In this document: positions 1 through 64,000 of the stretch, in pieces
Position numbering within the stretch: position 1 is the stretch's first letter
Layout: every line of letters begins with the position of its first letter
DNA from: Colwellia sp. 75C3
Lineage (GTDB): Bacteria; Pseudomonadota; Gammaproteobacteria; Enterobacterales; Alteromonadaceae
Direction of reading: 5' to 3'
DNA: 64,000 bases
Assembly (NCBI RefSeq): GCF_002836255.1
Contig: NZ_PJAU01000055.1
Coordinates: 186,001-250,000 of the forward strand
Translations under genes and position numbers: made by a program
The notes under the pieces: generated by a model
Databases searched by the model: none
Told to the model about the DNA's origin: nothing
The model's input: the letters and a program-made list of their open reading frames with translations, nothing else

Positions 1-39
1 TTTAAACAAAAAACACAAAACAAAATATAGGAATAGCAG

Positions 40-3000
40 ATGAAAAATTATCGTCTATCACATATCAGTAGCGCGTTAGTCCTTGCTCTTGGGCTTTCTA
101 CATCGGTTATGGCCAATGTTACCACCTCTGCAATAAAGGGGCAGGTTGCAGGTCCAAATGGTAACCCAGCGGTTGGAACTACAGTTACTATTGTGCATGT
201 GCCATCAGGTACGAGTAAAACTGCAACAGTTAACGCAGCGGGTTTGTTCGTTGCCAAAGGTCTACGTGTAGGTGGACCTTACCGAGTTGTTGTTGATTCA
301 AATACATTTGAAGATGCCACAGTAAAAGATATTTATTTAACGCTGGGTGAAACATATCCTTTAAACGTAGCGTTAAATTCTCAAAGTGAAGTAGAAACAA
401 TCGTTGTAACAGGACGCTCTATTAGTATGCAGTCTGGCGGTACAGGACCTGCTGTTCATTTTAATGCCGATGACTTAAAAAATGCACCATCAATAAACCG
501 AGATATTAAAGATATCGTACGTATTGACCCACGCATTTATATTGATGAAAGCCGCAGTGATGCTATTCAGTGTGGTGGTGGTAACCCAAGATTTAACAGC
601 TTAACCGTTGATGGCGTTCGTATGAATGACAGCTTTGGTTTAAATGACAATGGTTATCCGACGACACGTATCCCTTTTTCATATGACTCAATTGATCAAG
701 TTTCGGTTGAGTTAGCTCCGTTTGATGTTAAATACGGTGGTTTCACCTCTTGTAACATTAACGCGGTAACAAAATCAGGGACAAATGAAGTCCACGGTGG
801 TGTGTTTTTCGATTACAGCAATGATTCTATGAAAGGCGATAGCATTGAAGGTGAACATCAAGACAATGGTGATTACGATGAAAAGCGTTATGGTTTCAAT
901 GTTGGTTTACCGTTAATTCAAGATACGTTATTTCTATATACCTCTTATGAAAAATTAGATGGTGTGCAATTATTTGAATATTCACCATTAGGCGATAATG
1001 TTTCTCAAGCTGATATCGACCGTGTAAACCAAATATCAATGAATAACTATGGTTATACTGCCGGTGGTACACCAGCAAGTATGCCTGTTGATGATGAAAA
1101 AATTCTTATAAAATTAGATTGGAATATTAGTGAAGACCATCGTGCGAGTCTTGTTTATAACTACAATGATGGTTTTAAATTAGATCAATCTGACGAATGG
1201 GGCATGACGCTAGACAACCATTTCTACGAGTCAGGCGCAGAGATGAATTCATTTGCTGCATCACTTAACTCTGATTGGTCTGATAATTTTTCAACAGAAG
1301 TAAGAGTTGGTCACACTGAACTTGACGGTAGACAGCGTTCATTGGATGCTGACAGCGGCTTTGGTGAAGTTCAAATAAAGCATAATGGTACCACTATTTT
1401 CTTAGGTCCTGATGACTCTCGTCAATCGAATGAAATGAACTGGGAAACAACTACTTTTAAACTTTCTGGTAGTTACTATTTAGATGAACATACCATTACA
1501 GGTGGTTATGAGTACGAAACGTTAACAGCATTTAACTTATTTATGCAACATACCGTAGGTGAGTATCGTTTTGGCTCTATCGACGACTATGAAGATGGAA
1601 TAGCAAGTGCGGTCTATTATAATAACTCTGCAGGTACCAATGTGCCGAGCGATGCTAGCCAAGAGTTTACTTATGGTCTGCATACCTTCTATATTCAAGA
1701 TGAATATACCCTATCTGACATCGATATGACGATAACTGCAGGTTTACGTTATGACCGTTATACCAGCAGTGATAATCCACGATATAATGCACAATTTGAA
1801 GAACGTTATGGCGTTAGAAATGACAAAAACATGGATGGTATTGATTTAATACAACCCCGTGTTGGTTTTAACTGGGCTGTGCAAGATAACTTAGAAGTAC
1901 GTGGTGGTTTCGGTCTTTATTCTGGTGGTAACCCTAACGTTTGGTTGTCTAATTCATATTCAAACGATGGTTTAGTCAACATCAGTGAACGTGCCAAATA
2001 TCACAAAGATGTGATACCAACAACGGTTAGACCAGATGGTGACAGGGATAAAACATTCTACAACTTATTTGAAACCCCATCGTCTGATCCGCGCGGTCCT
2101 GGTTTTGGTGTACCTCAAGTGATGGTAGATACAATTCAAGACCTAGATGAAGAAAGTGGTAATGGCTCTGTTAATGCAACGGATCCAAACTTTGAAATCC
2201 CATCAGAGTGGAAGTATGCATTAGGTGCTACTTACACGACTGACAACGACTATATTATTTCTGCAGATATTCTACATAATCGTAAGCAAAATTCAGCGAC
2301 TGTACTTGATTATAATTTAGAATATGGCGAGAAGACTTTTGATGGCCGTCCTACCTATCAATCAGTTACTCATGCCGATGGCATTGATAATGTACGCAAT
2401 GAATATGTTTTAACTAATACTAAAAGTGATGGCAGCTCTACTATTCTTTCATTAGCGTTAAGCAAAAGCTTTGATTTTGGTTTAGATGCTTCATTTGGTT
2501 ATTCTTTTACTAATTCTGAAGATGCTAACCCAATGACCAGTGCTGTTGCTGGTTCTAACTACGGTAACTTAGCAACTACTGATGCGCTTAATCCACCAAT
2601 CACCACGTCTAATTATGAGATCCCGCATCGTTTCACTATGAATCTTACTTATGGTATTGAGTTAATCGACGGGTTAACTACTCGCTTTAGCTTATTCGGC
2701 CAAGCAAGTGAAGGGCAAGCCTACTCATATACCTATGATGATTCGGATAGCGCTTTTGGTGACAGTAATTGGAATGGGGATCGTCAGTTAGTTTATATAC
2801 CAACAGTTGATGATGCGAATGTTGTTTACGGAGCTGACTTTGATAAAGAAGCGTTTGACGCTTTTGTTGCAGCTGAAGGGCTAGCCCGTGGTCAAACAAC
2901 AGGTCGTAATGCACAAAATGCTGATTGGCATGTAAGCTTTGATATCAAAATTAACCAAGAAATTCCTGGCTTAATGGAAGGCCATCGAGGCAATGCATTC

Positions 3001-3210
3001 TTTATCATTAAAAACGTAGGTAATATGTTAAATGATGATTGGGGTGTGATGAATCAGGGGCAATTTGTCGGTAATCGTATGGTTGAAATGTCAGTTCAAG
3101 ATGATGGTAAATACCTTTACAAAAGTTTTAATTCAGGCAACGAAAAGCAAAAAGCTTACAAAGACGCGTCTGTTTGGGAAATGCGTGTTGGTGTAAGTTA
3201 CGACTTCTAA
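40..3210 (+). CDS. Oar-type TonB-dependent outer membrane receptor
   Basis: A 1056-residue outer membrane receptor. A signal peptide ends near residue 25 (VMA/NVT). It is followed by a carboxypeptidase-regulatory-like beta-sandwich (about 30-105), a TonB-box-like ETIVVTGRS near residue 120, a plug domain, and a long beta-barrel ending in a terminal phenylalanine (SYDF), as barrel insertion requires. The sandwich plus barrel is the Oar/OmpA-related arrangement of TonB-dependent transporters. The start has an AGGAA ribosome site 7-10 bases upstream. Its substrate cannot be read from sequence. Its position directly before cdd-deoA suggests nucleosides, nucleotides or DNA fragments, but a strong terminator separates them, so this is inference. 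The promoter is mostly outside the window. Confidence 0.88.
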   Translation: MKNYRLSHISSALVLALGLSTSVMANVTTSAIKGQVAGPNGNPAVGTTVTIVHVPSGTSKTATVNAAGLFVAKGLRVGGPYRVVVDSNTFEDATVKDIYLTLGETYPLNVALNSQSEVETIVVTGRSISMQSGGTGPAVHFNADDLKNAPSINRDIKDIVRIDPRIYIDESRSDAIQCGGGNPRFNSLTVDGVRMNDSFGLNDNGYPTTRIPFSYDSIDQVSVELAPFDVKYGGFTSCNINAVTKSGTNEVHGGVFFDYSNDSMKGDSIEGEHQDNGDYDEKRYGFNVGLPLIQDTLFLYTSYEKLDGVQLFEYSPLGDNVSQADIDRVNQISMNNYGYTAGGTPASMPVDDEKILIKLDWNISEDHRASLVYNYNDGFKLDQSDEWGMTLDNHFYESGAEMNSFAASLNSDWSDNFSTEVRVGHTELDGRQRSLDADSGFGEVQIKHNGTTIFLGPDDSRQSNEMNWETTTFKLSGSYYLDEHTITGGYEYETLTAFNLFMQHTVGEYRFGSIDDYEDGIASAVYYNNSAGTNVPSDASQEFTYGLHTFYIQDEYTLSDIDMTITAGLRYDRYTSSDNPRYNAQFEERYGVRNDKNMDGIDLIQPRVGFNWAVQDNLEVRGGFGLYSGGNPNVWLSNSYSNDGLVNISERAKYHKDVIPTTVRPDGDRDKTFYNLFETPSSDPRGPGFGVPQVMVDTIQDLDEESGNGSVNATDPNFEIPSEWKYALGATYTTDNDYIISADILHNRKQNSATVLDYNLEYGEKTFDGRPTYQSVTHADGIDNVRNEYVLTNTKSDGSSTILSLALSKSFDFGLDASFGYSFTNSEDANPMTSAVAGSNYGNLATTDALNPPITTSNYEIPHRFTMNLTYGIELIDGLTTRFSLFGQASEGQAYSYTYDDSDSAFGDSNWNGDRQLVYIPTVDDANVVYGADFDKEAFDAFVAAEGLARGQTTGRNAQNADWHVSFDIKINQEIPGLMEGHRGNAFFIIKNVGNMLNDDWGVMNQGQFVGNRMVEMSVQDDGKYLYKSFNSGNEKQKAYKDASVWEMRVGVSYDF

Positions 3211-3277
3211 TGACTTAATTTGAAATGTATTAGTTAATATTGTTTAATTAATTCGCATTTTATAGTCAATGCCAAAT

Positions 3278-3309
3278 AAAGCCATACTGAAAAGTATGGC
3301 TTTTTTTTT
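3278..3309 (+). terminator. Rho-independent terminator after the Oar-type receptor
   Basis: An 11-bp perfect stem (AAAGCCATACT / AGTATGGCTTT) with a GAAA loop runs straight into nine T residues. It should stop receptor transcription before cdd, so cdd-deoA needs its own promoter. Confidence 0.92.
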
Positions 3310-3347
3310 GATCTTTGTATGGATGAGTAATAGATAATATATACAAC

Positions 3348-3363
3348 TTGACCATATGGTCAG
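3348..3363. promoter_or_regulatory. Predicted nucleoside-locus operator, site 1 (cdd-deoA)
   Basis: TTGACCATATGGTCAG contains a perfect 14-bp palindrome, TGACCATATGGTCA, 53 bases before the cdd start. Closely similar palindromes lie in the udk/deoB region and ahead of the nuclease lipoprotein. The recurrence is seen in the sequence; the operator role is inference and the regulator is unknown. Confidence 0.6.
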
Positions 3364-3415
3364 TAATGATATATTAATATAATAAATACAGTTGATTATC
3401 TAAAGGCCTGTAAAA

Positions 3416-3835
3416 ATGAATAAAAATGAAATAGCACGTTTTGATGAATTGTTACTAGCGGCAAAAGCCGCTTACCATTTGGCTTATGCCCCTTACAGCA
3501 ATTTTCATGTTGGCGCTGCAGCATTAACAAAAAATGGCAATATAGTTCAAGGTTGTAATGTTGAAAACGCTTCGTATGGCTTAACGGTTTGTGCAGAGCG
3601 TAACTGCATTAGCAATTCGGTAATTAATGGCGAGCAGGAATTTGAAGTGATTGTTGTTTATACCGAGCAAGACAAATTAACACCTCCGTGTGGTGCTTGT
3701 AGACAAGTGATCGCGGAATTTTTTGAACAATCAGCACCAGTGCTGTCCGTTAATCATAAAAATGAACAGAAAGTCTGGACAGTACAGGAATTACTACCAG
3801 ACGCATTCACCCCGAAAGATTTATTAGATTTATAA
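3416..3835 (+). CDS. cdd: Cytidine deaminase
   Basis: Zinc enzyme that hydrolyses cytidine and deoxycytidine to uridine and deoxyuridine, feeding pyrimidine salvage and catabolism. At 139 residues it is the short homotetrameric form, unlike the roughly 290-residue dimeric E. coli enzyme. The motifs are complete: CAE at 59-61 with the proton-shuttle Glu61, and PCGAC at 91-95, giving three cysteine zinc ligands (59, 92, 95). The NVENASYG substrate-binding stretch precedes them. The stop is followed after 11 bases by the deoA start, so the two form an operon, probably controlled from the palindrome just upstream. Confidence 0.96.
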   Translation: MNKNEIARFDELLLAAKAAYHLAYAPYSNFHVGAAALTKNGNIVQGCNVENASYGLTVCAERNCISNSVINGEQEFEVIVVYTEQDKLTPPCGACRQVIAEFFEQSAPVLSVNHKNEQKVWTVQELLPDAFTPKDLLDL

Positions 3836-3846
3836 GGATTTAATTC

Positions 3847-5166
3847 ATGTCAGTAAGCAATAAAATTATCCCGCAAGAAATTATTCGATTGAAACGCAAT
3901 GGTCAAGTATTAAATGAACAAGCGATAAATGGCTTTGTTACAGGTCTTGTTGATGGCAACTTTTCAGATAGTCAAGTTGGCGCTATGGCAATGGCTATTT
4001 TTCAACAGGGCATGACGATTGATGAGAGGGTAAACTTTACCAAGGCTATGATGCATTCAGGTGATGTGCTTAGCTGGGAAGGTTTTGACGGTCCTATTGT
4101 TGATAAGCATTCAACAGGCGGTGTGGGTGATAAAGTGAGCTTTATGTTAGCTGCTATTGTTGCTGCCTGTGGCGGTTATGTTCCTATGATTTCAGGCCGT
4201 GGTTTGGGTCATACTGGCGGTACTGCAGATAAGCTTGAAAGCATCGCTGGTTTTAATGTTCAACCAAGTATTAGCGAGTTTAAAAGCATTGTGAAGGACG
4301 TTGGCGTTGCCATTATTTCGCAAACCGATAATTTGGCACCAGCCGATAAACGTTTGTATTCTATTCGCGATGTTACCGCAACAGTAGAATCTATCCCGTT
4401 AATCACGGCTTCTATCTTATCTAAAAAGCTTGCTGCGGGTCTTGATGTTTTAGTGATGGATGTCAAAGTAGGCAATGGTGCCATGATGAATAATTTAGCT
4501 GATGCTAAAGCACTGGCCGAAAGTATTACCAGTGTTGCTAACGGTGCAGGCGTTAAAACACAGGCTATTATTACTGATATGAATCAAGTGCTAGGTACCA
4601 GTGCCGGTAACGCGATAGAAATGTCTGAAACGGCTAAATATTTAACAGGTAAACAACGTGAGCCACGGTTGCATAAAGTTGTAAAAGCGCTTGCCAGTGC
4701 AATGCTTATTAATACCAAGCTAGCTGATAATGAAAAAGATGCGGATAAAAAAATTGAACAAGTGTTAAGTTCCGGTTTAGCGGCTGAGACTTTTGAACGA
4801 ATGGTATCTGCATTAGGTGGACCGAAAAACTTTGTAGAAAAGCCTTGGGACTCTATGAAAAAAGCGAATTTTATCACCGAGGTGAGAGCATCACAGCATG
4901 GTTATCTTGCGGAAATGGATACTAGAGCAGTTGGTATGTCGGTTGTAGGTTTAGGTGGGGGCAGAACGGCACCAACGCAAAAGGTAGATCACAGTGTTGG
5001 CTTTGATCGGATATTACCTTTAGGTGTACAAGTGAATCGTGGTGAAGTCCTTGCGCGTATTCATGCTAAAGATGAAGATTCGGCTAATAGAGCTATTGAA
5101 CAGTTTAATAATGCGATTAGCTACTCTGAAGAGAGTCCTGAGTTGTCACCAGTGATATATTCATAG
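3847..5166 (+). CDS. deoA: Thymidine phosphorylase
   Basis: Splits thymidine or deoxyuridine with phosphate into the base and 2-deoxyribose-1-phosphate. The 439-residue length matches E. coli DeoA. The phosphate-binding signature KHSTGGVGDK, the SGRGLGHTGGT segment and the VMDVKVGNGAMM loop of the family are all present. Its ribosome site (AAGGA) overlaps the cdd stop codon region, so translation of the pair is tightly linked. The product deoxyribose-1-phosphate goes to DeoB and then DeoC, both encoded within 6 kb. Confidence 0.97.
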   Translation: MSVSNKIIPQEIIRLKRNGQVLNEQAINGFVTGLVDGNFSDSQVGAMAMAIFQQGMTIDERVNFTKAMMHSGDVLSWEGFDGPIVDKHSTGGVGDKVSFMLAAIVAACGGYVPMISGRGLGHTGGTADKLESIAGFNVQPSISEFKSIVKDVGVAIISQTDNLAPADKRLYSIRDVTATVESIPLITASILSKKLAAGLDVLVMDVKVGNGAMMNNLADAKALAESITSVANGAGVKTQAIITDMNQVLGTSAGNAIEMSETAKYLTGKQREPRLHKVVKALASAMLINTKLADNEKDADKKIEQVLSSGLAAETFERMVSALGGPKNFVEKPWDSMKKANFITEVRASQHGYLAEMDTRAVGMSVVGLGGGRTAPTQKVDHSVGFDRILPLGVQVNRGEVLARIHAKDEDSANRAIEQFNNAISYSEESPELSPVIYS

Positions 5167-5177
5167 ATAAAAAATAG

Positions 5178-5221
5178 GCTTAGTTGTTAAGTAATACCAA
5201 CTTAACAATTAAGCTTTTTTA
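5178..5221 (+). terminator. Terminator after deoA
   Basis: A 14-bp stem with one G-U pair (5178-5191 with 5201-5214) and a 9-base loop containing ATACCAA, followed by seven T residues. It ends cdd-deoA and faces the convergent tdk. Confidence 0.9.
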
Positions 5222-5244
5222 ACCTAGTGTGGCTTTAGTTTACT

Positions 5245-5823
5245 CTATTGCCAGACAAGTTTTTTAAAGTGAGCACGACAAAGCGGCTCATAACGTTCAT
5301 TACCACCTACTTCAACTTGCTCTCCAGCTTGTACTGCTTTGCCGTTGGCGTCTTGCCTGATAACAAAGTTAGCTTTTCTGCCACAGTGACATATCGTTTT
5401 TAATTCTACCAATTTGTCAGCCCAAGCCAGCAGGGCAGCACTACCTGAGAAAGTTTGTCCTAAAAAGTCAGTGCGTATGCCATAAGCCAGTACAGGAATA
5501 TGTAATAAATCGACTATATCGGTAAGCTGTTTAACTTGCTCAGTAGATAAAAACTGGGCTTCGTCGATAAGTACACAATCGATTTTTTCAGCTTGATTTT
5601 TTTGGTCAACATTGTTGAACAGGTTGATTTTTTCATCAAACAGAAAAGCGTCCGCATCAATACCTAAACGTGAAGCAACTTTACCTTTAGCAAATCTATC
5701 ATCAATTTGAGCCGTATAAATTGCGGTAGTTAAACCACGTTCTTGATAGTTATATGACGATTGTAATAGATGAGTTGATTTTCCCGCATTCATCGATGAG
5801 TAATAAAAATACAGTTGTGCCAT
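5245..5823 (-). CDS. tdk: Thymidine kinase
   Basis: Phosphorylates thymidine and deoxyuridine with ATP, the salvage route that competes with DeoA. At 192 residues it is the bacterial type II enzyme. The P-loop SSMNAGKST is at residues 9-17 and the Walker B-like IDEAQ at 86-90. The zinc lasso uses Cys145, Cys147 and Cys182; the family's fourth ligand is usually Cys, and here His185 may serve (CRAH). The gene is convergent with deoA and lies 126 bp downstream of deoC on the same strand, so it could be read from the udk-nupC-deoC operon or from its own promoter. Confidence 0.96.
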
Positions 5824-5949
5824 TTTTTAGTTCTTTTTTATAAATATGATGTTTACAACAATACCCAGTTATTGGAAATTCATGCTTTAGCGTTCGGGTA
5901 TCGTTGTAATATTATTAACTGCCAGTTAATAGCAGCTATTCAAGGGGGA

Positions 5950-6723
5950 TTAGTAGTTACTTGATGTCTTGGTGTTACTTGTATGTCCTAGTGTCTCTAA
6001 TAAGCTGACAAGTAAGCTGCTAGCACCAAATCTAAAGTGATTAGCGTCAGCCCATTCTCGTCCTAAGATACTATCGGCTAAATCAAGATAAATAGCGGCA
6101 TCTTCTGCGTTTCTCACGCCACCTGCAGGTTTAAAACCTACTGATGTATTTTTTTGCTTTATGACTTCTAACATGATTTGTGCAGCGGTTGGCGTTGCAT
6201 TGACAGGGACTTTACCAGTAGATGTTTTAATAAAGTCAGCACCCGCATTGATAGATATTTCACTGGCTTTACGTATTAATTCTTCAGATTTAAGTTCACC
6301 GGTTTCAATAATTACTTTTAGTTTTGCAGAATTAGCACAGGCTTTTTTGCAAACATTAACCATATCAAAACCAATGGTTTCGTTGCCTTGCATTAACGCG
6401 CGGTAAGGAAATACCAAATCAACTTCATCTGCACCATAAGCAACAGCGGCTTTAGTTTCAGCTAAGGCAATATCAATATCGTCATTTCCATGGGGAAAAT
6501 TTGTGACGGTTGCTATTTTTACGTGCGGTGTTTGTTGCGCTTTTAATGCTTTTTTTGCAATAGGGATAAAGCGCGGGAAAATACAAATTGCTGCTGTTTC
6601 GCCAGCAGGTGATTTGGCTTGACTACAAAGGTCAATAATTTCTTGATCAGTTTCTGTGTTGCTAAGGCTAGTTAAATCCATCAACGATAGAGCGCGCTGA
6701 GCAATATTTTTAAGATCAGACAT
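5950..6723 (-). CDS. deoC: Deoxyribose-phosphate aldolase
   Basis: Cleaves 2-deoxyribose-5-phosphate to acetaldehyde and glyceraldehyde-3-phosphate, the last step of deoxynucleoside sugar catabolism. The 257 residues match the E. coli-type class. The Schiff-base lysine is in FIKTSTGK (Lys166), the second active-site lysine in GFKPAGG (Lys198), and the relay aspartate in DEVD (Asp102). It is the last gene of udk-nupC-deoC, 23 bp after nupC. The ATG has a GGAAC ribosome site. Confidence 0.97.
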
Positions 6724-6746
6724 GATTTTTTGTTCCTATTGTATTT

Positions 6747-7991
6747 TTATAATGAAATGAATATGCCAGCAATTGCAGCGCTCATTAGGTTGGCTAATGT
6801 AGCAGCAAGCATTGCTCGTAATCCTAATCTAGCAATATCATGGCGGCGACTTGGTGCCATAGACCCGATGCCACCCAGTAAAATGGCTATTGACGATAAA
6901 TTAGCAAAACCACATAAAGCAAAGGTAACAATCGCTTGAGTCGCAGGGCTTAACGTATCTTTAATTTCAACGAAATTAACGTAGGCAAAGAATTCATTAA
7001 CGATAATCTTTTGACCAATAAAACTACCGGCTTGCAGCATTTCATTTGCAGGTACACCAATAACAAAAGCAAAGGGTGCGAATAAGTAACCTAAGAAAAA
7101 TTCTATGGTGATATCTTCATAACCAAACAAACCAAATAAGCCACCAACGATGGTATTTAGTAATGCTATTAGGGCAATGAAAGCAAGTAGCATAGCGCCA
7201 ACATTAACTGCCAACTTAAGACCTGATGCTGCACCTGATGCTGCTGCATCAATAACATTGGTTGGTCTATCATTTTCATCATCATAATCGATAGGTTTAT
7301 TGACTATTTTATCATGCTCAGTTTCAGGGCAAATAATCTTGGCCATTAACAAACCGCCAGGCGCAGCCATAAATGATGCAGCGATCAGGTACTTTAGTTC
7401 AATACCAAGCCCGGCATAACCCGCTAAAATTGAACCTGCTACAGAGGCCAAACCACCAACCATGATGGCAAAAAGCTCTGATTGAGTCATTGTTTTAATA
7501 TATGGGCGGATTATAAGTGGGGCTTCGGTTTGACCAACAAAAATATTAGCTGTTGCAGAAAGTGATTCAGGCTTACTGGTCTTTAAAAGTTTTTGTAATC
7601 CGCCGCCAATGATCTTAATAACCCATTGCATTATGCCGAGATAATAAAGCACCGCAATTAAAGAAGAAAAGAAAATAATGTTAGGTAAAACTCTGACAGC
7701 AAAAACAAAACCAACACCATTGTCAAACATGGCATCAGTGCCTAAACCTCCAAAAAGAAAGTTGATGCCTACTTTTGCGCTATCAATAACACTTTGCACG
7801 CCATTGGTCATAGACAGTAAAACGTCTTTACCAAAGGGAACATATAATACAAAAGCGCCAAGCAATATTTGCAGAGCAAAAGCTAAACCGACTGTTCGTA
7901 AGTTAATAGACTTTTTGCCGCTTGATAACGCATAGGCGATACCTAATAAAACGACAACGCCTAGCAGACCTCTGAGAGCACCTAATTCCAT
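6747..7991 (-). CDS. nupC: Concentrative nucleoside transporter (NupC/CNT family)
   Basis: Inner-membrane symporter that brings nucleosides into the cytoplasm using an ion gradient. At 414 residues it matches bacterial CNT proteins. It starts with hydrophobic helices (LRGLLGVVVLLGIAYALS). The family's VGQTEAPLIIRPY motif, which forms part of the nucleoside site, and the gate segment GVPANEMLQAGSFIG are both present. It sits between udk and deoC with 23-bp gaps on both sides, so import, phosphorylation and sugar breakdown are co-transcribed. Specificity (pyrimidine or broad, H+ or Na+) is not decided by what I can see. Confidence 0.94.
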   Translation of the reverse strand: MELGALRGLLGVVVLLGIAYALSSGKKSINLRTVGLAFALQILLGAFVLYVPFGKDVLLSMTNGVQSVIDSAKVGINFLFGGLGTDAMFDNGVGFVFAVRVLPNIIFFSSLIAVLYYLGIMQWVIKIIGGGLQKLLKTSKPESLSATANIFVGQTEAPLIIRPYIKTMTQSELFAIMVGGLASVAGSILAGYAGLGIELKYLIAASFMAAPGGLLMAKIICPETEHDKIVNKPIDYDDENDRPTNVIDAAASGAASGLKLAVNVGAMLLAFIALIALLNTIVGGLFGLFGYEDITIEFFLGYLFAPFAFVIGVPANEMLQAGSFIGQKIIVNEFFAYVNFVEIKDTLSPATQAIVTFALCGFANLSSIAILLGGIGSMAPSRRHDIARLGLRAMLAATLANLMSAAIAGIFISL

Positions 7992-8014
7992 GAATACCTC
8001 TTTTTATTTAATTA

Positions 8015-8665
8015 TTATTGTTGTGGGGGTAATTGTGAAAGTTGACGAATTTTTGCTTTGATCACCTCAATTGCCATTCTATTTTTACCACCTCGGGTGA
8101 TAACAATATCAGCCCAAGCTTTAGAGGGTTCAATATATTGGTGGTACATAGGCCTAACGGTTGCTAAATATTGGTTAGTAACCGATTCAATACTGCGACT
8201 ACGTTCAACTAAGTCTCGTTTAATTCTTCTGATCAGGCAAATATCTAATGGTGTGTCCATATAGACTTTAATATCAAAACACTCTCTTAATTCTTTATTA
8301 GACAGTAGTAAGATACCTTCCACTAAAATTATTCTAGTGGGTAAAAACTCATTTGTTTCATCTACACGAGTATGTGTCTTATAACAATAAACGGGGCTAT
8401 GAATAGCCTGATTGTTAGTAAGTTGCTTTAAGTGTTTTGATAACAGTTCATGTTCAAATGCATTGGGGTGATCATAGTTCGTTTGCTCACGCTCTTGCAT
8501 CGACAAGTGTGATTGATCACGATAATAAGCATCTTCATAAATAATAGAAATACCATTTTCACCCAGTTCTTCAATAAGTTCATCATGAATAGTTTTGGCA
8601 AATAGTGTTTTACCTGATGCTGATGGGCCAGCGATAGCAATAATGGTTGGTTTAATAGTTTTCAA
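8015..8665 (-). CDS. udk: Uridine/cytidine kinase
   Basis: Phosphorylates uridine and cytidine to UMP and CMP. The 216 residues match E. coli Udk. The P-loop GPSASGKT is at residues 13-20, followed by EDAYYRDQ and NYDHPNAFEH, which place the nucleoside, and the RRIKRD lid-region arginines. It is the first gene of udk-nupC-deoC and is divergent from deoB. The shared upstream region carries a copy of the TTGACCANNTGGTCAA palindrome. Confidence 0.96.
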   Translation of the reverse strand: MKTIKPTIIAIAGPSASGKTLFAKTIHDELIEELGENGISIIYEDAYYRDQSHLSMQEREQTNYDHPNAFEHELLSKHLKQLTNNQAIHSPVYCYKTHTRVDETNEFLPTRIILVEGILLLSNKELRECFDIKVYMDTPLDICLIRRIKRDLVERSRSIESVTNQYLATVRPMYHQYIEPSKAWADIVITRGGKNRMAIEVIKAKIRQLSQLPPQQ

Positions 8666-8869
8666 TGTTCAGCCTGTTGTCAAAGCAAATATCAATAATT
8701 AAAGTCGAGTTACTATCTTGAGCTTTGTTAATGATAGTCGCCAGATGTTATACCAATTGGAATAATTAATAAATTACCCCATTTAGTATGACTATACTTT
8801 AGATAAATAATAAGCCAGTTGAAAAAGCTTTATTTACCCGTAAATGTAAAGGTGTTAAATTAACACAAC

Positions 8870-8885
8870 TTGACCAGTTGGTCAT
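8870..8885. promoter_or_regulatory. Predicted nucleoside-locus operator, site 2 (udk / deoB)
   Basis: TTGACCAGTTGGTCAT contains TGACCA-GT-TGGTCA. It lies 67 bp before deoB and 205 bp before udk in their divergent promoter region, so one site could control both transcripts. The same motif lies ahead of cdd and ahead of the nuclease lipoprotein. Confidence 0.6.
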
Positions 8886-8951
8886 ATTATTTGACGAATT
8901 ATTTTAATCTTTGTCGTTTTTTGTAATTAGAAATGTAAAAAAGGAAATATT

Positions 8952-10166
8952 ATGTCGCGTGCAATAATTATGGTTATTGATAGTTTTGGTATCGGTTATT
9001 CTCCTGATGCAGTTGATTTTGGCGATGTTGGTGCAAACACCTTTGCTAACCTGTCTCGTGCCTATTACGAAGAAACGGGTAAAGAAATTTACTTACCCAA
9101 CTTATCCGCACTAGGACTGATAAAGGCTTGTGAACAAGCATCTAATCAAACATTTCCTTATCAGGGCCAAGAGCCAAGCAAAGGCGCTTATGGTTTCGCA
9201 CAAGAAATTAGTACAGGTAAAGATACACCCAGTGGTCACTGGGAGATGGCAGGCGTGCCAGTGCTTTTCGATTGGGGATATTTTACGGACAAAAAAAATA
9301 GTTTTCCCACGTCGTTAATTGAAAATATTAACCGTGAAACGGGCTTTGAAGGAATATTAGGTAATTGTCATGCTTCGGGTACCGAAATTCTTCAGCGTTT
9401 AGGAGAAGAACATATTAAAACAGGAATACCTATTTGTTATACCTCGGCAGATAGTGTTTTTCAAATAGCAGCCCATGAAGAGCATTTTGGTTTAGATAAC
9501 CTTTATAAGTATTGTGAAACAGTTCGAGAATTACTGGGTGATTTAAACATAGGCCGTGTTATTGCAAGACCTTTCATAGGTGATAGCCCTGATAACTTTG
9601 CTAGAACAGGTAATCGAAGGGATTACTCAGTGTTACCGCCAGCGCCTACCGTACTTGATAAAGTATCACAGGCAGGTACTCATGTTATCAGTGTTGGTAA
9701 AATTGCTGATATTTTCGCTCATCAAGGCATTGATGAAAAAACAAAAGCGACGGGGCTTGATGCACTTTTTGATGCCACCTTAGAGCATATTAAGACGGCA
9801 CAAGACAATTCACTCATTTTCACTAACTTGGTTAACTTTGATCAAGACTTTGGTCACAGGCGTGATGCTATAGGCTATGCAAGAGAGCTTGAAGCGCTTG
9901 ATGTTCGTATTCCAGAGCTTTACCAGACGATGTCTGCAGATGATGTGCTGTTTTTTACAGCCGATCACGGTTGTGATCCTACGTGGCCGGGAAGTGAGCA
10001 TACCAGGGAATATGTTCCCATTATTGCTTATCATCATCTGGTCCGATCTGTTAATATAGGTAACCGAAAAACTTTCGCTGATTTAGGGCAAACCATTGCG
10101 GAACTATTTAATGTCGAGGCTATGGATTACGGCACGAGTTTCTTGTCTGACTTATACGTCAAGTAG
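8952..10166 (+). CDS. deoB: Phosphopentomutase
   Basis: Interconverts (deoxy)ribose-1-phosphate and (deoxy)ribose-5-phosphate, linking the phosphorylases (DeoA, DeoD) to DeoC and the pentose phosphate pathway. It is a 404-residue enzyme of the alkaline-phosphatase superfamily. The metal-binding motifs are visible: IDSFGIG at the N-terminus (Asp10), DTPSGHWEM around the catalytic threonine, and TADHGCDP with SEHTREYVP at the C-terminus. It is a single gene with its own promoter region. The AAAAGGAA stretch before the ATG is a good ribosome site. Confidence 0.97.
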
Positions 10167-10309
10167 TTCAATAGCTTATATCGCGATAAATGCAGTAACA
10201 GGCATAATCTCTACTACACTATAAAAGCAACAAAATATAATTAAAACATAACGATAAAAAATATATAAAACTGAATAAAAAAACAAAAACAGTCCTTGGG
10301 AGTAAACGA

Positions 10310-12619
10310 ATGAAAATGTTTAAACAAAATGCAATATCACTCTGTGTGCAAGCGTCACTAATGGCGAGTGTTGCTGCTGTTTCTAGTAGTGCTTTCGCAG
10401 CAGATGAAGTCGTAAAAAAAGAAAAAGTTGTCGGCATTGAGGTTATCAATGTAACTGCGCGTAAACGAGTTGAAAATGTGCAAGAAGTACCTATTGCTGT
10501 TACGGCATTACAAGGTGATAATCTTGATGCTTATAGTTCTGCAGCGATGGATATCCGCTTTTTAAATGCAAAAATACCTAGCCTGTCAGTGGAGTCTTCT
10601 TTTGGACGAACTTTCCCGCGTTTTTATATGCGTGGTTTAGGTAACTCTGATTTCGATTTAAATGCTTCTCAACCTGTTTCTTTAGTTGTTGATAATGTCG
10701 TACAAGAAAATCCTATTTTAAAAGGTTTTCCAGTTTTTGATCTTGAAAGAGTTGAAGTGCTGGCTGGACCACAAGGTACCTTATTTGGTAGAAATACTCC
10801 TGCTGGCCTAGTAAAAATTGACTCGGCAAAGCCTTCTCAAGACTTGGATGGTTTTGCATCTTTATCATATGGCAGTAAAAACACAACAGATCTTAGAGCT
10901 GCTGTTGGTGGTGGATTAACGGATGAACTTTCTGCCCGCGTTTCAGTTTTACGTCAAGATCGTGATAATTATATTGATAATATGGCACCGGGTTTTGAGC
11001 AAAACGATGTATTAGGTGGTTATACTGACCAAGCGCTTCGACTACAATTTCTATATGAAGATGATAACTTTAATGCCTTATTCAATTATCACATGCGCGA
11101 TCTTGACGGAAAACCAGTAGCATTTTATGCCAATGGAATTAAGACGGGGAGTAACAGCTTAGATGATAATTTTAGCCGTGATACCGTTTACCATGATTCA
11201 GCTTCACGTGCTACCCAGCAGGTAGAAACTGAAGGTGCTAGTTTAAAATTAGAATTTGAATTAGATCAACATACCATCACTTCAATAACCGGTTATGAAA
11301 GCGCTGAATTGTATTCTCGTGCAGATGTTGATGGTGGTTATGGTTGTAATGGTTTTAGTTGTCCACCGGTCCCACTAACTAGTGGCCCAGGAGTTATTAA
11401 TGTTAGCTCTGAAACAGCAGATGCTATTCCAGATCATGTTCAAACTACTCAAGAATTAAGGCTTACTAGTAATTTTGATGGAGATTTAAATTATCAAGTA
11501 GGGCTTTTCTATTTTAATGAAGATTTGACCATTGAAAGTTTTTCATACGATGCGTTAGCTGCTTTTGGCGGACCAAAAGGGCTTGAAAATGGCTATGTTA
11601 TCCAAGAACAGGAAACTACTGCATGGGCAGTTTTCGGCTCTGTTGATTATGATTTAACAGATAAAACGTCAGTGACCGTAGGTCTGCGTTATTCTGATGA
11701 TGATAAAGAATATAATAACGAAAGAACTCAATCACCACTAGGCTTTTTAGGATTTCCTGATCATGTCACAGGTGCAATAAATACCAGCGATAGCCATGTG
11801 AGTTGGGATGTCAGTATTTCACATAAATATACCGACGATATAAATTTATATGCGCGTGTTGCTGATACATTTAGAGCTCCTAGTATACAAGGACGTTCAT
11901 TATTTGCTTTTGATGACGGTATATCTGTTGCTGATTCTGAAACTATTATTTCATATGAAGCAGGTATCAAATCTGACATTTTAGATAATATGGGTCGTAT
12001 AAACGCATCAGTTTTTTATTACACCATGAATGATCAACAGGTCACTTCTGTTGGTGGTGATGGTAGTAATACAGCACAATTACTTAATGCTGATGAGACT
12101 GTGGGTTATGGTTTTGAAATTGATTCGCAATTTGTTGTTACTGATAATTTAATAGTTACGGCTAACGCTAGTTATAACAACACACAAATCAATGATAGTA
12201 CGTTGACAGTACCTGTATGTGCTTCTTGTATTGTGACTGATGGATTAGTCGATGGTCGAGCCATCATTGATGGTAATAGCTTACCACATGCGCCAGAGTG
12301 GATTATCAACTTCACTGCACGATACACACAAGAAATTGGTGAAGGTGAGTTCTATGCTTACACTGATTGGTCGTATCGTGATGAAATTAGCTTCTTCTTA
12401 TATAATTCAGTAGAGTTTACTGGAGAGTCATTGTTAGAGGGTGGTGTTCGAACTGGTTACACATGGGATGGTGATGATAAAGATTATGAAGTTGCTTTAT
12501 TTGTAAGAAATCTTACTGATGAACAACAGGCAATTGGCGCAGTTGATTTTACTAACAATACCGCGATTGTTAATGAAGAACGTTTTTACGGCGTTGAATT
12601 TAAAGTTAACTTCTTTTAG
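10310..12619 (+). CDS. TonB-dependent outer membrane receptor
   Basis: A 769-residue receptor. The signal peptide ends near residue 30 (SSAFA/ADEV). A TonB-box-like IEVINVTARKR is followed by a plug (VPIAVTALQG to the VEVLAGPQGTLFGRN signature) and a barrel ending in KVNFF. The plug signature is that of siderophore-type and general TonB receptors, with no Oar-type sandwich domain. It lies between deoB and deoD, so a nucleoside or purine substrate is plausible, but no operator-like palindrome is seen in its 143-bp upstream region. Ligand unknown. Confidence 0.88.
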   Translation: MKMFKQNAISLCVQASLMASVAAVSSSAFAADEVVKKEKVVGIEVINVTARKRVENVQEVPIAVTALQGDNLDAYSSAAMDIRFLNAKIPSLSVESSFGRTFPRFYMRGLGNSDFDLNASQPVSLVVDNVVQENPILKGFPVFDLERVEVLAGPQGTLFGRNTPAGLVKIDSAKPSQDLDGFASLSYGSKNTTDLRAAVGGGLTDELSARVSVLRQDRDNYIDNMAPGFEQNDVLGGYTDQALRLQFLYEDDNFNALFNYHMRDLDGKPVAFYANGIKTGSNSLDDNFSRDTVYHDSASRATQQVETEGASLKLEFELDQHTITSITGYESAELYSRADVDGGYGCNGFSCPPVPLTSGPGVINVSSETADAIPDHVQTTQELRLTSNFDGDLNYQVGLFYFNEDLTIESFSYDALAAFGGPKGLENGYVIQEQETTAWAVFGSVDYDLTDKTSVTVGLRYSDDDKEYNNERTQSPLGFLGFPDHVTGAINTSDSHVSWDVSISHKYTDDINLYARVADTFRAPSIQGRSLFAFDDGISVADSETIISYEAGIKSDILDNMGRINASVFYYTMNDQQVTSVGGDGSNTAQLLNADETVGYGFEIDSQFVVTDNLIVTANASYNNTQINDSTLTVPVCASCIVTDGLVDGRAIIDGNSLPHAPEWIINFTARYTQEIGEGEFYAYTDWSYRDEISFFLYNSVEFTGESLLEGGVRTGYTWDGDDKDYEVALFVRNLTDEQQAIGAVDFTNNTAIVNEERFYGVEFKVNFF

Positions 12620-12647
12620 CATTAAAATTTCATAGTTTAAGCAATGA

Positions 12648-12676
12648 AAAAGGGTTAGCAAATTGCTAACCCTTTT
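12648..12676. terminator. Bidirectional terminator between the TonB receptor and deoD
   Basis: A 12-bp perfect stem (AAAAGGGTTAGC / GCTAACCCTTTT) with a five-base loop. A-rich and T-rich flanks on the two sides let it serve both convergent genes. Confidence 0.9.
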
Positions 12677-12706
12677 ATTATGTTAAATTAAACGCTATTT
12701 GAAGAC

Positions 12707-13411
12707 TTATAACAAGCTTTCCAGTGTCAATTCCATCATATCTTTGAACGTTGTTTCTCGTTCTTCTGAAGTTGTTTTCTCACCGGTTTTGATATGATCA
12801 CTAACAGTTAATACGGTTAATGCTTTTTTACCGTATTCAGCAGCAACGCCATAAAGACCAGCTGCTTCCATTTCTACCGCTAGAACTCCATACTTTTCCA
12901 TAGTCGCAAACATTTCAGGCTGCGGTGTATAAAATAAATCAGCAGTAAAAATATTACCTACATGTACAGGCTTACCCAATTTTTCAGCAGTATCGACAAC
13001 ACTTTTTAATAAAGAGAAGTCGGCACACGCAGCAAAATCAACACTATGAAAGCGTTGTCTGTTAACGTTTGAGTCTGTACTCGCAGCCATACCAATGACA
13101 ATATCACGGATCTTTATATCATCACGTACCGCGCCACAAGAGCCAATGCGTATGATTTTTTCTACGCCATAATCTTTATAAAGTTCAGTCGCATAAATTG
13201 ATATGCTTGGTATGCCCATACCTGAACCCATAACAGAGACACGTTTACCTTTATAGGTACCTGTGTATCCAAGCATGTTACGCACTTGGGTGATGCATTT
13301 AGCATCATCTAGAAAGTTGTCGGCAATAAATTTTGCTCTAAGGGGATCGCCTGGCATTAAGACTGTTTCTGCAAATTCGCCGGCTTGTGCTTCAATATGT
13401 GGTGTTGGCAT
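12707..13411 (-). CDS. deoD: Purine nucleoside phosphorylase, DeoD type
   Basis: Splits purine (deoxy)ribonucleosides with phosphate into base and (deoxy)ribose-1-phosphate. The 234 residues and the opening ([20 protein letters not shown]) match the hexameric bacterial family. RIGSCGAV (phosphate/ribose site) and VEMEAAGLY (ribose-binding Glu) are present, as is the SDH segment with the catalytic aspartate. It is transcribed alone, convergent with the TonB receptor. A perfect 16-bp palindrome lies 37 bp ahead of the start. Confidence 0.97.
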
Positions 13412-13447
13412 AAGAGTTATCCTTTTAATGTTAAGTATAATACTAAA

Positions 13448-13463
13448 CGGATTAATTAATCCG
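13448..13463. promoter_or_regulatory. 16-bp perfect palindrome ahead of deoD
   Basis: CGGATTAATTAATCCG is self-complementary over all 16 bases and lies 37 bp upstream of the deoD start, a typical operator position. It differs from the TTGACCANNTGGTCAA palindromes, so if it is an operator it binds another regulator. No known motif recognised. Confidence 0.4.
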
Positions 13464-13651
13464 ATGGTATAACTCAGTAAGTTTCTAGCCCAGACTAGTT
13501 AAGTCATAGTTCTATCAAGGATTTTTTACTGATAAAGTGGTGTTAATTTCTACTGTTCTTTACTGTAGGTTGCAATGCTTATTTAACAATAAACATTGCG
13601 CCGTTCATAATAATGCTAAGTGAAGTATCGTTCAAGTAGACAATATTATTA

Positions 13652-13965
13652 TATACCCAAGCTACTTCAATATGTAGGATTCAGCTGGAATTAGAAACGT
13701 CTTTAGGCAAGGCATTGATTGAAGATAATAGTTATTCAGGAGAATATGCTCCTGCATTCTCTAATAAGCTACATCCATGCTGCGTTATTGTTTAAATCAA
13801 TGACGCAGCATACAACGTTTCTAAACCTGCCCTTGGGAACTACTGAGCAAAACATGTCCACCGTAGCATCTGTTTTTAAGGGAATGACCCTTAATAAAAA
13901 GAAGCGCCTTGATCATGATTCGCTCAGTCGTCCTGAAACTAACATCTTGAAGTTGCTTGTGTATG
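13652..13965. mobile_element. MITE-like element with nested inverted repeats
   Basis: Terminal inverted repeats 13652-13674 and 13943-13965 match at 19 of 23 positions (left end TATACCCAAGCTACTTCAAT). Inside, further arms are nested: TAGAAACGT (13692-13700) with ACGTTTCTA (13815-13823), CATTGATT (13713-13720) with AATCAATG (13795-13802), and AGGAG/CTCCT around 13738-13753. No transposase-like frame is present and I could not find a clean target duplication. It fills the deoD-add gap. Calling it a non-autonomous element is inference from structure. Confidence 0.6.
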
Positions 13966-13968
13966 CTA

Positions 13969-14976
13969 TTACTTTAGTGTGTTTTGTTTAATATTGATAA
14001 GTGCTGTTTTTTCTTGTTCAGATAAAAAACTCATTTTCACTGCGTTGCGTTGTAATTGACTGATTTGATCTGTATTCAGCCCAAGTACGTCTCTTGCTAC
14101 CTGAAATTCACCTGCTAGCTCAATATTTTCAACAGCAGGGTCATCAGTGTTTAAACAAACCGTAAGACTATTTTCTAAAAAGGTTTTCAGAGGATGTACT
14201 GCTAGGTCTTTAATCGTACCGGTTTGGTAGTTTGAAGTAAGACAAGACTCTATGCTTATCTCATTTTCTCGCATGTAATCCATTAACTTTTGATCGCTAG
14301 CACAAGCTACACCATGACCAATGCGCGTCGCGCCTAATGTTTTAATAGCATGCCAAACGCTTTCAGGACCAGCGGCTTCACCGGCATGTATACTGACATT
14401 AAGACCTGCATTATTGACTTGTTTAAAGTGGCTTTCAAAAAGACTACCTGGAAAATTGTATTCATCGCCAGCGAGATCTATCGCAACGAGATCGTCCTTA
14501 TAGGCGAGTAGGGCATCGAGTTCACTTTGACAATGTTCAACACCAAAAGTACGACTTAAAATACCCATTAAATTTATCTTAGTGGCGAATTTCTTTCGAC
14601 CTTGATTAACGCCTTCAATAATTGCTTCAACCACACCTTCAATAGGCAAGTTGTGACTCATGGCGATGTAATAAGGAGAAAAACGTAATTCAGCATAATC
14701 TATGTTAGCTATACTAGCATCTTCGACATTTTCAAAACCAATACGTACAACATCATCAAGGGTTTTAATAACGCCGACACCCCAATCGAGCTTTTTCAAA
14801 AAGGCCATTAGGTCTGCTTCACTGTCGGTAATTTGTACGTGAGGCAGAAAAGCGTCGAAATTATCTTCGGGTAATTTGATATTGTTTTGTTGTGCTAATT
14901 GCCAAATGGTTTTCGGGCGAATATTGCCATCTAAATGACGATGTAAATCAACAAGGGGAAGTTGGTTATTAAACAT
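13969..14976 (-). CDS. add: Adenosine deaminase
   Basis: Hydrolyses adenosine and deoxyadenosine to inosine and deoxyinosine, which DeoD can then phosphorolyse. The 335 residues match E. coli Add. The zinc ligands and catalytic residues are visible: HRH at 12-14, SIHAGEAAG with the metal-binding histidine and catalytic glutamate, RIGHGVAC, and LNTDDPAV with the metal-binding aspartates. It ends immediately beside the MITE-like element, so the native downstream sequence has probably been replaced or displaced. Confidence 0.95.
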   Translation of the reverse strand: MFNNQLPLVDLHRHLDGNIRPKTIWQLAQQNNIKLPEDNFDAFLPHVQITDSEADLMAFLKKLDWGVGVIKTLDDVVRIGFENVEDASIANIDYAELRFSPYYIAMSHNLPIEGVVEAIIEGVNQGRKKFATKINLMGILSRTFGVEHCQSELDALLAYKDDLVAIDLAGDEYNFPGSLFESHFKQVNNAGLNVSIHAGEAAGPESVWHAIKTLGATRIGHGVACASDQKLMDYMRENEISIESCLTSNYQTGTIKDLAVHPLKTFLENSLTVCLNTDDPAVENIELAGEFQVARDVLGLNTDQISQLQRNAVKMSFLSEQEKTALINIKQNTLK

Positions 14977-15112
14977 GATAAAAGTTTGTCCTAGCAGTGA
15001 AAGTGTAATGGGTAAAATAACTGCAATTAATATTGAAGATTACCCACGTTACATTCTTATTAATTATAGACTTCATTAGTCTGTTTTAAAATCATACAAA
15101 GTGATTGAATTA

Positions 15113-16066
15113 TTATAGCTTAACCTTTACCGATATTGGGCAATGGTCGCTTAATGTTCTAGATAATTCTTTGGTGTATTTTGGCTTGAAAATCAGCTGT
15201 GCGAACGAAGCATCAACATAGTTCTCTTTGGCTTTAGGACTGAAAATAATATGGTCTATATAGTCTTTATAATAACCACCCCAACAAGCCGAGTTAGCTG
15301 TTGCTGTTGGTGTCCATAGTGCTTCTTGTCCTTCATCATTTAATGCTTGCCATAGACCTTTATCTTCAGGGTATTTCAAGGCAATATCTTGAGCAAAACG
15401 TCGATTAAAATCACCTAAAACGATATATGAAGCACTTTTCTCAGCGTGCAAATCAATCCATTGTTCTAACGGTTTTATTTGTTTGCTGAGCTTAGTACAG
15501 GCCTCTTTTCGCTTCTCTTCTTTAATAGATGTGTTTGGCATCGCCTCAACACTATCATTGTCTAATGGTGCGGTAAAACAGCCAGATTTTAAATGTACGG
15601 CTAATATATGGAGTGTTTTATCGTCTTTAGTGAGAGTAATATCCATACCATGGCGAACTTTACCAACATCCAAGGCTTTATATTCTTTTGCTGTAACTTT
15701 TAAGCCACTCGATTTTTTAACCGCTACGCCAACACGTTGTACCCAGTCTTTAGTAGAAAAGTAATAGTCATACTCGTTGCCAAAAACTTTACGTGCCCAA
15801 TATTCACTTTCAACTTCTTGCAAAGCGATAACATCAGCATTGAGTTGTTTGGCATAGCGCGCTAATTTTTGGTAATCAGCATCAGTACGCTTATTATATT
15901 CATGTGAGCCTAACCAAGCGATGTTCCATGAGGCAACTTTTATCTCATCGGTATTCTGTTTCGCGGCTCTCATCACATCACTTTCTGACGAAGTGTTTGT
16001 AGTTGAATGACTACTGCAGCCAGCAATAGTTAATAATAAAGTGATCAATATTAATTTTTTCATCAA
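15113..16066 (-). CDS. Lipoprotein of the endonuclease/exonuclease/phosphatase family
   Basis: A 317-residue protein with a lipoprotein signal peptide (LLTIAGC, lipidated Cys at 16 or 17 depending on the first Met). The mature domain carries the Mg-dependent fold shared by DNase I, exonuclease III and phosphodiesterases: ASWNIAWLG, IALQEVE (metal Glu), AVHLKSG, LGDFNRR, DHIIFS and the terminal SDHCPI with the catalytic His. The probable job is to cut DNA, nucleotides or phospho-esters at the cell surface. The exact substrate is not decided. A TTGACCATAGGGTCAA palindrome 58 bp upstream links it to the nucleoside genes. Confidence 0.85.
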   Translation of the reverse strand: MMKKLILITLLLTIAGCSSHSTTNTSSESDVMRAAKQNTDEIKVASWNIAWLGSHEYNKRTDADYQKLARYAKQLNADVIALQEVESEYWARKVFGNEYDYYFSTKDWVQRVGVAVKKSSGLKVTAKEYKALDVGKVRHGMDITLTKDDKTLHILAVHLKSGCFTAPLDNDSVEAMPNTSIKEEKRKEACTKLSKQIKPLEQWIDLHAEKSASYIVLGDFNRRFAQDIALKYPEDKGLWQALNDEGQEALWTPTATANSACWGGYYKDYIDHIIFSPKAKENYVDASFAQLIFKPKYTKELSRTLSDHCPISVKVKL

Positions 16067-16123
16067 AGTTCTCTTTAGTTTATCGCTTAATTTGAGTATG
16101 AAGTAGTATCTTATTCCCCATAC

Positions 16124-16139
16124 TTGACCATAGGGTCAA
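16124..16139. promoter_or_regulatory. Predicted nucleoside-locus operator, site 3 (nuclease lipoprotein)
   Basis: TTGACC-ATAG-GGTCAA, perfect 6-bp arms, 58 bp ahead of the nuclease-like lipoprotein start. It shares its arms with the sites before cdd and deoB. Confidence 0.55.
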
Positions 16140-16222
16140 GAATTTTGTTTGCCACATTACACTACTTCTAGGTTAAGGCACAACCTGTATGAATAAAAAA
16201 GTAAAACAGCGTCCGGTCTTCA

Positions 16223-17215
16223 TTAATTTGAGCAACCAATATTGGGTAAATTTGGATTAATCAGACCATTTATAATAAATGGTCTGTCAGATGACTCTTT
16301 ATCAAAGGTAACTTTAGTTGCATCAATATATCGAAAGTCACCTGCAGCATTTAAATGCCATAGGTTATTGTCTAATTTTTCAAAGCAAAACTCTCCCGTA
16401 TCTCCATGGCTAATGAGTACAGGTTTATTGAGTCGTTTGGCTAAATCTATAAAGGCTTGACGGTAAAAAGCAAAGGCATCGCATGTTTTTAACGATGTAT
16501 TGTCACAAGCATCACTTTCTAATACCGACTGTTGATAAATGTCAGCTTGAAAGCCGATAATTAAGGCATCAAAGTTTTTTGACTTATCTTCAATAGTCTT
16601 TAACCAGGCAAGATTATTTTCGTCTCGTTCATCAACCCTCTTGATAGCATTTTCATGTTTTGATTTCCCGATGTTAGCTCTACCATTACTGGTGCCAACG
16701 ATATGTAGCGTGCTTACTGCTAGACGGTCGTTAATCCATAACTTATTTTCTATTTGTTCAGGTTGCGTCTTTATTGAAGGTAAATTTTTGGTTAATAGTG
16801 GCGGAGTATGAAACATCAATTTAGTTAAAAAATTGAGTCGTTCTAGTTCATCAAAACTGTAAAGTAAGAACATTCGATCACAATCAGTCCAATCATTATC
16901 TCCAGGCGTGTAAATGATCTTACCTGGGTAGATTTGAGTTAAAAGTGCTTTATGTTCTCTTAATAAGTCATCAGTGCATGACTTACCACCATTTTTAAAA
17001 TCACCAAGGTGCATAACTACACTGGGGCTGGCTTCATTGATAAGGCGATAAAGTATGCCAGTAGGTCCTTGTAACATGCTTTTTTCTTTATCGCTGTAGG
17101 GTGTATCGGCCAATATAATGATTGTTTGTGCCCAAAGTGGTGAGCTACAGCTTGCAAGTAATAAAAAGACGATGTGTAAACAACGTTTTTGCCATGAATA
17201 AATGTTGAAAGTCAT
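16223..17215 (-). CDS. Exported calcineurin-like metallophosphoesterase
   Basis: A 330-residue protein with an N-terminal signal peptide (HIVFLLLASCSSPLWAQ). Metallophosphoesterase motifs follow in order: an Asp in IILADTPYS (the usual DxH is changed to DTP), VMHLGDFKNG, TPGDNDWTDC in place of GNH(D/E), IIGFQAD, and VLISHGDTG. Metal ligands are thus partly altered but recognisable. It probably dephosphorylates nucleotides or other organic phosphates in the periplasm. It may also be a surface lipoprotein (ASC at the signal end), though the A-x-A site fits type I cleavage. It is on the same strand as the nuclease lipoprotein, with a weak operator-like site 93 bp upstream. Confidence 0.72.
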   Translation of the reverse strand: MTFNIYSWQKRCLHIVFLLLASCSSPLWAQTIIILADTPYSDKEKSMLQGPTGILYRLINEASPSVVMHLGDFKNGGKSCTDDLLREHKALLTQIYPGKIIYTPGDNDWTDCDRMFLLYSFDELERLNFLTKLMFHTPPLLTKNLPSIKTQPEQIENKLWINDRLAVSTLHIVGTSNGRANIGKSKHENAIKRVDERDENNLAWLKTIEDKSKNFDALIIGFQADIYQQSVLESDACDNTSLKTCDAFAFYRQAFIDLAKRLNKPVLISHGDTGEFCFEKLDNNLWHLNAAGDFRYIDATKVTFDKESSDRPFIINGLINPNLPNIGCSN

Positions 17216-17307
17216 CTGTAGCCTTTTAAATCAAGCGAAATATTAAGAAAATAAAAGCTAACCTAGCGAAGAATGTTAATTGATGCAAGTTAGTTTGATA
17301 TAATTAA

Positions 17308-17323
17308 CAAACCAAATGGTCAG
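17308..17323. promoter_or_regulatory. Weak operator-like site, site 4
   Basis: CAAACCAAATGGTCAG matches TTGACCANNTGGTCAA at 10 of 14 defined positions; the right half is intact and the left half is degenerate. It lies between the divergent phosphoesterase and 2OG oxygenase genes. A single good half-site can occur by chance. Confidence 0.3.
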
Positions 17324-17400
17324 GTTTTTGTGTTTGAGCTGTTGTACAAAATTGATAAAAGAGTAAAATCTAAGTATTAACGTCAAAGAGAAGTAACATT

Positions 17401-18243
17401 ATGCAAGTACAAGTTGTCGATTACACAGCCAAAAACGCGGCAGAAAATTTTGTTAAAAGTTTACATGAAACTGGTTTTTGTGTGCTTGTTAATCACCCAA
17501 TAAAACAAAGCCTAGTTGAATCAATTTACAAAAATTGGCAAGAATTTTTTTTAAGTGAAGAGAAGCATGCATTTGCTTTTGATCCAATAAAGCAAGATGG
17601 TTATTTTTCCTCTGAAATATCTGAAACAGCTAAGGGTCATAGTAAAAAGGATATTAAAGAGTATTTTCATGTTTATCCTTGGGGACGAATTCCTAAGCAG
17701 CTTAACGAGGAAATTCTTGAATATTACCGATTAGCTTCTCAACTTGCATCCGAGTTACTTGACTGGGTAGAAGCACATAGTCCGGCCGATGTTGCAGTTA
17801 AGTATTCAGAAGCGTTATCTAACATGATTAAAGATACGCCAAATACTTTATTACGCATTTTACATTACCCACCACTTACGGGTGATGAAGAAGCAGGTGC
17901 TGTTAGAGCTGCTGCCCATGAAGATATTAATTTATTGACTATATTACCAGCAGCCAATGAACCCGGTTTACAAGTACAACGTCAAAATGGCGACTGGATC
18001 GATGTTCCTTCTGATTTTGGTAATCTAATTATTAATATTGGTGATATGTTACAAGAAACATCGGGTGGCTATTTTCCATCGACAAGTCATCGAGTTATCA
18101 ATCCTACTGGTAAGGGAAGTGATAAATCTCGTATTTCACTGCCTTTGTTTTTACATCCACGCAGTGAAGTGGTTTTATCGGAAAAACATACTCAAGCCAG
18201 TTATTTACTCGAACGTTTACGTGAATTAGGCGTTAAAGTTTAG
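17401..18243 (+). CDS. 2-oxoglutarate/Fe(II)-dependent oxygenase (isopenicillin N synthase-like)
   Basis: A 280-residue non-haem iron oxygenase. The iron ligands are in AAHEDINLLT (HxD) and STSHRVIN (distal His), and the 2-oxoglutarate arginine is in SRISLPLF. The N-terminal part (FVKSLHETGFCVLVNHPI) matches the DIOX_N region of plant- and fungal-type enzymes. The substrate is unknown; related bacterial proteins act on amino acids, pyrimidines or small aromatic compounds. It is alone in its transcript, ended by a terminator, and next to pxpABC. Confidence 0.85.
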   Translation: MQVQVVDYTAKNAAENFVKSLHETGFCVLVNHPIKQSLVESIYKNWQEFFLSEEKHAFAFDPIKQDGYFSSEISETAKGHSKKDIKEYFHVYPWGRIPKQLNEEILEYYRLASQLASELLDWVEAHSPADVAVKYSEALSNMIKDTPNTLLRILHYPPLTGDEEAGAVRAAAHEDINLLTILPAANEPGLQVQRQNGDWIDVPSDFGNLIINIGDMLQETSGGYFPSTSHRVINPTGKGSDKSRISLPLFLHPRSEVVLSEKHTQASYLLERLRELGVKV

Positions 18244-18275
18244 CCTAGTGAGTTAACTTATTGAAATAATTAATT

Positions 18276-18310
18276 AAGCCGGCTCGTGTGAAACACTTGT
18301 CGGCTTTTTT
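18276..18310 (+). terminator. Terminator after the 2OG oxygenase
   Basis: An outer stem AAGCCG/CGGCTT with an inner GTGT-GAA-ACAC hairpin, followed by a run of six T residues. It separates the oxygenase from pxpABC. Confidence 0.85.
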
Positions 18311-18502
18311 GTTATGAAAAATAACGGGATAATTAGACCATTTGCATAGAAAAAACGCCGTTATGAGATATTTAGGCCTTTGAAAATCACCCCTTAGTTA
18401 ATGCCATTGGTATAAGTACTATTTTAGCGAGTAACTTTGAGTATATAATCTGTTATAACAATAGATTAGATAATTCATTAAAGAAGACACTGGCGAGTAA
18501 TA

Positions 18503-19234
18503 ATGACAATGAAATTAAACTGTGATTTAGGTGAGAGTTTTGGTGCTTGGACCATGGGACTCGATAATGAGGTAATGCCTCATATTGACCAGGCAAATAT
18601 AGCCTGCGGTTTTCATGCTGGTGATCCCTTAGTGATGCAAAACACCTTGGCGTTAGCTAAGAAATTTAATGTCAGTGTTGGTGCGCACCCTAGTTACCCA
18701 GATTTAGTTGGTTTTGGTCGTCGTTCAATGACTTGTTCATCAGAAGAGATAATCGCGCTAATACATTATCAAGTGGCAGCGCTTGATGGTATGGCAAATG
18801 CACAAGGCATTGCCATCGATTATGTAAAACCTCATGGTGCACTTTATAACGACATGATGAGCAAACCAGCGGTGTTCGAAGCTATTTTAACGGCTCTGAC
18901 TCAATACCCTAAAAAACTAGCTTTAATGTTACAAGCAACAGCAGACATTGCCGATTATAAAACTAAAGCCAATAAAGTAGGCATCACTATTTATAGTGAA
19001 GCGTTTGCTGACCGCTGTTATGATGATGAAGGGCGGTTATTGTCACGTAGCCAAGCGGGAGCTGTTTTAAATAAAGAAGCCATGCTTGCCCAAGTTAAAC
19101 AATTATCATCGCAAGGCACTGTCACTACTATCTCAGGTAAGCTACTTAAACTTAGCGTAGATAGTTTATGCGTCCATGGTGATAATATTTCCGGTGTACA
19201 GGCTATTCGCGAAATCAAAGCTTTGCTCAGCTAA
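18503..19234 (+). CDS. pxpA: 5-oxoprolinase subunit A (LamB/YcsF family)
   Basis: A subunit of the ATP-dependent 5-oxoprolinase PxpABC, which opens 5-oxoproline (pyroglutamate) to glutamate. The 243 residues match the family. The N-terminal LNCDLGESFGAW and the NIACGFHAGDP motif are diagnostic, as are VGAHPSYPDLVGFGRR and VKPHGALYN. The stop and the next start overlap as TAATG, so pxpA-pxpB are translationally coupled. Start chosen at the first ATG (ATGACAATG); the second ATG two codons on is equally possible. Confidence 0.95.
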   Translation: MTMKLNCDLGESFGAWTMGLDNEVMPHIDQANIACGFHAGDPLVMQNTLALAKKFNVSVGAHPSYPDLVGFGRRSMTCSSEEIIALIHYQVAALDGMANAQGIAIDYVKPHGALYNDMMSKPAVFEAILTALTQYPKKLALMLQATADIADYKTKANKVGITIYSEAFADRCYDDEGRLLSRSQAGAVLNKEAMLAQVKQLSSQGTVTTISGKLLKLSVDSLCVHGDNISGVQAIREIKALLS

Positions 19235-20010
19235 TGCCAACACGCATAAATGACAGTATACGTCTTGAAGTTGCGGGTGAAAACGCCTTGATGCTTTATT
19301 TTTCTTTAAATAAAAGCCTTGTAAGTGAGCAACAGACTTCAACAATTACCTCTAGTATTTCGCCTATTATTAGTAATGAAGTTCACCAAGCCGTTCAACT
19401 TATCCGCCAGCATTTCACGATTGAAATCATTGATCTGATCCCATCATACGCATCTATCTTAGTGGTATTTAATTTACTTGAAATAGATCACCACCACTTA
19501 CGTAATAAGCTCAAAAGTGTATTGAAACAATGTGGCAGCGCGAGTAGCAAACAAGGTCGATTAGTTGAATTACCTGCATATTATGCAATCGAATCTGGAA
19601 TGGATTTAGTACGTATTGCCAAACATGCGAAGTTAACCGTTAAGCAAGTCATTACCTTACACCAAGCACAAGAATATCGCGTTTATGCAATAGGATTTGC
19701 TCCAGGTTTTGCATATTTAGGTGAAGTTGACGAGCGTATTGCTATGCCAAGGCTAACTACACCAAGATTAAAAGTGCCTAAAGGGGCTATCGCCATTGCC
19801 GACAGACAAACTGCCGTTTACCCAGCGGAGTCTCCTGGTGGTTGGAATATCGTCGGTTTATGCCCTATTGATATGTTTAATCCACAAGCAGATCCAACAA
19901 TGCCGATTGAAGTCGGCGATCGGCTAAAGTTTGTTGCGATTACGAAATTACAATTTATTGAACTAGGTGGTAAGTTACCCAATCAGGTGAGCTCAAATGG
20001 CAAAGAATGA
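19234..20010 (+). CDS. pxpB: 5-oxoprolinase subunit B
   Basis: The partner of PxpC, related to the KipI half of the KipI/KipA pair. At 258 residues it is slightly longer than E. coli PxpB. The conserved cyclophilin-like core is visible in AIGFAPGFAYLGEVD, PRLTTPRLKVPKGAIAI and PAESPGGWNIVG. Its start shares one base with the pxpA stop and its last 14 bases overlap pxpC, a compact three-gene operon. Confidence 0.94.
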   Translation: MPTRINDSIRLEVAGENALMLYFSLNKSLVSEQQTSTITSSISPIISNEVHQAVQLIRQHFTIEIIDLIPSYASILVVFNLLEIDHHHLRNKLKSVLKQCGSASSKQGRLVELPAYYAIESGMDLVRIAKHAKLTVKQVITLHQAQEYRVYAIGFAPGFAYLGEVDERIAMPRLTTPRLKVPKGAIAIADRQTAVYPAESPGGWNIVGLCPIDMFNPQADPTMPIEVGDRLKFVAITKLQFIELGGKLPNQVSSNGKE

Positions 20011-20971
20011 GAATAAGAATACCTTAGGGTTCATCGTTAACAATGGCGGGGTATTAAGTTTAATTCAAGATGCCGGGCGTTATGGTGCTTTTAATTTAGG
20101 ACTGACCAATGGCGGCCCGGCAGATCCCCTCGCTTTTTATTGGTCGAATAGATTATGTGGTAATGAGCTTAATTCGACAGCCATTGAAATTAATTTGGGT
20201 GGTTTGCAGCTAACAGCTCAAGTTGATTGTGTTATTGCAATTACAGGCGCGCCTATGCCGCTGACAGTTAACGGACAAGCTAAAGACCTTTGGCGCAGCT
20301 TTCTGGTTAAAGCTGGAGATAAAATTCATTTAGGTTTTACGTCACTTGGCGTTCGTTGTTATTTAGCTGTAGCGGGTGGTTTTGATATAAATCCTATTTT
20401 CGGTAGCACTGCAACTGTGTGTCGAGAGTCGATAGGTGGCATCAGTGGTGATAAGCTGGTCGAGAATGATGTATTACCTTGCCAAGCAGTGCCTAAAGCG
20501 GCCGATAAACTAAAGCAACTTATGTTAGCGAAACATGATCAGCCCAAATATTCTAATGAGGTGTTATTACATACTGTTTTGAGTTATCAGCACCAGCACT
20601 TTTCAGCCATCGAAAAACGATTATTCTTCTCAAGTGAATTTCAAATCAGTAAACATTGGGATCGTATGGGCTATCGGCTACAAGGTCGCGCAATAAAGGC
20701 TGATATTTCAGGTATTCTATCGGAGGGGATTTGTTATGGCGCAATACAAATACCAGCAGATGGGCAACCTATCGTATTACTTAATGACAGACAAACTATC
20801 GGTGGTTATCCTAAGATTGGCGCAGTTATTTCACAAGATTGCGCTAAGCTATCACAATGTAGACAAGGGGATAAAGTTCGTTTTGAACCAATTTCTATGT
20901 CGCAAGCTGACAATTTTTTCCACCTTAATTTAAGTCGATTTAATCAAACTCAGCTTATTGTCTGTAGTTAA
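19997..20971 (+). CDS. pxpC: 5-oxoprolinase subunit C
   Basis: The KipA-like or biotin-dependent-carboxylase-like subunit that completes PxpABC; 324 residues. Family segments include LSLIQDAGRYGAFNLGLTNGGPADPLAFYW, here read as two adjoining blocks, then CYLAVAGGFD, SEGICYGAIQIPADGQPIVLLNDRQTIGGYPKIG. It overlaps pxpB by 14 bases. The stop codon coincides with the left end of a MITE-like element. Removing the element and one copy of its duplication would restore the same TAA stop, so the protein is not truncated. Confidence 0.94.
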   Translation: MAKNENKNTLGFIVNNGGVLSLIQDAGRYGAFNLGLTNGGPADPLAFYWSNRLCGNELNSTAIEINLGGLQLTAQVDCVIAITGAPMPLTVNGQAKDLWRSFLVKAGDKIHLGFTSLGVRCYLAVAGGFDINPIFGSTATVCRESIGGISGDKLVENDVLPCQAVPKAADKLKQLMLAKHDQPKYSNEVLLHTVLSYQHQHFSAIEKRLFFSSEFQISKHWDRMGYRLQGRAIKADISGILSEGICYGAIQIPADGQPIVLLNDRQTIGGYPKIGAVISQDCAKLSQCRQGDKVRFEPISMSQADNFFHLNLSRFNQTQLIVCS

Positions 20972-21162
20972 CCTGAACTTCGGATAAGAGAATTTGCCCA
21001 ATAACGCTCTTTAAGCGCCTATCAGCGTTATTTTTACTCCCAATAACCAGTTATTGGTTTGTAAAAATATCTTGATATACACTTAAATTTCGTCACTGGA
21101 ACATTAAGTTCATTTATTAATTTAACTCAATAAGTTACAAAACTCTTATCCAAACTTCAGGT
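20971..21162. mobile_element. 192-bp MITE-like element with TAGTTA target duplication
   Basis: Terminal inverted repeats begin ACCTGAACTTCGGATAAGAG (20971-20990) and end at 21143-21162 with only two mismatches in 20 bases. The element is flanked by identical TAGTTA copies at 20965-20970 and 21163-21168. Internal hairpins are ATAACGCT/AGCGTTAT (21001-21031, followed by a T run, so terminator-like) and CCAATAA/TTATTGG (21040-21057). It has no coding capacity. It is a non-autonomous element inserted at the pxpC stop and may now supply the operon's terminator. Confidence 0.78.
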
Positions 21163-21215
21163 TAGTTAATCTCAACTCTGTTGCTATACAGTCAAGTTAA
21201 GTAAGTGTCAGTCAC

Positions 21216-21247
21216 AAAAAAGGCAAACCTTGTGGCTTGCCTTTTTT
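21216..21247. terminator. Terminator between pxpC and uspE-like gene
   Basis: Stem AAAAAAGGCAA/TTGCCTTTTTT with a 10-base loop; A and T runs on either side make it usable in both directions for these convergent genes. Confidence 0.9.
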
Positions 21248-21288
21248 ATTTATCGCGATGGAATATGTGTCTATACGTTCAGTCGAAA

Positions 21289-22236
21289 TTAGTGAGCCAT
21301 AGGTGAAATATAACCGTCAGGTTTTAACGCTAATACATCACAATTTAATTGGTCAATAACATGCTCTGCAGTATTACCAATCAGTGCGGCGGAAATTCCG
21401 GTACGACCCACAGTACCTAAAATAACTAATTCAGCATCAATATTTAACGCTGCTTGTTCGATAACTGTTTCGGGTAAACCTTCTTCAACATAAGTCTTAC
21501 TCAACGGGATATCAAAGCTATTAGCATGGTTATTCATCGCTTCTTTATGATGTGCTTGCATAGCATTGTTATATTCACTTGCGTCAAACTCGGGGATTTC
21601 AATGGCAATATTTACCGGTGTACCGGGATAAGAATTAACTAAATGCACATTAGCCGTGATTAACTGGGCAATATTTTTTGCTTGCTTAGTTATCGTATTA
21701 TTTAAAGATAGGTGTTCTGCTTCATCACTACCGACATTAAGTGCAGCCAGTATATTTCCCTGTAGAGGCCATTCATGTTCTTTAACAAGTAAGACAGGAG
21801 AAGGGCACTTTCTTAAAATATGCCAGTCGGTTGGTGTAAATACTACCGATTTGAATTTATCATGTTGGTGTGTACCTTTAACGACTAAATCATGCTTATG
21901 ATCAATGACTTGGTTGATAATGGCTTCAAAGGGACGGTTATGCCATACGACTTTACTGGTAATTTTTATCTGGGAATTGATTGCAGAGATAATTCCATCT
22001 AACCATTGCTGCTTTTCATTAATAACCATTTGGCGCATGGTATCGCGCTCGCCACTGGATAAAATGGTGGTCATTTCATAAGAGAAGTCGAAAATGCTAA
22101 AAAAAGCAGTAATATTTATTTGCTTATCTGGAGCTGAGATATTGATTCTCGTGGCGAGATCTATAGCTCTGTTAAGTGCTTTTTGTTCATCTGTTGTAGG
22201 GTCAATCACAACGAGGATATTTTGATACATGTCCAT
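21289..22236 (-). CDS. uspE: Tandem universal stress protein, UspE-like
   Basis: A 315-residue cytoplasmic protein made of two Usp domains (about 1-145 and 155-310); the second carries the ATP-binding-like GTVGRTGISAALIGNTAE motif. The opening MDMYQNILVVIDP closely matches E. coli UspE. I place the start at the ATG at 22236, preceded by AGAGG at good spacing; an in-frame TTG five codons upstream is less likely. It lies 143 bp after fnr on the same strand, with an FNR-like box in the gap. This fits the uspE-fnr neighbourhood seen in other gammaproteobacteria. Confidence 0.9.
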   Translation of the reverse strand: MDMYQNILVVIDPTTDEQKALNRAIDLATRINISAPDKQINITAFFSIFDFSYEMTTILSSGERDTMRQMVINEKQQWLDGIISAINSQIKITSKVVWHNRPFEAIINQVIDHKHDLVVKGTHQHDKFKSVVFTPTDWHILRKCPSPVLLVKEHEWPLQGNILAALNVGSDEAEHLSLNNTITKQAKNIAQLITANVHLVNSYPGTPVNIAIEIPEFDASEYNNAMQAHHKEAMNNHANSFDIPLSKTYVEEGLPETVIEQAALNIDAELVILGTVGRTGISAALIGNTAEHVIDQLNCDVLALKPDGYISPMAH

Positions 22237-22300
22237 GGCAACCTCTGGCAAAATAAATAAGAACGATACATTATTTATAGCAAAGTTGACAAATTAATGC

Positions 22301-22314
22301 TTGTTTTAAATCAA
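22301..22314. promoter_or_regulatory. FNR-like box upstream of uspE
   Basis: TTGTTTTAAATCAA matches the FNR consensus TTGAT-N4-ATCAA at nine of ten positions and lies 65-78 bp before the uspE start. Anaerobic control of uspE by FNR is plausible but inferred. Confidence 0.5.
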
Positions 22315-22379
22315 GTTTGTTTTACTAAGGTTTAATTGTATCAGATACAATAAACCCTAGTAACAGGATAACCAAGGGC

Positions 22380-23099
22380 TTATAACGCAGCTGTATCGCA
22401 AAGGTTGTCGATATCAAGAATAGCAATTAATTTACCATCCACTTTTATCAAACCACTTTTATGGAAGCGATTTAATAATCGACTGATCGTTTCAACCGTT
22501 AAGCCAATATAATTACCAATATCACTACGTGTCATGGTTAAGCGAAACTCGGTCGAGGATAAGCCACGTGCATGGTATCGCTCACTTAAACTAACCAAGA
22601 AAGTTGCAACACGTTGTTCTGCATTTTTTCTATTAAGCAGCGTAAGCATTTCTTGATCTGTTTTGATTTCATTACTCATTAATCGCAACACCTGCTTTTT
22701 AAGCTTAGGCATCGTATTAGATAATTCATCTAAATTCGTGTAAGGGATCTCACAGACCATTGAGGTTTCAAGTGCTTGGGCAAAACTAGGGTGCTGACTT
22801 TCAGCAATAGCATCAAAGCCAAGTAAATCGCCGGCTAAATGAAAACCAGTGATTTGTTCTTCACCTTGCTCATTAACCGTAAACGTTTTAAACGTACCTG
22901 AGCGAATTGCATACAAAGCATGCATTTCTTGACCATCATGAAAAATCTTGTCGCCTTTATGAATAGGGCGTTTGCGGTCAATAATATCGTCAAGAGAATC
23001 AAGTTCTTTATCATTTAAAGAAAAAGGTAAACATAGCTCACTGATGCTACAGTTCTGACACTTGATATGATTAGTTGTAGGACAACTTTTATTTTGCAT
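22380..23099 (-). CDS. fnr: FNR/EtrA oxygen-sensing transcription regulator
   Basis: A CRP-family regulator that uses an oxygen-labile [4Fe-4S] cluster to dimerise and bind TTGAT-N4-ATCAA when oxygen is low. The 239 residues carry cluster cysteines at 14, 17 and 23 ([10 protein letters not shown]) and a fourth in SMVCEIP near 116. A cyclic-nucleotide-binding-like fold follows, then the recognition helix [12 protein letters not shown] with the FNR-type Glu, Ser and Arg. It lies at the end of the cco gene set and probably controls it through the perfect box at 30900-30913. Confidence 0.95.
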
Positions 23100-23153
23100 G
23101 CTATTACTCTGTGACGTAGCTATTTAAGCTAACTTTAAGACAATACTATGTTA

Positions 23154-23903
23154 TTAGAACACTAGTTGATATGCAACAATAAAACTATATATACCGTAGG
23201 CAATAAGTGATAGAGCCATGATTTTTCTAAAAACGGTGTTGATAAGTAGATTTTTTATGCTACCGATGCCTAATGACAATGCTATTAATGCTGGCAGCGT
23301 GCCTAAGCCGAAAAATAACATAATAGTGGCGCCGGTTAAGCTACTACCACTTGCCAATGCCCAAGTTAGGGTCGAATAAACTAAACCACAAGGTAACCAA
23401 CCCCACAAGGCGCCTAAACCCAGCGCTTTTTTACGGTTATTGACCGGGATGACATGTTTAACCATAGGTGATAAGTAACCCCACAGCCCTTTACCTATTG
23501 ATTCTATACGATTTAACCATAAAAGCCACTGACCGATATATAAACCCAATAGGATGAGAAATAGTGCAGCAACAAGACGTAATCCAGCAATAGGTAAACC
23601 GATATTTTTGGCGGCGATAGAGCCAGTAAAGCCGACAATAGCGCCAATTAAACAATAGCTGCCAATGCGGCCAAAATGATAAAAAAACACGAGGTTTAAC
23701 GTTGATGATTGTGGTGAACAGGATTGTTGGGGAGAGCTTACTTTAACCGGTATATCACCTTGCATGCTGATTTGACTTGCTGGTTGATTGGTGGATTTAT
23801 CAATAGCAGAAGTAAGCATGGTGGTTATACCGCCACACATGGCTAAGCAATGGCCAGAGCCAAGTAAGCCAATAATAAAAGCAGAGAATATATCTATGCT
23901 CAT
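23154..23903 (-). CDS. SafE/TauE-like membrane protein of the cco cluster
   Basis: A 249-residue inner-membrane protein with about six hydrophobic helices. It opens with FIIGLLGSGHCLAMCGGI, a motif of the 'sulfite exporter TauE/SafE' proteins that recur beside ccoS and fnr in gammaproteobacteria. A charged, Ser/Gln-rich loop (about 38-68) follows the first helix. The conserved His and Cys pair in the first helix suggests metal handling, perhaps copper for oxidase assembly; this is inference. It overlaps ccoS by ATGA, so the two are translationally coupled. Confidence 0.8.
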   Translation of the reverse strand: MSIDIFSAFIIGLLGSGHCLAMCGGITTMLTSAIDKSTNQPASQISMQGDIPVKVSSPQQSCSPQSSTLNLVFFYHFGRIGSYCLIGAIVGFTGSIAAKNIGLPIAGLRLVAALFLILLGLYIGQWLLWLNRIESIGKGLWGYLSPMVKHVIPVNNRKKALGLGALWGWLPCGLVYSTLTWALASGSSLTGATIMLFFGLGTLPALIALSLGIGSIKNLLINTVFRKIMALSLIAYGIYSFIVAYQLVF

Positions 23904-24124
23904 TTATTATCAGTGCTATTTTTATCGCTTTGTATTTCTTCCTCTTTTTTTAGTTCTAGTTCTGTTTCAATGGTTTTAACTTGAGGTTCATCATCAAAAA
24001 GAATACTCATACCCTGTTTTTCTAGATCTTCAAATTGTTCTGTTTTAACGGCCCAAAAAAATAGGTATATACCCAAAGAGGTCAATAAAATGGCAATAGG
24101 GATTAATATATAAATAATACTCAT
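23900..24124 (-). CDS. ccoS: cbb3 oxidase assembly protein CcoS
   Basis: A 74-residue single-helix membrane protein needed in other bacteria for cofactor insertion into cbb3 oxidase. The N-terminal helix (YILIPIAILLTSLGIYLFFWAV) and the following KTEQFEDLEKQGMSILFDDE are typical. The tail is acidic and lysine-rich. It lies 15 bp after ccoI and overlaps the next gene by four bases. Confidence 0.93.
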   Translation of the reverse strand: MSIIYILIPIAILLTSLGIYLFFWAVKTEQFEDLEKQGMSILFDDEPQVKTIETELELKKEEEIQSDKNSTDNK

Positions 24125-24139
24125 ATTGTACTCTTTAAC

Positions 24140-26587
24140 TTATTTTTTAAGTAAACGTAATGAATTGGTTATCACTAAAATGGAGCTAGCTGACATGCCA
24201 ATAACAGCCATATAAGGCGTAATGTAACCGGCTACTGCTAATGGTAATACAATAGCATTATAACCAAAAGCCCATAAGTAATTTTGTAAAATTATTCGAC
24301 GAGTTCGGTGAGATACTTGTATCAAAGTATTGATGCTACTCAGTTTATTATTAAGTAAAATAACATCAGCACCACTTTTAGTGATGTCCGCACCACAACC
24401 CATTGCAATAGAAATATGAGCAGCACCAAATACCGGTGAATCGTTGACGCCGTCACCCGTCATGGCCACTGTGTAATCTTGCGCTTGGGCATCTCTTATA
24501 TGCTGCATCTTATCTTGAGCACTAAGTCCACCGAACACCGAATTAACGGGAAGTGATTCTTTAAGCGTATTACACGCTATTTGGCTATCACCTGATAACA
24601 ATAGTGTTTTATTTTTCTTATTGAGGGTTGTAAGTGTATCAAAGGCGTCATCACGGATTTTATCAACCAAGTAAAAAGCTGCAATGGGTTTATTATTCGC
24701 CATTAAAATACAACTGGCACTGTTTACATTAATTTCAGATGACTCTGTTTGAAGATTACCAAGAGAGGCAAGTCTTTGTAACCAGGTGTATTTACCAATG
24801 GCGTAATCAATATTATTTATAGTGCCACTGACACCTTGACCAGAATGAACTTTAACTTGATTAGCCGTTAAGCTGTAGTCTCTATGTTCGGTAAACGGTT
24901 TCGCGATAGGGTGTTCAGAATGAGCCTCTAATGCAGCCGCGATAGCGAGTATCTGTTCTTTGTTATAAAGTGAACTTTGATCGAGTAGCTCCACTTTACT
25001 GATGGTAAATTCACCCGTAGTTAACGTGCCTGTTTTGTCAAAAGCGAAACAATTTATTTGGGGCATTGTTTCCATAACATGACCACCTTTGATCATAATA
25101 CCTGCTCGATTTAAACGTGTAGTAGCACAGGTTAATCCGGTAGGGGTTGCTAATGAAAGTGCGCAAGGGCAGGTCGCTACAAGGACAGAAAGGGTGATCC
25201 AAAAAGCTTCTTCTGGCAAGTGCTGTTGCCAATAAATTGCTGTGGCAATAGAGGTTAATAGGATAAGGGCGACAAAATATTGCGCAATTCTATCTGATAG
25301 CTGTGCTATTTTTGGCTTGTGCGCTTGGGATTGTTCACTTAAACGAATAAGTTGGCTGAGAAATGATTGGTTAGAAGCCTGTTTGACCAGCACAGTAATA
25401 TTACCATCACCATTAATAGTACCAGCGAAAACCTTATCATTAACGGTTTTACTAATGGGTAATTGCTCACCTGAAAGCATTGCTTCATTTAATTGGCTTA
25501 GTCCTGAAGTAATTATGCCATCAGCAGGTACAACCTCACCTGGTTTAATAATAACGACATCACCTTGAATAAGTTGTTTAGCTGCAACCAATACTTCTTT
25601 CTTTTGTTCTTGAGCATTAAGGTTATTGTTCGAGCTAATCACTTTAGTCGCTGTCATTGGCATTAATTTTAATAGATTAGCAGAGACTTGTGCAGCGTGA
25701 GAACGGGCCCTAAACTCTAGGAACTTACCAATGAGCAGTAGAAAGGTGAACATGGAAACAGACTCAAAATAGACCTCTCCCTGCTGAGTAATGGTTGCCC
25801 AAGCACTCGCGAAAAATGCTAAAATAATGGCAATGGAGACAGGAACATCCATGGATAAACGTTTCGCTCTAATCGCTTTTATTGCGCCAGTATAAAACGG
25901 CAAAGCGCCATAGAATACAATCGGGATTGCTAGAAGAAAACTCACCCAGCGAAGATATATTTTATTGTGTTCTGTCATATCAGCGAAAGCACCAAAATAG
26001 AGGCCAACCGCTATCATCATTATTTGCATCATTAAGATGCCGCTAATGCCAAGACGTTTGATAAATTCTTTACTTTGTTTTTTATTTCTTATTTCTGCAT
26101 CATTGGCTTTAAAGGGAAGTGCTTGATAACCAATATGCTCAATAGCCAGTAAGATATCGCTAAGCTTTACCGCATCATCTTGCCATCTAACCGTCGCTCT
26201 TTGGCTAGTCGCATTAACGTTTATACTCAATAAACCATTCAGCTTATCTAATTGCATTTCGATAAGCCAAGCACAAGCAGCGCAGCTTATACCATCAATG
26301 GTTAATATAGCTTCTTTGCAACCTTCGTCTTGATATATGAATTCGCTCTGTAAGACCGCTTCATCCAGTAATTTATTTTTTTGTAATTGTTCAGGTACAA
26401 GAGCTTGGCCTTTATGAGCTGGCTCTGTTCGTACGGTATAATATTGAGTTAGGCCATTTTCAACAATAGTTTTCGCTATTGATTGGCAACCAATACAGCA
26501 CATAGGCTGCTGAATTTGGCTGATTTCAACCGACAGGTTAATTCCAGTAGGAACGGCTTCATTACAGTGAAAACATTTGCTGGTCAT
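24140..26587 (-). CDS. ccoI: Cu-translocating P1B-type ATPase CcoI/FixI
   Basis: An 815-residue copper pump that supports cbb3 oxidase maturation. Order: an N-terminal cysteine-rich region (CFHC; CCIGC near 31-36), a heavy-metal-associated domain with GISCAACAW near 109, eight membrane helices, the metal-binding CPC motif in VATCPCALSLATP, the phosphorylation motif DKTGTLT, the HP-type motif SEHPIA, and GDGVNDSP. The CcoI/FixI assignment comes from context and the N-terminal cysteine cluster; CopA exporters are close relatives. A long hairpin lies in its leader. Confidence 0.94.
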   Translation of the reverse strand: MTSKCFHCNEAVPTGINLSVEISQIQQPMCCIGCQSIAKTIVENGLTQYYTVRTEPAHKGQALVPEQLQKNKLLDEAVLQSEFIYQDEGCKEAILTIDGISCAACAWLIEMQLDKLNGLLSINVNATSQRATVRWQDDAVKLSDILLAIEHIGYQALPFKANDAEIRNKKQSKEFIKRLGISGILMMQIMMIAVGLYFGAFADMTEHNKIYLRWVSFLLAIPIVFYGALPFYTGAIKAIRAKRLSMDVPVSIAIILAFFASAWATITQQGEVYFESVSMFTFLLLIGKFLEFRARSHAAQVSANLLKLMPMTATKVISSNNNLNAQEQKKEVLVAAKQLIQGDVVIIKPGEVVPADGIITSGLSQLNEAMLSGEQLPISKTVNDKVFAGTINGDGNITVLVKQASNQSFLSQLIRLSEQSQAHKPKIAQLSDRIAQYFVALILLTSIATAIYWQQHLPEEAFWITLSVLVATCPCALSLATPTGLTCATTRLNRAGIMIKGGHVMETMPQINCFAFDKTGTLTTGEFTISKVELLDQSSLYNKEQILAIAAALEAHSEHPIAKPFTEHRDYSLTANQVKVHSGQGVSGTINNIDYAIGKYTWLQRLASLGNLQTESSEINVNSASCILMANNKPIAAFYLVDKIRDDAFDTLTTLNKKNKTLLLSGDSQIACNTLKESLPVNSVFGGLSAQDKMQHIRDAQAQDYTVAMTGDGVNDSPVFGAAHISIAMGCGADITKSGADVILLNNKLSSINTLIQVSHRTRRIILQNYLWAFGYNAIVLPLAVAGYITPYMAVIGMSASSILVITNSLRLLKK

Positions 26588-26612
26588 GGCTACTTTCTTA
26601 GGAAATTGGAGG

Positions 26613-26646
26613 CACTGTGATGAGATTTAACGATCTCAGCACAGTG
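26613..26646. other. Long hairpin in the ccoI leader
   Basis: Arms CACTGTG-A-TGAGAT and ATCTCA-G-CACAGTG make a 13-bp stem with one internal mismatch and a 6-base loop, 26 bp ahead of the ccoI start in the ccoH-ccoI gap. There is no T run, so it is more likely an mRNA stability or processing element than a terminator. Confidence 0.5.
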
Positions 26647-26687
26647 ATTAGAACATTATCAACTCGACTAATACGGAACTAATTAAC

Positions 26688-27182
26688 TTATTGGGCTTTT
26701 ATCGGATCAGGTATTAAATCGATAAAATCACTTTGCGGTAAGCTAATGGTATCTTGGATTTTCCAGTTGTTCTCAAAAGAGGTCAAGGTAAGCTTCCACT
26801 TTCCACTTATGCTGTGGTCAAAGTGATGTCTAAAATAGCCATTACCATCCTGAGTTAACGCTAAGTAAAAGTCTCTTTCTTCAAGGGTTGGATGAAAAAA
26901 ACTGACATTAAGCAGTGGAAAAACTTTTTCAATACCGGTTGGTTTTATTATTAACTCATTATCCTTTAACTGAATAGCAAATCGCATGCCTAATTTTTGG
27001 GCCATCTTTACTTTGCCCACTTCTAGGTTGATGGATTTACCTTTTTTATAATAATCACCAACGACTAACGTATCAGGGTTAGTGTTAGCAATGATATAAG
27101 TAGTAATACCAGCTACAACAGCGGTAAAAGGAAGAATAAAAACTAACCAAGCCCAAGGCTCACGGTACCAAGAATCTTTCAT
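26688..27182 (-). CDS. ccoH: cbb3 oxidase accessory protein CcoH/FixH
   Basis: A 164-residue membrane-anchored protein of the FixH family. One helix (about 10-32, WLVFILPFTAVVAGITTYII) precedes a periplasmic beta-rich domain. The motif VVGDYYKKGKSIN after the helix is family-typical. FixH/CcoH binds or stabilises the oxidase during assembly. It lies between ccoP and ccoI, with a terminator-like hairpin separating it from ccoP, so it probably has weaker or separate transcription. Confidence 0.9.
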   Translation of the reverse strand: MKDSWYREPWAWLVFILPFTAVVAGITTYIIANTNPDTLVVGDYYKKGKSINLEVGKVKMAQKLGMRFAIQLKDNELIIKPTGIEKVFPLLNVSFFHPTLEERDFYLALTQDGNGYFRHHFDHSISGKWKLTLTSFENNWKIQDTISLPQSDFIDLIPDPIKAQ

Positions 27183-27273
27183 AAAATGTACTTACGTTGA
27201 CAGTAGAATATGGGGCAGGATTATACCTTTTTTATTAACGGGCAGCTAGTTTAGAACTATCTAAAAGACATAA

Positions 27274-27309
27274 AAAAACCCTTGATTACAAACTGTAACA
27301 AGGGTTTTT
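27274..27309 (-). terminator. Terminator or attenuator between ccoP and ccoH
   Basis: Stem AAAAACCCTTG / CAAGGGTTTTT, extended inside by TTACA-AAC-TGTAA with one bulged A, ends in a T run on the minus strand. It would end or reduce ccoNOQP transcription before ccoHIS, allowing more structural subunits than assembly factors. Confidence 0.88.
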
Positions 27310-27321
27310 GTAGGCGGGGTT

Positions 27322-27411
27322 TTAACCGCGCATTACTTAGAGTTTCAACCGATAAGTACTTGTGGCGTTAACCCCATAGTACTCGAGGTTTCAATTCCGC
27401 AGTACTATAAG
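27322..27411. repeat. Degenerate 46-bp tandem duplication after ccoP
   Basis: Two copies start at 27322 and 27368, each beginning TTAACC and containing a (G/A)GTTTCAA core and a final AGTACT. They align over about 40 bases with roughly two thirds identity. No coding role is evident. It lies directly downstream of ccoP. Confidence 0.4.
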
Positions 27412-28383
27412 TTAATCTTGAGAAAGACTATAAACATAAGCACTAATTAGGTGAACTTTTTCTTCACCTAGAATGTCTTTCCATGGTGGCATAACACCAG
27501 CACGACCATTACGAATAGACTCTTCAATAACACGTTTTGAACCACCGTATAACCAAACATTATCCGTTAGGTTTGGCGCGCCCATAGGCAGACCTAATGC
27601 TAAACTACCTTGACCTTCAGAGCCATGACAACCAGCACATAAAGCAAACTTAGCTTTACCTGCTTTGGCTAAATCAGGGTCAACTGAACGGCCACTTAGG
27701 CTAATAACGTAGGCAGCAACTTCTTTAACGCCTTGGTCGCCGCCTAAAGCGCCTTCCCAAGCCATCATGCCAGAAGCAATACGACCATTCATAATAGTCT
27801 CTTTAATTACTTCAGGTGTACCGCCATATAACCAGTCTTTATCAGCTAGGTTAGGGAAGCCAGTAGTACCATGAGCATCTGAGCCATGACATTGTGAACA
27901 GTTTTGAATGAACAAACGTTGACCCACTTTTAATGCATCGCCATCAGTGGCCAAGTCTTCAATACTACGCGCAGCATAAGCTTCAAAGATTGGACCAAAT
28001 TTAGCATCAGCAGCAGCAACTTCACGGTCATATTGAACTAATACACCAGAGTCTTTAAGTGAATATTCTAACGTTTTAGCTTTTGATTCAGCAATATTTA
28101 GAATACCTTGGTTAGAGCTTTTCCAGCCTAAAAGACCAGTCCAGTTACCTAAACCATAAAGTGCAATATAGCCAAATGCCCAAACAATAGTTAATAAGAA
28201 AAACGTACTCCACCATTTTGGTAGAGGATTATTTAACTCTTCAATGCCGTCAAAACTATGACCCATTGATTCGCCTTCTTCAACGCCGGCAAAGTTCTTT
28301 AAGCACATACGTAGTAGTAAAAAACAGCCTACTAGCGAGCCAAGGGTAAGAACCCAAACCCATATATTCCAGAAGTTAGACAT
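27412..28383 (-). CDS. ccoP: cbb3 cytochrome c oxidase subunit CcoP (di-haem c)
   Basis: Membrane-anchored cytochrome c that passes electrons to CcoO. I set the start at the ATG at 28383 (MSNFWNIW), which has AGGAG 9 bases upstream and gives 323 residues; an in-frame codon 33 bases upstream is unlikely. Two transmembrane helices (about 5-25 and 50-70) are followed by two cytochrome c domains with CSQCH and CAGCH haem motifs and distal methionines in segments such as SGMMAWEG and GVMPPWKD. It overlaps ccoQ by 8 bases. Confidence 0.95.
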   Translation of the reverse strand: MSNFWNIWVWVLTLGSLVGCFLLLRMCLKNFAGVEEGESMGHSFDGIEELNNPLPKWWSTFFLLTIVWAFGYIALYGLGNWTGLLGWKSSNQGILNIAESKAKTLEYSLKDSGVLVQYDREVAAADAKFGPIFEAYAARSIEDLATDGDALKVGQRLFIQNCSQCHGSDAHGTTGFPNLADKDWLYGGTPEVIKETIMNGRIASGMMAWEGALGGDQGVKEVAAYVISLSGRSVDPDLAKAGKAKFALCAGCHGSEGQGSLALGLPMGAPNLTDNVWLYGGSKRVIEESIRNGRAGVMPPWKDILGEEKVHLISAYVYSLSQD

Positions 28384-28597
28384 TATTATTCGTCTCCTGT
28401 TTGCTATCTGTATCAAGGTGACGTTCTTTATTTTCTTTTGCTGCTTGCTCTTTTAAGGCAAGGTCTTCTTCAAAAATAGAGTTTGCAACTTCATCCATAG
28501 AGGATTTACGTTTTTTTGAATAAGACCAAACAACAATGATAATAAACAACGCCAATATAAGGAGGGCGACAAACCCTCTGAGAGTACCGTAATCCAT
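28376..28597 (-). CDS. ccoQ: cbb3 oxidase subunit CcoQ
   Basis: A 73-residue one-helix protein (FVALLILALFIIIVVWSYS) with a charged cytoplasmic tail, typical CcoQ/FixQ. It stabilises the oxidase complex. It lies 5 bp after ccoO and overlaps ccoP. Confidence 0.93.
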   Translation of the reverse strand: MDYGTLRGFVALLILALFIIIVVWSYSKKRKSSMDEVANSIFEEDLALKEQAAKENKERHLDTDSKQETNNNV

Positions 28598-28602
28598 CAG
28601 GG

Positions 28603-29247
28603 CTACTTCAACGCGTGGCCAAGTGATTGCAAGTATGCAATCAAGGCACTCATTTCAGTTTTACCTTTTACCGCATCTTTAGCGCCGTCAATTTCTGCTT
28701 GTGTATAAAGCGGAATTGCGTTGCCATTTTCGTCTTTATGGCTACGGTTACGAGTTAAGAAGTTGAATGTTTCTAACTTCTTACCTGTTATTTCCCCATC
28801 AAGGGTATTGGTGTTTAACCAATTGTAAGCAGGCATGTTTGACTCTGGCACCACTGAACGAGGATCCGTTAAATGGGCAATATGCCAATCATCACTATAA
28901 CGACCGCCAACACGTGCTAAATCAGGACCAGTACGTTTAGAACCCCATAAGAATGGATGTTCCCAAACGTGCTCACCAGCAACACTATAATGACCGTAAC
29001 GCTCTGTTTCTGCACGAAATGGACGAATCATCTGACTGTGACAGTTACTACAACCTTCACGGATGTAGATATCACGACCTTCCATTTGTAATGCAGTGTA
29101 TGGCTTTAAGTTATCCACTGGCGTTGCTAATTCTTTTTGAAAGAACAACGGCGTGATCTCAACTAAACCACCAATGCTGATAGCAAAAACAGTAAATAAG
29201 AAGAACAAGCCAACGTTCTTTTCAACTTTTTCATGTGAATTTTTCAT
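28603..29247 (-). CDS. ccoO: cbb3 oxidase subunit CcoO (mono-haem c)
   Basis: A 214-residue membrane-anchored cytochrome c. One N-terminal helix (about 13-33) precedes the haem motif [11 protein letters not shown]; the [12 protein letters not shown] segment carries the axial methionine. Length and motifs match CcoO/FixO. It lies 10 bp after ccoN. Confidence 0.96.
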
Positions 29248-29257
29248 ATGGCTCTCC

Positions 29258-30682
29258 TTAAGCTATTTCTACAGGCTTAAGACTATTGTCTTTAGCACCG
29301 ATAGTTTTGAACATGTTGTAAGCCATTAATAAGAAACCAATGACAACGAGAACACCACCCACAAAGCGGATGAAATAGAATGGGTAAGAAGCGGTTAAAC
29401 TCTCAACAAAACTATAAGTTAACGTACCGTCACTGTTTACAGCTCTCCACATTAACCCTTGCATTACACCAGAAATCCACATGGCTACGATATAAAGCAC
29501 GATGCCGGCAGTGTGTAACCAGAAGTGAACATTAATTAAACGGATGCTGTACATGCGACCTTGGTTAAATAAGATAGGAATTAAGTGATACATAGCACCA
29601 ATTGATACCATAGCAACCCAGCCTAGCGCACCAGAGTGAACGTGACCAACAGTCCAATCAGTATAATGAGATAACGCATTTACTGATTTAATTGCCATCA
29701 TTGGGCCTTCAAACGTAGACATACCGTAGAAAGATAATGAAACAATTAGGAAACGTAAAATAGGATCATGACGAAGTTTGTGCCATGCGCCAGAAAGCGT
29801 CATGATACCGTTAATCATACCACCCCATGAAGGAAGGAATAAAACGATAGACATAACCATACCTACTGACTGAGCCCAATCAGGAAGTGCAGTGTAATGT
29901 AAGTGATGCGGGCCAGCCCAAATATATAAAGAAACTAATGCCCAAAAATGCACAATAGATAAACGGTAAGAGTAAACTGGACGCTCTGCTTGTTTCGGTA
30001 CAAAATAATACATGATACCTAAGAAACCAGCGGTTAATAAGAAACCAACGGCGTTATGACCATACCACCACTGCATCATAGCATCGATAGCACCAGAGTA
30101 AATTGAGTAGGACTTCATTCCTGATACAGGGATCACCATTGAGTTACCAATGTGTAAAACCGCAACGGTAAGAATAAAACCACCAAAGAACCAGTTAGCT
30201 ACGTAAATATGAGAAGTTTTACGTTTAACTAAGGTACCAAAAAAGACGATGGCGTATGAAACCCAAACCACTGCAATGAGAATGTCGATTGGCCATTCTA
30301 GTTCAGCGTACTCCTTTGATGAAGTGTAACCTAAAGGTAAAGAGATAATAGCTGCAAGAATAACAGCCTGCCAACCCCAAAAGGTAAAGGATGCCAACTT
30401 TCCGCCAAATAGTCGCGTTTGACAGGTACGTTGCACAACGTAATAAGACGTGGCAAATAAAGCACTTGTACCAAAAGCAAAAATTACAGCATTAGTATGA
30501 AGTGGGCGAAGACGGGAGTAGGTTAACCAAGGTGTATCGAAGTTTAACGCAGGCCAAATTAATTGTGCCGCGATAAGTACACCTACAAGTGTACCAACGA
30601 TTCCCCAGATTACAGTCATTACAGTAAACTGACGTACAACATCAAAGTTGTAGTCTACTGCTGACGTATTACTTGTGGTCAT
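29258..30682 (-). CDS. ccoN: cbb3 oxidase catalytic subunit CcoN
   Basis: The 474-residue haem-copper oxidase subunit that reduces oxygen with high affinity. About twelve membrane helices are visible. Conserved histidine segments include [14 protein letters not shown] (low-spin haem), [10 protein letters not shown] (CuB ligand plus cross-linked Tyr region), [14 protein letters not shown] and [13 protein letters not shown]. It is the first gene of ccoNOQP. The ribosome site before ATG is weak. A 422-bp upstream region holds perfect FNR and CRP boxes. Confidence 0.97.
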
Positions 30683-30802
30683 GTTAAGGATTCCGCAGTG
30701 TTATTATTAATAGAAAGTACTTTTTGCTGTAATACCTAAACATGATAAAGCCTTAGGTATAGGACACAATTCATACTAACTCTATGTGTTTGCTCAATGA
30801 GC

Positions 30803-30818
30803 TGTGAGATATGTCACA
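30803..30818. promoter_or_regulatory. CRP box upstream of ccoN
   Basis: TGTGA-GATATG-TCACA is a perfect match to the CRP consensus core TGTGA-N6-TCACA, centred 128 bp before the ccoN start. It is the only perfect copy I noticed in the window. Direct CRP control of cbb3 oxidase has precedent in Shewanella. Confidence 0.72.
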
Positions 30819-30899
30819 TCCGTGTAAGTAAATGTTTCAAAATCCCAGCAATTTTACCCTTTGGCGAGGATATAAATCAACAACTATGCGTGTTTATAT

Positions 30900-30913
30900 T
30901 TGATGTAGATCAA
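30900..30913. promoter_or_regulatory. FNR box upstream of ccoN
   Basis: TTGATGTAGATCAA is a perfect TTGAT-N4-ATCAA site centred about 224 bp before the ccoN start and 200 bp from the second FNR-like gene. The distance to ccoN implies a long leader or an upstream promoter. Confidence 0.75.
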
Positions 30914-31104
30914 CAAAAGATAATTACCCTTAGATTGGACATGGATATTAAATTATCAAAAAAGACAAAAGTAACTCAATGAGTTAGCAACTTTTTATCA
31001 GTAATTGCTCTAATAACAGGTAACAAGTATGACATTGCACAGAGCCACCTCTAGTTATAGACGTTTTTCAGGGAATTGTAAGCGGTGATCTTTTAATTTG
31101 ATGA

Positions 31105-31890
31105 CTAGTTATCAGCAAGTTGTTTTAAACGGTTTAAAGATAGTAGGACTAGTAGTTTTCCTTTGATACTAATTAATTGTTCTTGCTGAAATTTTGATAA
31201 TATTCGACTTAAAGTCTCTCGACGAATACCGAGGAAGTTAGCAATATCATGACGACTAATGGTTAACTCTATTTGAGTTTCATTACCTGAGTATTTTGCA
31301 TAACGCTGACAAATATTAAGTAAAAATGCGGCCAGTAAGCATTCAGCGGATTTTTTACCGATAAGGGCTTGTGTATTACGTTGCTGCACGTAGCTTTGTT
31401 TTGTCAGTAACTTAATTAAATTTTGTTGTAATTCCGGGGCTAATTTCGAGCAAGCAGAAAGTGGAGCGACAAAAACCTGACAAACGGAGCTATCGTCCAA
31501 AGCGATTGCGCTGTAGTTATAAGTTTCTAAAAATAGAGCATCTTCTGCCATCAACTCACCAGGAAAGCGAAAGCCTACTATTTTTTCAATACCTGCTTCG
31601 TTTTGCTGAGATAATTTAAACGTACCAGAGCATACTGCGAATATTGCGGTTAGCGGTTTGGCTTGTTCGAACAACTTTACGCCAGTTACTTGATTGAGCA
31701 GGGGCGATGAATTTCTTCCAGCGCTAACTTCAATGCGTTTCGTTAGATAGTTACTGGTTAAATCAATAGCGTGATTTTCAGAACCAATAGGTAAGCAAAC
31801 AGCTTGCATTGAGCAATGCTCGCAGTCAACGTAACGTGAAGGTTTTTGTTCTGCTGTGGCTTTATTTACTGTTTTATTGGCTTGGGTCAT
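31105..31890 (-). CDS. Second FNR-like regulator
   Basis: A 261-residue CRP/FNR-family regulator. The cysteine spacing C-x2-C-x5-C at 23, 26 and 32 (CEHCSMQAVC) equals that of FNR, and a further cysteine in SSVCQVF is in the position of the fourth ligand. The recognition helix IRRETLSRILSKF keeps the Glu, Ser and Arg used to read TTGAT. An oxygen- or NO-sensing role with overlapping targets is therefore likely, but it is clearly divergent from the fnr at 22.4-23.1 kb. It is upstream of ccoN on the same strand, separated by 422 bp of regulatory DNA. Confidence 0.85.
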   Translation of the reverse strand: MTQANKTVNKATAEQKPSRYVDCEHCSMQAVCLPIGSENHAIDLTSNYLTKRIEVSAGRNSSPLLNQVTGVKLFEQAKPLTAIFAVCSGTFKLSQQNEAGIEKIVGFRFPGELMAEDALFLETYNYSAIALDDSSVCQVFVAPLSACSKLAPELQQNLIKLLTKQSYVQQRNTQALIGKKSAECLLAAFLLNICQRYAKYSGNETQIELTISRHDIANFLGIRRETLSRILSKFQQEQLISIKGKLLVLLSLNRLKQLADN

Positions 31891-32010
31891 TTACTTACAA
31901 CGATTATTTTGGCCGTTAATACTTAGGCTAGCTAGTTTACTGGCGTTAGTGGATAATAACAACGTTGCAGTAGAAGGTCGGCTTTACTGTGTAATAAAAG
32001 GCTTTATAAC

Positions 32011-32520
32011 GTGTTAAAACAGCTCCCCCTTTTCGGTTTACTATTACTTTTAACTGCTTGTAAGCCTGTGAGTGAACAGAACTCTTCAAGTAATCATAGT
32101 GTATTAGTATCACAATGTATTGAAAGTCAGAGCCGTTGTGAAGTCAGTACGGAACTCGGTATTTTCAGTATAAAATTTTCCCAAAATCAATTATCTGACA
32201 AGGTTAAAACAGAGCTACCTTTTGTTATTGAATTGTCTCAACTTGCACAAATAACCACTCCAAATAAATCTAACCAAACTACAACAAAAAGTACTAAGCA
32301 AAGTATAACTAATGTATCAGCTTATCTAGAAGGTAAGGATATGTTTATGGGCAAGGTACCCCTTTTCTTCGAGCAAGGAGCTAATGAAGGTACTTATATA
32401 GCACAAAGCTTATTAGCAAGTTGTAGTGAAGATCAGATGGTTTGGCGTTTGTGGGTAACCATTGAAAGGGGAGAGAAAACGAAAACATTTTTTGTCGACT
32501 TTACTAGCCAGCGTTTATAG
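32011..32520 (+). CDS. Small lipoprotein of unknown function
   Basis: A 169-residue predicted lipoprotein starting at GTG; the signal LPLFGLLLLLTAC has its lipobox Cys at 17. The mature part has a Ser/Thr/Gln-rich linker (about 85-105) and four more cysteines (CIESQSRC and later). I recognise no family. It is divergent from the second FNR-like gene, 120 bp away, so control by that regulator or a role linked to respiration is possible. Confidence 0.7.
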   Translation: MLKQLPLFGLLLLLTACKPVSEQNSSSNHSVLVSQCIESQSRCEVSTELGIFSIKFSQNQLSDKVKTELPFVIELSQLAQITTPNKSNQTTTKSTKQSITNVSAYLEGKDMFMGKVPLFFEQGANEGTYIAQSLLASCSEDQMVWRLWVTIERGEKTKTFFVDFTSQRL

Positions 32521-32558
32521 TTTGGTTTTCAGTTTGAATAAAATGAATCAGAAAATAA

Positions 32559-32585
32559 AAAAGCGAGCAGTGCTGCTCGCTTTCA
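32559..32585. terminator. Terminator between the lipoprotein and mltD
   Basis: Stem AAAGCGAGCAG/CTGCTCGCTTT with a tight GC-rich tip, A-rich on one side and T-rich on the other; it serves the convergent pair. Confidence 0.85.
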
Positions 32586-32619
32586 TCTTCGATGTTTGAA
32601 TAAAGGTAGAACTTAGCCG

Positions 32620-34284
32620 TTAAATATTATTAGTTACATCAACAGCCAGCTTTAATCGCTGACCTGGCTGTAAATATTTATTTCTATCAAGATTGTTCCA
32701 ACGCTCAATATCACTAATTCGCACATTAAACTTATCTGCTATACGTGCAAACGAATCGCCACGGCGGACTTTATAGGTAATATTGCGCATAATAGCGTTT
32801 TCAACATTGTTAACCGCGTCACGGTTGGCAAAGTTGGATTTATTCGTTTTGCGATTTTGTTTTTGCCAAATAACTAATTTTTGGCCTAGCTTTAAGGTAT
32901 CTCTTGGAGCAAAGCCATTCCATTTGGCAATACTTTTACTATTCACTTTGTATTTTTGGCCTATATCCCATAAGTTATCTCCCGATTTAACGGTATGAAC
33001 TACCTTAAGGCCTTTTTGCGGTCTACTCTGTTTTTTGGCAATACGTTGTTCTTGCGAAAAAACATAACTGTCTAGTGATTTAGCTGCTACAGGAATCAGT
33101 AAATGCTTGCCCGCCCGGATTTGATTACCCTTGATGTTATTAACTTGTTGGATTAATTCTACCCGTGTATTAAATTTATTGGCAATAACACCTAAGTTGT
33201 CACCGTTTTTAATTTTATAACGTTGCCAAGCGAGTCTGTCTTTCTTGCTTAGTTTGCTGAGTCCGAGCTCAAATTTCTCTACACTGTGAGAAGGTAATAA
33301 TAAACGATGAGGTCCATCAGGATCTGTGGCCCAGCGATTAAAACCAGGGTTTAAGTGTTGTAATTCTGCTAAAGATAAACCGGCTAAGGTTGCTGCTTTG
33401 GCTAAATCGAGTTGTGATTTAATATCAACCTGACTTAAAACACTTTTATTGTCGATTGAGTAAAGTGATAAGTTAAAAGCTTCAGGGCGTTTTATTATAT
33501 CTGCTAGAGCTAATAATTTTGGTACATAAGCACGGGTTTCTTTTGGTAAATCAAGTGACCAAAAATCGGTAGGTTTACCGAGACTTTTATTTTTCCTAAC
33601 CGCTCTTCTAACACGGCCTTCACCTGAGTTATAAGCGGCTAACGCTAGCATCCAATCGCCATCGAAAAACTTATTTAAGTATTTTAGGTATTTAATGGCA
33701 CCTTGGGTTGAAGCAACAACATCACGTCTGCCGTCATACCACCAGTTCTGTTTCATACCAAAGCGTTCACCAGTGGCAGGTACAAATTGCCACATGCCTG
33801 AAGCGCGACCGTGCGAATAAGCAAAAGGGTCAAAAGCACTTTCTACAATAGGTAACAGTGCTAACTCAATAGGCATGTCATTTTTTTCTAATTCTTCAAC
33901 AATATAGTGAAGGAATGGCTCTGCACGTTTAGCGACACGTTTAAGGTAACTTGGGTGCTTTACGTACCAGTTTCTCTGCGAGACAAGACGTTTTTCTTCC
34001 GGTATATCAAAGGTTATTTGGCTACGAATGCGTGGCCAAATATTATTGTCATTAATAGATTTTTGATCTTTCAGCGTGTTATTTACAGAGAAGTCAACAT
34101 CGGCAACAGGGTGGATAACATCAATGCTTTCATCAGCTAACAGTGCTTGATTTATTTCAATAGGATCTGCAGTTTCAATTTGAGACGCTGCAATTTGATT
34201 ATCAGTGATGGTATTACTATCACTTTGGGATAGGCTTTGACAGCCAGCTAAAAGAACTACAACGGGTAATAATAAATACTTCAT
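32620..34284 (-). CDS. mltD: Membrane-bound lytic murein transglycosylase D
   Basis: Cleaves the MurNAc-GlcNAc bond of peptidoglycan with 1,6-anhydro formation. The 554-residue lipoprotein has the lipobox VLLAGC at 10-15, an SLT domain with catalytic Glu in LPIVESAFDPFAYS, GMWQF and AAYNSGEGRV, and three C-terminal LysM repeats (about 360, 430 and 505) that bind peptidoglycan. This matches E. coli MltD with one extra LysM. It lies upstream of gloB on the opposite side, as in E. coli where mltD and gloB are neighbours. Confidence 0.95.
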   Translation of the reverse strand: MKYLLLPVVVLLAGCQSLSQSDSNTITDNQIAASQIETADPIEINQALLADESIDVIHPVADVDFSVNNTLKDQKSINDNNIWPRIRSQITFDIPEEKRLVSQRNWYVKHPSYLKRVAKRAEPFLHYIVEELEKNDMPIELALLPIVESAFDPFAYSHGRASGMWQFVPATGERFGMKQNWWYDGRRDVVASTQGAIKYLKYLNKFFDGDWMLALAAYNSGEGRVRRAVRKNKSLGKPTDFWSLDLPKETRAYVPKLLALADIIKRPEAFNLSLYSIDNKSVLSQVDIKSQLDLAKAATLAGLSLAELQHLNPGFNRWATDPDGPHRLLLPSHSVEKFELGLSKLSKKDRLAWQRYKIKNGDNLGVIANKFNTRVELIQQVNNIKGNQIRAGKHLLIPVAAKSLDSYVFSQEQRIAKKQSRPQKGLKVVHTVKSGDNLWDIGQKYKVNSKSIAKWNGFAPRDTLKLGQKLVIWQKQNRKTNKSNFANRDAVNNVENAIMRNITYKVRRGDSFARIADKFNVRISDIERWNNLDRNKYLQPGQRLKLAVDVTNNI

Positions 34285-34390
34285 GGATAACCAGTAAAAT
34301 CAGCGGGAAATTAAAAATGATTCAGCAGATTAGCATATTTAAGCAATAGGTGAAAATAGATCCCGCGATAATGGTATAAAAACTAAGTAA

Positions 34391-35188
34391 CTAAAAGTTA
34401 TCTTTCCATGCTCTAATCACCGAAAAAACCTCACTATCACTACTTTTATTTTGGTTAGTATAGGCTTGTGCGGCTAGTTTAATCGACTTCTCGTGGCAAC
34501 GTAGAAAAGGATTAATTAGTAGTTCTTGCGCTATATTCGTTGGAATAGTTGCCTGATTTTGTTGACGCTTATTATCTACTTGCTCTACATAGTTATGCAG
34601 GTCACTATTATTGGGTTCAACGGCTAAAGCAAAGGCTAAATTTGCTTGAGTATACTCATGAGCGCAGTAGATTAATGTATCAGGCGACAAGTTTGCCAGC
34701 TTAGTCAACGAATGATGCATTTGCTCAGGCGTGCCTTCAAACAATCGCCCACAGCCACCTGAAAATAGAGTGTCACCACAAAATGCCATGGTATCGTTAT
34801 GATAAGCAATATGGCCTTTAGTATGACCAGGTAAGTCGAGCACAGTAAACTGGCAATCAAGTTCAGCTAAGTTAACGGCATCGTTTTCTTTGAGTGTGAC
34901 ATCAAGTTGCGCAATACTTTCGTTAGCTGGACCGTAAACAGTTACCGGCCATGCTTTAGCTTCAGCATATTCAAGGAGTTTTTTAATACCGCCTACATGA
35001 TCTCTGTGATGGTGGGTAACCAAAATAGCAGCTAAGATGACATTGTTTTTTTCTATGTATTCTATACAGACAAGCGCATCACCGGGATCAACAAGCGCTA
35101 TTTTATCTTTGTTTTGACCGGAAATTGCCCAAATGTAATTATCGTTAAATGCTTTAATTGCCGTAACAATAGGGTGTAAGTTAGCCAT
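34391..35188 (-). CDS. gloB: Hydroxyacylglutathione hydrolase (glyoxalase II)
   Basis: Hydrolyses S-lactoylglutathione to lactate and glutathione in methylglyoxal detoxification. The 265-residue metallo-beta-lactamase-fold enzyme shows the zinc motif THHHRDHVGG, LPGHTKGHIAY, FCGDTLFSGGCGRLFEG and YCAHEYTQ, all diagnostic. It is divergent from the YafS-like methyltransferase, the E. coli order. Confidence 0.96.
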   Translation of the reverse strand: MANLHPIVTAIKAFNDNYIWAISGQNKDKIALVDPGDALVCIEYIEKNNVILAAILVTHHHRDHVGGIKKLLEYAEAKAWPVTVYGPANESIAQLDVTLKENDAVNLAELDCQFTVLDLPGHTKGHIAYHNDTMAFCGDTLFSGGCGRLFEGTPEQMHHSLTKLANLSPDTLIYCAHEYTQANLAFALAVEPNNSDLHNYVEQVDNKRQQNQATIPTNIAQELLINPFLRCHEKSIKLAAQAYTNQNKSSDSEVFSVIRAWKDNF

Positions 35189-35250
35189 AAAAGATTTTAC
35201 CTGTAGTTCGTTATATACTTAAGTTGATTATACGCCTAAAAGAAGCCTCT

Positions 35251-36012
35251 ATGAAACCAGCGTTAGCTTTTCGACAGCCGCACTACCCAAGTTCATGGCA
35301 AGCATTGCCTAATGGTGAGATCATCAAAAAGGCAATTGAGCAAGAACTTGCCCCTTGGTGGCCAAAGTTTTTTGGTTACCATTTGATTAAGGTGGGGGCA
35401 TTAAGTAGTGAAATTGACATACCAGATTGCACTATAAACCATCAAATAAATATTAGTAGTAAAAGTGACTTAGTCGATGTGGTTGGTGATATTGATGATT
35501 TACCGCTGCAAGAGCATAGTGTTGATGTGTGTTTGTTAAGTCATGCGCTAGAATTTTCTCTTGATCCGCACCACGTGGTACGTGAGGCTAATAGGGTATT
35601 GATCCCCAATGGTTATTTAGTGATAACAGGTTTTAACCCTTTCAGCTTAGCTGGACTTAACCGCTTTACTCCGCATAGAAATCAGCAATCCCCGTGGAAC
35701 GAACATTTCTTTACACCCATGAGGGTTAAAGATTGGTTACATTTAATGGGCTTTGAAATATTAGCCGACCAGCGTTGTCTTCCTACCAATTTCATTGGCA
35801 AAATGAGTGATAACGTTGTCGCAACGTCTTGGCGTAAATTTGCCGGTAATTATCTAACTTCGTTTGGCTCTGTTTATGTCATTGTTGCCAAAAAACGAGT
35901 ATTACCCTTAACGCCAATAAAACCAAAATGGAAAATTAGAACCGAATTCAGTCCGGTGAAAGTACCGACTATGCGTGTGCATAAAAAGACTTTCCGACAT
36001 AAAAAACAATAA
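35251..36012 (+). CDS. SAM-dependent methyltransferase, YafS-like
   Basis: A class I methyltransferase of 253 residues from the ATG at 35251; an in-frame TTG 27 bases upstream is less likely. SAM-binding segments are recognisable although the first loop is atypical: VDVVGDIDDLPLQEHSVDVCLLSHALEF and HHVVREANRVLIPNGYLVITGFNPF, as in Methyltransf_11 proteins. Position next to gloB equals that of E. coli yafS, whose function is not settled. The C-terminus is very basic (KKTFRHKKQ). Confidence 0.82.
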   Translation: MKPALAFRQPHYPSSWQALPNGEIIKKAIEQELAPWWPKFFGYHLIKVGALSSEIDIPDCTINHQINISSKSDLVDVVGDIDDLPLQEHSVDVCLLSHALEFSLDPHHVVREANRVLIPNGYLVITGFNPFSLAGLNRFTPHRNQQSPWNEHFFTPMRVKDWLHLMGFEILADQRCLPTNFIGKMSDNVVATSWRKFAGNYLTSFGSVYVIVAKKRVLPLTPIKPKWKIRTEFSPVKVPTMRVHKKTFRHKKQ

Positions 36013-36016
36013 TAAA

Positions 36017-36037
36017 AAAGCCGCGTTATGCGGCTTT
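36017..36037. terminator. Terminator after the methyltransferase
   Basis: Stem AAAGCCGC-GTTAT-GCGGCTTT; symmetric A and T flanks let it act on both convergent genes. A second hairpin, TATACCCG/CGGGTATA at 36066-36092, lies just beyond on the receptor side. Confidence 0.85.
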
Positions 36038-36101
36038 GTACTCTTTAACCAGTGTTCAGGTTATTTATACCCGTTCAAGTGAGGCGGGTATATAATATTA
36101 C

Positions 36102-36126
36102 TTAGAACTAGAACTAGAACTAGAAC
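36102..36126 (-). repeat. Tandem hexamer at the receptor stop: repeated Phe-stop codons
   Basis: Four tandem TAGAAC units (36103-36126). On the minus strand they read in frame as TTC-TAG three times and then TTC-TAA, so the last Phe codon and the stop are repeated. Confidence 0.9.
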
Positions 36127-38789
36127 TTATAACTTGCTTTTACATAAGCAAAGCGACCTTGGCTATTGTGAGCATTAGAAAAACTAGTCCAGCTATGGTA
36201 ACTAAACGGTGGTTTTTCATTTAACAAGTTAGTGGCACCAAGGGTTAATGTGGTATTTTCAAAACCAATGTAATTCACGGCCGTATCAACTGTAATCATC
36301 GCCTCTACATCTTCTAAAGTCACGATTTCTGTAACAACATCATTATCATCTTTAACGGTTTGTATTCTTACCGTATTATCCTGTCTGAAATGACCAATAT
36401 AGTTAACGGCAATATTCGCGCTCCAATCATCCTTTACCCATGAGGTATTGAATGTCCAGCGCATTTCAGGCTGTTCAAAGTCACCCTCCTGGACCTCAAT
36501 ACGTCTAGCGCCCTGTGAACCATCTTCATTAGCCGTTGGTCTAGAATCTTCATAATTTAAGACATAGTTGAGGGCGTAATTAAAGGTGAAATCACCGACA
36601 TTACTTTCAAGTTTGTAAGTAATGTCAAAATCTAAACCGGATGTTTTAACATTACCAATATTTTCATATTGATCAAAAATTCGAACAACTTCACCAGGAT
36701 CGCCAGCCACATTTGAAGGTAGGCGTTCTACCACAGTAGGATCGGCACCGAAGGTTGTAAATTTGAATTGAGTATCTTTAGTGATGATGTTCTCAATGTC
36801 ATAACTATAATAATCAAGTGAGAAGTCAATATCATCGCTAATCTGATAAATAATACCTAAATTGATACTTTCAGACTCTTCTGGCCCCAATTCTTCGTTA
36901 CCTGATAAAACCGCTGTATACTCTTGTAAATCACAGGCTTTATTGACATTACCAACCGCAGCACATCGCACGGTATCAACTAGCTCAGGTGATTCATCGG
37001 TATTACCTAAGCCAATCTGATGTAATGATGGCGCACGAAATGCTGTACCCCATGAACCGCGAAGCGATATATCCTCGTTAACGCTCCATATAAAGGCCAC
37101 TTTTGGATCTGTTGTTGTACCAAAATCGCTATAATCTTCATGGCGAACTGCTAATTGTAGTTCTACATTATCCATTACAGGTACTGCTAACTCGGCATAT
37201 ACCGAGGTATTATCACGGCTACCATTGGCTTGAGTTGCTTCAGTACCAAAGATATCACCACGTATAAATTGATCATCTGGGTTATCGCTGATGGATTCCT
37301 CACGATATTCCGCTCCGACGGCTAACATCAAGTCACCACTAGGCATCTCCATTACTGGACCCGATACAGTGAGGTCCAAAGATTTATTGGTAGACTTACC
37401 ATAACGTGTTGTTTGAGTTTCAATATAATCTAACGCTTCTTGCGTATTAGTTGAAGGTTCAAAGGGGTTCCATAATCCGCTATCTATTGCTTCTTGCGTT
37501 CGACGAGAATTAGGAAAACCGTCTACACCACGTTCAACGGATTCACTTTTGATATAGCTATAGGCCGTTTCCCATTGCCACTCACCGATTTCACCTTCTA
37601 AACCGAGTACGCCACGGTAATAATTTGAGCTCACTTGTTTTTCGCGGTTACCAATATCAACCATTCTTCGTCGCATCGTTAGATCTTGCTGGTAAAAATC
37701 ATGCCCGGGCAGATCGGCCATAGGATGATTAACATTATCGCCTGACATAAAGAGTTCGTTAAAACTCGGGCTAGCTGCGCCTTTTATAACTGTTTTTGAG
37801 TTTTGACCATTAATATCAGCAAAACCACGAACATCATCATTTATTTCATATTTACCCGTATAGATAAAACTAAAACGTTCACTTGAGGGGACTGCACTTC
37901 CATAAGGAGCATAATCATAACGACATAAGGTGCCAACAATATCTTCTGCTGGGCAGACATCATTGCCAAAAGTATCTGGCAACCGAATGGTTGAATCAGA
38001 AGCTAATGCAATAGTGCCTGGATAACCTGAAGAGCTACGTCCATCGTTAGCGAATTGTTTTCCAGTTCGTGCTTTTTGATTTGCCGTAGCAGTATAATCA
38101 CGGTCACTGTTCATGATTTCTTCACGGTCAAAATAATCTAACACAAAAGTATGGCTAGCTTTTTCAGAGGTACTTCCCCAAGCTAAGCTTATATTTGTTT
38201 CTTGACCACCACCATCGGCGGTATCACCTACTTTGGCAGAAAGCTCAGCTCCATCATAATCATCTTTGAGGATAATATTGATAACACCTGCAATTGCATC
38301 TGAACCATAGGTGGCTGATGCACCATCTTTTAAAATATCGACTCTTTTGATTGCGGCAAGGGGGATGTTGTTAATATCAACAAAGGCCGTGTCAATTTCG
38401 TTGGCAAAGGGTGATACGGCGATGCGTCGACCATTGATTAAGATTAACGTAGAGTCAGCGCCTAAGCCACGTAATGAAACACTCGAACCACCATTGCCTG
38501 TGCCATCACTACCATTACCCTGAGTAGAGAAGGTTCCTTGGCCTGCAGCCGGTAACTTAGTGAACAAACCAATTAAATCAGTTACACCTGTTTTGGCGAT
38601 GTCTTCTGCGCTTAATGAAGATACAGGTGATGGCCCTGCCATATCACCTCTTTTAATATGTGAGCCTGTGACTTCAATACGTTCAACTTCTTCAACTTCA
38701 GCAGCTAAACTACTAAAACTTTGACCAGCAAAAAGTGCTGTTGAAATACTTAGCGCAAGTAAATGCTTTTTCCCTATTAACGATTTCAT
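36120..38789 (-). CDS. TonB-dependent outer membrane receptor
   Basis: An 889-residue receptor from the ATG at 38789, which has an AAGGAAC ribosome site; a longer in-frame reading (15 more codons) lacks one. The signal peptide ends near SSLAA/EVEE. A TonB-box-like VERIEVTGSHIKR leads into a plug with LRGLGADSTLILINGRR and VKRV/IKRVDILKDGASATYGSDAIAGVINI, typical of the large receptors of marine Alteromonadales that take up oligosaccharides or peptides. It ends in ASYKF. No degradative enzymes adjoin, so the ligand cannot be inferred. The gene stands alone. Confidence 0.9.
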   Translation of the reverse strand: MKSLIGKKHLLALSISTALFAGQSFSSLAAEVEEVERIEVTGSHIKRGDMAGPSPVSSLSAEDIAKTGVTDLIGLFTKLPAAGQGTFSTQGNGSDGTGNGGSSVSLRGLGADSTLILINGRRIAVSPFANEIDTAFVDINNIPLAAIKRVDILKDGASATYGSDAIAGVINIILKDDYDGAELSAKVGDTADGGGQETNISLAWGSTSEKASHTFVLDYFDREEIMNSDRDYTATANQKARTGKQFANDGRSSSGYPGTIALASDSTIRLPDTFGNDVCPAEDIVGTLCRYDYAPYGSAVPSSERFSFIYTGKYEINDDVRGFADINGQNSKTVIKGAASPSFNELFMSGDNVNHPMADLPGHDFYQQDLTMRRRMVDIGNREKQVSSNYYRGVLGLEGEIGEWQWETAYSYIKSESVERGVDGFPNSRRTQEAIDSGLWNPFEPSTNTQEALDYIETQTTRYGKSTNKSLDLTVSGPVMEMPSGDLMLAVGAEYREESISDNPDDQFIRGDIFGTEATQANGSRDNTSVYAELAVPVMDNVELQLAVRHEDYSDFGTTTDPKVAFIWSVNEDISLRGSWGTAFRAPSLHQIGLGNTDESPELVDTVRCAAVGNVNKACDLQEYTAVLSGNEELGPEESESINLGIIYQISDDIDFSLDYYSYDIENIITKDTQFKFTTFGADPTVVERLPSNVAGDPGEVVRIFDQYENIGNVKTSGLDFDITYKLESNVGDFTFNYALNYVLNYEDSRPTANEDGSQGARRIEVQEGDFEQPEMRWTFNTSWVKDDWSANIAVNYIGHFRQDNTVRIQTVKDDNDVVTEIVTLEDVEAMITVDTAVNYIGFENTTLTLGATNLLNEKPPFSYHSWTSFSNAHNSQGRFAYVKASYKF

Positions 38790-39106
38790 AATGTGTTCCT
38801 TTTGATTATTTATAGTTATTATTTTAAATGTCAATACTTCTCAAACGTAACAAAATGACAATAACTTGTTACTCAAAGCAACATCAGACTTGAAAGTTAT
38901 AGCAAAAACTTTCAACACATGAAACAAAAACATTTTGACACATTATCAAGGGCTTGTTTGTATATTGTATAATTTGTGCGCTCTGCGTGTAATTATAAAT
39001 GGCTGGCTTAGATCAAAACTAAAAATGAAGTGAGATATAGGTAACGGTGTCAAACAAAGGGTTGATGTCGTATGATATTTAAAATTTAATTTTGAAGTCA
39101 AACTCT

Positions 39107-39865
39107 ATGCGTACAAATGAGCTAGAACACTATTTAACTGCGCTGTTAAAGCCACAGCAAATAAAAGATTTCACTGTGAATGGGCTGCAAGTGCAAGGAT
39201 GTGACAACATTAATAAAGTGGTCACAGGGGTTACTGCGTCTAAAGCACTTATTGAACGTGCTATCAGTGAAAAAGCCGATGCCATACTGGTACACCATGG
39301 CTATTTTTGGAAAAACGAATCTTATGCTATTCGTGGCATGAAGCATGACCGCATCAAGGCGTTATTGGTCAATGACATTAATTTATTTGCGTATCATTTA
39401 CCTTTAGATATTCATCCAACGCTTGGGAATAACGCACAATTAGCTAAGATGTTTAACATTGAAGCCGTTGAACCGCTCGAGTTGGGTAATCCGTTAAGTG
39501 TGGCAATGCAAGGGAGTTTTAAGCAAGCGTGTAGCGGTGAAGATTTTAGCCAGTTAATCAATAGCACACTCGATCGCGAATGCTTGCATATAGCTCCGCC
39601 GAGTAATAAGCCAATAAAAACTATCGCCTGGTGTTCTGGCGGTGGTCAAGGTTATATTGAATTGGCGGCAGAGCAGGGCATAGATGCCTTTTTATCAGGA
39701 GAAGTGTCAGAGCAAACTACACATATTGCCCATGAAATGGACATTCATTTTTTTGCTGCAGGTCACCATGCAACTGAGCGTTACGGGGTGAAAGCGTTAG
39801 GTGAACATTTAGCTGAAAAGCATGGAATTGAAGTAGTATTTGTTGATATTGATAATCCGGTTTAA
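39107..39865 (+). CDS. NIF3/YbgI-family metal-binding protein
   Basis: A 252-residue member of the Nif3-like family (formerly annotated GTP cyclohydrolase 1 type 2). Start set at the ATG at 39107; a TTG 15 bases earlier is in frame. Metal-binding residues are in VHHGYFWKNE, HLPLDIHP and GHHATERYG. The family forms toroidal hexamers with a dinuclear metal site; its cellular role is uncertain. It is monocistronic with a short GGCTC/GAGCC hairpin overlapping the stop. Confidence 0.92.
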   Translation: MRTNELEHYLTALLKPQQIKDFTVNGLQVQGCDNINKVVTGVTASKALIERAISEKADAILVHHGYFWKNESYAIRGMKHDRIKALLVNDINLFAYHLPLDIHPTLGNNAQLAKMFNIEAVEPLELGNPLSVAMQGSFKQACSGEDFSQLINSTLDRECLHIAPPSNKPIKTIAWCSGGGQGYIELAAEQGIDAFLSGEVSEQTTHIAHEMDIHFFAAGHHATERYGVKALGEHLAEKHGIEVVFVDIDNPV

Positions 39866-39912
39866 GGCTCATTTAGAGCCTGTACACTCTTTATTATAAA
39901 TTTACTATGACT

Positions 39913-40677
39913 TTAATTAAGCAGTGATTTAAACCATTGCACTATCATGCCTAAACTCTCATACCAGGCAATAGTGCTTTGCTCTAACTTCTTACTGCTG
40001 GGCATATAGTAAGGCCAACTCTTACTGCCCTCTGAATTTCTTACCCAGTAACCTGTGGGTGCTGCAATAGGGTATATTCCTTCTTCCTGAAAGTAATTCA
40101 TAGAGCGAGGCATATGGTCAGCATTCGTTACCAGTATCACCTGAGTGCCTTGAACTCTCGGCGCAATTAGCTCTGCTTCTTCTTCAGTATCTTTGGGGAA
40201 ATTTTCGGTAATAATCTTTTGCGCTGGAACACCTAAAAGTACCAGTGACTGCTTTACGGTATCAGCATTTGAGACCGAATTATGCCCACCATAACCTGAA
40301 GTGATTATTCTTGCTTCCGGGTGTATTTGATAAATACGTAACGCCTCAACCATTCTTTGTAATGAACAAGTTTTCAACTGGCTAGTTACCGGTAATTCAG
40401 CATTGGTATTATGACCGCAACCTAGTACGACAATATAATCAATTGGCACATTACTTCTAACATAGGGAGGGTAATCATTCTCAATAGCAGTCATCACCGT
40501 ATCTGAAAAAGGCGGAAAGGCGCTGATAAAGAGGATAACTAACGCTGCCGATATACTCTTAATACTCTGTTTTGGTTTTTTCCGATGAACTATGAGCGAA
40601 AAAATAAGTAATAACAGCACTATATTAATAGGCATGATCAAGACGGTTATGATTTTTTTAAGAAGAAATAAATCCAT
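39913..40677 (-). CDS. DUF218 envelope protein, ElyC/YcbC-like
   Basis: A 254-residue inner-membrane protein: one or two N-terminal helices (about 5-30 and 42-58), then a DUF218 domain with YIVVLGCGH, RIITSGYGGHN, TENFPKDTEEEA and LVTNADHMPRSM. Length and two-helix start match E. coli ElyC, implicated in peptidoglycan and lipid-carrier metabolism, rather than the shorter SanA or YdcF. Function here is by homology only. Confidence 0.85.
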   Translation of the reverse strand: MDLFLLKKIITVLIMPINIVLLLLIFSLIVHRKKPKQSIKSISAALVILFISAFPPFSDTVMTAIENDYPPYVRSNVPIDYIVVLGCGHNTNAELPVTSQLKTCSLQRMVEALRIYQIHPEARIITSGYGGHNSVSNADTVKQSLVLLGVPAQKIITENFPKDTEEEAELIAPRVQGTQVILVTNADHMPRSMNYFQEEGIYPIAAPTGYWVRNSEGSKSWPYYMPSSKKLEQSTIAWYESLGMIVQWFKSLLN

Positions 40678-40817
40678 ATGATTTAACTAAGTTACCTAGA
40701 ACATTGATAATTATTAACTATAACAATTATTTTGATAAAGTGCTTGTTCAAACAATGTTTTAAAGTGTCATATAAAAGTCTGTTGCAATATTGTGCAAAA
40801 TCGGGTCTAATGATTTC

Positions 40818-41075
40818 GCATTGTGGTTTAGGGTGAATACTCTAAACCACAATGCACCAGAAGAGGTGCGAAACTTAGGTAGAAAACGCGAGGAACCACA
40901 TTTCCAAGGACCGTTTTTGAGGGAAGTTATCGCCGAGAGTATTTAAGAGTGGACTTAAGTATTCGGTCACTAAGGTTGAATCCTTATGGCTGTCACCTGA
41001 CGTATTTGTTTAATGATGCCTAACTAATTAAGTATCATTAAGCATCAAATAATAGGTGGAGAGCTTCTGGCTGAA
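40818..41075 (+). promoter_or_regulatory. Lysine riboswitch (L box) in the lysC leader
   Basis: The leader contains the lysine-aptamer landmarks in order: CCAGAAGAGGTGCG (40857-40870), GAGGGAAGTTATCGCCGAGAG (around 40919-40939), a TTGAATCC loop (40976-40983) and GGCTGTCACC (40988-40997). A 14-bp perfect hairpin (40818-40831 with 40842-40855) stands just before, as a smaller one does in E. coli lysC. The expression platform GGTGGAGAGCTTCTGG (41055-41070) can pair its CTTCTGG with CCAGAAG at 40857-40863. No T-run terminator is evident, which favours control at translation or RNA decay as in E. coli. Confidence 0.9.
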
Positions 41076-41217
41076 AAAGTTTCGTTTATTTGCTGTTTAC
41101 TCTATTTCCCTAAACAACAAAATACACCATTCGTTAACTACTCAGTCATGCTCTTCCAATAGTTGTTTACTCGGTTAATACACCAGTAAATGATTAGTGT
41201 TTTTATGGGAGAAATTT

Positions 41218-42588
41218 ATGAATTCAGTACAATCAACATCTTCATTAACCGTAGCTAAGTTTGGCGGCACCAGTGTTGCTGATTTCCAAGCAATGTTACG
41301 ATGCGCACATATTATCAAAAATGATACGAGCAACCGATTAATTGTTGTTTCAGCCAGTGCTGGTGTGACAAATTATTTAGTGCGTTTAAGTCAGAAAAAT
41401 ATTCCCGTTAATGAACAAAAGGATATTGTTGAAAATATCCGTGTGATTCAAGTCAATATTACTCAGCATTTATCTAGTGAAGTTGAAGCCGCGCTTAATC
41501 AAGAAATAAACAGCTTACTTGATGAGTTAACGCAACATGCTTTAACACAATCACTACAATACTCGACCAAAACCACTGACGCGATTCTTGCCTTTGGTGA
41601 GCAATTTAGCTCACGTATTTTTGCACAAGTTTTACAATCTATTGATGTTGCTGGTGGATATTTCAATGTACAGCAAGTGATGAAAACTAATAGCTTACAT
41701 GGTAAAGCGGTAGTCGATATCAATGAGCTAAGTAAGCAATGTACACTACTTCTCGCACCTAAACTCGTGGATAAAGTAATTGTTACTCAAGGGTTTATTG
41801 GCCAAGACAGTCACGGTCATACAACGACGCTAGGCCGAGGTGGCTCAGATTATTCAGCAGCGTTACTTGCTGAAGCGTTAAATGGCACGAATTTATCCAT
41901 TTGGACTGATGTTGTCGGTATCTTTACCACCGATCCACGTATTACTGATCAAGCACGCGCGATAAAAGAAATTAGTTTTGGTGAAGCGGCTGAAATGGCT
42001 ACCTTTGGCGCTAAAATATTACACCCAGCGACGCTTATCCCAGCAATGCGACGTAATATTCCGGTTTTTGTTGGTTCAAGTAAAGAGCCAGAAAAGGGCG
42101 GTACACAAATCAAAAAAGAAGTTGAGTCTAACCCAACGTATCGTTCAATTGCTTTAAGACGAGAGCAAACGTTAGTGACGGTAAAAAGTCCCGCTATGCT
42201 CCATGCTAGTGGCTTTTTAGCGAAAGTATTTGGTGTGTTAGCTAAACATGAATTAAGTGTTGATTTGATCACCACCAGCGAAATTAGTGTCGCGTTAACC
42301 TTTGATAACCCAAGTGGCTCAACGCAATCATTAATTACTAATACGGTTGTTGCTGAATTAGAGCAACTGTGTGAGGTGAGTGTTGAGAATGGTTTGTCGT
42401 TAGTTGCCGTTATTGGCAATGGTTTAACGGGCGCTAAAGGTATTGGTCAAAGCATTTTTGAAACGATAAATGATATTAATATCCGCATGATTTGTCACGG
42501 TGCTAGCGCCAATAACTTATGCTTTTTAGTTGATGAACGAGATGCCAATTTTGTGGTAGAGAAATTACATAATACCTTGTTTTCTTAA
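41218..42588 (+). CDS. lysC: Lysine-sensitive aspartokinase III
   Basis: Phosphorylates aspartate, the first step toward lysine, threonine and methionine. The start is the ATG at 41218 with GGGAG upstream; a GTG 21 bases earlier lies over that ribosome site. The 456-residue protein is a monofunctional LysC: AKFGGTSVADF at the N-terminus, TLGRGGSDYSAALLAEAL in the kinase core, WTDVVGIFTTDPR, and two C-terminal ACT domains (about 310-450) that bind lysine. The upstream lysine riboswitch supports type III and gives a second layer of feedback. Confidence 0.96.
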   Translation: MNSVQSTSSLTVAKFGGTSVADFQAMLRCAHIIKNDTSNRLIVVSASAGVTNYLVRLSQKNIPVNEQKDIVENIRVIQVNITQHLSSEVEAALNQEINSLLDELTQHALTQSLQYSTKTTDAILAFGEQFSSRIFAQVLQSIDVAGGYFNVQQVMKTNSLHGKAVVDINELSKQCTLLLAPKLVDKVIVTQGFIGQDSHGHTTTLGRGGSDYSAALLAEALNGTNLSIWTDVVGIFTTDPRITDQARAIKEISFGEAAEMATFGAKILHPATLIPAMRRNIPVFVGSSKEPEKGGTQIKKEVESNPTYRSIALRREQTLVTVKSPAMLHASGFLAKVFGVLAKHELSVDLITTSEISVALTFDNPSGSTQSLITNTVVAELEQLCEVSVENGLSLVAVIGNGLTGAKGIGQSIFETINDINIRMICHGASANNLCFLVDERDANFVVEKLHNTLFS

Positions 42589-42613
42589 AATGTAACTTCT
42601 CATAAGATTTAGA

Positions 42614-42653
42614 TATTTTAAAGAGCAGTACTTAAATATTGCTCTTTAAAATA
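42614..42653. terminator. Bidirectional terminator between lysC and ohrR-like gene
   Basis: A 14-bp perfect stem TATTTTAAAGAGCA/TGCTCTTTAAAATA with a 12-base loop, A and T tracts in both arms, between convergent genes. Confidence 0.88.
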
Positions 42654-42657
42654 GTGT

Positions 42658-43104
42658 TTACCTATCCACTCTTTGATTACTCATCTTATCAATTAACTGA
42701 TCCAAATCTAGGGTCAAACTCTTTAACTTTTCTGGTGTTAATCCAGTCACCCCAAACATTTTTTCAGGGATATGTTCAGCGTCTTGTTGTAGCGCTATAC
42801 CCTTTGCCGTTAATTTAATGATAACCACGCGCTCATCTTTAGACTGACGGATTCTGCTAAGTAAGGCTTGAGTTTCCATGCGTTTTAATAAGGGTGACAG
42901 TGTGCCTGAATCTAAATCCAGCTGACTACCTAACGCTTTAACCGAAATACCTTCTTTGTGTTGCCATAAAACTAGCATCGCTAAATATTGAGGGTAGGTC
43001 AGTGCCAAGTCTTTTAAAATGGGCGCATAGAGTCTGCACATTAATTTATTTAAACTATAAATTCGAAAACATAGCTGTTTTTCTAGTAGTAAATTATTAC
43101 TCAT
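42658..43104 (-). CDS. OhrR-type MarR family peroxide sensor
   Basis: A 148-residue winged-helix repressor. The reactive cysteine is at 12 (KQLCFRIYS), with the two family tyrosines in RIYS and LTYPQYL that hydrogen-bond it. The wing and helix segment LGSQLDLDSGTLSPLLKRME and RIRQSKDERVV are typical of OhrR. These sensors release DNA when the cysteine is oxidised by organic peroxide. It lies 3 bp downstream of the glutathione peroxidase gene in the same operon; the usual partner ohr is not in the window. Confidence 0.9.
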   Translation of the reverse strand: MSNNLLLEKQLCFRIYSLNKLMCRLYAPILKDLALTYPQYLAMLVLWQHKEGISVKALGSQLDLDSGTLSPLLKRMETQALLSRIRQSKDERVVIIKLTAKGIALQQDAEHIPEKMFGVTGLTPEKLKSLTLDLDQLIDKMSNQRVDR

Positions 43105-43107
43105 CAG

Positions 43108-43590
43108 CTATTTCAACAACTTTTCAATATCAGCGGTTATTGCTTCAGGTTTAGTTGTTGGAGCATAACGTTTTACCACTTCGCCTTGGCGATTAACTAA
43201 AAACTTAGTGAAATTCCATTTAATTGATTTAGAGCCAAGAATGCCAGGGGCTTCATTTTTTAAATAGTTAAACAGTGGCTCTGCGTTATCGCCATTGACG
43301 TCAATTTTATTAAACAGTGGGAATTTTATATTGAAGCGTAAATCACAAAATTGCTGGATCTCTTCATTACTGCCCGCTTCTTGTTGTTTAAATTGATTAC
43401 AAGGAAAAGCCAAAACTTCAAAACCTTTAGCTTGAAATGAATCATGTAGCGATTGTAATCCTTGATATTGAGGAGTAAAACCACAGTTACTGGCGGTATT
43501 AACAATAAGTACAACTTTATCGGTAAACTGTGTTAACTCAACAGTTTCTTGTTGATTGTTCTGTACTGAAAATTGATAAATATTACTCAT
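43108..43590 (-). CDS. Glutathione peroxidase family (BtuE-like)
   Basis: A 160-residue thiol peroxidase that reduces organic hydroperoxides or H2O2. The peroxidatic Cys36 is in NTASNCGFTPQ. FPCNQF (Cys64) and KWNFTKFLV supply the conserved Gln/Asn/Trp environment. Cys82 in FCDLRFN is a candidate resolving cysteine, which suggests thioredoxin as the reductant, as in many bacterial members. It is co-transcribed with the OhrR-type regulator. Confidence 0.94.
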   Translation of the reverse strand: MSNIYQFSVQNNQQETVELTQFTDKVVLIVNTASNCGFTPQYQGLQSLHDSFQAKGFEVLAFPCNQFKQQEAGSNEEIQQFCDLRFNIKFPLFNKIDVNGDNAEPLFNYLKNEAPGILGSKSIKWNFTKFLVNRQGEVVKRYAPTTKPEAITADIEKLLK

Positions 43591-43667
43591 CTAGGTTATC
43601 CCTTAAAGTTAAATAGAAAGCCTGTTTTAATGGCTAAATAATCCAATGTGAATTGCACTAAATAAAG

Positions 43668-43714
43668 TTGCGCGCAATCTTAATGAGTTTATTGTAAATG
43701 AAAATTGATCAATT
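43668..43714. promoter_or_regulatory. Candidate OhrR-type operators upstream of the peroxidase
   Basis: Two palindromes, TTGCGCGCAA (43668-43677) and AATTGATCAATT (43703-43714), lie 78-124 bp ahead of the peroxidase start, in the region shared with the divergent dehydrogenase. MarR-family operators are often AT-rich palindromes, but which one, if either, is bound cannot be told. Confidence 0.35.
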
Positions 43715-43799
43715 GCAAAGTTGCTAGAGCAAAATAAAAAACTGAAGTAAACTGACTTGGTTGAATAAATTAACAAATTAATGAGTGAAAGGTATATAT

Positions 43800-44663
43800 A
43801 TGAAAGTAGCATTTATTGGTCTTGGCGTTATGGGTTACCCAATGGCAGGGCATTTGAAAAATGCCGGTCATCAAGTATGTGTATATAACCGTAATAATGA
43901 TAAAGCCTTAGCTTGGCAGAAAGAATTTGAGGGTGATATTGCGGCAACGCCAGCGCTAGCATCAAAAGGTTGTGACATCGTCTTTGCTTGTGTAGGTAAT
44001 GATGATGACGTAAGGCAGATTGCGTTAGGCGAAGACGGGATTTTCGCAGGTCTTGCTAAAGGCAGTATCTTTGTAGATCATACAACGGCATCAGCAGAGC
44101 TTGCCATTGAGCTTGCTGCAATTGCAAATAAAAATGGACAACACTTTTTAGATGCACCCGTTTCAGGTGGCCAAGCTGGTGCAGAAAACGGTGTGCTAAC
44201 AGTGATGGTTGGTGGTGAAGAGGCAGTCTTTGCAAAGGCTGAGCCTGTTATGGCTGCATTCGCTCGTTTTAGCCAAATAATGGGCCCAGTAGGCTCAGGT
44301 CAATTAGCTAAGATGGTCAATCAAATTTGTTTTGTTAATACCGTACAAGGCTTAGCCGAAGGGTTGAACTTTGCCAAAAAAGCAGGATTAGACACTGATA
44401 AGTTACTTGATACTATTGGTAAAGGCGCGGCAGGCTCTTGGCAAATGGATAATCGTGGCAAAACGATGTGCGCGGGCGAGTTTGATTTTGGTTTTGCCGT
44501 TGACTGGGTAAGAAAAGATCTGGCTATCGCTTTTAAAGAGGCTGAAAAATTAGGTGCTGATTTAACGGTAACTAAACAACTTGATGGTTATTATCAAGAA
44601 ATTCAAGATAATGGCGGAAATCGTTGGGATACGTCTAGTTTGATCTCACGCTTTAAAAAGTAA
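43800..44663 (+). CDS. NAD(P)-dependent beta-hydroxyacid dehydrogenase (3-hydroxyisobutyrate/tartronate semialdehyde type)
   Basis: A 287-residue oxidoreductase. The start is the ATG at 43800 with AAAGG 7 bases upstream; a GTG 15 bases before is unlikely. It has the Rossmann motif GLGVMGYPMAGHL, the substrate-binding DAPVSGGQAGAENGVLTVMVGG, and GSGQLAKMVNQ with the catalytic lysine. The family covers 3-hydroxyisobutyrate, tartronate semialdehyde and glyoxylate/succinic semialdehyde enzymes, and I cannot choose between them. It is divergent from the peroxidase and monocistronic. Confidence 0.9.
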   Translation: MKVAFIGLGVMGYPMAGHLKNAGHQVCVYNRNNDKALAWQKEFEGDIAATPALASKGCDIVFACVGNDDDVRQIALGEDGIFAGLAKGSIFVDHTTASAELAIELAAIANKNGQHFLDAPVSGGQAGAENGVLTVMVGGEEAVFAKAEPVMAAFARFSQIMGPVGSGQLAKMVNQICFVNTVQGLAEGLNFAKKAGLDTDKLLDTIGKGAAGSWQMDNRGKTMCAGEFDFGFAVDWVRKDLAIAFKEAEKLGADLTVTKQLDGYYQEIQDNGGNRWDTSSLISRFKK

Positions 44664-44756
44664 TTAATAAGATTATTTAAACTTATCTAGCTCGAACGTA
44701 ACTTTAGTTTGAGGAGATTTGAAGTTATATCTACTTACTTCAGGCTCGTATTTGAA

Positions 44757-44785
44757 AAACGCCAGACTACTAGTCTGGCGTTTCT
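44757..44785. terminator. Bidirectional terminator between dehydrogenase and DASS transporter
   Basis: AAACGCCAGACT/AGTCTGGCGTTT with a 3-base loop (5 if the last pair opens), a 12-bp perfect stem between convergent genes. Confidence 0.9.
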
Positions 44786-44810
44786 TCGTAATGCAGTATC
44801 ACATTATACT

Positions 44811-46262
44811 TTAGAGGTTAAATACCATTGGTACTGTTGTTAACATTAATATTACTATCAAGCCAATAGCAGCTATATTTAACCAAAACCCAGCTCTTGC
44901 CATATCGGCAATACGTAACTTGCCCGAACTAAATACAATGGCATTTGGCGGTGTTGCTACGGGCATCATAAATGCGCAGCTAGCTGCTAATGCTGCTGGA
45001 ATTACTAGCATCAGAGGTCCATCAGTGAGTGTTACTGCAATGGGTCCGAGTAAAGGTAAAAAGCTTGCTGCAGTGGCCGTATTACTAGTTACCTCTGTTA
45101 AAAATAATATGGTGATTGTGACGATTAAGATGGCACCAATAACAGGGAACGTTGAGGTTGCTTCAAGTTGAGTCGCGATATAAGCCGCTAAACCTGATTT
45201 TTTGATCAAGCCTGCTAATGCTAGACCACCACCAAAAAGTAATAATACTCCCCAAGGTAAATTCTTGGTGTCATCCCACGATAAAATACGGATATCTTTT
45301 TTACTATCAACGGGCACAATGAATAACATTAGTGCGACAAACATAGCAATACCGGTATCAGATATGGCAAGCCCAGTCAGTTTCGCGAGTAGAGGTCTAA
45401 ATATCCAACCTAAAGCTGCTAGGGCAAAGAAAAACAGTACTAACTTTTCACCTTTTGTCATATCCCCTAATTCTTGTAACTTAGTTTTAAACATACTAGT
45501 GGTATCAACTTGCTCCCCTTCATTTACTTGATAACAAACACGAGTCAAAATGACCCAGCACATGACTAAGAGTACTGCAGATAGTGGCACACCAACAATC
45601 ATCCATTGAGCAAAGCCTATTTCAATACCATAGCTATCTGATAAGTAGGCAGCCATCAGCGCATTGGGTGGCGTTCCAATTAAAGTTGCTAAACCGCCAA
45701 TACTCGCTGAAAAAGCGATGGCTAGTAACATGGGTTTTGAAAAGTTATCTTTGTTATCTGAATTTTGTTTTTGTCTAACCATTTCAATAATCGATAAAGC
45801 AATAGGTAACATCATTACTGCGGTTGCCGTATTAGACATCCACATTGATAAAAAGGCGGTCACCAACATTAAGCCACCAATTTGATGGCTTGGCTTAGTA
45901 CTCACTAAAGACATCGCTTTTAAAGCGATACGTTTATGTAAGTTCCAGCGCTCCATCGCTATTGAAATGAAAAAGCCACCGAGAAATAAAAATATTAGCG
46001 GATGGGCATAGGATGCGGTTGTTACTTTAATGGGAGCTATGCCAACAATAGGCGCCACGATTAAAGGGATAAATGCAGTTACCGAAACCGGTGTTGCTTC
46101 AGATATCCACCATGTTGCCATCCACAATGCCAAACCTAAGGTATGCCATGCTGCTGGCGACATGCCTTCAAAGGGAGATGGAACTAATAAGGTTATCAGC
46201 ATTAATGCTGGACCTAATATAAGCATACGCATTGGCGTTGCCTTGTTTTGAATGTCACTCAT
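44811..46262 (-). CDS. DASS-family (SLC13) dicarboxylate symporter
   Basis: A 483-residue inner-membrane symporter of the divalent anion:Na+ family. The ATG at 46262 has GAGGAAA just upstream; a GTG four codons earlier overlaps that site. The two SNT signatures that hold Na+ and substrate are visible as MSNTATAVMMLPI and TSNTATAASFLPLL, with LLFGGGLALAGLIKKSG and VATPPNAIVF in the second half. The likely substrates are succinate, fumarate or malate. A sigma-54 promoter and the nearby dctBD support C4-dicarboxylate transport. Confidence 0.92.
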   Translation of the reverse strand: MSDIQNKATPMRMLILGPALMLITLLVPSPFEGMSPAAWHTLGLALWMATWWISEATPVSVTAFIPLIVAPIVGIAPIKVTTASYAHPLIFLFLGGFFISIAMERWNLHKRIALKAMSLVSTKPSHQIGGLMLVTAFLSMWMSNTATAVMMLPIALSIIEMVRQKQNSDNKDNFSKPMLLAIAFSASIGGLATLIGTPPNALMAAYLSDSYGIEIGFAQWMIVGVPLSAVLLVMCWVILTRVCYQVNEGEQVDTTSMFKTKLQELGDMTKGEKLVLFFFALAALGWIFRPLLAKLTGLAISDTGIAMFVALMLFIVPVDSKKDIRILSWDDTKNLPWGVLLLFGGGLALAGLIKKSGLAAYIATQLEATSTFPVIGAILIVTITILFLTEVTSNTATAASFLPLLGPIAVTLTDGPLMLVIPAALAASCAFMMPVATPPNAIVFSSGKLRIADMARAGFWLNIAAIGLIVILMLTTVPMVFNL

Positions 46263-46325
46263 AAATTTCCTCACTATGTTTTTTATAACGATATTGTTTT
46301 TTTATAATAGTTCTACACGATGAAG

Positions 46326-46341
46326 TGCAAAGATACTGCCA
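46326..46341 (-). promoter_or_regulatory. Sigma-54 promoter of the DASS transporter
   Basis: On the minus strand, TGGCAGTATCTTTGCA has the -24 GG and -12 GC with the strict 12-base spacing and a near-consensus sequence (TGGCAC-N5-TTGCA). The start of transcription would be near 46315, about 53 bases before the gene. Confidence 0.82.
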
Positions 46342-46586
46342 TGTTTTTATCTGATTGTTATATATGGCTTTTGTTGTTTGTAGATGTTTTTTATTACACC
46401 TAAAAGTATTGATATCCACCCATAAATAAACTCTGATGAGCGGTAAACCGCCCAAATAAATTGCACGCAGTAGGTTTTAAGGTGATTTAAAAAAAGCATC
46501 GGCTTAATTGCTAAGTTTTACTCATGGTATTTAGCTAATAGAAGGTGTGTAGAAAGCTCTGGATGATCTTTGCGAATAATTACCTA

Positions 46587-46600
46587 ATGCGTAGTCGCAT
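46587..46600. promoter_or_regulatory. Candidate DctD enhancer site
   Basis: ATGCG-TAGT-CGCAT lies between the two sigma-54 promoters, about 160 bp from the porin promoter and 245 bp from the transporter promoter, within enhancer range. It has imperfect outer arms CTAAT/ATTAG. Assignment to DctD is inference. Confidence 0.45.
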
Positions 46601-46625
46601 GATTAGTTAATGGTGAGCTTAATGT

Positions 46626-46673
46626 GGGGGGATTTCTATATACCCTAATAAGTATTTAGGGGGATATCCCCCC
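46626..46673. repeat. Nested G/C-tract inverted repeats
   Basis: GGGGGGAT (46626-46633) pairs with ATCCCCCC (46666-46673); the 14-bp palindrome GGGGGATATCCCCC (46659-46672) competes with it, and CCCTAA/TTAGGG (46643-46661) nests inside. It is striking in AT-rich DNA and lies in the divergent transporter/porin control region. Function unknown. Confidence 0.75.
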
Positions 46674-46757
46674 AATAATTAACAAGTGAAAATCCCTGTG
46701 TTTTTATAAGTGTTTGTTAGCGTTATTTATATTTTGATTTTTATCATTTTGTTTAAT

Positions 46758-46773
46758 TGGCGTGAACATTGCG
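46758..46773 (+). promoter_or_regulatory. Sigma-54 promoter of the porin
   Basis: TGGCGTGAACATTGCG has the -24 GG (46759-46760) and -12 GC (46771-46772) at exact spacing. Transcription would start near 46784, giving a leader of about 70 bases. Confidence 0.78.
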
Positions 46774-46853
46774 ATAACAAGGAGTCAACGTAAGCCTTAA
46801 GGCGATTGACTCCAATACCAATATAAAAACTTCTTAAGATAAAGGGGAACAAC

Positions 46854-47936
46854 ATGAAACATATTCAAGTAACCACGTCAGGTAAAGCAGATAGAACAAA
46901 TAAAAAAGGCCATGCAGGTAAATCACTTTTATTCACGGCATTGTTAATCAGTTGCACAAGTGCCAATGCGACTGAAGCAGTAGATAGCTCTTTTTATGGC
47001 TCATTGCGTTTGGGGGCTGACTATGTTGATAGTGGTACTTCCGATGACGCGGCAAATGGTCGAGATTATTTAAGCCGAGTTGGTGTTAATGCCGAAGTTA
47101 AATTAGCAGATGGTTTAACGGGTTTAGGTAAAGTTGAGTACGGTTTACGCGGGGATGATGGCGTTAATTTTAATCAAAATGAAAAAGCGGGTATGCGCCA
47201 GATATATGTAGGTCTAAAAGGTGATTTTGGTACCGTCACTTATGGCTCGCAAACTATTATATGGCATCAATACGTACGTAGTGCGTATTTTTCTGATGCT
47301 TTAGACTCACTGCGCCAAGGTGCTATTCGTGATGATGATATGTTGCAATGGCAAAAAAGCTTTAACCATTGGAAGTTTGGAGCCGCCATTCAAACAGAGC
47401 AACAAGATGGTGATTCTATTGATCAATACCAACTAGCGGGTCAATATCATAATGAAGGTTTAAAACTCCAAGTTGCTTTAGCCGCTGATCAACAAGGCGA
47501 AAATACCGGTAACTTATATGGGCTAAGAGCTTGGTATGATATCTCCAAAGCATTCACTGTCTCAGCATTTTATCACTTGGCAGAAAAAGACTTTGATATC
47601 TATAAGGGTAACTCCTCGGGGAATGTTCGTTTAGTCTCTGCAAAAGATTCAGGTAAGGTCGGAGGGGTAACTGCTTGTGCTGATGAAGAGCGTTCAACGG
47701 CAGGTTTATATGGAAAATGGCGTCAAGACAATAACCAAATACATGCTCGTTATGCTGTTAATACTTGTGAAGTTAAAGGTGATGTAAGCTCTATGAAAGT
47801 TGAGTACATCCGTTACTTCTCTAAGAAGTTTCGTCTGTGGGCATCATTTGAGCAGTTAGATAATGACACCACTCGTTTACCATCAACGGGAGAAAATATG
47901 TCGGAAATGCAACTTGGTGTTCGATTCGATTTCTAA
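46854..47936 (+). CDS. Outer membrane porin
   Basis: A 360-residue Gram-negative general porin. A long signal peptide ends near TSANA/TEAV (about residue 40). The mature protein starts with FYGSLRLGADY, then LSRVGVNAEVKLADGLTGLGKVEYGL, the usual first strands of OmpC/OmpF-like porins, and ends with a C-terminal phenylalanine (GVRFDF). The sigma-54 promoter and divergence from the transporter suggest it is the outer-membrane entry for dicarboxylates. Confidence 0.9.
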   Translation: MKHIQVTTSGKADRTNKKGHAGKSLLFTALLISCTSANATEAVDSSFYGSLRLGADYVDSGTSDDAANGRDYLSRVGVNAEVKLADGLTGLGKVEYGLRGDDGVNFNQNEKAGMRQIYVGLKGDFGTVTYGSQTIIWHQYVRSAYFSDALDSLRQGAIRDDDMLQWQKSFNHWKFGAAIQTEQQDGDSIDQYQLAGQYHNEGLKLQVALAADQQGENTGNLYGLRAWYDISKAFTVSAFYHLAEKDFDIYKGNSSGNVRLVSAKDSGKVGGVTACADEERSTAGLYGKWRQDNNQIHARYAVNTCEVKGDVSSMKVEYIRYFSKKFRLWASFEQLDNDTTRLPSTGENMSEMQLGVRFDF

Positions 47937-48229
47937 CATACCCATAGGTACCATAAACACTGAAGAGGTATACTCTTATGAATATGCTTCTTGATTGTTT
48001 ACGGACATGCAAAGGCATGAGCTAATTTGGCGTAAGCGGGTGTAGAATTTGATATGGAACAAAGTGTTTTTTATCAGACTAAATAGCTAATGAACTACAG
48101 TAAACAACGTGTTAACTTGAAAAATAGGTAAGCAATAGTTGGTTTATGCCAATCCCATTAAGTTTGTGATCGTCTCATGGGCAGTAAAATAATTTAATGA
48201 CATTGGTATTATTCACAAGGTGAATTCTT

Positions 48230-50071
48230 TTGGTCAATCAAGGTAAATCAAAGCGTAAAAACTATATAGTGTCCATCTTGGTGGTTGTTGGCTTATTGCT
48301 GACTATTGAACTTACCCAGCTGATAGGTATGAATAATGCCTATCAGCAAATGCATCAACAATCGAGCCAGCAGTTATCTAATTTAGTTGGCTATATAGAA
48401 AATATTCTTGCTCGTTTTGATAAAATTCCCAAAGTCTTATCAAAACACCCCTTACTGACACAAGTATTAATGTCACCCAATGAGCATAACAAAGTGACTA
48501 GGCTAAATGAGCTGTTGGCAGATGTGCGCACGATGACTCAAGCGTCAGATATATACCTTATTGATAAAAATGGTATCACTATTGCGGCAAGCAACTGGCA
48601 ACTAGCTACCTCATTTGTCGGCATGGACTTTACCTTTAGACCTTATTTTCAAGACGCTTTAAAAGGTAAACTTTCGCATTATTACGCCGTAGGGTTAAGC
48701 AGCGGCAAGCGAGGTTTTTATTATGCTTATCCGGTGATGTTCGATAAGAAGATTATTGGCGTTATCGCATTAAAACTCAGTATTACAGATATTGAAGAGC
48801 AATATAAAAAGACAGTATTAACCGATAGTTTTAACTTCCTCATTGTCGCACCCGATGATGTTGTTTTCATCTCAGATCGGCCCGAATGGCGATTAAAAAC
48901 CATTGGTAATATCTCTAAAGACAAATATAACGAAATAATAACCGCTAAACGTTATACCGATAAAAAAATATCTTCGCTCAAAGTGACTGACATTTCAAAT
49001 TACTACCTGCCCAAAAATCTCAGTAGTAAATTACTCGAAGTGACTAGCGATAATAAAACCGAGCAAGTACTGGCCATGCAACAGTTGATGAAAACGGCTA
49101 ATTGGCAAGTTCATCTATGGCGCTCTGTTACTCCCATGCAAAAGCAACAGAACTTTTTAATTATACTAAGTGCCAGTGGTTACTTTTTGATTGTTTTTTT
49201 ATTGTTATTTACCAATGAACGACTTAAAAATGCCCTAAGACTTAAGCAGTCTCAACAGTTGTTAGAAAGAAAAGTTAAAGAGCGCACAGTAGACTTAAGT
49301 GCCAGCAATGACAAATTGGTTGAAGAAATAGCGCAGCGCCAACAAGCGCAAACTCAAATGAATAAAATGCAGGAAGAATTGATTCAATCAGAAAAGTTAG
49401 CGGTAATTGGTAGTATGTCAGCGGGTATTAACCATGAAATTAATCAACCTTTGACGGCTTTACGAAGTTACTCAGAAAATGCGCTTGCCTATCAAGCACG
49501 TAATATGACAGATAAGGTGAAAAACAACCTGACACTCATTATTGGCTTAGTCGATAGGCTGAGCGATATTGTTAGTCAGTTTAATAGTTTTTCTAGAAAA
49601 AGTACCGGAATTGCAACAGCAGTTAATGTGCACACCAGTCTTATGGCGGCAATGAGTATTGTAAAACACCAAGCGAAAGCGGCCAGCGTGACGTTAATCA
49701 GCAAACCTTGCTTAATACCTTTGTATGTTTTTGGCGATGCCATTCGCTTTGAACAAGTACTGGTTAATTTATTAAGTAATGCGATACAAGCACTGAGTGA
49801 GCAAGCAGATAAACAAATAACGATTGCGGTTATAGACGAAAAAACGCAGGTTATTATTGAAATACGAGATAATGGGCCCGGTATTTTAGCCGATAATATT
49901 GACCGAGTGTTCGAAGCATTTTTCACTACCAAAGATAATTTTGGCTTGGGTTTAGGTTTATCTATTTCGCACCGTATTATTGAGTCTATGCAAGGTCAAC
50001 TTAACGTAAGTAATCACCCCGATGGCGGTGCTATTTTTACCATTAGCTTACCTATAACGCAGGTTGAGTAA
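48230..50071 (+). CDS. dctB: C4-dicarboxylate sensor histidine kinase DctB
   Basis: A 613-residue membrane sensor. The start is a TTG (48230) with AAGG about 9 bases upstream. One helix (about 11-31) precedes a periplasmic double-PAS/dCache sensor domain (TQASDIYLIDKNGITIAASNW, FRPYFQDALKGKLSHYYAVG), a second helix (about 309-328), a coiled linker, HisKA with His402 (GINHEINQPL) and a catalytic domain (NLLSNAIQAL, RDNGPGI, FGLGLGLSI). The PYF...ALxG segment is the family's ligand-site motif. It pairs with dctD 8 bp downstream. Confidence 0.93.
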   Translation: MVNQGKSKRKNYIVSILVVVGLLLTIELTQLIGMNNAYQQMHQQSSQQLSNLVGYIENILARFDKIPKVLSKHPLLTQVLMSPNEHNKVTRLNELLADVRTMTQASDIYLIDKNGITIAASNWQLATSFVGMDFTFRPYFQDALKGKLSHYYAVGLSSGKRGFYYAYPVMFDKKIIGVIALKLSITDIEEQYKKTVLTDSFNFLIVAPDDVVFISDRPEWRLKTIGNISKDKYNEIITAKRYTDKKISSLKVTDISNYYLPKNLSSKLLEVTSDNKTEQVLAMQQLMKTANWQVHLWRSVTPMQKQQNFLIILSASGYFLIVFLLLFTNERLKNALRLKQSQQLLERKVKERTVDLSASNDKLVEEIAQRQQAQTQMNKMQEELIQSEKLAVIGSMSAGINHEINQPLTALRSYSENALAYQARNMTDKVKNNLTLIIGLVDRLSDIVSQFNSFSRKSTGIATAVNVHTSLMAAMSIVKHQAKAASVTLISKPCLIPLYVFGDAIRFEQVLVNLLSNAIQALSEQADKQITIAVIDEKTQVIIEIRDNGPGILADNIDRVFEAFFTTKDNFGLGLGLSISHRIIESMQGQLNVSNHPDGGAIFTISLPITQVE

Positions 50072-50079
50072 GGAACATT

Positions 50080-51441
50080 ATGGAAACTAAACAATTAGGC
50101 GTGGTCTTTGTTATTGATGATGAAGAGCATATACGAACCGCCATTGAACAAACTTTTGAGCTACAAGGTTTTGAAGTTCGGACATTTTCACAGGCTCATC
50201 AATTACTTAACCAGCTAAGTGATACTTGGCCGGGCGTTGTCATTAGTGATATTAATATGCCTAAAGTTGATGGCCATCAGTTGATGAAAAGTATCAAAAT
50301 TATTGACGCAGATATCCCAACCATCTTACTGACTGGTTTTGGTGATATATCGATGGCAGTTCAGGCGATACGCAATGGCGCCTATGATTTTATTGAAAAG
50401 CCATTTAATAATGATGATCTGGTTGATACCGTAAAAAGGGCACTAGATAAACGTGCTTTAGTACTTGAAAACCGACAGTTAAAACAAGAAATAGAAACGC
50501 ATTGTTCACCTGGCCCTCGAATCTTAGGCAATTCTCCCAACATTGTACAAATGCGAAATATATTGCATCAAGTGATGGATGCACCGGCAGATATTATGAT
50601 TGATGGCGAAACAGGAACAGGCAAGGAATTAGTCGCACGTTACTTACACGACCATAGTATTCGCCGGGAATGTAACTTTGTTGCCCTGAACTGTGGTGCC
50701 ATTCCAGAACATATCATTGAAAGTGAATTATTTGGTGCCGAGAAGGGCGCTTATACCGGCGCTGATAAAAAACGCATTGGCAAATTTGAATATGCCAATG
50801 GTGGAACTTTATTTCTTGATGAAATCGAGAGTACGCCAATGGCATTGCAAATTAAGTTGTTAAGAGTGTTAGAAGAGCGAAAAGTGGTGCGCTTAGGCGC
50901 GAATGAAGGCATAGAACTTGATGTTAGGGTGATTGCCGCAACTAAGGTCGATTTATTAGAGTTATGTGCTCAGGGCTTGTTCCGTGAAGATCTGTATTAT
51001 CGTTTAAATTTGGTTAAAGTCGATATTCCTCCCTTGAGAGAACGTATTGTAGATGTACCCTTACTTTTTCTACATTTTGCGCGTATCGCTTCTGCTCGTT
51101 ATAAAAAGGAATTGATACCGTTAACACAAGAGCATAAAGCACAGTTATTAAGTTATGAATGGCCTGGCAATGTAAGAGAATTACGTAATTTGGCTGAGCG
51201 TTACATTTTATTAGGAGAGGCGGCAGCGTTTAATCTTAAAACAAATGCTAACGTCAATTCAATGCACAGTAGTATGGGGCTTATTCAGCGGGTTGAATTT
51301 TTTGAAAAATTTCTGATCGAGGAAGCACTGGCTAATAATGAAGGCTGCATTAAAGACACTATGGAAGAGCTTAATTTAGCAAGAAAAACACTTTATGATA
51401 AAATGAAAAAATATGAATTAGAGCGTAAAACTTATCAATAA
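50080..51441 (+). CDS. dctD: Sigma-54-dependent response regulator DctD
   Basis: A 453-residue NtrC-family activator. The receiver has Asp13/Asp14 and phospho-acceptor Asp57 (ISDINMPK). The AAA+ domain (about 145-380) has Walker A GETGTGKE near 176, the sigma-54 contact loop as GAYTGA (Tyr in place of the common Phe) and LFLDEIES. A Fis-type helix-turn-helix closes the protein (NLARKTLYDKMKKYEL). Its targets are predicted to be the two divergent sigma-54 promoters at 46.3-46.8 kb. Confidence 0.94.
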   Translation: METKQLGVVFVIDDEEHIRTAIEQTFELQGFEVRTFSQAHQLLNQLSDTWPGVVISDINMPKVDGHQLMKSIKIIDADIPTILLTGFGDISMAVQAIRNGAYDFIEKPFNNDDLVDTVKRALDKRALVLENRQLKQEIETHCSPGPRILGNSPNIVQMRNILHQVMDAPADIMIDGETGTGKELVARYLHDHSIRRECNFVALNCGAIPEHIIESELFGAEKGAYTGADKKRIGKFEYANGGTLFLDEIESTPMALQIKLLRVLEERKVVRLGANEGIELDVRVIAATKVDLLELCAQGLFREDLYYRLNLVKVDIPPLRERIVDVPLLFLHFARIASARYKKELIPLTQEHKAQLLSYEWPGNVRELRNLAERYILLGEAAAFNLKTNANVNSMHSSMGLIQRVEFFEKFLIEEALANNEGCIKDTMEELNLARKTLYDKMKKYELERKTYQ

Positions 51442-51466
51442 CCTTTCGTGAATAGGTCTGGTTAGT

Positions 51467-51506
51467 ATTTGATTATTCTGCTCAGTTAATAGCAGAATAA
51501 TCAAAT
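51467..51506. terminator. Long hairpin between dctD and sbcB
   Basis: A 16-bp perfect stem, ATTTGATTATTCTGCT/AGCAGAATAATCAAAT, with an 8-base loop between convergent genes. There is no long T run, so termination strength is uncertain. Confidence 0.65.
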
Positions 51507-51549
51507 AGCCTTTAGCCAGTAATTAATCAACAGTTACCGTTTAAGTTGA

Positions 51550-52995
51550 TTATCCTTGCAGAAATTCATACAAAGCTTTTAATACCGACATCTTTGCTTT
51601 ATCAGTCTCATGTTCATGTGCAAGGTTTTCAATTTTCATCATAAATTCATCAATAGATAAAATACCTTTACCGCCATATTGAAGCTTGTTTTGGCAATGT
51701 GATTGCCATTTTTCCTGCTCTTTTGTTGATAACGTATGTGGGTAATTTCTTGCTCTATAGCGAAATAGCAATACGCTTAAACGTTCATCTTGAAATTGAA
51801 AGGGATGATTAGCAAGTTGCTCGGGTGATAAACCATGCAAAATATCCATTTGCGCTTTATCGCTATGACTAAAGAAGTTTCCGCCATACAAGGCTTGCTC
51901 AGCATCAACGTCATCATTATCAAAATCCGAAGTAGCAAACACATCACTTAACTTATCTCTTAGCTCAGCATGTTTTTTTAGTAAACTTAGGTTTTCTAAG
52001 CAAACATCGCGCGGTATTGCTAAGCGTGCTGCGTTTTCAGGCAATAATGTTTTTGCTGGCGCTATAACCGGACATTTATTTACATGAATAAGCTTTACCG
52101 GGATTGGCAACTCATCTGGCGCTAAATCGTCATAACGAGTATATAAACGCGCTTTAATATCTTCAGCACTAAGGTCTAATAAAGGCGAAATATCACGTGC
52201 TAAATCGACACAGATCACCGCGTTTTTATTAACCGGATGGTAACTTACAGGTGCAAACCAACTGGTACAACCGTGAGCCGACGATACCTTACTTGAGGTA
52301 TGCACAATGGGTGTCATATCAGCAGTATTGATTAGATCTTTAACTTGGTTTTTATTCTTTAAATTAAATATAAAATCGTACAGTTTAGGTTGTTTTTCTT
52401 TAATCAATTTTGCCATGGCTATCGTGGCATAAACATCACTCATCGCATCATGTGCTGCTTCATGAGCAATACCATTAGCTGCCGTCAATAACTCTAAGCG
52501 GAAACTAACAACTTCTTCACCATCGCGATCGACTGTGGGCCAGTTAATGCCTTCAGGGCGCAACGCATAAGTAGCGCGCACCATATCAATAATATCCCAA
52601 CGGCTATTACCATTTTGCCACTCTCGTGCATAAGGGTCGTAGAAATTACGATAAAGTAGATAGCGAGTCACTTCATCATCAAAGCGAATATTGTTATAAC
52701 CCGCAACACAAGTATTAGGGGTAGAAAAAAGCGCATGAATTCGCGTAGCAAACTCAGCTTCAGACAAGCCTTCACGCTGCGCTTTTTGCGGTGTAATACC
52801 CGTTACCAAACAAGCTTCTGGGTGAGGTAAGTAATCAACGGGCGGTTGGCAAAAAAACATCTCAGGCTCGCCGATGATATTGAGATCGAGATCGGTGCGA
52901 ATGCCGGCAAATTGAGAAGGCTTATCAAACTTAGGGTTTATGCCCCAGGTTTCATAATCGTGCCAAAGAATCGTGGGCTGTCCTGTATCGTTCAT
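51550..52995 (-). CDS. sbcB: Exodeoxyribonuclease I
   Basis: A 481-residue 3'-5' single-strand DNA exonuclease used in mismatch repair and recombination. DEDDh motifs are seen: WHDYETWG (Asp-Glu), AGYNNIRFDDEVTRY, and EAAHDAMSDVYATI with the catalytic His/Asp. PSQFAGIRTDLDLN and the C-terminal half match E. coli ExoI in length and order. Monocistronic. Confidence 0.96.
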   Translation of the reverse strand: MNDTGQPTILWHDYETWGINPKFDKPSQFAGIRTDLDLNIIGEPEMFFCQPPVDYLPHPEACLVTGITPQKAQREGLSEAEFATRIHALFSTPNTCVAGYNNIRFDDEVTRYLLYRNFYDPYAREWQNGNSRWDIIDMVRATYALRPEGINWPTVDRDGEEVVSFRLELLTAANGIAHEAAHDAMSDVYATIAMAKLIKEKQPKLYDFIFNLKNKNQVKDLINTADMTPIVHTSSKVSSAHGCTSWFAPVSYHPVNKNAVICVDLARDISPLLDLSAEDIKARLYTRYDDLAPDELPIPVKLIHVNKCPVIAPAKTLLPENAARLAIPRDVCLENLSLLKKHAELRDKLSDVFATSDFDNDDVDAEQALYGGNFFSHSDKAQMDILHGLSPEQLANHPFQFQDERLSVLLFRYRARNYPHTLSTKEQEKWQSHCQNKLQYGGKGILSIDEFMMKIENLAHEHETDKAKMSVLKALYEFLQG

Positions 52996-53271
52996 TAATA
53001 TTCACTCTTTAGCTTTTAGTTGTTTTTCAGTGTTGATGACATTGTTTATCAGTACGTGATAATCGAGAAAATCCTGAACTTATTGATAGAAATTATTTTT
53101 TGGTTCAAGCTAGCACTAACACCGTTATTGCATTCAATTATCGCTCTCGTTGGGAAGGGAAGCAACAAAGAATTCAAATTGCTTGTTATCCGGCCAGTAA
53201 AGTTACAGAAGTAATACTTATTAGTTATTTTACATTAAGTTGTCACTTCATTTTTACCTGAATACAGCTCT

Positions 53272-53289
53272 AATGATAGAATAATCATT
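53272..53289. promoter_or_regulatory. Inverted repeat ahead of the helicase gene
   Basis: AATGAT-AGAATA-ATCATT, 43 bp before the helicase start, in a 336-bp gene-free stretch (52996-53331) where I see nothing else convincing. Possible operator; weak evidence. Confidence 0.25.
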
Positions 53290-53331
53290 CTCGTGTTTTT
53301 TTCTTCTCTGTATTTAGGTTTGTCATTGTAA

Positions 53332-56319
53332 ATGAAATATATCTCTTCAAGTGTTTTCGGTCGGTTTATTGGAATATCTACAGCAATAGAAATTAGTGAC
53401 ATGGGTGTAACCATTGAAGTTAAAGACCGTTGTATCAAGCTTCAATGGGAAGAACTGATTGTTCCACCAGTATTTAATCTGAGCTTCCTCGGACAAATAA
53501 TTTCATTTAAAACGGCAAAGAAAAACTATAGTTTTACCATGCTTAGCTATAGCTCAAAGCGACTACAAAAAACTAACTGTGAACACCTTTGGGCAAATGC
53601 CAATATTAAACGTGTTGAAACGTTATTAACCACTATAGAAAAAATCACTACTAATCGATATTTACGCCAATCAACAATTGAATCTATTCAATCAGCAGTA
53701 GATCAGGAGTGTAACCGGTGGTTTCCTTGGTTTAACTCAAGCAAGTTAAATAAAGCTGGCAAAGCCAGAGTAACTATTGCAGAAAGGCTACAATCGCTAT
53801 GGTATTACCAAAGCTGGCAAGCACAGGGCATAGCTGGTTGTCGTGAAAGCTATATCAATAAACAACTTCAAACGTATAAAGGCTTTTTTGATAAGGTTGA
53901 GTCTAATCCTTTAACACTTCGTCAGCGCAGAGCCTGTATTATCGATAATGATAATAACCTGCTGCTAGCTGGCGCTGGTACAGGTAAAACCAGTGTTATG
54001 GTTGGTCGGGCAGGGTATTTGTTGAATAGCCAGCAGGCGAAGAGCAATGAAATATTACTGCTCGCTTATGGTCGTAAAGCGGCAGATGAAATGGATGAAA
54101 GAATAAAGGATAAGCTAGCTACTAATAAAATAAGCGCAACAACTTTTCATAGTTTAGGGCTTAATATTATCACCCAGGTTGAAGGGAATAGACCTAACTT
54201 ATCGATATTTGCAGAGGATGAACAATCAAAGTTTACCTGGATTAAAAGCTATTTTAAAAAGCTCATCAATGAGCAGGCTCAATATCGTGAGCTTATTCTA
54301 GAATATTTCACCAAGTACTATTACGTTGAACGAAGTTGTTTTGATTTTAACAGCCTAGGTGAGCGTTATCAGTACTTTAATGATAACGATATTCGTAGCT
54401 TTAAAGGTGAGCAAGTCAAAAGTTTTGCTGAACTTTATATCGCCAATTGGCTTTTCACTTACGGTATAGAATATCGATACCAAGCTAAATACGCCTATGA
54501 TGTGAAAACAAAAGATAATAAACAATATCAGCCTGATTTCTTCCTTCCAAAACTAGATGTTTATATTGAATATTATGAGATCGATAAAAATGGAGATACA
54601 CCCACTTATATTGATAACAATACATACCACGAAGGTATCAAACACAAGCAAGGCATTCATAATCAATTTAAGACTCAATGCCTTGAGTTTACCTATGCTC
54701 AGCATAAAGAAGGTAAGTTACTAAGCAGGTTAATGGTGCTATTGATTGAGCGACAAACACAATTAAGTTTATCACCGGCTGAACTAATCTCTAGCAAGTT
54801 AGTATCTACAGAGTTAATACTGACCACCATAAATGAAAGTGGCAGAATAACGGCGCTTGCAAAAACATTTTCTCAACTCATTGGGCTATATAAGGCGGCT
54901 TGTTTTAATAGTACTTTAGACAATGCCTTGGAAATTACTTTAAGAGATAAGGTTATTGCTCACTCTGAAGATCCAAAACAGACCAAAAAAGCGCTAGCAT
55001 TGCTTGAGCCTATTTTACTCGCTTATGAAGAACGCTTAACAGGCCTCACTGAAATTGATTTTGAAGATATGATTAATAAGGCGTTAACCTATGTTCAATC
55101 GGGGCAGTTTAATTCTCCGTGGCGTTATATCATGGTAGATGAATTTCAAGATATATCCGAGCCTCGGGCGCGCTTAGTTAAAGCGTTACGCGATAATAAT
55201 AAAGAGTGTTCTGTTTTTGCTGTAGGTGATGATTGGCAGGCTATTTACCGCTTTAGTGGTGCTGATCTTACTTTGACCACAGACTTTTCAACTTATTTTG
55301 GCGCAACGACTCAATCTGTATTAGATCTAACGTTTCGATTTAATAGCCAAATTGGCAAAGTCGCAACAGATTTCATTAGTAAAAATCCAGCACAAATTAA
55401 TAAAACCATTAAATCGTTGAAGCAAGTTAAAGCGCCAGCTGTATCTCTGATTAAACGAGATGGCGGTCAATTTAACTCACAAAAAACAGTACTTATCGAT
55501 GAAATGGCAAATGGGGCTATTGATGAGGTTTTAGCTGCTATTTCAATTAACGTTGGTAAGCCGGTAAATGTCTACTTATTAGCACGTTTTTGGTTTCTCT
55601 TACCAAGCAGTACCGACCTTAAAAGATTGAATAACCAATACCCTTTATTAACTATTGAGGCTCACTCTTTTCATACATCAAAAGGAAAGGAAGCAGATTT
55701 TGTTATTATTGTTGGATTGAAGAGAGGTGTTCATGGTTTTCCTTCTGAAAAAGAAACACCAGCCCTTATTGATGCACTGCTGGCGAAAAAAGAAACCTTT
55801 GCTTATGCAGAAGAGCGCCGATTATTCTATGTAGCGTTAACTCGAGCTAAAGATAGAGTTTATATTATTGCCGATATGGTCGATGCCAGTTGCTTTGTTA
55901 AAGAACTTATTGATGAACACAACATTGAATTGCATGAATTTGAAAGTACATCAAATCAATCGTTGATAACTGACTTACATTGTACAGTTTGTGAAACCGG
56001 ACAACTAAAAAAACGAACAGGCCAGTTTGGCGATTTTTATGCTTGCTCTCATTATCCTCGTTGTGCGCATAAAGAAAAGCCTTGTGCTAAATGTGACAGC
56101 CCAATGACAGCTAAACGCCATCCAGATTTTAAAGTTTGCTTGAATGACTCATGCAGAAGTTTAATACCAAGGTGTGAAAAATGTAATGCTGACATGATTT
56201 TACGTTCAGGTAAAAATGGTGAATTCTGGGGATGTGAAAACTATAAAGGAAATGAGCCGATGAGTTGTAAGAATGCCTTAGATAACGCAAAAGTAAACTG
56301 GCCAGAAGCAGTAGACTAA
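53332..56319 (+). CDS. Helicase IV-like UvrD-family protein with predicted nuclease insertion and zinc fingers
   Basis: A 995-residue protein. Residues 1-200 resemble the N-terminal region of E. coli helicase IV (HelD, 684 aa). Walker A AGAGTGKTS is near 211-220, YGRKAADEM follows, Walker B MVDEFQDISEPRA near 599-612, then GDDWQAIYRFSGAD, HTSKGKEAD and YVALTRAKDRVYI. Between the first helicase motifs, about 355-465, lies an insertion with Glu in FAELYIANWL, YQPDFFLP and VYIEYYEID, the pattern of a PD-(D/E)XK nuclease. Residues 882-990 hold cysteine pairs of topoisomerase-type zinc fingers. The probable role is DNA repair or restriction of damaged or foreign DNA. Confidence 0.85.
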   Translation: MKYISSSVFGRFIGISTAIEISDMGVTIEVKDRCIKLQWEELIVPPVFNLSFLGQIISFKTAKKNYSFTMLSYSSKRLQKTNCEHLWANANIKRVETLLTTIEKITTNRYLRQSTIESIQSAVDQECNRWFPWFNSSKLNKAGKARVTIAERLQSLWYYQSWQAQGIAGCRESYINKQLQTYKGFFDKVESNPLTLRQRRACIIDNDNNLLLAGAGTGKTSVMVGRAGYLLNSQQAKSNEILLLAYGRKAADEMDERIKDKLATNKISATTFHSLGLNIITQVEGNRPNLSIFAEDEQSKFTWIKSYFKKLINEQAQYRELILEYFTKYYYVERSCFDFNSLGERYQYFNDNDIRSFKGEQVKSFAELYIANWLFTYGIEYRYQAKYAYDVKTKDNKQYQPDFFLPKLDVYIEYYEIDKNGDTPTYIDNNTYHEGIKHKQGIHNQFKTQCLEFTYAQHKEGKLLSRLMVLLIERQTQLSLSPAELISSKLVSTELILTTINESGRITALAKTFSQLIGLYKAACFNSTLDNALEITLRDKVIAHSEDPKQTKKALALLEPILLAYEERLTGLTEIDFEDMINKALTYVQSGQFNSPWRYIMVDEFQDISEPRARLVKALRDNNKECSVFAVGDDWQAIYRFSGADLTLTTDFSTYFGATTQSVLDLTFRFNSQIGKVATDFISKNPAQINKTIKSLKQVKAPAVSLIKRDGGQFNSQKTVLIDEMANGAIDEVLAAISINVGKPVNVYLLARFWFLLPSSTDLKRLNNQYPLLTIEAHSFHTSKGKEADFVIIVGLKRGVHGFPSEKETPALIDALLAKKETFAYAEERRLFYVALTRAKDRVYIIADMVDASCFVKELIDEHNIELHEFESTSNQSLITDLHCTVCETGQLKKRTGQFGDFYACSHYPRCAHKEKPCAKCDSPMTAKRHPDFKVCLNDSCRSLIPRCEKCNADMILRSGKNGEFWGCENYKGNEPMSCKNALDNAKVNWPEAVD

Positions 56320-56460
56320 GCCATAAATTGCCCAATCCAGCTCAATATTCGTTTTATAAATAAGCTATCGTATTCATACCGCTAAAATTTATTTTTGTTG
56401 TTTTTTTACTTCTAAATAATTCGAGCTAAGATAAATATATAACTCGAATTATTTAATGTC

Positions 56461-58011
56461 ATGCATATGCCTTTCAGTTTACTTAAAAGTGATGAAGATA
56501 AGCCACAATTAAAACCATGGCGAATACTCATAGTTGATGACGAAATAGACATACATACCGTAACAAAAATGGCACTGAAACGGTTTGAATTAGAAGACCG
56601 TGGGGTAGAGTTTTTAAGCGCCTTTAATTCAATTGAAGCAAAGCAAGTTCTTGAAGAAAATGATGATATAGCATTAATATTTCTTGATGTTGTTATGGAA
56701 ACTGACGACGCTGGTTTGAGAGTGGCTAAATGGCTGCGGGAAGAAAACAAAAATACTTTTACTCGCATTATACTCAGAACAGGACAGCCAGGGCAGGCAC
56801 CTGAAGAAGAAGTTATTATGACTTATGATATTAATGACTATAAACAAAAAACGGAGTTAGACAGAACAAAATTATTTACTACGGTTGTGACTGCTTTAAG
56901 GGCCTATCGAGACTTGATTAAAATAGACCAATCAAGAACTTATGAAAGGGCTTATAGGTTAGGGTTGCAGCAGGTCATTGAATCGACGACTGATTTACTT
57001 GAAAAGAAAACATTAAAACATTTTTTTAATGGATTATTACAACAAGTCGTTTCTTTAATTCATGTCGATCAAAAAGGTGCTTTAATAAAACCGGTTGATG
57101 GAGCTGGGACTATTTGTTACGCGAACGATTATCAAATCATTGCTGAGTGCGGCAATATTTCATTAGATAATGGATTAGAAGCTAAAGCCATTGAGTTATT
57201 AGATGAAGCTAGAAAAATAAAAGGCAGTGTTTATGATGGCGAACACTATGTTGCTTACTTCCCTTCAAAGAGTGATCAAGAAAGTTTATTGTATTTAAAA
57301 GGCAATCAAATTGAGTTATTAACGGATGTTAATGTTCAATTGCTTAATTTATTTTCAAATAGTATCGGTATTGCCTTTGATAATTTATTACTGAATGAAG
57401 AAATAATTAAAACACAAGAGGACTTAATAAACCGATTAGGTAATGCAGTAGAATCTCGCTCGAAAGAAGCCGGTAATCATATCAAGCGTATGTCAGAATT
57501 TTGTTTTGTAATAGCGAAGGAGTTGAAACTCTCTGACAGTGATTGTGAAATTTTAAAGCAAGCAACGCCAATGCATGATGTAGGTAAAATATCTATTCCA
57601 GACAGCATACTTTTAAAACCAGGTAGATTATCTGACGAAGAAATGGCTATCATGAAGCAACATGCTGAGATGGGTTTTGATATCTTAGCGGGCTCGGATA
57701 GGCCTATATTAAAAGCGGCGGCGATAATTGCGCAACAACATCATGAAAAATATGATGGAACGGGCTATCCCTCATCATTAAAAGGCGAAGAGATTCATAT
57801 ATTCGCAAGAATAGTCGCTGTTGCAGACGTGTTTGATGCATTAATTCATAAACGTTGTTACAAAGAGCCTTGGGCGTTAGAAGATATTTTGAAACTACTT
57901 AAAGAGGAAACCAATAAACATTTTGATCCTGATGTAGTCTCTGCGCTTATGAATAGACTTGACGATATAGTTCAAATAAATATTGAGCTAACCAAAAGCG
58001 ACTGTTTGTAA
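56461..58011 (+). CDS. Response regulator with DUF3369 and HD-GYP phosphodiesterase domains
   Basis: A 516-residue cytoplasmic regulator. Receiver (about 20-145) with Asp26/Asp27 and phospho-acceptor Asp76 (IFLDVVME); a DUF3369 sensor domain (about 160-315); and an HD-GYP domain (about 325-500) with HDVGK near 372 and an intact GTGYP near 436, so c-di-GMP hydrolysis is expected. The ribosome site is weak and an ATG two codons downstream is also possible. It is followed after 4 bases by a histidine kinase that is its probable partner. Confidence 0.93.
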   Translation: MHMPFSLLKSDEDKPQLKPWRILIVDDEIDIHTVTKMALKRFELEDRGVEFLSAFNSIEAKQVLEENDDIALIFLDVVMETDDAGLRVAKWLREENKNTFTRIILRTGQPGQAPEEEVIMTYDINDYKQKTELDRTKLFTTVVTALRAYRDLIKIDQSRTYERAYRLGLQQVIESTTDLLEKKTLKHFFNGLLQQVVSLIHVDQKGALIKPVDGAGTICYANDYQIIAECGNISLDNGLEAKAIELLDEARKIKGSVYDGEHYVAYFPSKSDQESLLYLKGNQIELLTDVNVQLLNLFSNSIGIAFDNLLLNEEIIKTQEDLINRLGNAVESRSKEAGNHIKRMSEFCFVIAKELKLSDSDCEILKQATPMHDVGKISIPDSILLKPGRLSDEEMAIMKQHAEMGFDILAGSDRPILKAAAIIAQQHHEKYDGTGYPSSLKGEEIHIFARIVAVADVFDALIHKRCYKEPWALEDILKLLKEETNKHFDPDVVSALMNRLDDIVQINIELTKSDCL

Positions 58012-58015
58012 TTCT

Positions 58016-59401
58016 ATGGATATTAACAAAAACGCTGATAAGAACTATCTCAATGTTATAAATGCTTTGTTGAAGATATCTTCGCTTGTTTTGTCTAAAT
58101 TAACTCTTCCTCAAATCTATAAAAAAATCCATAAGATAATTTCTGAAATAATCTATGTAAAAAATATAGCCATATTTTTATACGATCCCATTGATGAGTT
58201 AATTGTGTTTGATTACTTTGTCGATGAAAAAGATAAAGTAATCTTAGGTACAACCATGCCAATTGGAGAAGGCCTATCTTCTTATGTCATTAGACAAAAC
58301 ACACCTTGCCTTTTTACAAGTGACGATCAAAAAGAACTACAGGCGAAGGGTAAAATTTCCCATATCATTGGCTCTCTAAGTGAGAGTTGGATGGGTGCAC
58401 CTATCTCTAACGATGAAGGCATCCTCGGCATTATCATTATACAAAGTTATTCAAGTGATCATATGTATGAGGAAGATGATCTGCAGTTACTTTCTTTTGT
58501 CGCTTCCAACTTAGCTATTGTTCTTCAGCAACGAAAGTTTATAAATAAAGAAATAGAAGATAAGGAATCGCTTGAATGTGGCCTAACAGTCATCAAAAAA
58601 CAAAACTTAGCATTAGAAAGTATGATGGATACGCTAAAAGAGACGCAAGATGAGCTTGTCCAAAAAGAGAAAATGGCTTCCCTTGGTAATTTAGTGGCGG
58701 GTATTGCCCATGAAATCAATACGCCTATAGGTATATGCGTAACAGCAATAACTAACTTACATCATCAATATAAAACGTTGAAAAAGAAAATAACAAATAA
58801 TACGGCATCAGATAAACATCTAGATTACTTTTTTGAAGATGTCGACGAAGCTTGCACCATCATTGAGTCAAATACCTTAAGAGCAGCAAAACTCATTAAT
58901 AGCTTTAAAGAAATAGCGGTTGACCAATCTTCAGAAGCCTCACGTGAGATAAACATGAAAGAATATGTTGATGAAATATTGCTTTCGCTGCGTCCTATTT
59001 TAAAGAAATTACCACATGAGATACTTGTTGAATGCCCAGATAACTTAGTAGTGAAAACAATACCGGGCGCAATTTCGCAAATACTTACCAATATGATAAA
59101 TAACTCAATTATTCATGGTTTACATAATATTCAGAAGGGCTGTATACAAATCAGCATTATTCAAGAAAATGATTTTCTACTTATTTGTTATCAAGATAAT
59201 GGTAAGGGATTAAATGATGGGGAGATAAAAATGTTATTTGAACCTTTTTATACCACCAAAAGAGGCAGCGGTGGCAGCGGGTTAGGCGCTCATCTAATTT
59301 ATAATTTAGTAACGTCGACTTTAAATGGTAAGATCACTGTTCAAAGTGAACCTAATAAAGGTCTTCGCTATGATATATCCATCCCAACTCAATTATCTTA
59401 G
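58016..59401 (+). CDS. Soluble GAF-domain sensor histidine kinase
   Basis: A 461-residue kinase without membrane helices. A GAF domain (about 15-175; KNIAIFLYDP, LGTTMPIGEGLSSYVI) is followed by a coiled coil, HisKA with His232 (GIAHEINTPIG) and an ATPase domain (NNSIIHGL, YQDNGKGL, GSGGSGLGAHLIYNLV). It probably senses an intracellular small molecule and phosphorylates the HD-GYP regulator encoded just before it. Confidence 0.92.
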   Translation: MDINKNADKNYLNVINALLKISSLVLSKLTLPQIYKKIHKIISEIIYVKNIAIFLYDPIDELIVFDYFVDEKDKVILGTTMPIGEGLSSYVIRQNTPCLFTSDDQKELQAKGKISHIIGSLSESWMGAPISNDEGILGIIIIQSYSSDHMYEEDDLQLLSFVASNLAIVLQQRKFINKEIEDKESLECGLTVIKKQNLALESMMDTLKETQDELVQKEKMASLGNLVAGIAHEINTPIGICVTAITNLHHQYKTLKKKITNNTASDKHLDYFFEDVDEACTIIESNTLRAAKLINSFKEIAVDQSSEASREINMKEYVDEILLSLRPILKKLPHEILVECPDNLVVKTIPGAISQILTNMINNSIIHGLHNIQKGCIQISIIQENDFLLICYQDNGKGLNDGEIKMLFEPFYTTKRGSGGSGLGAHLIYNLVTSTLNGKITVQSEPNKGLRYDISIPTQLS

Positions 59402-59512
59402 TCTGAAACATCGTCTAACGATTTAATAACCATCATTTTTTAAAATTTATGTATACTACTTTTATAGTCTGCAATTGATAAAACCATCTGGCATTAAACG
59501 AGGTCGTACTTT

Positions 59513-60421
59513 TTGAATCAAATATTTAGTCAATTTTGCTTAATTCTCATTCTTATCATTACAGGTACTACCTTTTCGGGGGCTTGCCAAGCAGGGCAGA
59601 AAGTTAATCAGTCATTACCGGTTAATGCTACGGGCATGGTTTATGTCGAAATACCTCGAGGGCTTGTCAAAATACAAGGATGGAATAAGCAGGAGGTTAT
59701 GATTCAGGGTGAACTAGACGATACGACTAAGCAGTTAGTATTTAAGACTAAAAACAATAAAACTTTGATCAAAATTAATACCCAGGGACAACAACATTGG
59801 GGAGATTCCAGTGAACTCAATATATTTATGCCACAACAATTACAATTACGTTTTAAAGGAATTGATACGTCCTTTAGCATAACCAATCTAAATAATCATA
59901 TTCAAGGAAAGTCCATTAGTGGTGATTTAGAGGTGAAAAAGTCACATGGAAAAATTAAGCTGTCGGTAGTGAGTGGTGATGTGACACTGATTGAGTCTTC
60001 AGGTTTTACTAAAATAGAATCAGTGAGTGGCACGGTGAATTTTTCAGGTGATTATGAGCAAGCATTTCTTAAGTCTATGTCAGGCGATATCACCGCTAAT
60101 ATTGCCGGTACAGATAAATTAACAATCAAAAATATTTCAGGTGATACTCAAATCAGCGGTCTAGTTAAAAGTAAGGCGGAGTTAAAACTGTCTAGTGTTA
60201 GCGGTGACATATTGTATAAGGTAATTGGTGAGCTAAACGCAGAATGTAAGGTAGTTAGCCAGTTTGGTGGCGATATTATTAACCAGCTTAGCGATGATTT
60301 ACCCATAGATGGAAGTTTACATAAGAAAACACTGAGCTTTATTTCTGGTGATGGCTCTGGGGAATTAAGTATGAATACTATCAATGGCTCAATTTCCATA
60401 GAGAAAGTGACTAATGAATAA
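59513..60421 (+). CDS. DUF4097-type secreted beta-repeat protein
   Basis: A 302-residue exported protein starting at TTG with GAGG upstream. The signal peptide ends near SGACQA/GQK. The mature part is an all-beta repeat of the DUF4097/DUF2807 type, with recurrent SGD turns (ISGDLEV, VSGDVTL, MSGDITA, ISGDTQI, VSGDILY), which suggests a beta-helix in the periplasm or at the cell surface. Function unknown. It heads a three-gene run with 32- and 9-bp gaps. Confidence 0.78.
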   Translation: MNQIFSQFCLILILIITGTTFSGACQAGQKVNQSLPVNATGMVYVEIPRGLVKIQGWNKQEVMIQGELDDTTKQLVFKTKNNKTLIKINTQGQQHWGDSSELNIFMPQQLQLRFKGIDTSFSITNLNNHIQGKSISGDLEVKKSHGKIKLSVVSGDVTLIESSGFTKIESVSGTVNFSGDYEQAFLKSMSGDITANIAGTDKLTIKNISGDTQISGLVKSKAELKLSSVSGDILYKVIGELNAECKVVSQFGGDIINQLSDDLPIDGSLHKKTLSFISGDGSGELSMNTINGSISIEKVTNE

Positions 60422-60453
60422 GTTAATGCTTAGCGATATCAGGGAGAAAATAA

Positions 60454-62691
60454 TTGGATAGATTCTTAGCTCAATTAAGACATCGGCAAGTATTTAAGGT
60501 CGCCACTATATATGCGGTATCAGCTTGGCCATTAATCCAAATAGCCGACTTAGCTGTGCCCGCACTCGGACTACCAGACTCGGTGATGACAACATTATTA
60601 CAAGTCTTTCTCGTTGGTTTCCCTGTTTCTTTGATTTTTGCTTGGTTGTATAATTTTACTGCTAAAGGCATTGTCAGAGTTAAAAGTGGTGGAACTCCAG
60701 ATAGTACACCGCAAGCTAATATCCAAACAACCTTATCTGTTGCAGGATCATTAGCTTTGGCGGTTGTTGTTACTTTAGCTTGCCAACTCTGGTTAGAAGG
60801 TCAAAACCCTCAAACATTGCAACAGAGCCCCGTAGCGGTTAGCGGACAAATACCTATCGCTCAAGAATCATTATCGATTAACAAAAAAGAATCCATTGCT
60901 ATTTTACCCTTCGTTCCCTTCAGTAATGATCCCGAAGATGAGTTTTTTGCTGATGGGATGGTCGAAGAGTTATTAAACTTACTCGCTAAAATTCCCGACT
61001 TACAAGTTGCCGCTAGAACGTCTTCTTTTGCTTATAAGGGTGTCTCAAATAAAACTATTGTAGAAATAGGTCGGGAGTTAGGAGTAGATACAATTCTCGA
61101 AGGCAGTATTAGAAAAAATGACACAACAAATAAAATTCGAGTGACAGCTCAGTTGATAAAGGTAAGTACCGGAGAACATTTGTGGTCAGAAACGTATGAT
61201 CGAGAATATCGTGATATTTTTCAAATACAAGACGATATAGCTAGAGCTGTAGTCAATAAAATGAAAGTCACTCTGCTTGGGGAAACAACCCCATTTGAAA
61301 TGATTGCCGAAACTAATAATGTTGATGCTATGGTCGCTTTTGGAAAAGGTCAACAAGAGCTAGCACATCGTACTGCGCCATCAATTAATAAAGCGTTACA
61401 GCATTTTCAAGAGGCAGTTAAATTTGATGAAGGCTATGCTCGTGCATTTGTTGGTATTGCAAATGCTAATATTTTACTTGCCCTCTATGGTGATTTACCA
61501 AAAGAACAAGCCAATGTCGCGGCGAAAGAGGCCTTAACTACTGCCTTTACATTAAATCCCAACTTAGCTGCGGCACACGCGACTCAAGGCTTATTGTTAA
61601 GCCGAAGTGATGTTACAAAAGCAGAGCAGTCATTTAAAAATGCAATAGACCTTAATCCTAATTATGCAATGGCGTATATGTGGTATGGGTCTTTACTACA
61701 AGGCCGTGGCGATGTCAGTGGCGCTCATAAGTTGTTTGAACAAGCGTATGTTTTAGACCCAAAATCTCCTATTGCAGCATACAATGTGGCCTGGTGTTAT
61801 TACCAAGCAGGCTCTGAAAAAAAAGCGATGGACATATTTTCACAAATTATAAGTAATGACCCTTATTATCCTGGAGCTTATAACTTAGTAGGCGATATCT
61901 TATCAACACGCGGTAGGCTTGATGAGTCAATCAATATGTATGAAAGAGCACTTGATGTTGACCCGATAAATAAGGAAGCAATAAGAGGGTTACTGATTGC
62001 GAATATGGACATGGGAAAAGTTGAGAAAACACAGCAATGGTTTGATTATGCGAGTAAACAAGAGTCACAGTTTTCAGCAGCAGATATAAATTTTATGAAA
62101 GCACGTTTCTATGCTACTCAAGGAAATGTTAATAAAGCCCTTAGTTCGTTAAAAAATATCAAATTCACCGACGAACAAAGAGGCATGAATTATTATGTTG
62201 AAGGTGAAATTGCCTTTTACCAGGGGAAGTATGTTCAGGCTATTACTGCCTTTGAACTACTTCGCAGTGAAAAGTCGAAGAACAGTGACTCTTTTTATTA
62301 CGTATCGGAAGGCCAGTCGGCACTTCATTTAGCTTATTCCTATATACAAATAGAAGAGCTGGAACAGGCAACAACGATTATTGATGGCTTTACTCAATTT
62401 TTAGACAAGGGTAAAAGCAAAAAATCTAACGAGCCTTCGTATTATTATAATATGGCCTTAATTAATTCTTTGAAAAATAATACAAGTGCAACTTATCAAT
62501 ATTTTCAAGGGGCTATAGATGCGGGTTGGATAAAGGTTTGGCAAGCAGATTTAGAGCCAATTCTAGCGAACATGAATAAAGAACAGCAGTTTGGGCAAAT
62601 GATGGGCGGCATAAGAGCTCGACTTGCTACCATGAGAGCGCGTACTAATGGTGACAATACCTTTTTACTTGCTGATAGTGACACTTTCTAG
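60454..62691 (+). CDS. Membrane-anchored TolB-like/TPR protein
   Basis: A 745-residue protein starting at TTG with AGGGAG upstream. The N-terminus (LRHRQVFKVATIYAVSAWPLIQIAD) and two further helices (about 46-66 and 92-112) anchor it. A periplasmic TolB-like/FlgO-like domain follows (about 145-275; SIAILPFVPFSNDPEDEFFADGMVEELLN) and then many TPR repeats (about 320-640). Relatives are often fused to an adenylate cyclase or a CadC-type DNA-binding domain; neither is present here. Probably an envelope scaffold; role unknown. Confidence 0.82.
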   Translation: MDRFLAQLRHRQVFKVATIYAVSAWPLIQIADLAVPALGLPDSVMTTLLQVFLVGFPVSLIFAWLYNFTAKGIVRVKSGGTPDSTPQANIQTTLSVAGSLALAVVVTLACQLWLEGQNPQTLQQSPVAVSGQIPIAQESLSINKKESIAILPFVPFSNDPEDEFFADGMVEELLNLLAKIPDLQVAARTSSFAYKGVSNKTIVEIGRELGVDTILEGSIRKNDTTNKIRVTAQLIKVSTGEHLWSETYDREYRDIFQIQDDIARAVVNKMKVTLLGETTPFEMIAETNNVDAMVAFGKGQQELAHRTAPSINKALQHFQEAVKFDEGYARAFVGIANANILLALYGDLPKEQANVAAKEALTTAFTLNPNLAAAHATQGLLLSRSDVTKAEQSFKNAIDLNPNYAMAYMWYGSLLQGRGDVSGAHKLFEQAYVLDPKSPIAAYNVAWCYYQAGSEKKAMDIFSQIISNDPYYPGAYNLVGDILSTRGRLDESINMYERALDVDPINKEAIRGLLIANMDMGKVEKTQQWFDYASKQESQFSAADINFMKARFYATQGNVNKALSSLKNIKFTDEQRGMNYYVEGEIAFYQGKYVQAITAFELLRSEKSKNSDSFYYVSEGQSALHLAYSYIQIEELEQATTIIDGFTQFLDKGKSKKSNEPSYYYNMALINSLKNNTSATYQYFQGAIDAGWIKVWQADLEPILANMNKEQQFGQMMGGIRARLATMRARTNGDNTFLLADSDTF

Positions 62692-62700
62692 AAATAACAT

Positions 62701-63243
62701 ATGACTAATATTGGTTTTGGAGATAGTAATTTCAATTTTGCAGTGTATATTGCAAATAAACCTAACATGCTTGAATATCAGCACCTGACTGAAGTTACGG
62801 CATTAGTTCAAGGTGAAATAAACGTTATTAACCAAGCGTGTGGCAATGGCTGGCGAAAAGTCTTTAACGTCTATGCAAAGTTGCTCTACGCTTTAGACAA
62901 AAAGTATTTTGTTTATTCAAATAAAGCATCTACTTGGCAAGATTATCGTGATAAATACTTATTGCAAGCGCAAAGTAAAACAGCACTGTTATTTTCAGCA
63001 CCACAATTAATGGCCGGTAATAAATTAAACACAAAAACTGTGCATATTATCTGTGGTAAAGCTCATGCAAAAGCATTACTCAATAGCGGTAAACTCATCG
63101 CGAATTTCGTTTGGCTAGATGATGAATTTGCTATTGATAAAAGAAATAAACTTATAGTTTGTCCGTATTTTGATTATCGACAACTGAGTAATATCAAAAT
63201 TGAGCGCTTGGCAAGATTATTACGAAGTTTTAAAACGGGCTAG
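62701..63243 (+). CDS. Conserved hypothetical protein
   Basis: A 180-residue soluble protein with no signal peptide, membrane segment or motif I can assign with confidence. It is rich in Asn, Lys and aromatic residues, with a basic C-terminus (IERLARLLRSFKTG). It begins 9 bp after the TPR gene and is probably translated from the same message. Confidence 0.65.
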   Translation: MTNIGFGDSNFNFAVYIANKPNMLEYQHLTEVTALVQGEINVINQACGNGWRKVFNVYAKLLYALDKKYFVYSNKASTWQDYRDKYLLQAQSKTALLFSAPQLMAGNKLNTKTVHIICGKAHAKALLNSGKLIANFVWLDDEFAIDKRNKLIVCPYFDYRQLSNIKIERLARLLRSFKTG

Positions 63244-63358
63244 AAAGACTACCCAGGGTCTGTAACAAAGTATATTAAACAAAATTCGGGCTGAATAAAG
63301 CAAACTAAGCCAAGCCAAACTGAGACAACCAACCAACTGACCAAAAAATCCAGCCGTC

Positions 63359-63383
63359 ATTCCCGAAGTTTCTGATCGGGAAT
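63359..63383. repeat. REP-like GTCATTCCCGA hairpin
   Basis: ATTCCCGA and TCGGGAAT form an 8-bp stem with a 9-base loop, inside CGTCATTCCCGA...TCGGGAATCCA, a widespread bacterial intergenic repeat form. The rest of the 320-bp gap (63244-63563) holds a C/A-rich low-complexity stretch (63300-63345) and nothing else I can support. Confidence 0.65.
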
Positions 63384-63563
63384 CCATAGCGTTACCAGCA
63401 TAAAAAACAAATAATTTGCTTTTTCTATTATATTGCTAATACTTAACATGTTTTTATAATCGTTTACTTATATCCATGATGAAGTGTTGAGTTAATTGTG
63501 TTCGAAGTATATCTCTACATTATGACATCACACCATAGACTAGGAATATTTTAGGAAGCTAAC

Positions 63564-64000
63564 ATGGAAAAGTCAGGTTTTGATTGGTTACATGTATTAT
63601 TGGTTGATGATAGCGTTACGATATTAAGTTATGTGAATAAAGTACTAGAGCAATCTTATGATATTCGCCACATTCATACGGCATCTTCTGCTCCTGAAGC
63701 CATGCAAATACTCCGTCAATCGAGTAAAATAAATTTATTATTTCTTGATTTAAATATGCCGAATGTAGATGGTATTCAATTATTATCACAACTTAGCCAG
63801 CTTGATTACAAAGGTTATGTAGTCATTATGAGCGGTGTCTCTACGCAAATTATTTCCTCAGTAGAATCATTAGCGAAAACCTATGGTTTGAATTACATTG
63901 GTACCTTATTAAAGCCCATCCATGAATTAGATTTTCAATACATTATTGATAAAATAGGCAGCTCTCGTCATAAAAACTCATCGGCTGAATCACTAAAGGT
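63564..64000 (+). CDS. Response regulator, partial at the window end
   Basis: An open frame of about 145 codons from an ATG with TTTAGGAAG upstream to the window end, with no stop. It encodes a full receiver domain: Asp15/Asp16 (LLVDDS), phospho-acceptor Asp62 (FLDLNMP), VIMSG and LLKP. The linker after about 130 suggests an output domain beyond the window; an EAL or other signalling domain is possible but unseen. Confidence 0.88.
   Translation, partial: MEKSGFDWLHVLLVDDSVTILSYVNKVLEQSYDIRHIHTASSAPEAMQILRQSSKINLLFLDLNMPNVDGIQLLSQLSQLDYKGYVVIMSGVSTQIISSVESLAKTYGLNYIGTLLKPIHELDFQYIIDKIGSSRHKNSSAESLK

Follow-up and report, generated by a model that had tools for sequence, protein, structure and literature searches.

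Three near-identical palindromes in a nucleoside locus of Colwellia sp. 75C3 are most likely operators of a RutR-type TetR repressor, P0001, and of its paralogue P0002, through which a pyrimidine base would induce the use of extracellular DNA and nucleosides. RutR is known from Escherichia coli, where it senses uracil for pyrimidine breakdown. This analysis observed the sites and how far they are conserved, that they occur together with the regulator, and the family and pocket residues of that protein; from these we infer binding, repression as the direction of control, and the ligand.

Palindromes and genes of the locus

The window is the whole 64,000-nucleotide stretch that was analyzed, and its base 1 is position 186001 of contig C59. 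Sites were scored as matches out of 14 positions to TTGACCAnnTGGTCAA, which we take to be a form of the 16-bp RutR operator consensus. The cdd, deoA, tdk, deoC, nupC-type, udk, deoB, deoD and add genes below were named by reading their translations, and orthologues of cdd and deoA were found.

40 to 3210, plus strand: Oar-like outer-membrane receptor; P0001 lies divergent to its left, outside the window
3348 to 3363, unstranded: operator 1, TTGACCATATGGTCAG, centre 60 bp upstream of cdd, 13/14
3348 to 3375, plus strand: predicted sigma-70 promoter, TTGACC-16-TATATT, consensus match, overlapped by operator 1
3416 to 3835, plus strand: cdd, cytidine deaminase
3847 to 5166, plus strand: deoA, thymidine phosphorylase
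5245 to 5823, minus strand: tdk, thymidine kinase
5950 to 6723, minus strand: deoC, deoxyribose-phosphate aldolase
6747 to 7991, minus strand: nupC-type nucleoside transporter
8015 to 8665, minus strand: udk, uridine kinase
8870 to 8885, unstranded: operator 2, TTGACCAGTTGGTCAT, between the divergent udk and deoB, centre 74 bp upstream of deoB and 212 bp upstream of the udk ORF, 13/14
8952 to 10166, plus strand: deoB, phosphopentomutase
10310 to 12619, plus strand: TonB-dependent receptor downstream of deoB (Pfam PF00593, PF07715)
12707 to 13411, minus strand: deoD, purine nucleoside phosphorylase
13969 to 14976, minus strand: add, adenosine deaminase
15113 to 16066, minus strand: putative lipoprotein of the endonuclease/exonuclease/phosphatase (EEP) family (PF03372), exported according to a reading of its N-terminus
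16124 to 16139, unstranded: operator 3, TTGACCATAGGGTCAA, centre 65 bp upstream of the lipoprotein ORF, 13/14
16223 to 17215: exported phosphoesterase gene neighbouring the weak copy
17308 to 17323, unstranded: weak copy, CAAACCAAATGGTCAG, 10/14, chance level

An earlier note on this DNA had described near-identical palindromes at cdd-deoA, udk/deoB and the nuclease-like lipoprotein gene, with no further full copy in the window. Both observations hold, since 30 dinucleotide-shuffled windows gave no site of at least 13/14 (and a mean of 0.2 sites of at least 12/14) and no other position in the window reaches 12/14. The weaker copy that the note saw ahead of the exported phosphoesterase is at chance level, because the window has 50 positions of at least 10/14 (26.8 in shuffles). 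With its site at that level and its protein unmatched at E 1e-20 in 30 regulator-bearing relatives (a search run without a positive control), the phosphoesterase was rejected as a regulon member. Just upstream of deoD, a search within the window found no site of at least 11/14.

Across the whole genome, the 16-mer with at most one mismatch occurs at seven places, compared with none for the reversed control pattern; five of the seven lie in the window locus or in a related locus on contig C3, and the remaining two fall within long open frames. Such genome-wide counts are clear here but not in all relatives, for raw counts against the control are not raised in every regulator-bearing genome (0 versus 1 in G147; 0 versus 3 in G160). 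Genome-wide counting was therefore set aside as a sole test, and orthologous promoters were relied on instead.

The candidate RutR-type regulator and its paralogue

The RutR-type TetR gene P0001 is located at C59:184720-185352 on the minus strand, about 0.65 kb beyond the left end of the window, and is lined up with a nuclease-family gene and an alkaline phosphatase gene. P0002, an 89%-identical paralogue, occupies another locus of this kind on contig C3. A single regulator encoded outside the window had been proposed; the candidate does lie outside it, but the paralogue turns "one regulator" into at least two genes. Among 67 related loci, an EEP nuclease-family gene follows the regulator within 150 bp on the same strand in 64, and an alkaline phosphatase gene follows that nuclease-family gene in 61. 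The proposal of a shared regulator that joins salvage to nuclease and phosphatase genes is supported, but its extension to the exported phosphoesterase is not.

In the C3 locus, similar sites precede genes for nuclease, phosphatase and transketolase. A perfect site at C3:116042 lies about 125 bp from a nuclease-phosphatase fusion gene and about 450 bp from the nupC start; it was assigned to the fusion, and NupC of this locus was rejected as a direct target. Ahead of the regulator's own gene in Colwellia sp. 75C3, where the note had suggested looking for a site, the best match is only 11/14.

Both proteins contain the YcdC-like C-terminal domain PF08362 (P0001, 160.1 bits; P0002, 159.1 bits; cut-off, 25) in addition to TetR_N, and the best PDB match of the regulator, by sequence (E 1e-36) as well as by predicted fold, is E. 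coli RutR, to which it has about 35 to 36% amino acid identity. The two share K52 and N54 in the recognition helix. The candidate is of the TetR family, not the LacI or DeoR family, and so falls outside the CytR/DeoR nucleoside repressors. The NCBIfam RutR equivalog TIGR03613 is missed by far (173.6 and 169.9 bits; cut-off, 368). The uracil-contact residues of E. coli RutR are W77, Y97, W167, Q171 and Q179. In the 71 alignment rows with at least 60% identity, W77, W167, Q171 and Q179 (named in PMC10891134) are kept in 71, 69, 71 and 71 rows, respectively, and Y97 is replaced in every row, by F in 64 and by I in 7. Given this replacement and the missed cut-off, the ligand could differ from that of RutR. 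The 32 rows with less than 50% identity, E. coli included, all keep Y97, and 19 of them have E at residue 179. The nucleoside clade of regulators has tree support of 100/100; E. coli RutR is not in it and joins another row on a very long branch, which makes its place in the tree unsure.

A third, more distant RutR-type protein is encoded on contig C23, with urate oxidase and further probable purine genes nearby. Its recognition stretch is RANIHYYF, compared with KANVLYYF in P0001, and the notion of one recognition helix common to the three RutR-type proteins was dropped on that account.

Conservation of the sites and alternative readings

Conservation at orthologous promoters, the absence of which would have refuted the earlier note by its own terms, was found: among relatives, a site of at least 12/14 lies upstream of cdd in 46 of 52 cases, deoB in 13 of 13 and udk in 18 of 21, versus 10 of 468 control genes. 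When 100 permuted palindromes were run over the same promoters, the mean numbers of hits were 0.11 (cdd), 0 (deoB) and 0 (udk), with a maximum of 3/52. In 29 distinct cdd promoters, information content is 1.67 bits per column inside the 16 bp and 0.51 to 0.52 in the flanks; the flanks of the deoB and udk sites are conserved as well (1.0 to 1.55 bits per column versus 1.75 to 1.83 in the site), so that close kinship accounts for part of that agreement.

In a sample of 118 genomes, cdd-deoA loci have a site of at least 12/14 in 31 of 40 cases where the genome encodes the regulator and in 2 of 25 where it does not (Fisher p 2e-8). Tallied by genus, the site is present in 15 of 18 with the regulator and in 1 of 11 without it (p 1.3e-4). 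Nine of the 40 regulator-bearing loci fall below 12/14, with scores of 8 to 9 in G221, G072, G219 and G257. Both regulator-less genomes that bear a site are 85%-complete assemblies, which leaves the regulator's absence from them unsure. The window's lipoprotein nuclease has an orthologue in 13 of 30 relatives; the four orthologues that adjoin nucleoside genes have site scores of 12, 11, 12 and 14, and the nine located elsewhere score 8 to 11. A 12/14 site is also found upstream of carAB in Colwellia sp. 75C3, but among genomes with carA a site of at least 11/14 occurs in 3 of 15 that bear the regulator and in 0 of 14 others, and carAB was not counted as a conserved target.

That the palindromes arose as repeats by chance, or serve only as -35 boxes or small hairpins, with no regulator, is already contradicted and barely conceivable: at cdd the conserved columns are mainly those of the 16 bp, and permuted versions of the motif show no conservation, even though the left half of operator 1, TTGACC, is the predicted -35 box of cdd (whose upstream region has 4 promoter-like matches; shuffle mean, 2.4) and a scanner lists each copy as a terminator-like stem. 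The palindrome is a RutR box by its consensus, and the E. coli rutA-rutR intergenic region also matches TTGACCAnnTGGTCAA at 11/14. This, and the fact that site presence tracks the RutR-type gene across the 118-genome sample, makes it very unlikely that an unrelated factor, such as a Crp-family nucleoside regulator, binds the palindromes while the RutR-type gene merely co-locates. A precedent for such a factor is Shewanella, in which, according to PMC3223726, DeoR* and PnuR are predicted to control a similar pathway (candidate nucleoside phosphorylases and transporters) but belong to the Crp family, not TetR.

It is also unlikely that the sites are operators of the C23 protein instead of P0001 and P0002. 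A protein of the C23 branch with the same RANIHYYF does adjoin a cdd-deoA bearing a 14/14 site in G202, but the C23 recognition stretch is unlike that of P0001, two genomes with only distant RutR-type matches (G197 and G238) lack a cdd site (9/14 in each), and the C23 gene is situated near probable purine genes, whereas P0001-type genes sit in the nucleoside locus. Assignment to P0001 and P0002 remains the preferred reading.

Proposed control and relation to known RutR systems

In the preferred reading, Colwelliaceae have recruited a RutR-type repressor for the use of nucleosides and extracellular DNA. Under control by P0001 and P0002, a ligand-free dimer would occupy the 16-bp site, which overlaps or adjoins the promoter (at cdd it covers the -35 box), and would block cdd-deoA, udk/deoB and the lipoprotein nuclease in the window locus and the nuclease-alkaline phosphatase fusion, endonuclease I, purine nucleoside phosphorylase and transketolase in the C3 locus. 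Upon uptake of DNA or nucleosides, cytidine deaminase and the phosphorylases would set free pyrimidine bases. The inducer is probably such a base: uracil (or thymine) would enter the conserved pocket, the regulator would come off its operators, and the route that leads from extracellular DNA to pentose phosphates would be induced.

We regard as evenly poised the wider proposal that in Colwelliaceae a RutR-type regulator has become master switch for the whole of an "eat DNA" programme, which begins with endonuclease and alkaline phosphatase, proceeds by nucleoside uptake and phosphorolysis, ends with transketolase and is triggered by a pyrimidine base from the DNA itself, with, in this genome, two near-identical copies, one per locus, and a third RutR-type protein whose changed recognition helix serves purines. 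Extracellular DNA can supply carbon, nitrogen and phosphorus, and the RutR operator appears to have been turned to scavenging it. The result is a regulator with a name, an operator of defined sequence, a list of targets, and two positions in the pocket (97 and 179) where a change of ligand can be tested.

Like RutR (YcdC) of E. coli, the regulator has a TetR fold, a YcdC-like C-terminal domain and, as predicted from sequence, a palindromic operator of about 16 bp. Unlike in E. coli, the sites mark genes for nucleoside use, nucleases and phosphatases and not the rut operon, with carAB weakly marked; a search for RutA found no match in the Colwellia sp. 75C3 genome and did find E. coli RutA as a control. 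In Leyn et al. 2016 (PMC5343134), RutR is predicted in 68 genomes of 13 groups with 743 target genes, its motif changes are taxon specific in Proteobacteria, and its function is given as pyrimidine catabolism, as opposed to the nucleoside, nuclease and phosphatase genes here. Part of the present regulon may already be listed in the target table of that study (PMC5343134, Table S3). Among the papers that could be searched, PMC5343134 is the only one with both Colwellia and RutR, a single paper with Alteromonas and RutR is on another subject, and none brings Colwellia together with nucleosides, nucleases, TonB and the use of DNA. Purine-type RutR-like regulators of the same order are of the same protein family as P0001 but adjoin probable purine genes and differ at pocket residues 97 and 179, as seen in the rows below 50% identity; several have a site ahead of their own gene and, at some loci, ahead of a xanthine-dehydrogenase-like gene.

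Palindromes of the nucleoside locus and their conservation

The genome (5.4 Mb in 60 contigs) carries the window at positions 186001-250000 of contig C59. Genes of the locus without a Pfam row were named by reading their translations.

Features in the window (window coordinates) and just left of it (contig coordinates)
C59:184720-185352, minus strand, ~0.65 kb left of the window: candidate regulator P0001, 210 aa
40-3210: Oar-like receptor, divergent from the P0001 gene
3416-16066: cdd, deoA, tdk, deoC, nupC, udk, deoB, TonB-dependent receptor, deoD, add and, at the end, a putative exported lipoprotein of the endonuclease/exonuclease/phosphatase family (Pfam or translations)
18503-20971: three ORFs reading as a PxpA/PxpB/PxpC (5-oxoprolinase) operon (translations only)
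22380-31890: cbb3 oxidase and copper-ATPase assembly cluster (translations only)
22380-23099 and 31105-31890: two Crp/FNR-like regulators within the cbb3 cluster (translations only)

The three shared palindromes described in the earlier note were recovered as copies close to TTGACCAnnTGGTCAA, each matching 13 of the 14 scored positions of the 16-bp consensus, 60 bp upstream of cdd, 74 bp upstream of deoB (in the udk-deoB gap) and 65 bp upstream of the lipoprotein ORF. That the window holds no further full copy also stands: no other position scores at least 12, and 30 dinucleotide shuffles of the window gave a mean of 0.2 sites at this threshold and none at 13. The proposed fourth, weaker copy matches only 10 of 14 and carries no weight, because sites scoring at least 10 are common both in the window (50) and in shuffles (26.8).

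Conservation at orthologous promoters, a check proposed in the same note, was assessed with promoters from 80 named loci, the best 80 of 219 relatives, which are mostly close kin and not independent. Each promoter comprised the 300 bp ahead of a gene with a reference match; matches below 80 bits and starts with fewer than 150 bp of preceding sequence were excluded. Sites of at least 12 precede cdd in 46/52, deoB in 13/13 and udk in 18/21 cases, versus 10/468 control genes without a reference match. Seven of these 10 control sites belong to more distant RutR-type loci, so the true background is possibly lower; several precede genes that read as xanthine-dehydrogenase-like or purine-permease-like. 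In the same promoters, 100 permuted palindromes averaged 0.11 (cdd), 0 (deoB) and 0 (udk). The cdd promoters hold 1.67 bits per column within the 16 bp versus 0.51 to 0.52 in the flanks; deoB and udk (1.75 to 1.83 versus 1.0 to 1.55) are less telling, because their flanks are conserved too. The left half of the cdd palindrome coincides with the -35 box in a promoter prediction, the arrangement expected if repression were by occlusion.

A RutR-type candidate regulator

A TetR-family search of the whole genome gave 18 matches, 17 of them above the cut-off. P0001 and its paralogue P0002, which is 89% identical and encoded at another locus, on contig C3, both contain the YcdC-like domain of RutR (PF08362). 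Escherichia coli RutR entries are the closest solved relatives of P0001 by sequence and the closest to its predicted fold (TM-score, 0.74 to 0.78; mean pLDDT, 77.8). The relatives of the genome are Colwellia: among named matches, the regulator is closest to a protein from an uncultured Colwellia (96%). The palindrome has the form of the RutR consensus, and the E. coli rutA-rutR intergenic region contains an 11/14 match to it. The RutR operator is a palindrome of approximately 16 bp according to the available text of PMC10891134.

Among 118 sampled genomes of the family, the regulator (at least 62% identity) was found in 39, all of which have DeoA (at least 50%), as do 25 further genomes without it (hand tallies). 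We scored 900 bp (363 bp for one) upstream of 65 deoA loci, 40 from 38 regulator-bearing genomes (this genome left out; two are second copies) and 25 without the regulator. Sites of at least 12 occur in 31/40 loci with the regulator versus 2/25 without (Fisher P = 2e-8), and by genus in 15/18 versus 1/11 (P = 1.3e-4; hand tally, with two mixed genera put on the regulator side and one counted via its second copy). Both regulator-less genomes with a site are 85%-complete assemblies. Counter to this reading, nine of the 40 regulator-bearing loci score below 12, and four of these (in G221, G072, G219, and G257) reach only 8 to 9, although G072 has a 13/14 site between regulator and receptor instead. 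The regulator's own promoter has a site of at least 12 in 11/67 nucleoside-type loci (P0001-like proteins, at least 60% identity) versus 10/468 controls, and of at least 11 in 35/67 versus 19/468, which makes self-control through a weaker site likely.

That the regulator binds these sites, which way it acts and what it senses are inferences. A RutR-type dimer would hold the nucleoside and nuclease promoters repressed; Cdd and DeoA would make pyrimidine base from incoming nucleosides, and this base would fill the regulator pocket, ending repression. A whole-genome search gave no match to RutA, and the E. coli target operon is therefore absent here. RutR-type control through such an operator is already known; Leyn et al. 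(2016; PMC5343134) predicted RutR regulons in 68 genomes, with the function given, in the available text, as pyrimidine catabolism. Searches of open-licence papers gave no description of such control applied to nucleoside and DNA scavenging.

A second locus and the link to nucleases

Seven places in the whole genome match the 16-mer with at most one mismatch, versus none for the reversed control; five are in the window locus or the C3 locus, and two lie within long open frames. A 12/14 site also lies 204 bp upstream of carA. The C3 locus (C3:105000-132000; L049 and L050) is a second DNA-utilization locus, whose cdd, deo and nup names come from similarity to window genes. It contains cdd-deoA-deoB, phosphoglucose isomerase, transaldolase, nupC, purine nucleoside phosphorylase, transketolase, an Oar-like receptor, an EEP-nuclease/alkaline-phosphatase fusion and two endonuclease I proteins, which, judged from their N termini, are probably secreted.

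Sites in the C3 locus (score of 14)
Before cdd: 12; further upstream, a 13 overlapping an opposite frame as called
Before the EEP-nuclease/alkaline-phosphatase fusion: 14
Before purine nucleoside phosphorylase: 11
Before one endonuclease I: 12
Before transketolase/receptor: 12
Additional site within a frame: 11

An EEP nuclease-family gene lies no more than 150 bp downstream of the regulator, in the same orientation, in 64/67 nucleoside-type loci (L204, slightly below the identity cut, was excluded), and an alkaline phosphatase follows that gene in 61/67, with both neighbors in 60. Of 30 relatives, 13 gave a match to the lipoprotein nuclease of the window. The four orthologues beside nucleoside genes score 12, 11, 12, and 14, versus 8 to 11 for the nine without such neighbors; the gene thus seems to gain control on joining the nucleoside locus, though the set of four, with two from a single genus, is small.

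Ligand pocket and distant RutR-type proteins

In a tree of 62 rows (20 nucleoside-type rows chosen randomly, with P0001 and P0002 added), the nucleoside type forms one clade with 100/100 support, and E. coli RutR falls outside it on a very long branch. The uracil contacts of RutR are W77, Y97, W167, Q171, and Q179 in the available text of PMC10891134. Across 71 rows of at least 60% identity (some genomes fetched twice), W77, Q171, and Q179 are present in 71 and W167 in 69, and position 97 is F in 64 or I in 7. Below 50% identity (32 rows, with E. coli among them), Y97 is retained throughout, and position 179 is E in 19 rows. For E. coli, the relevant ligand is given as uracil, not thymine, in the part of PMC6245113 available; because Y97 is replaced in the nucleoside type, its ligand may be either uracil or thymine.

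The frequent E179 suggests a purine-sensing branch among the distant proteins. A third RutR-type protein of this genome (L120:8962-9588; contig C23:225468-226070), 42% identical to P0001, has Q at 179 and RANIHYYF in the recognition stretch versus KANVLYYF in P0001; its gene lies near those for malate synthase G and urate oxidase and near further genes of probable purine catabolism. Scoring of deoA upstream regions found no cdd site in G197 and G238, two genomes with distant-type proteins only. In genome G202 (C13:23900-26800; L298), a distant-type gene adjoins cdd-deoA with a perfect 14/14 site, an arrangement that may reflect regulator exchange within the family. The palindrome TTGACCGATCGGTCAA lies upstream of a gene that reads as xanthine-dehydrogenase-like in two Thalassotalea loci that also carry a RutR-type gene (upstream of L214:18444 and L215:18490).
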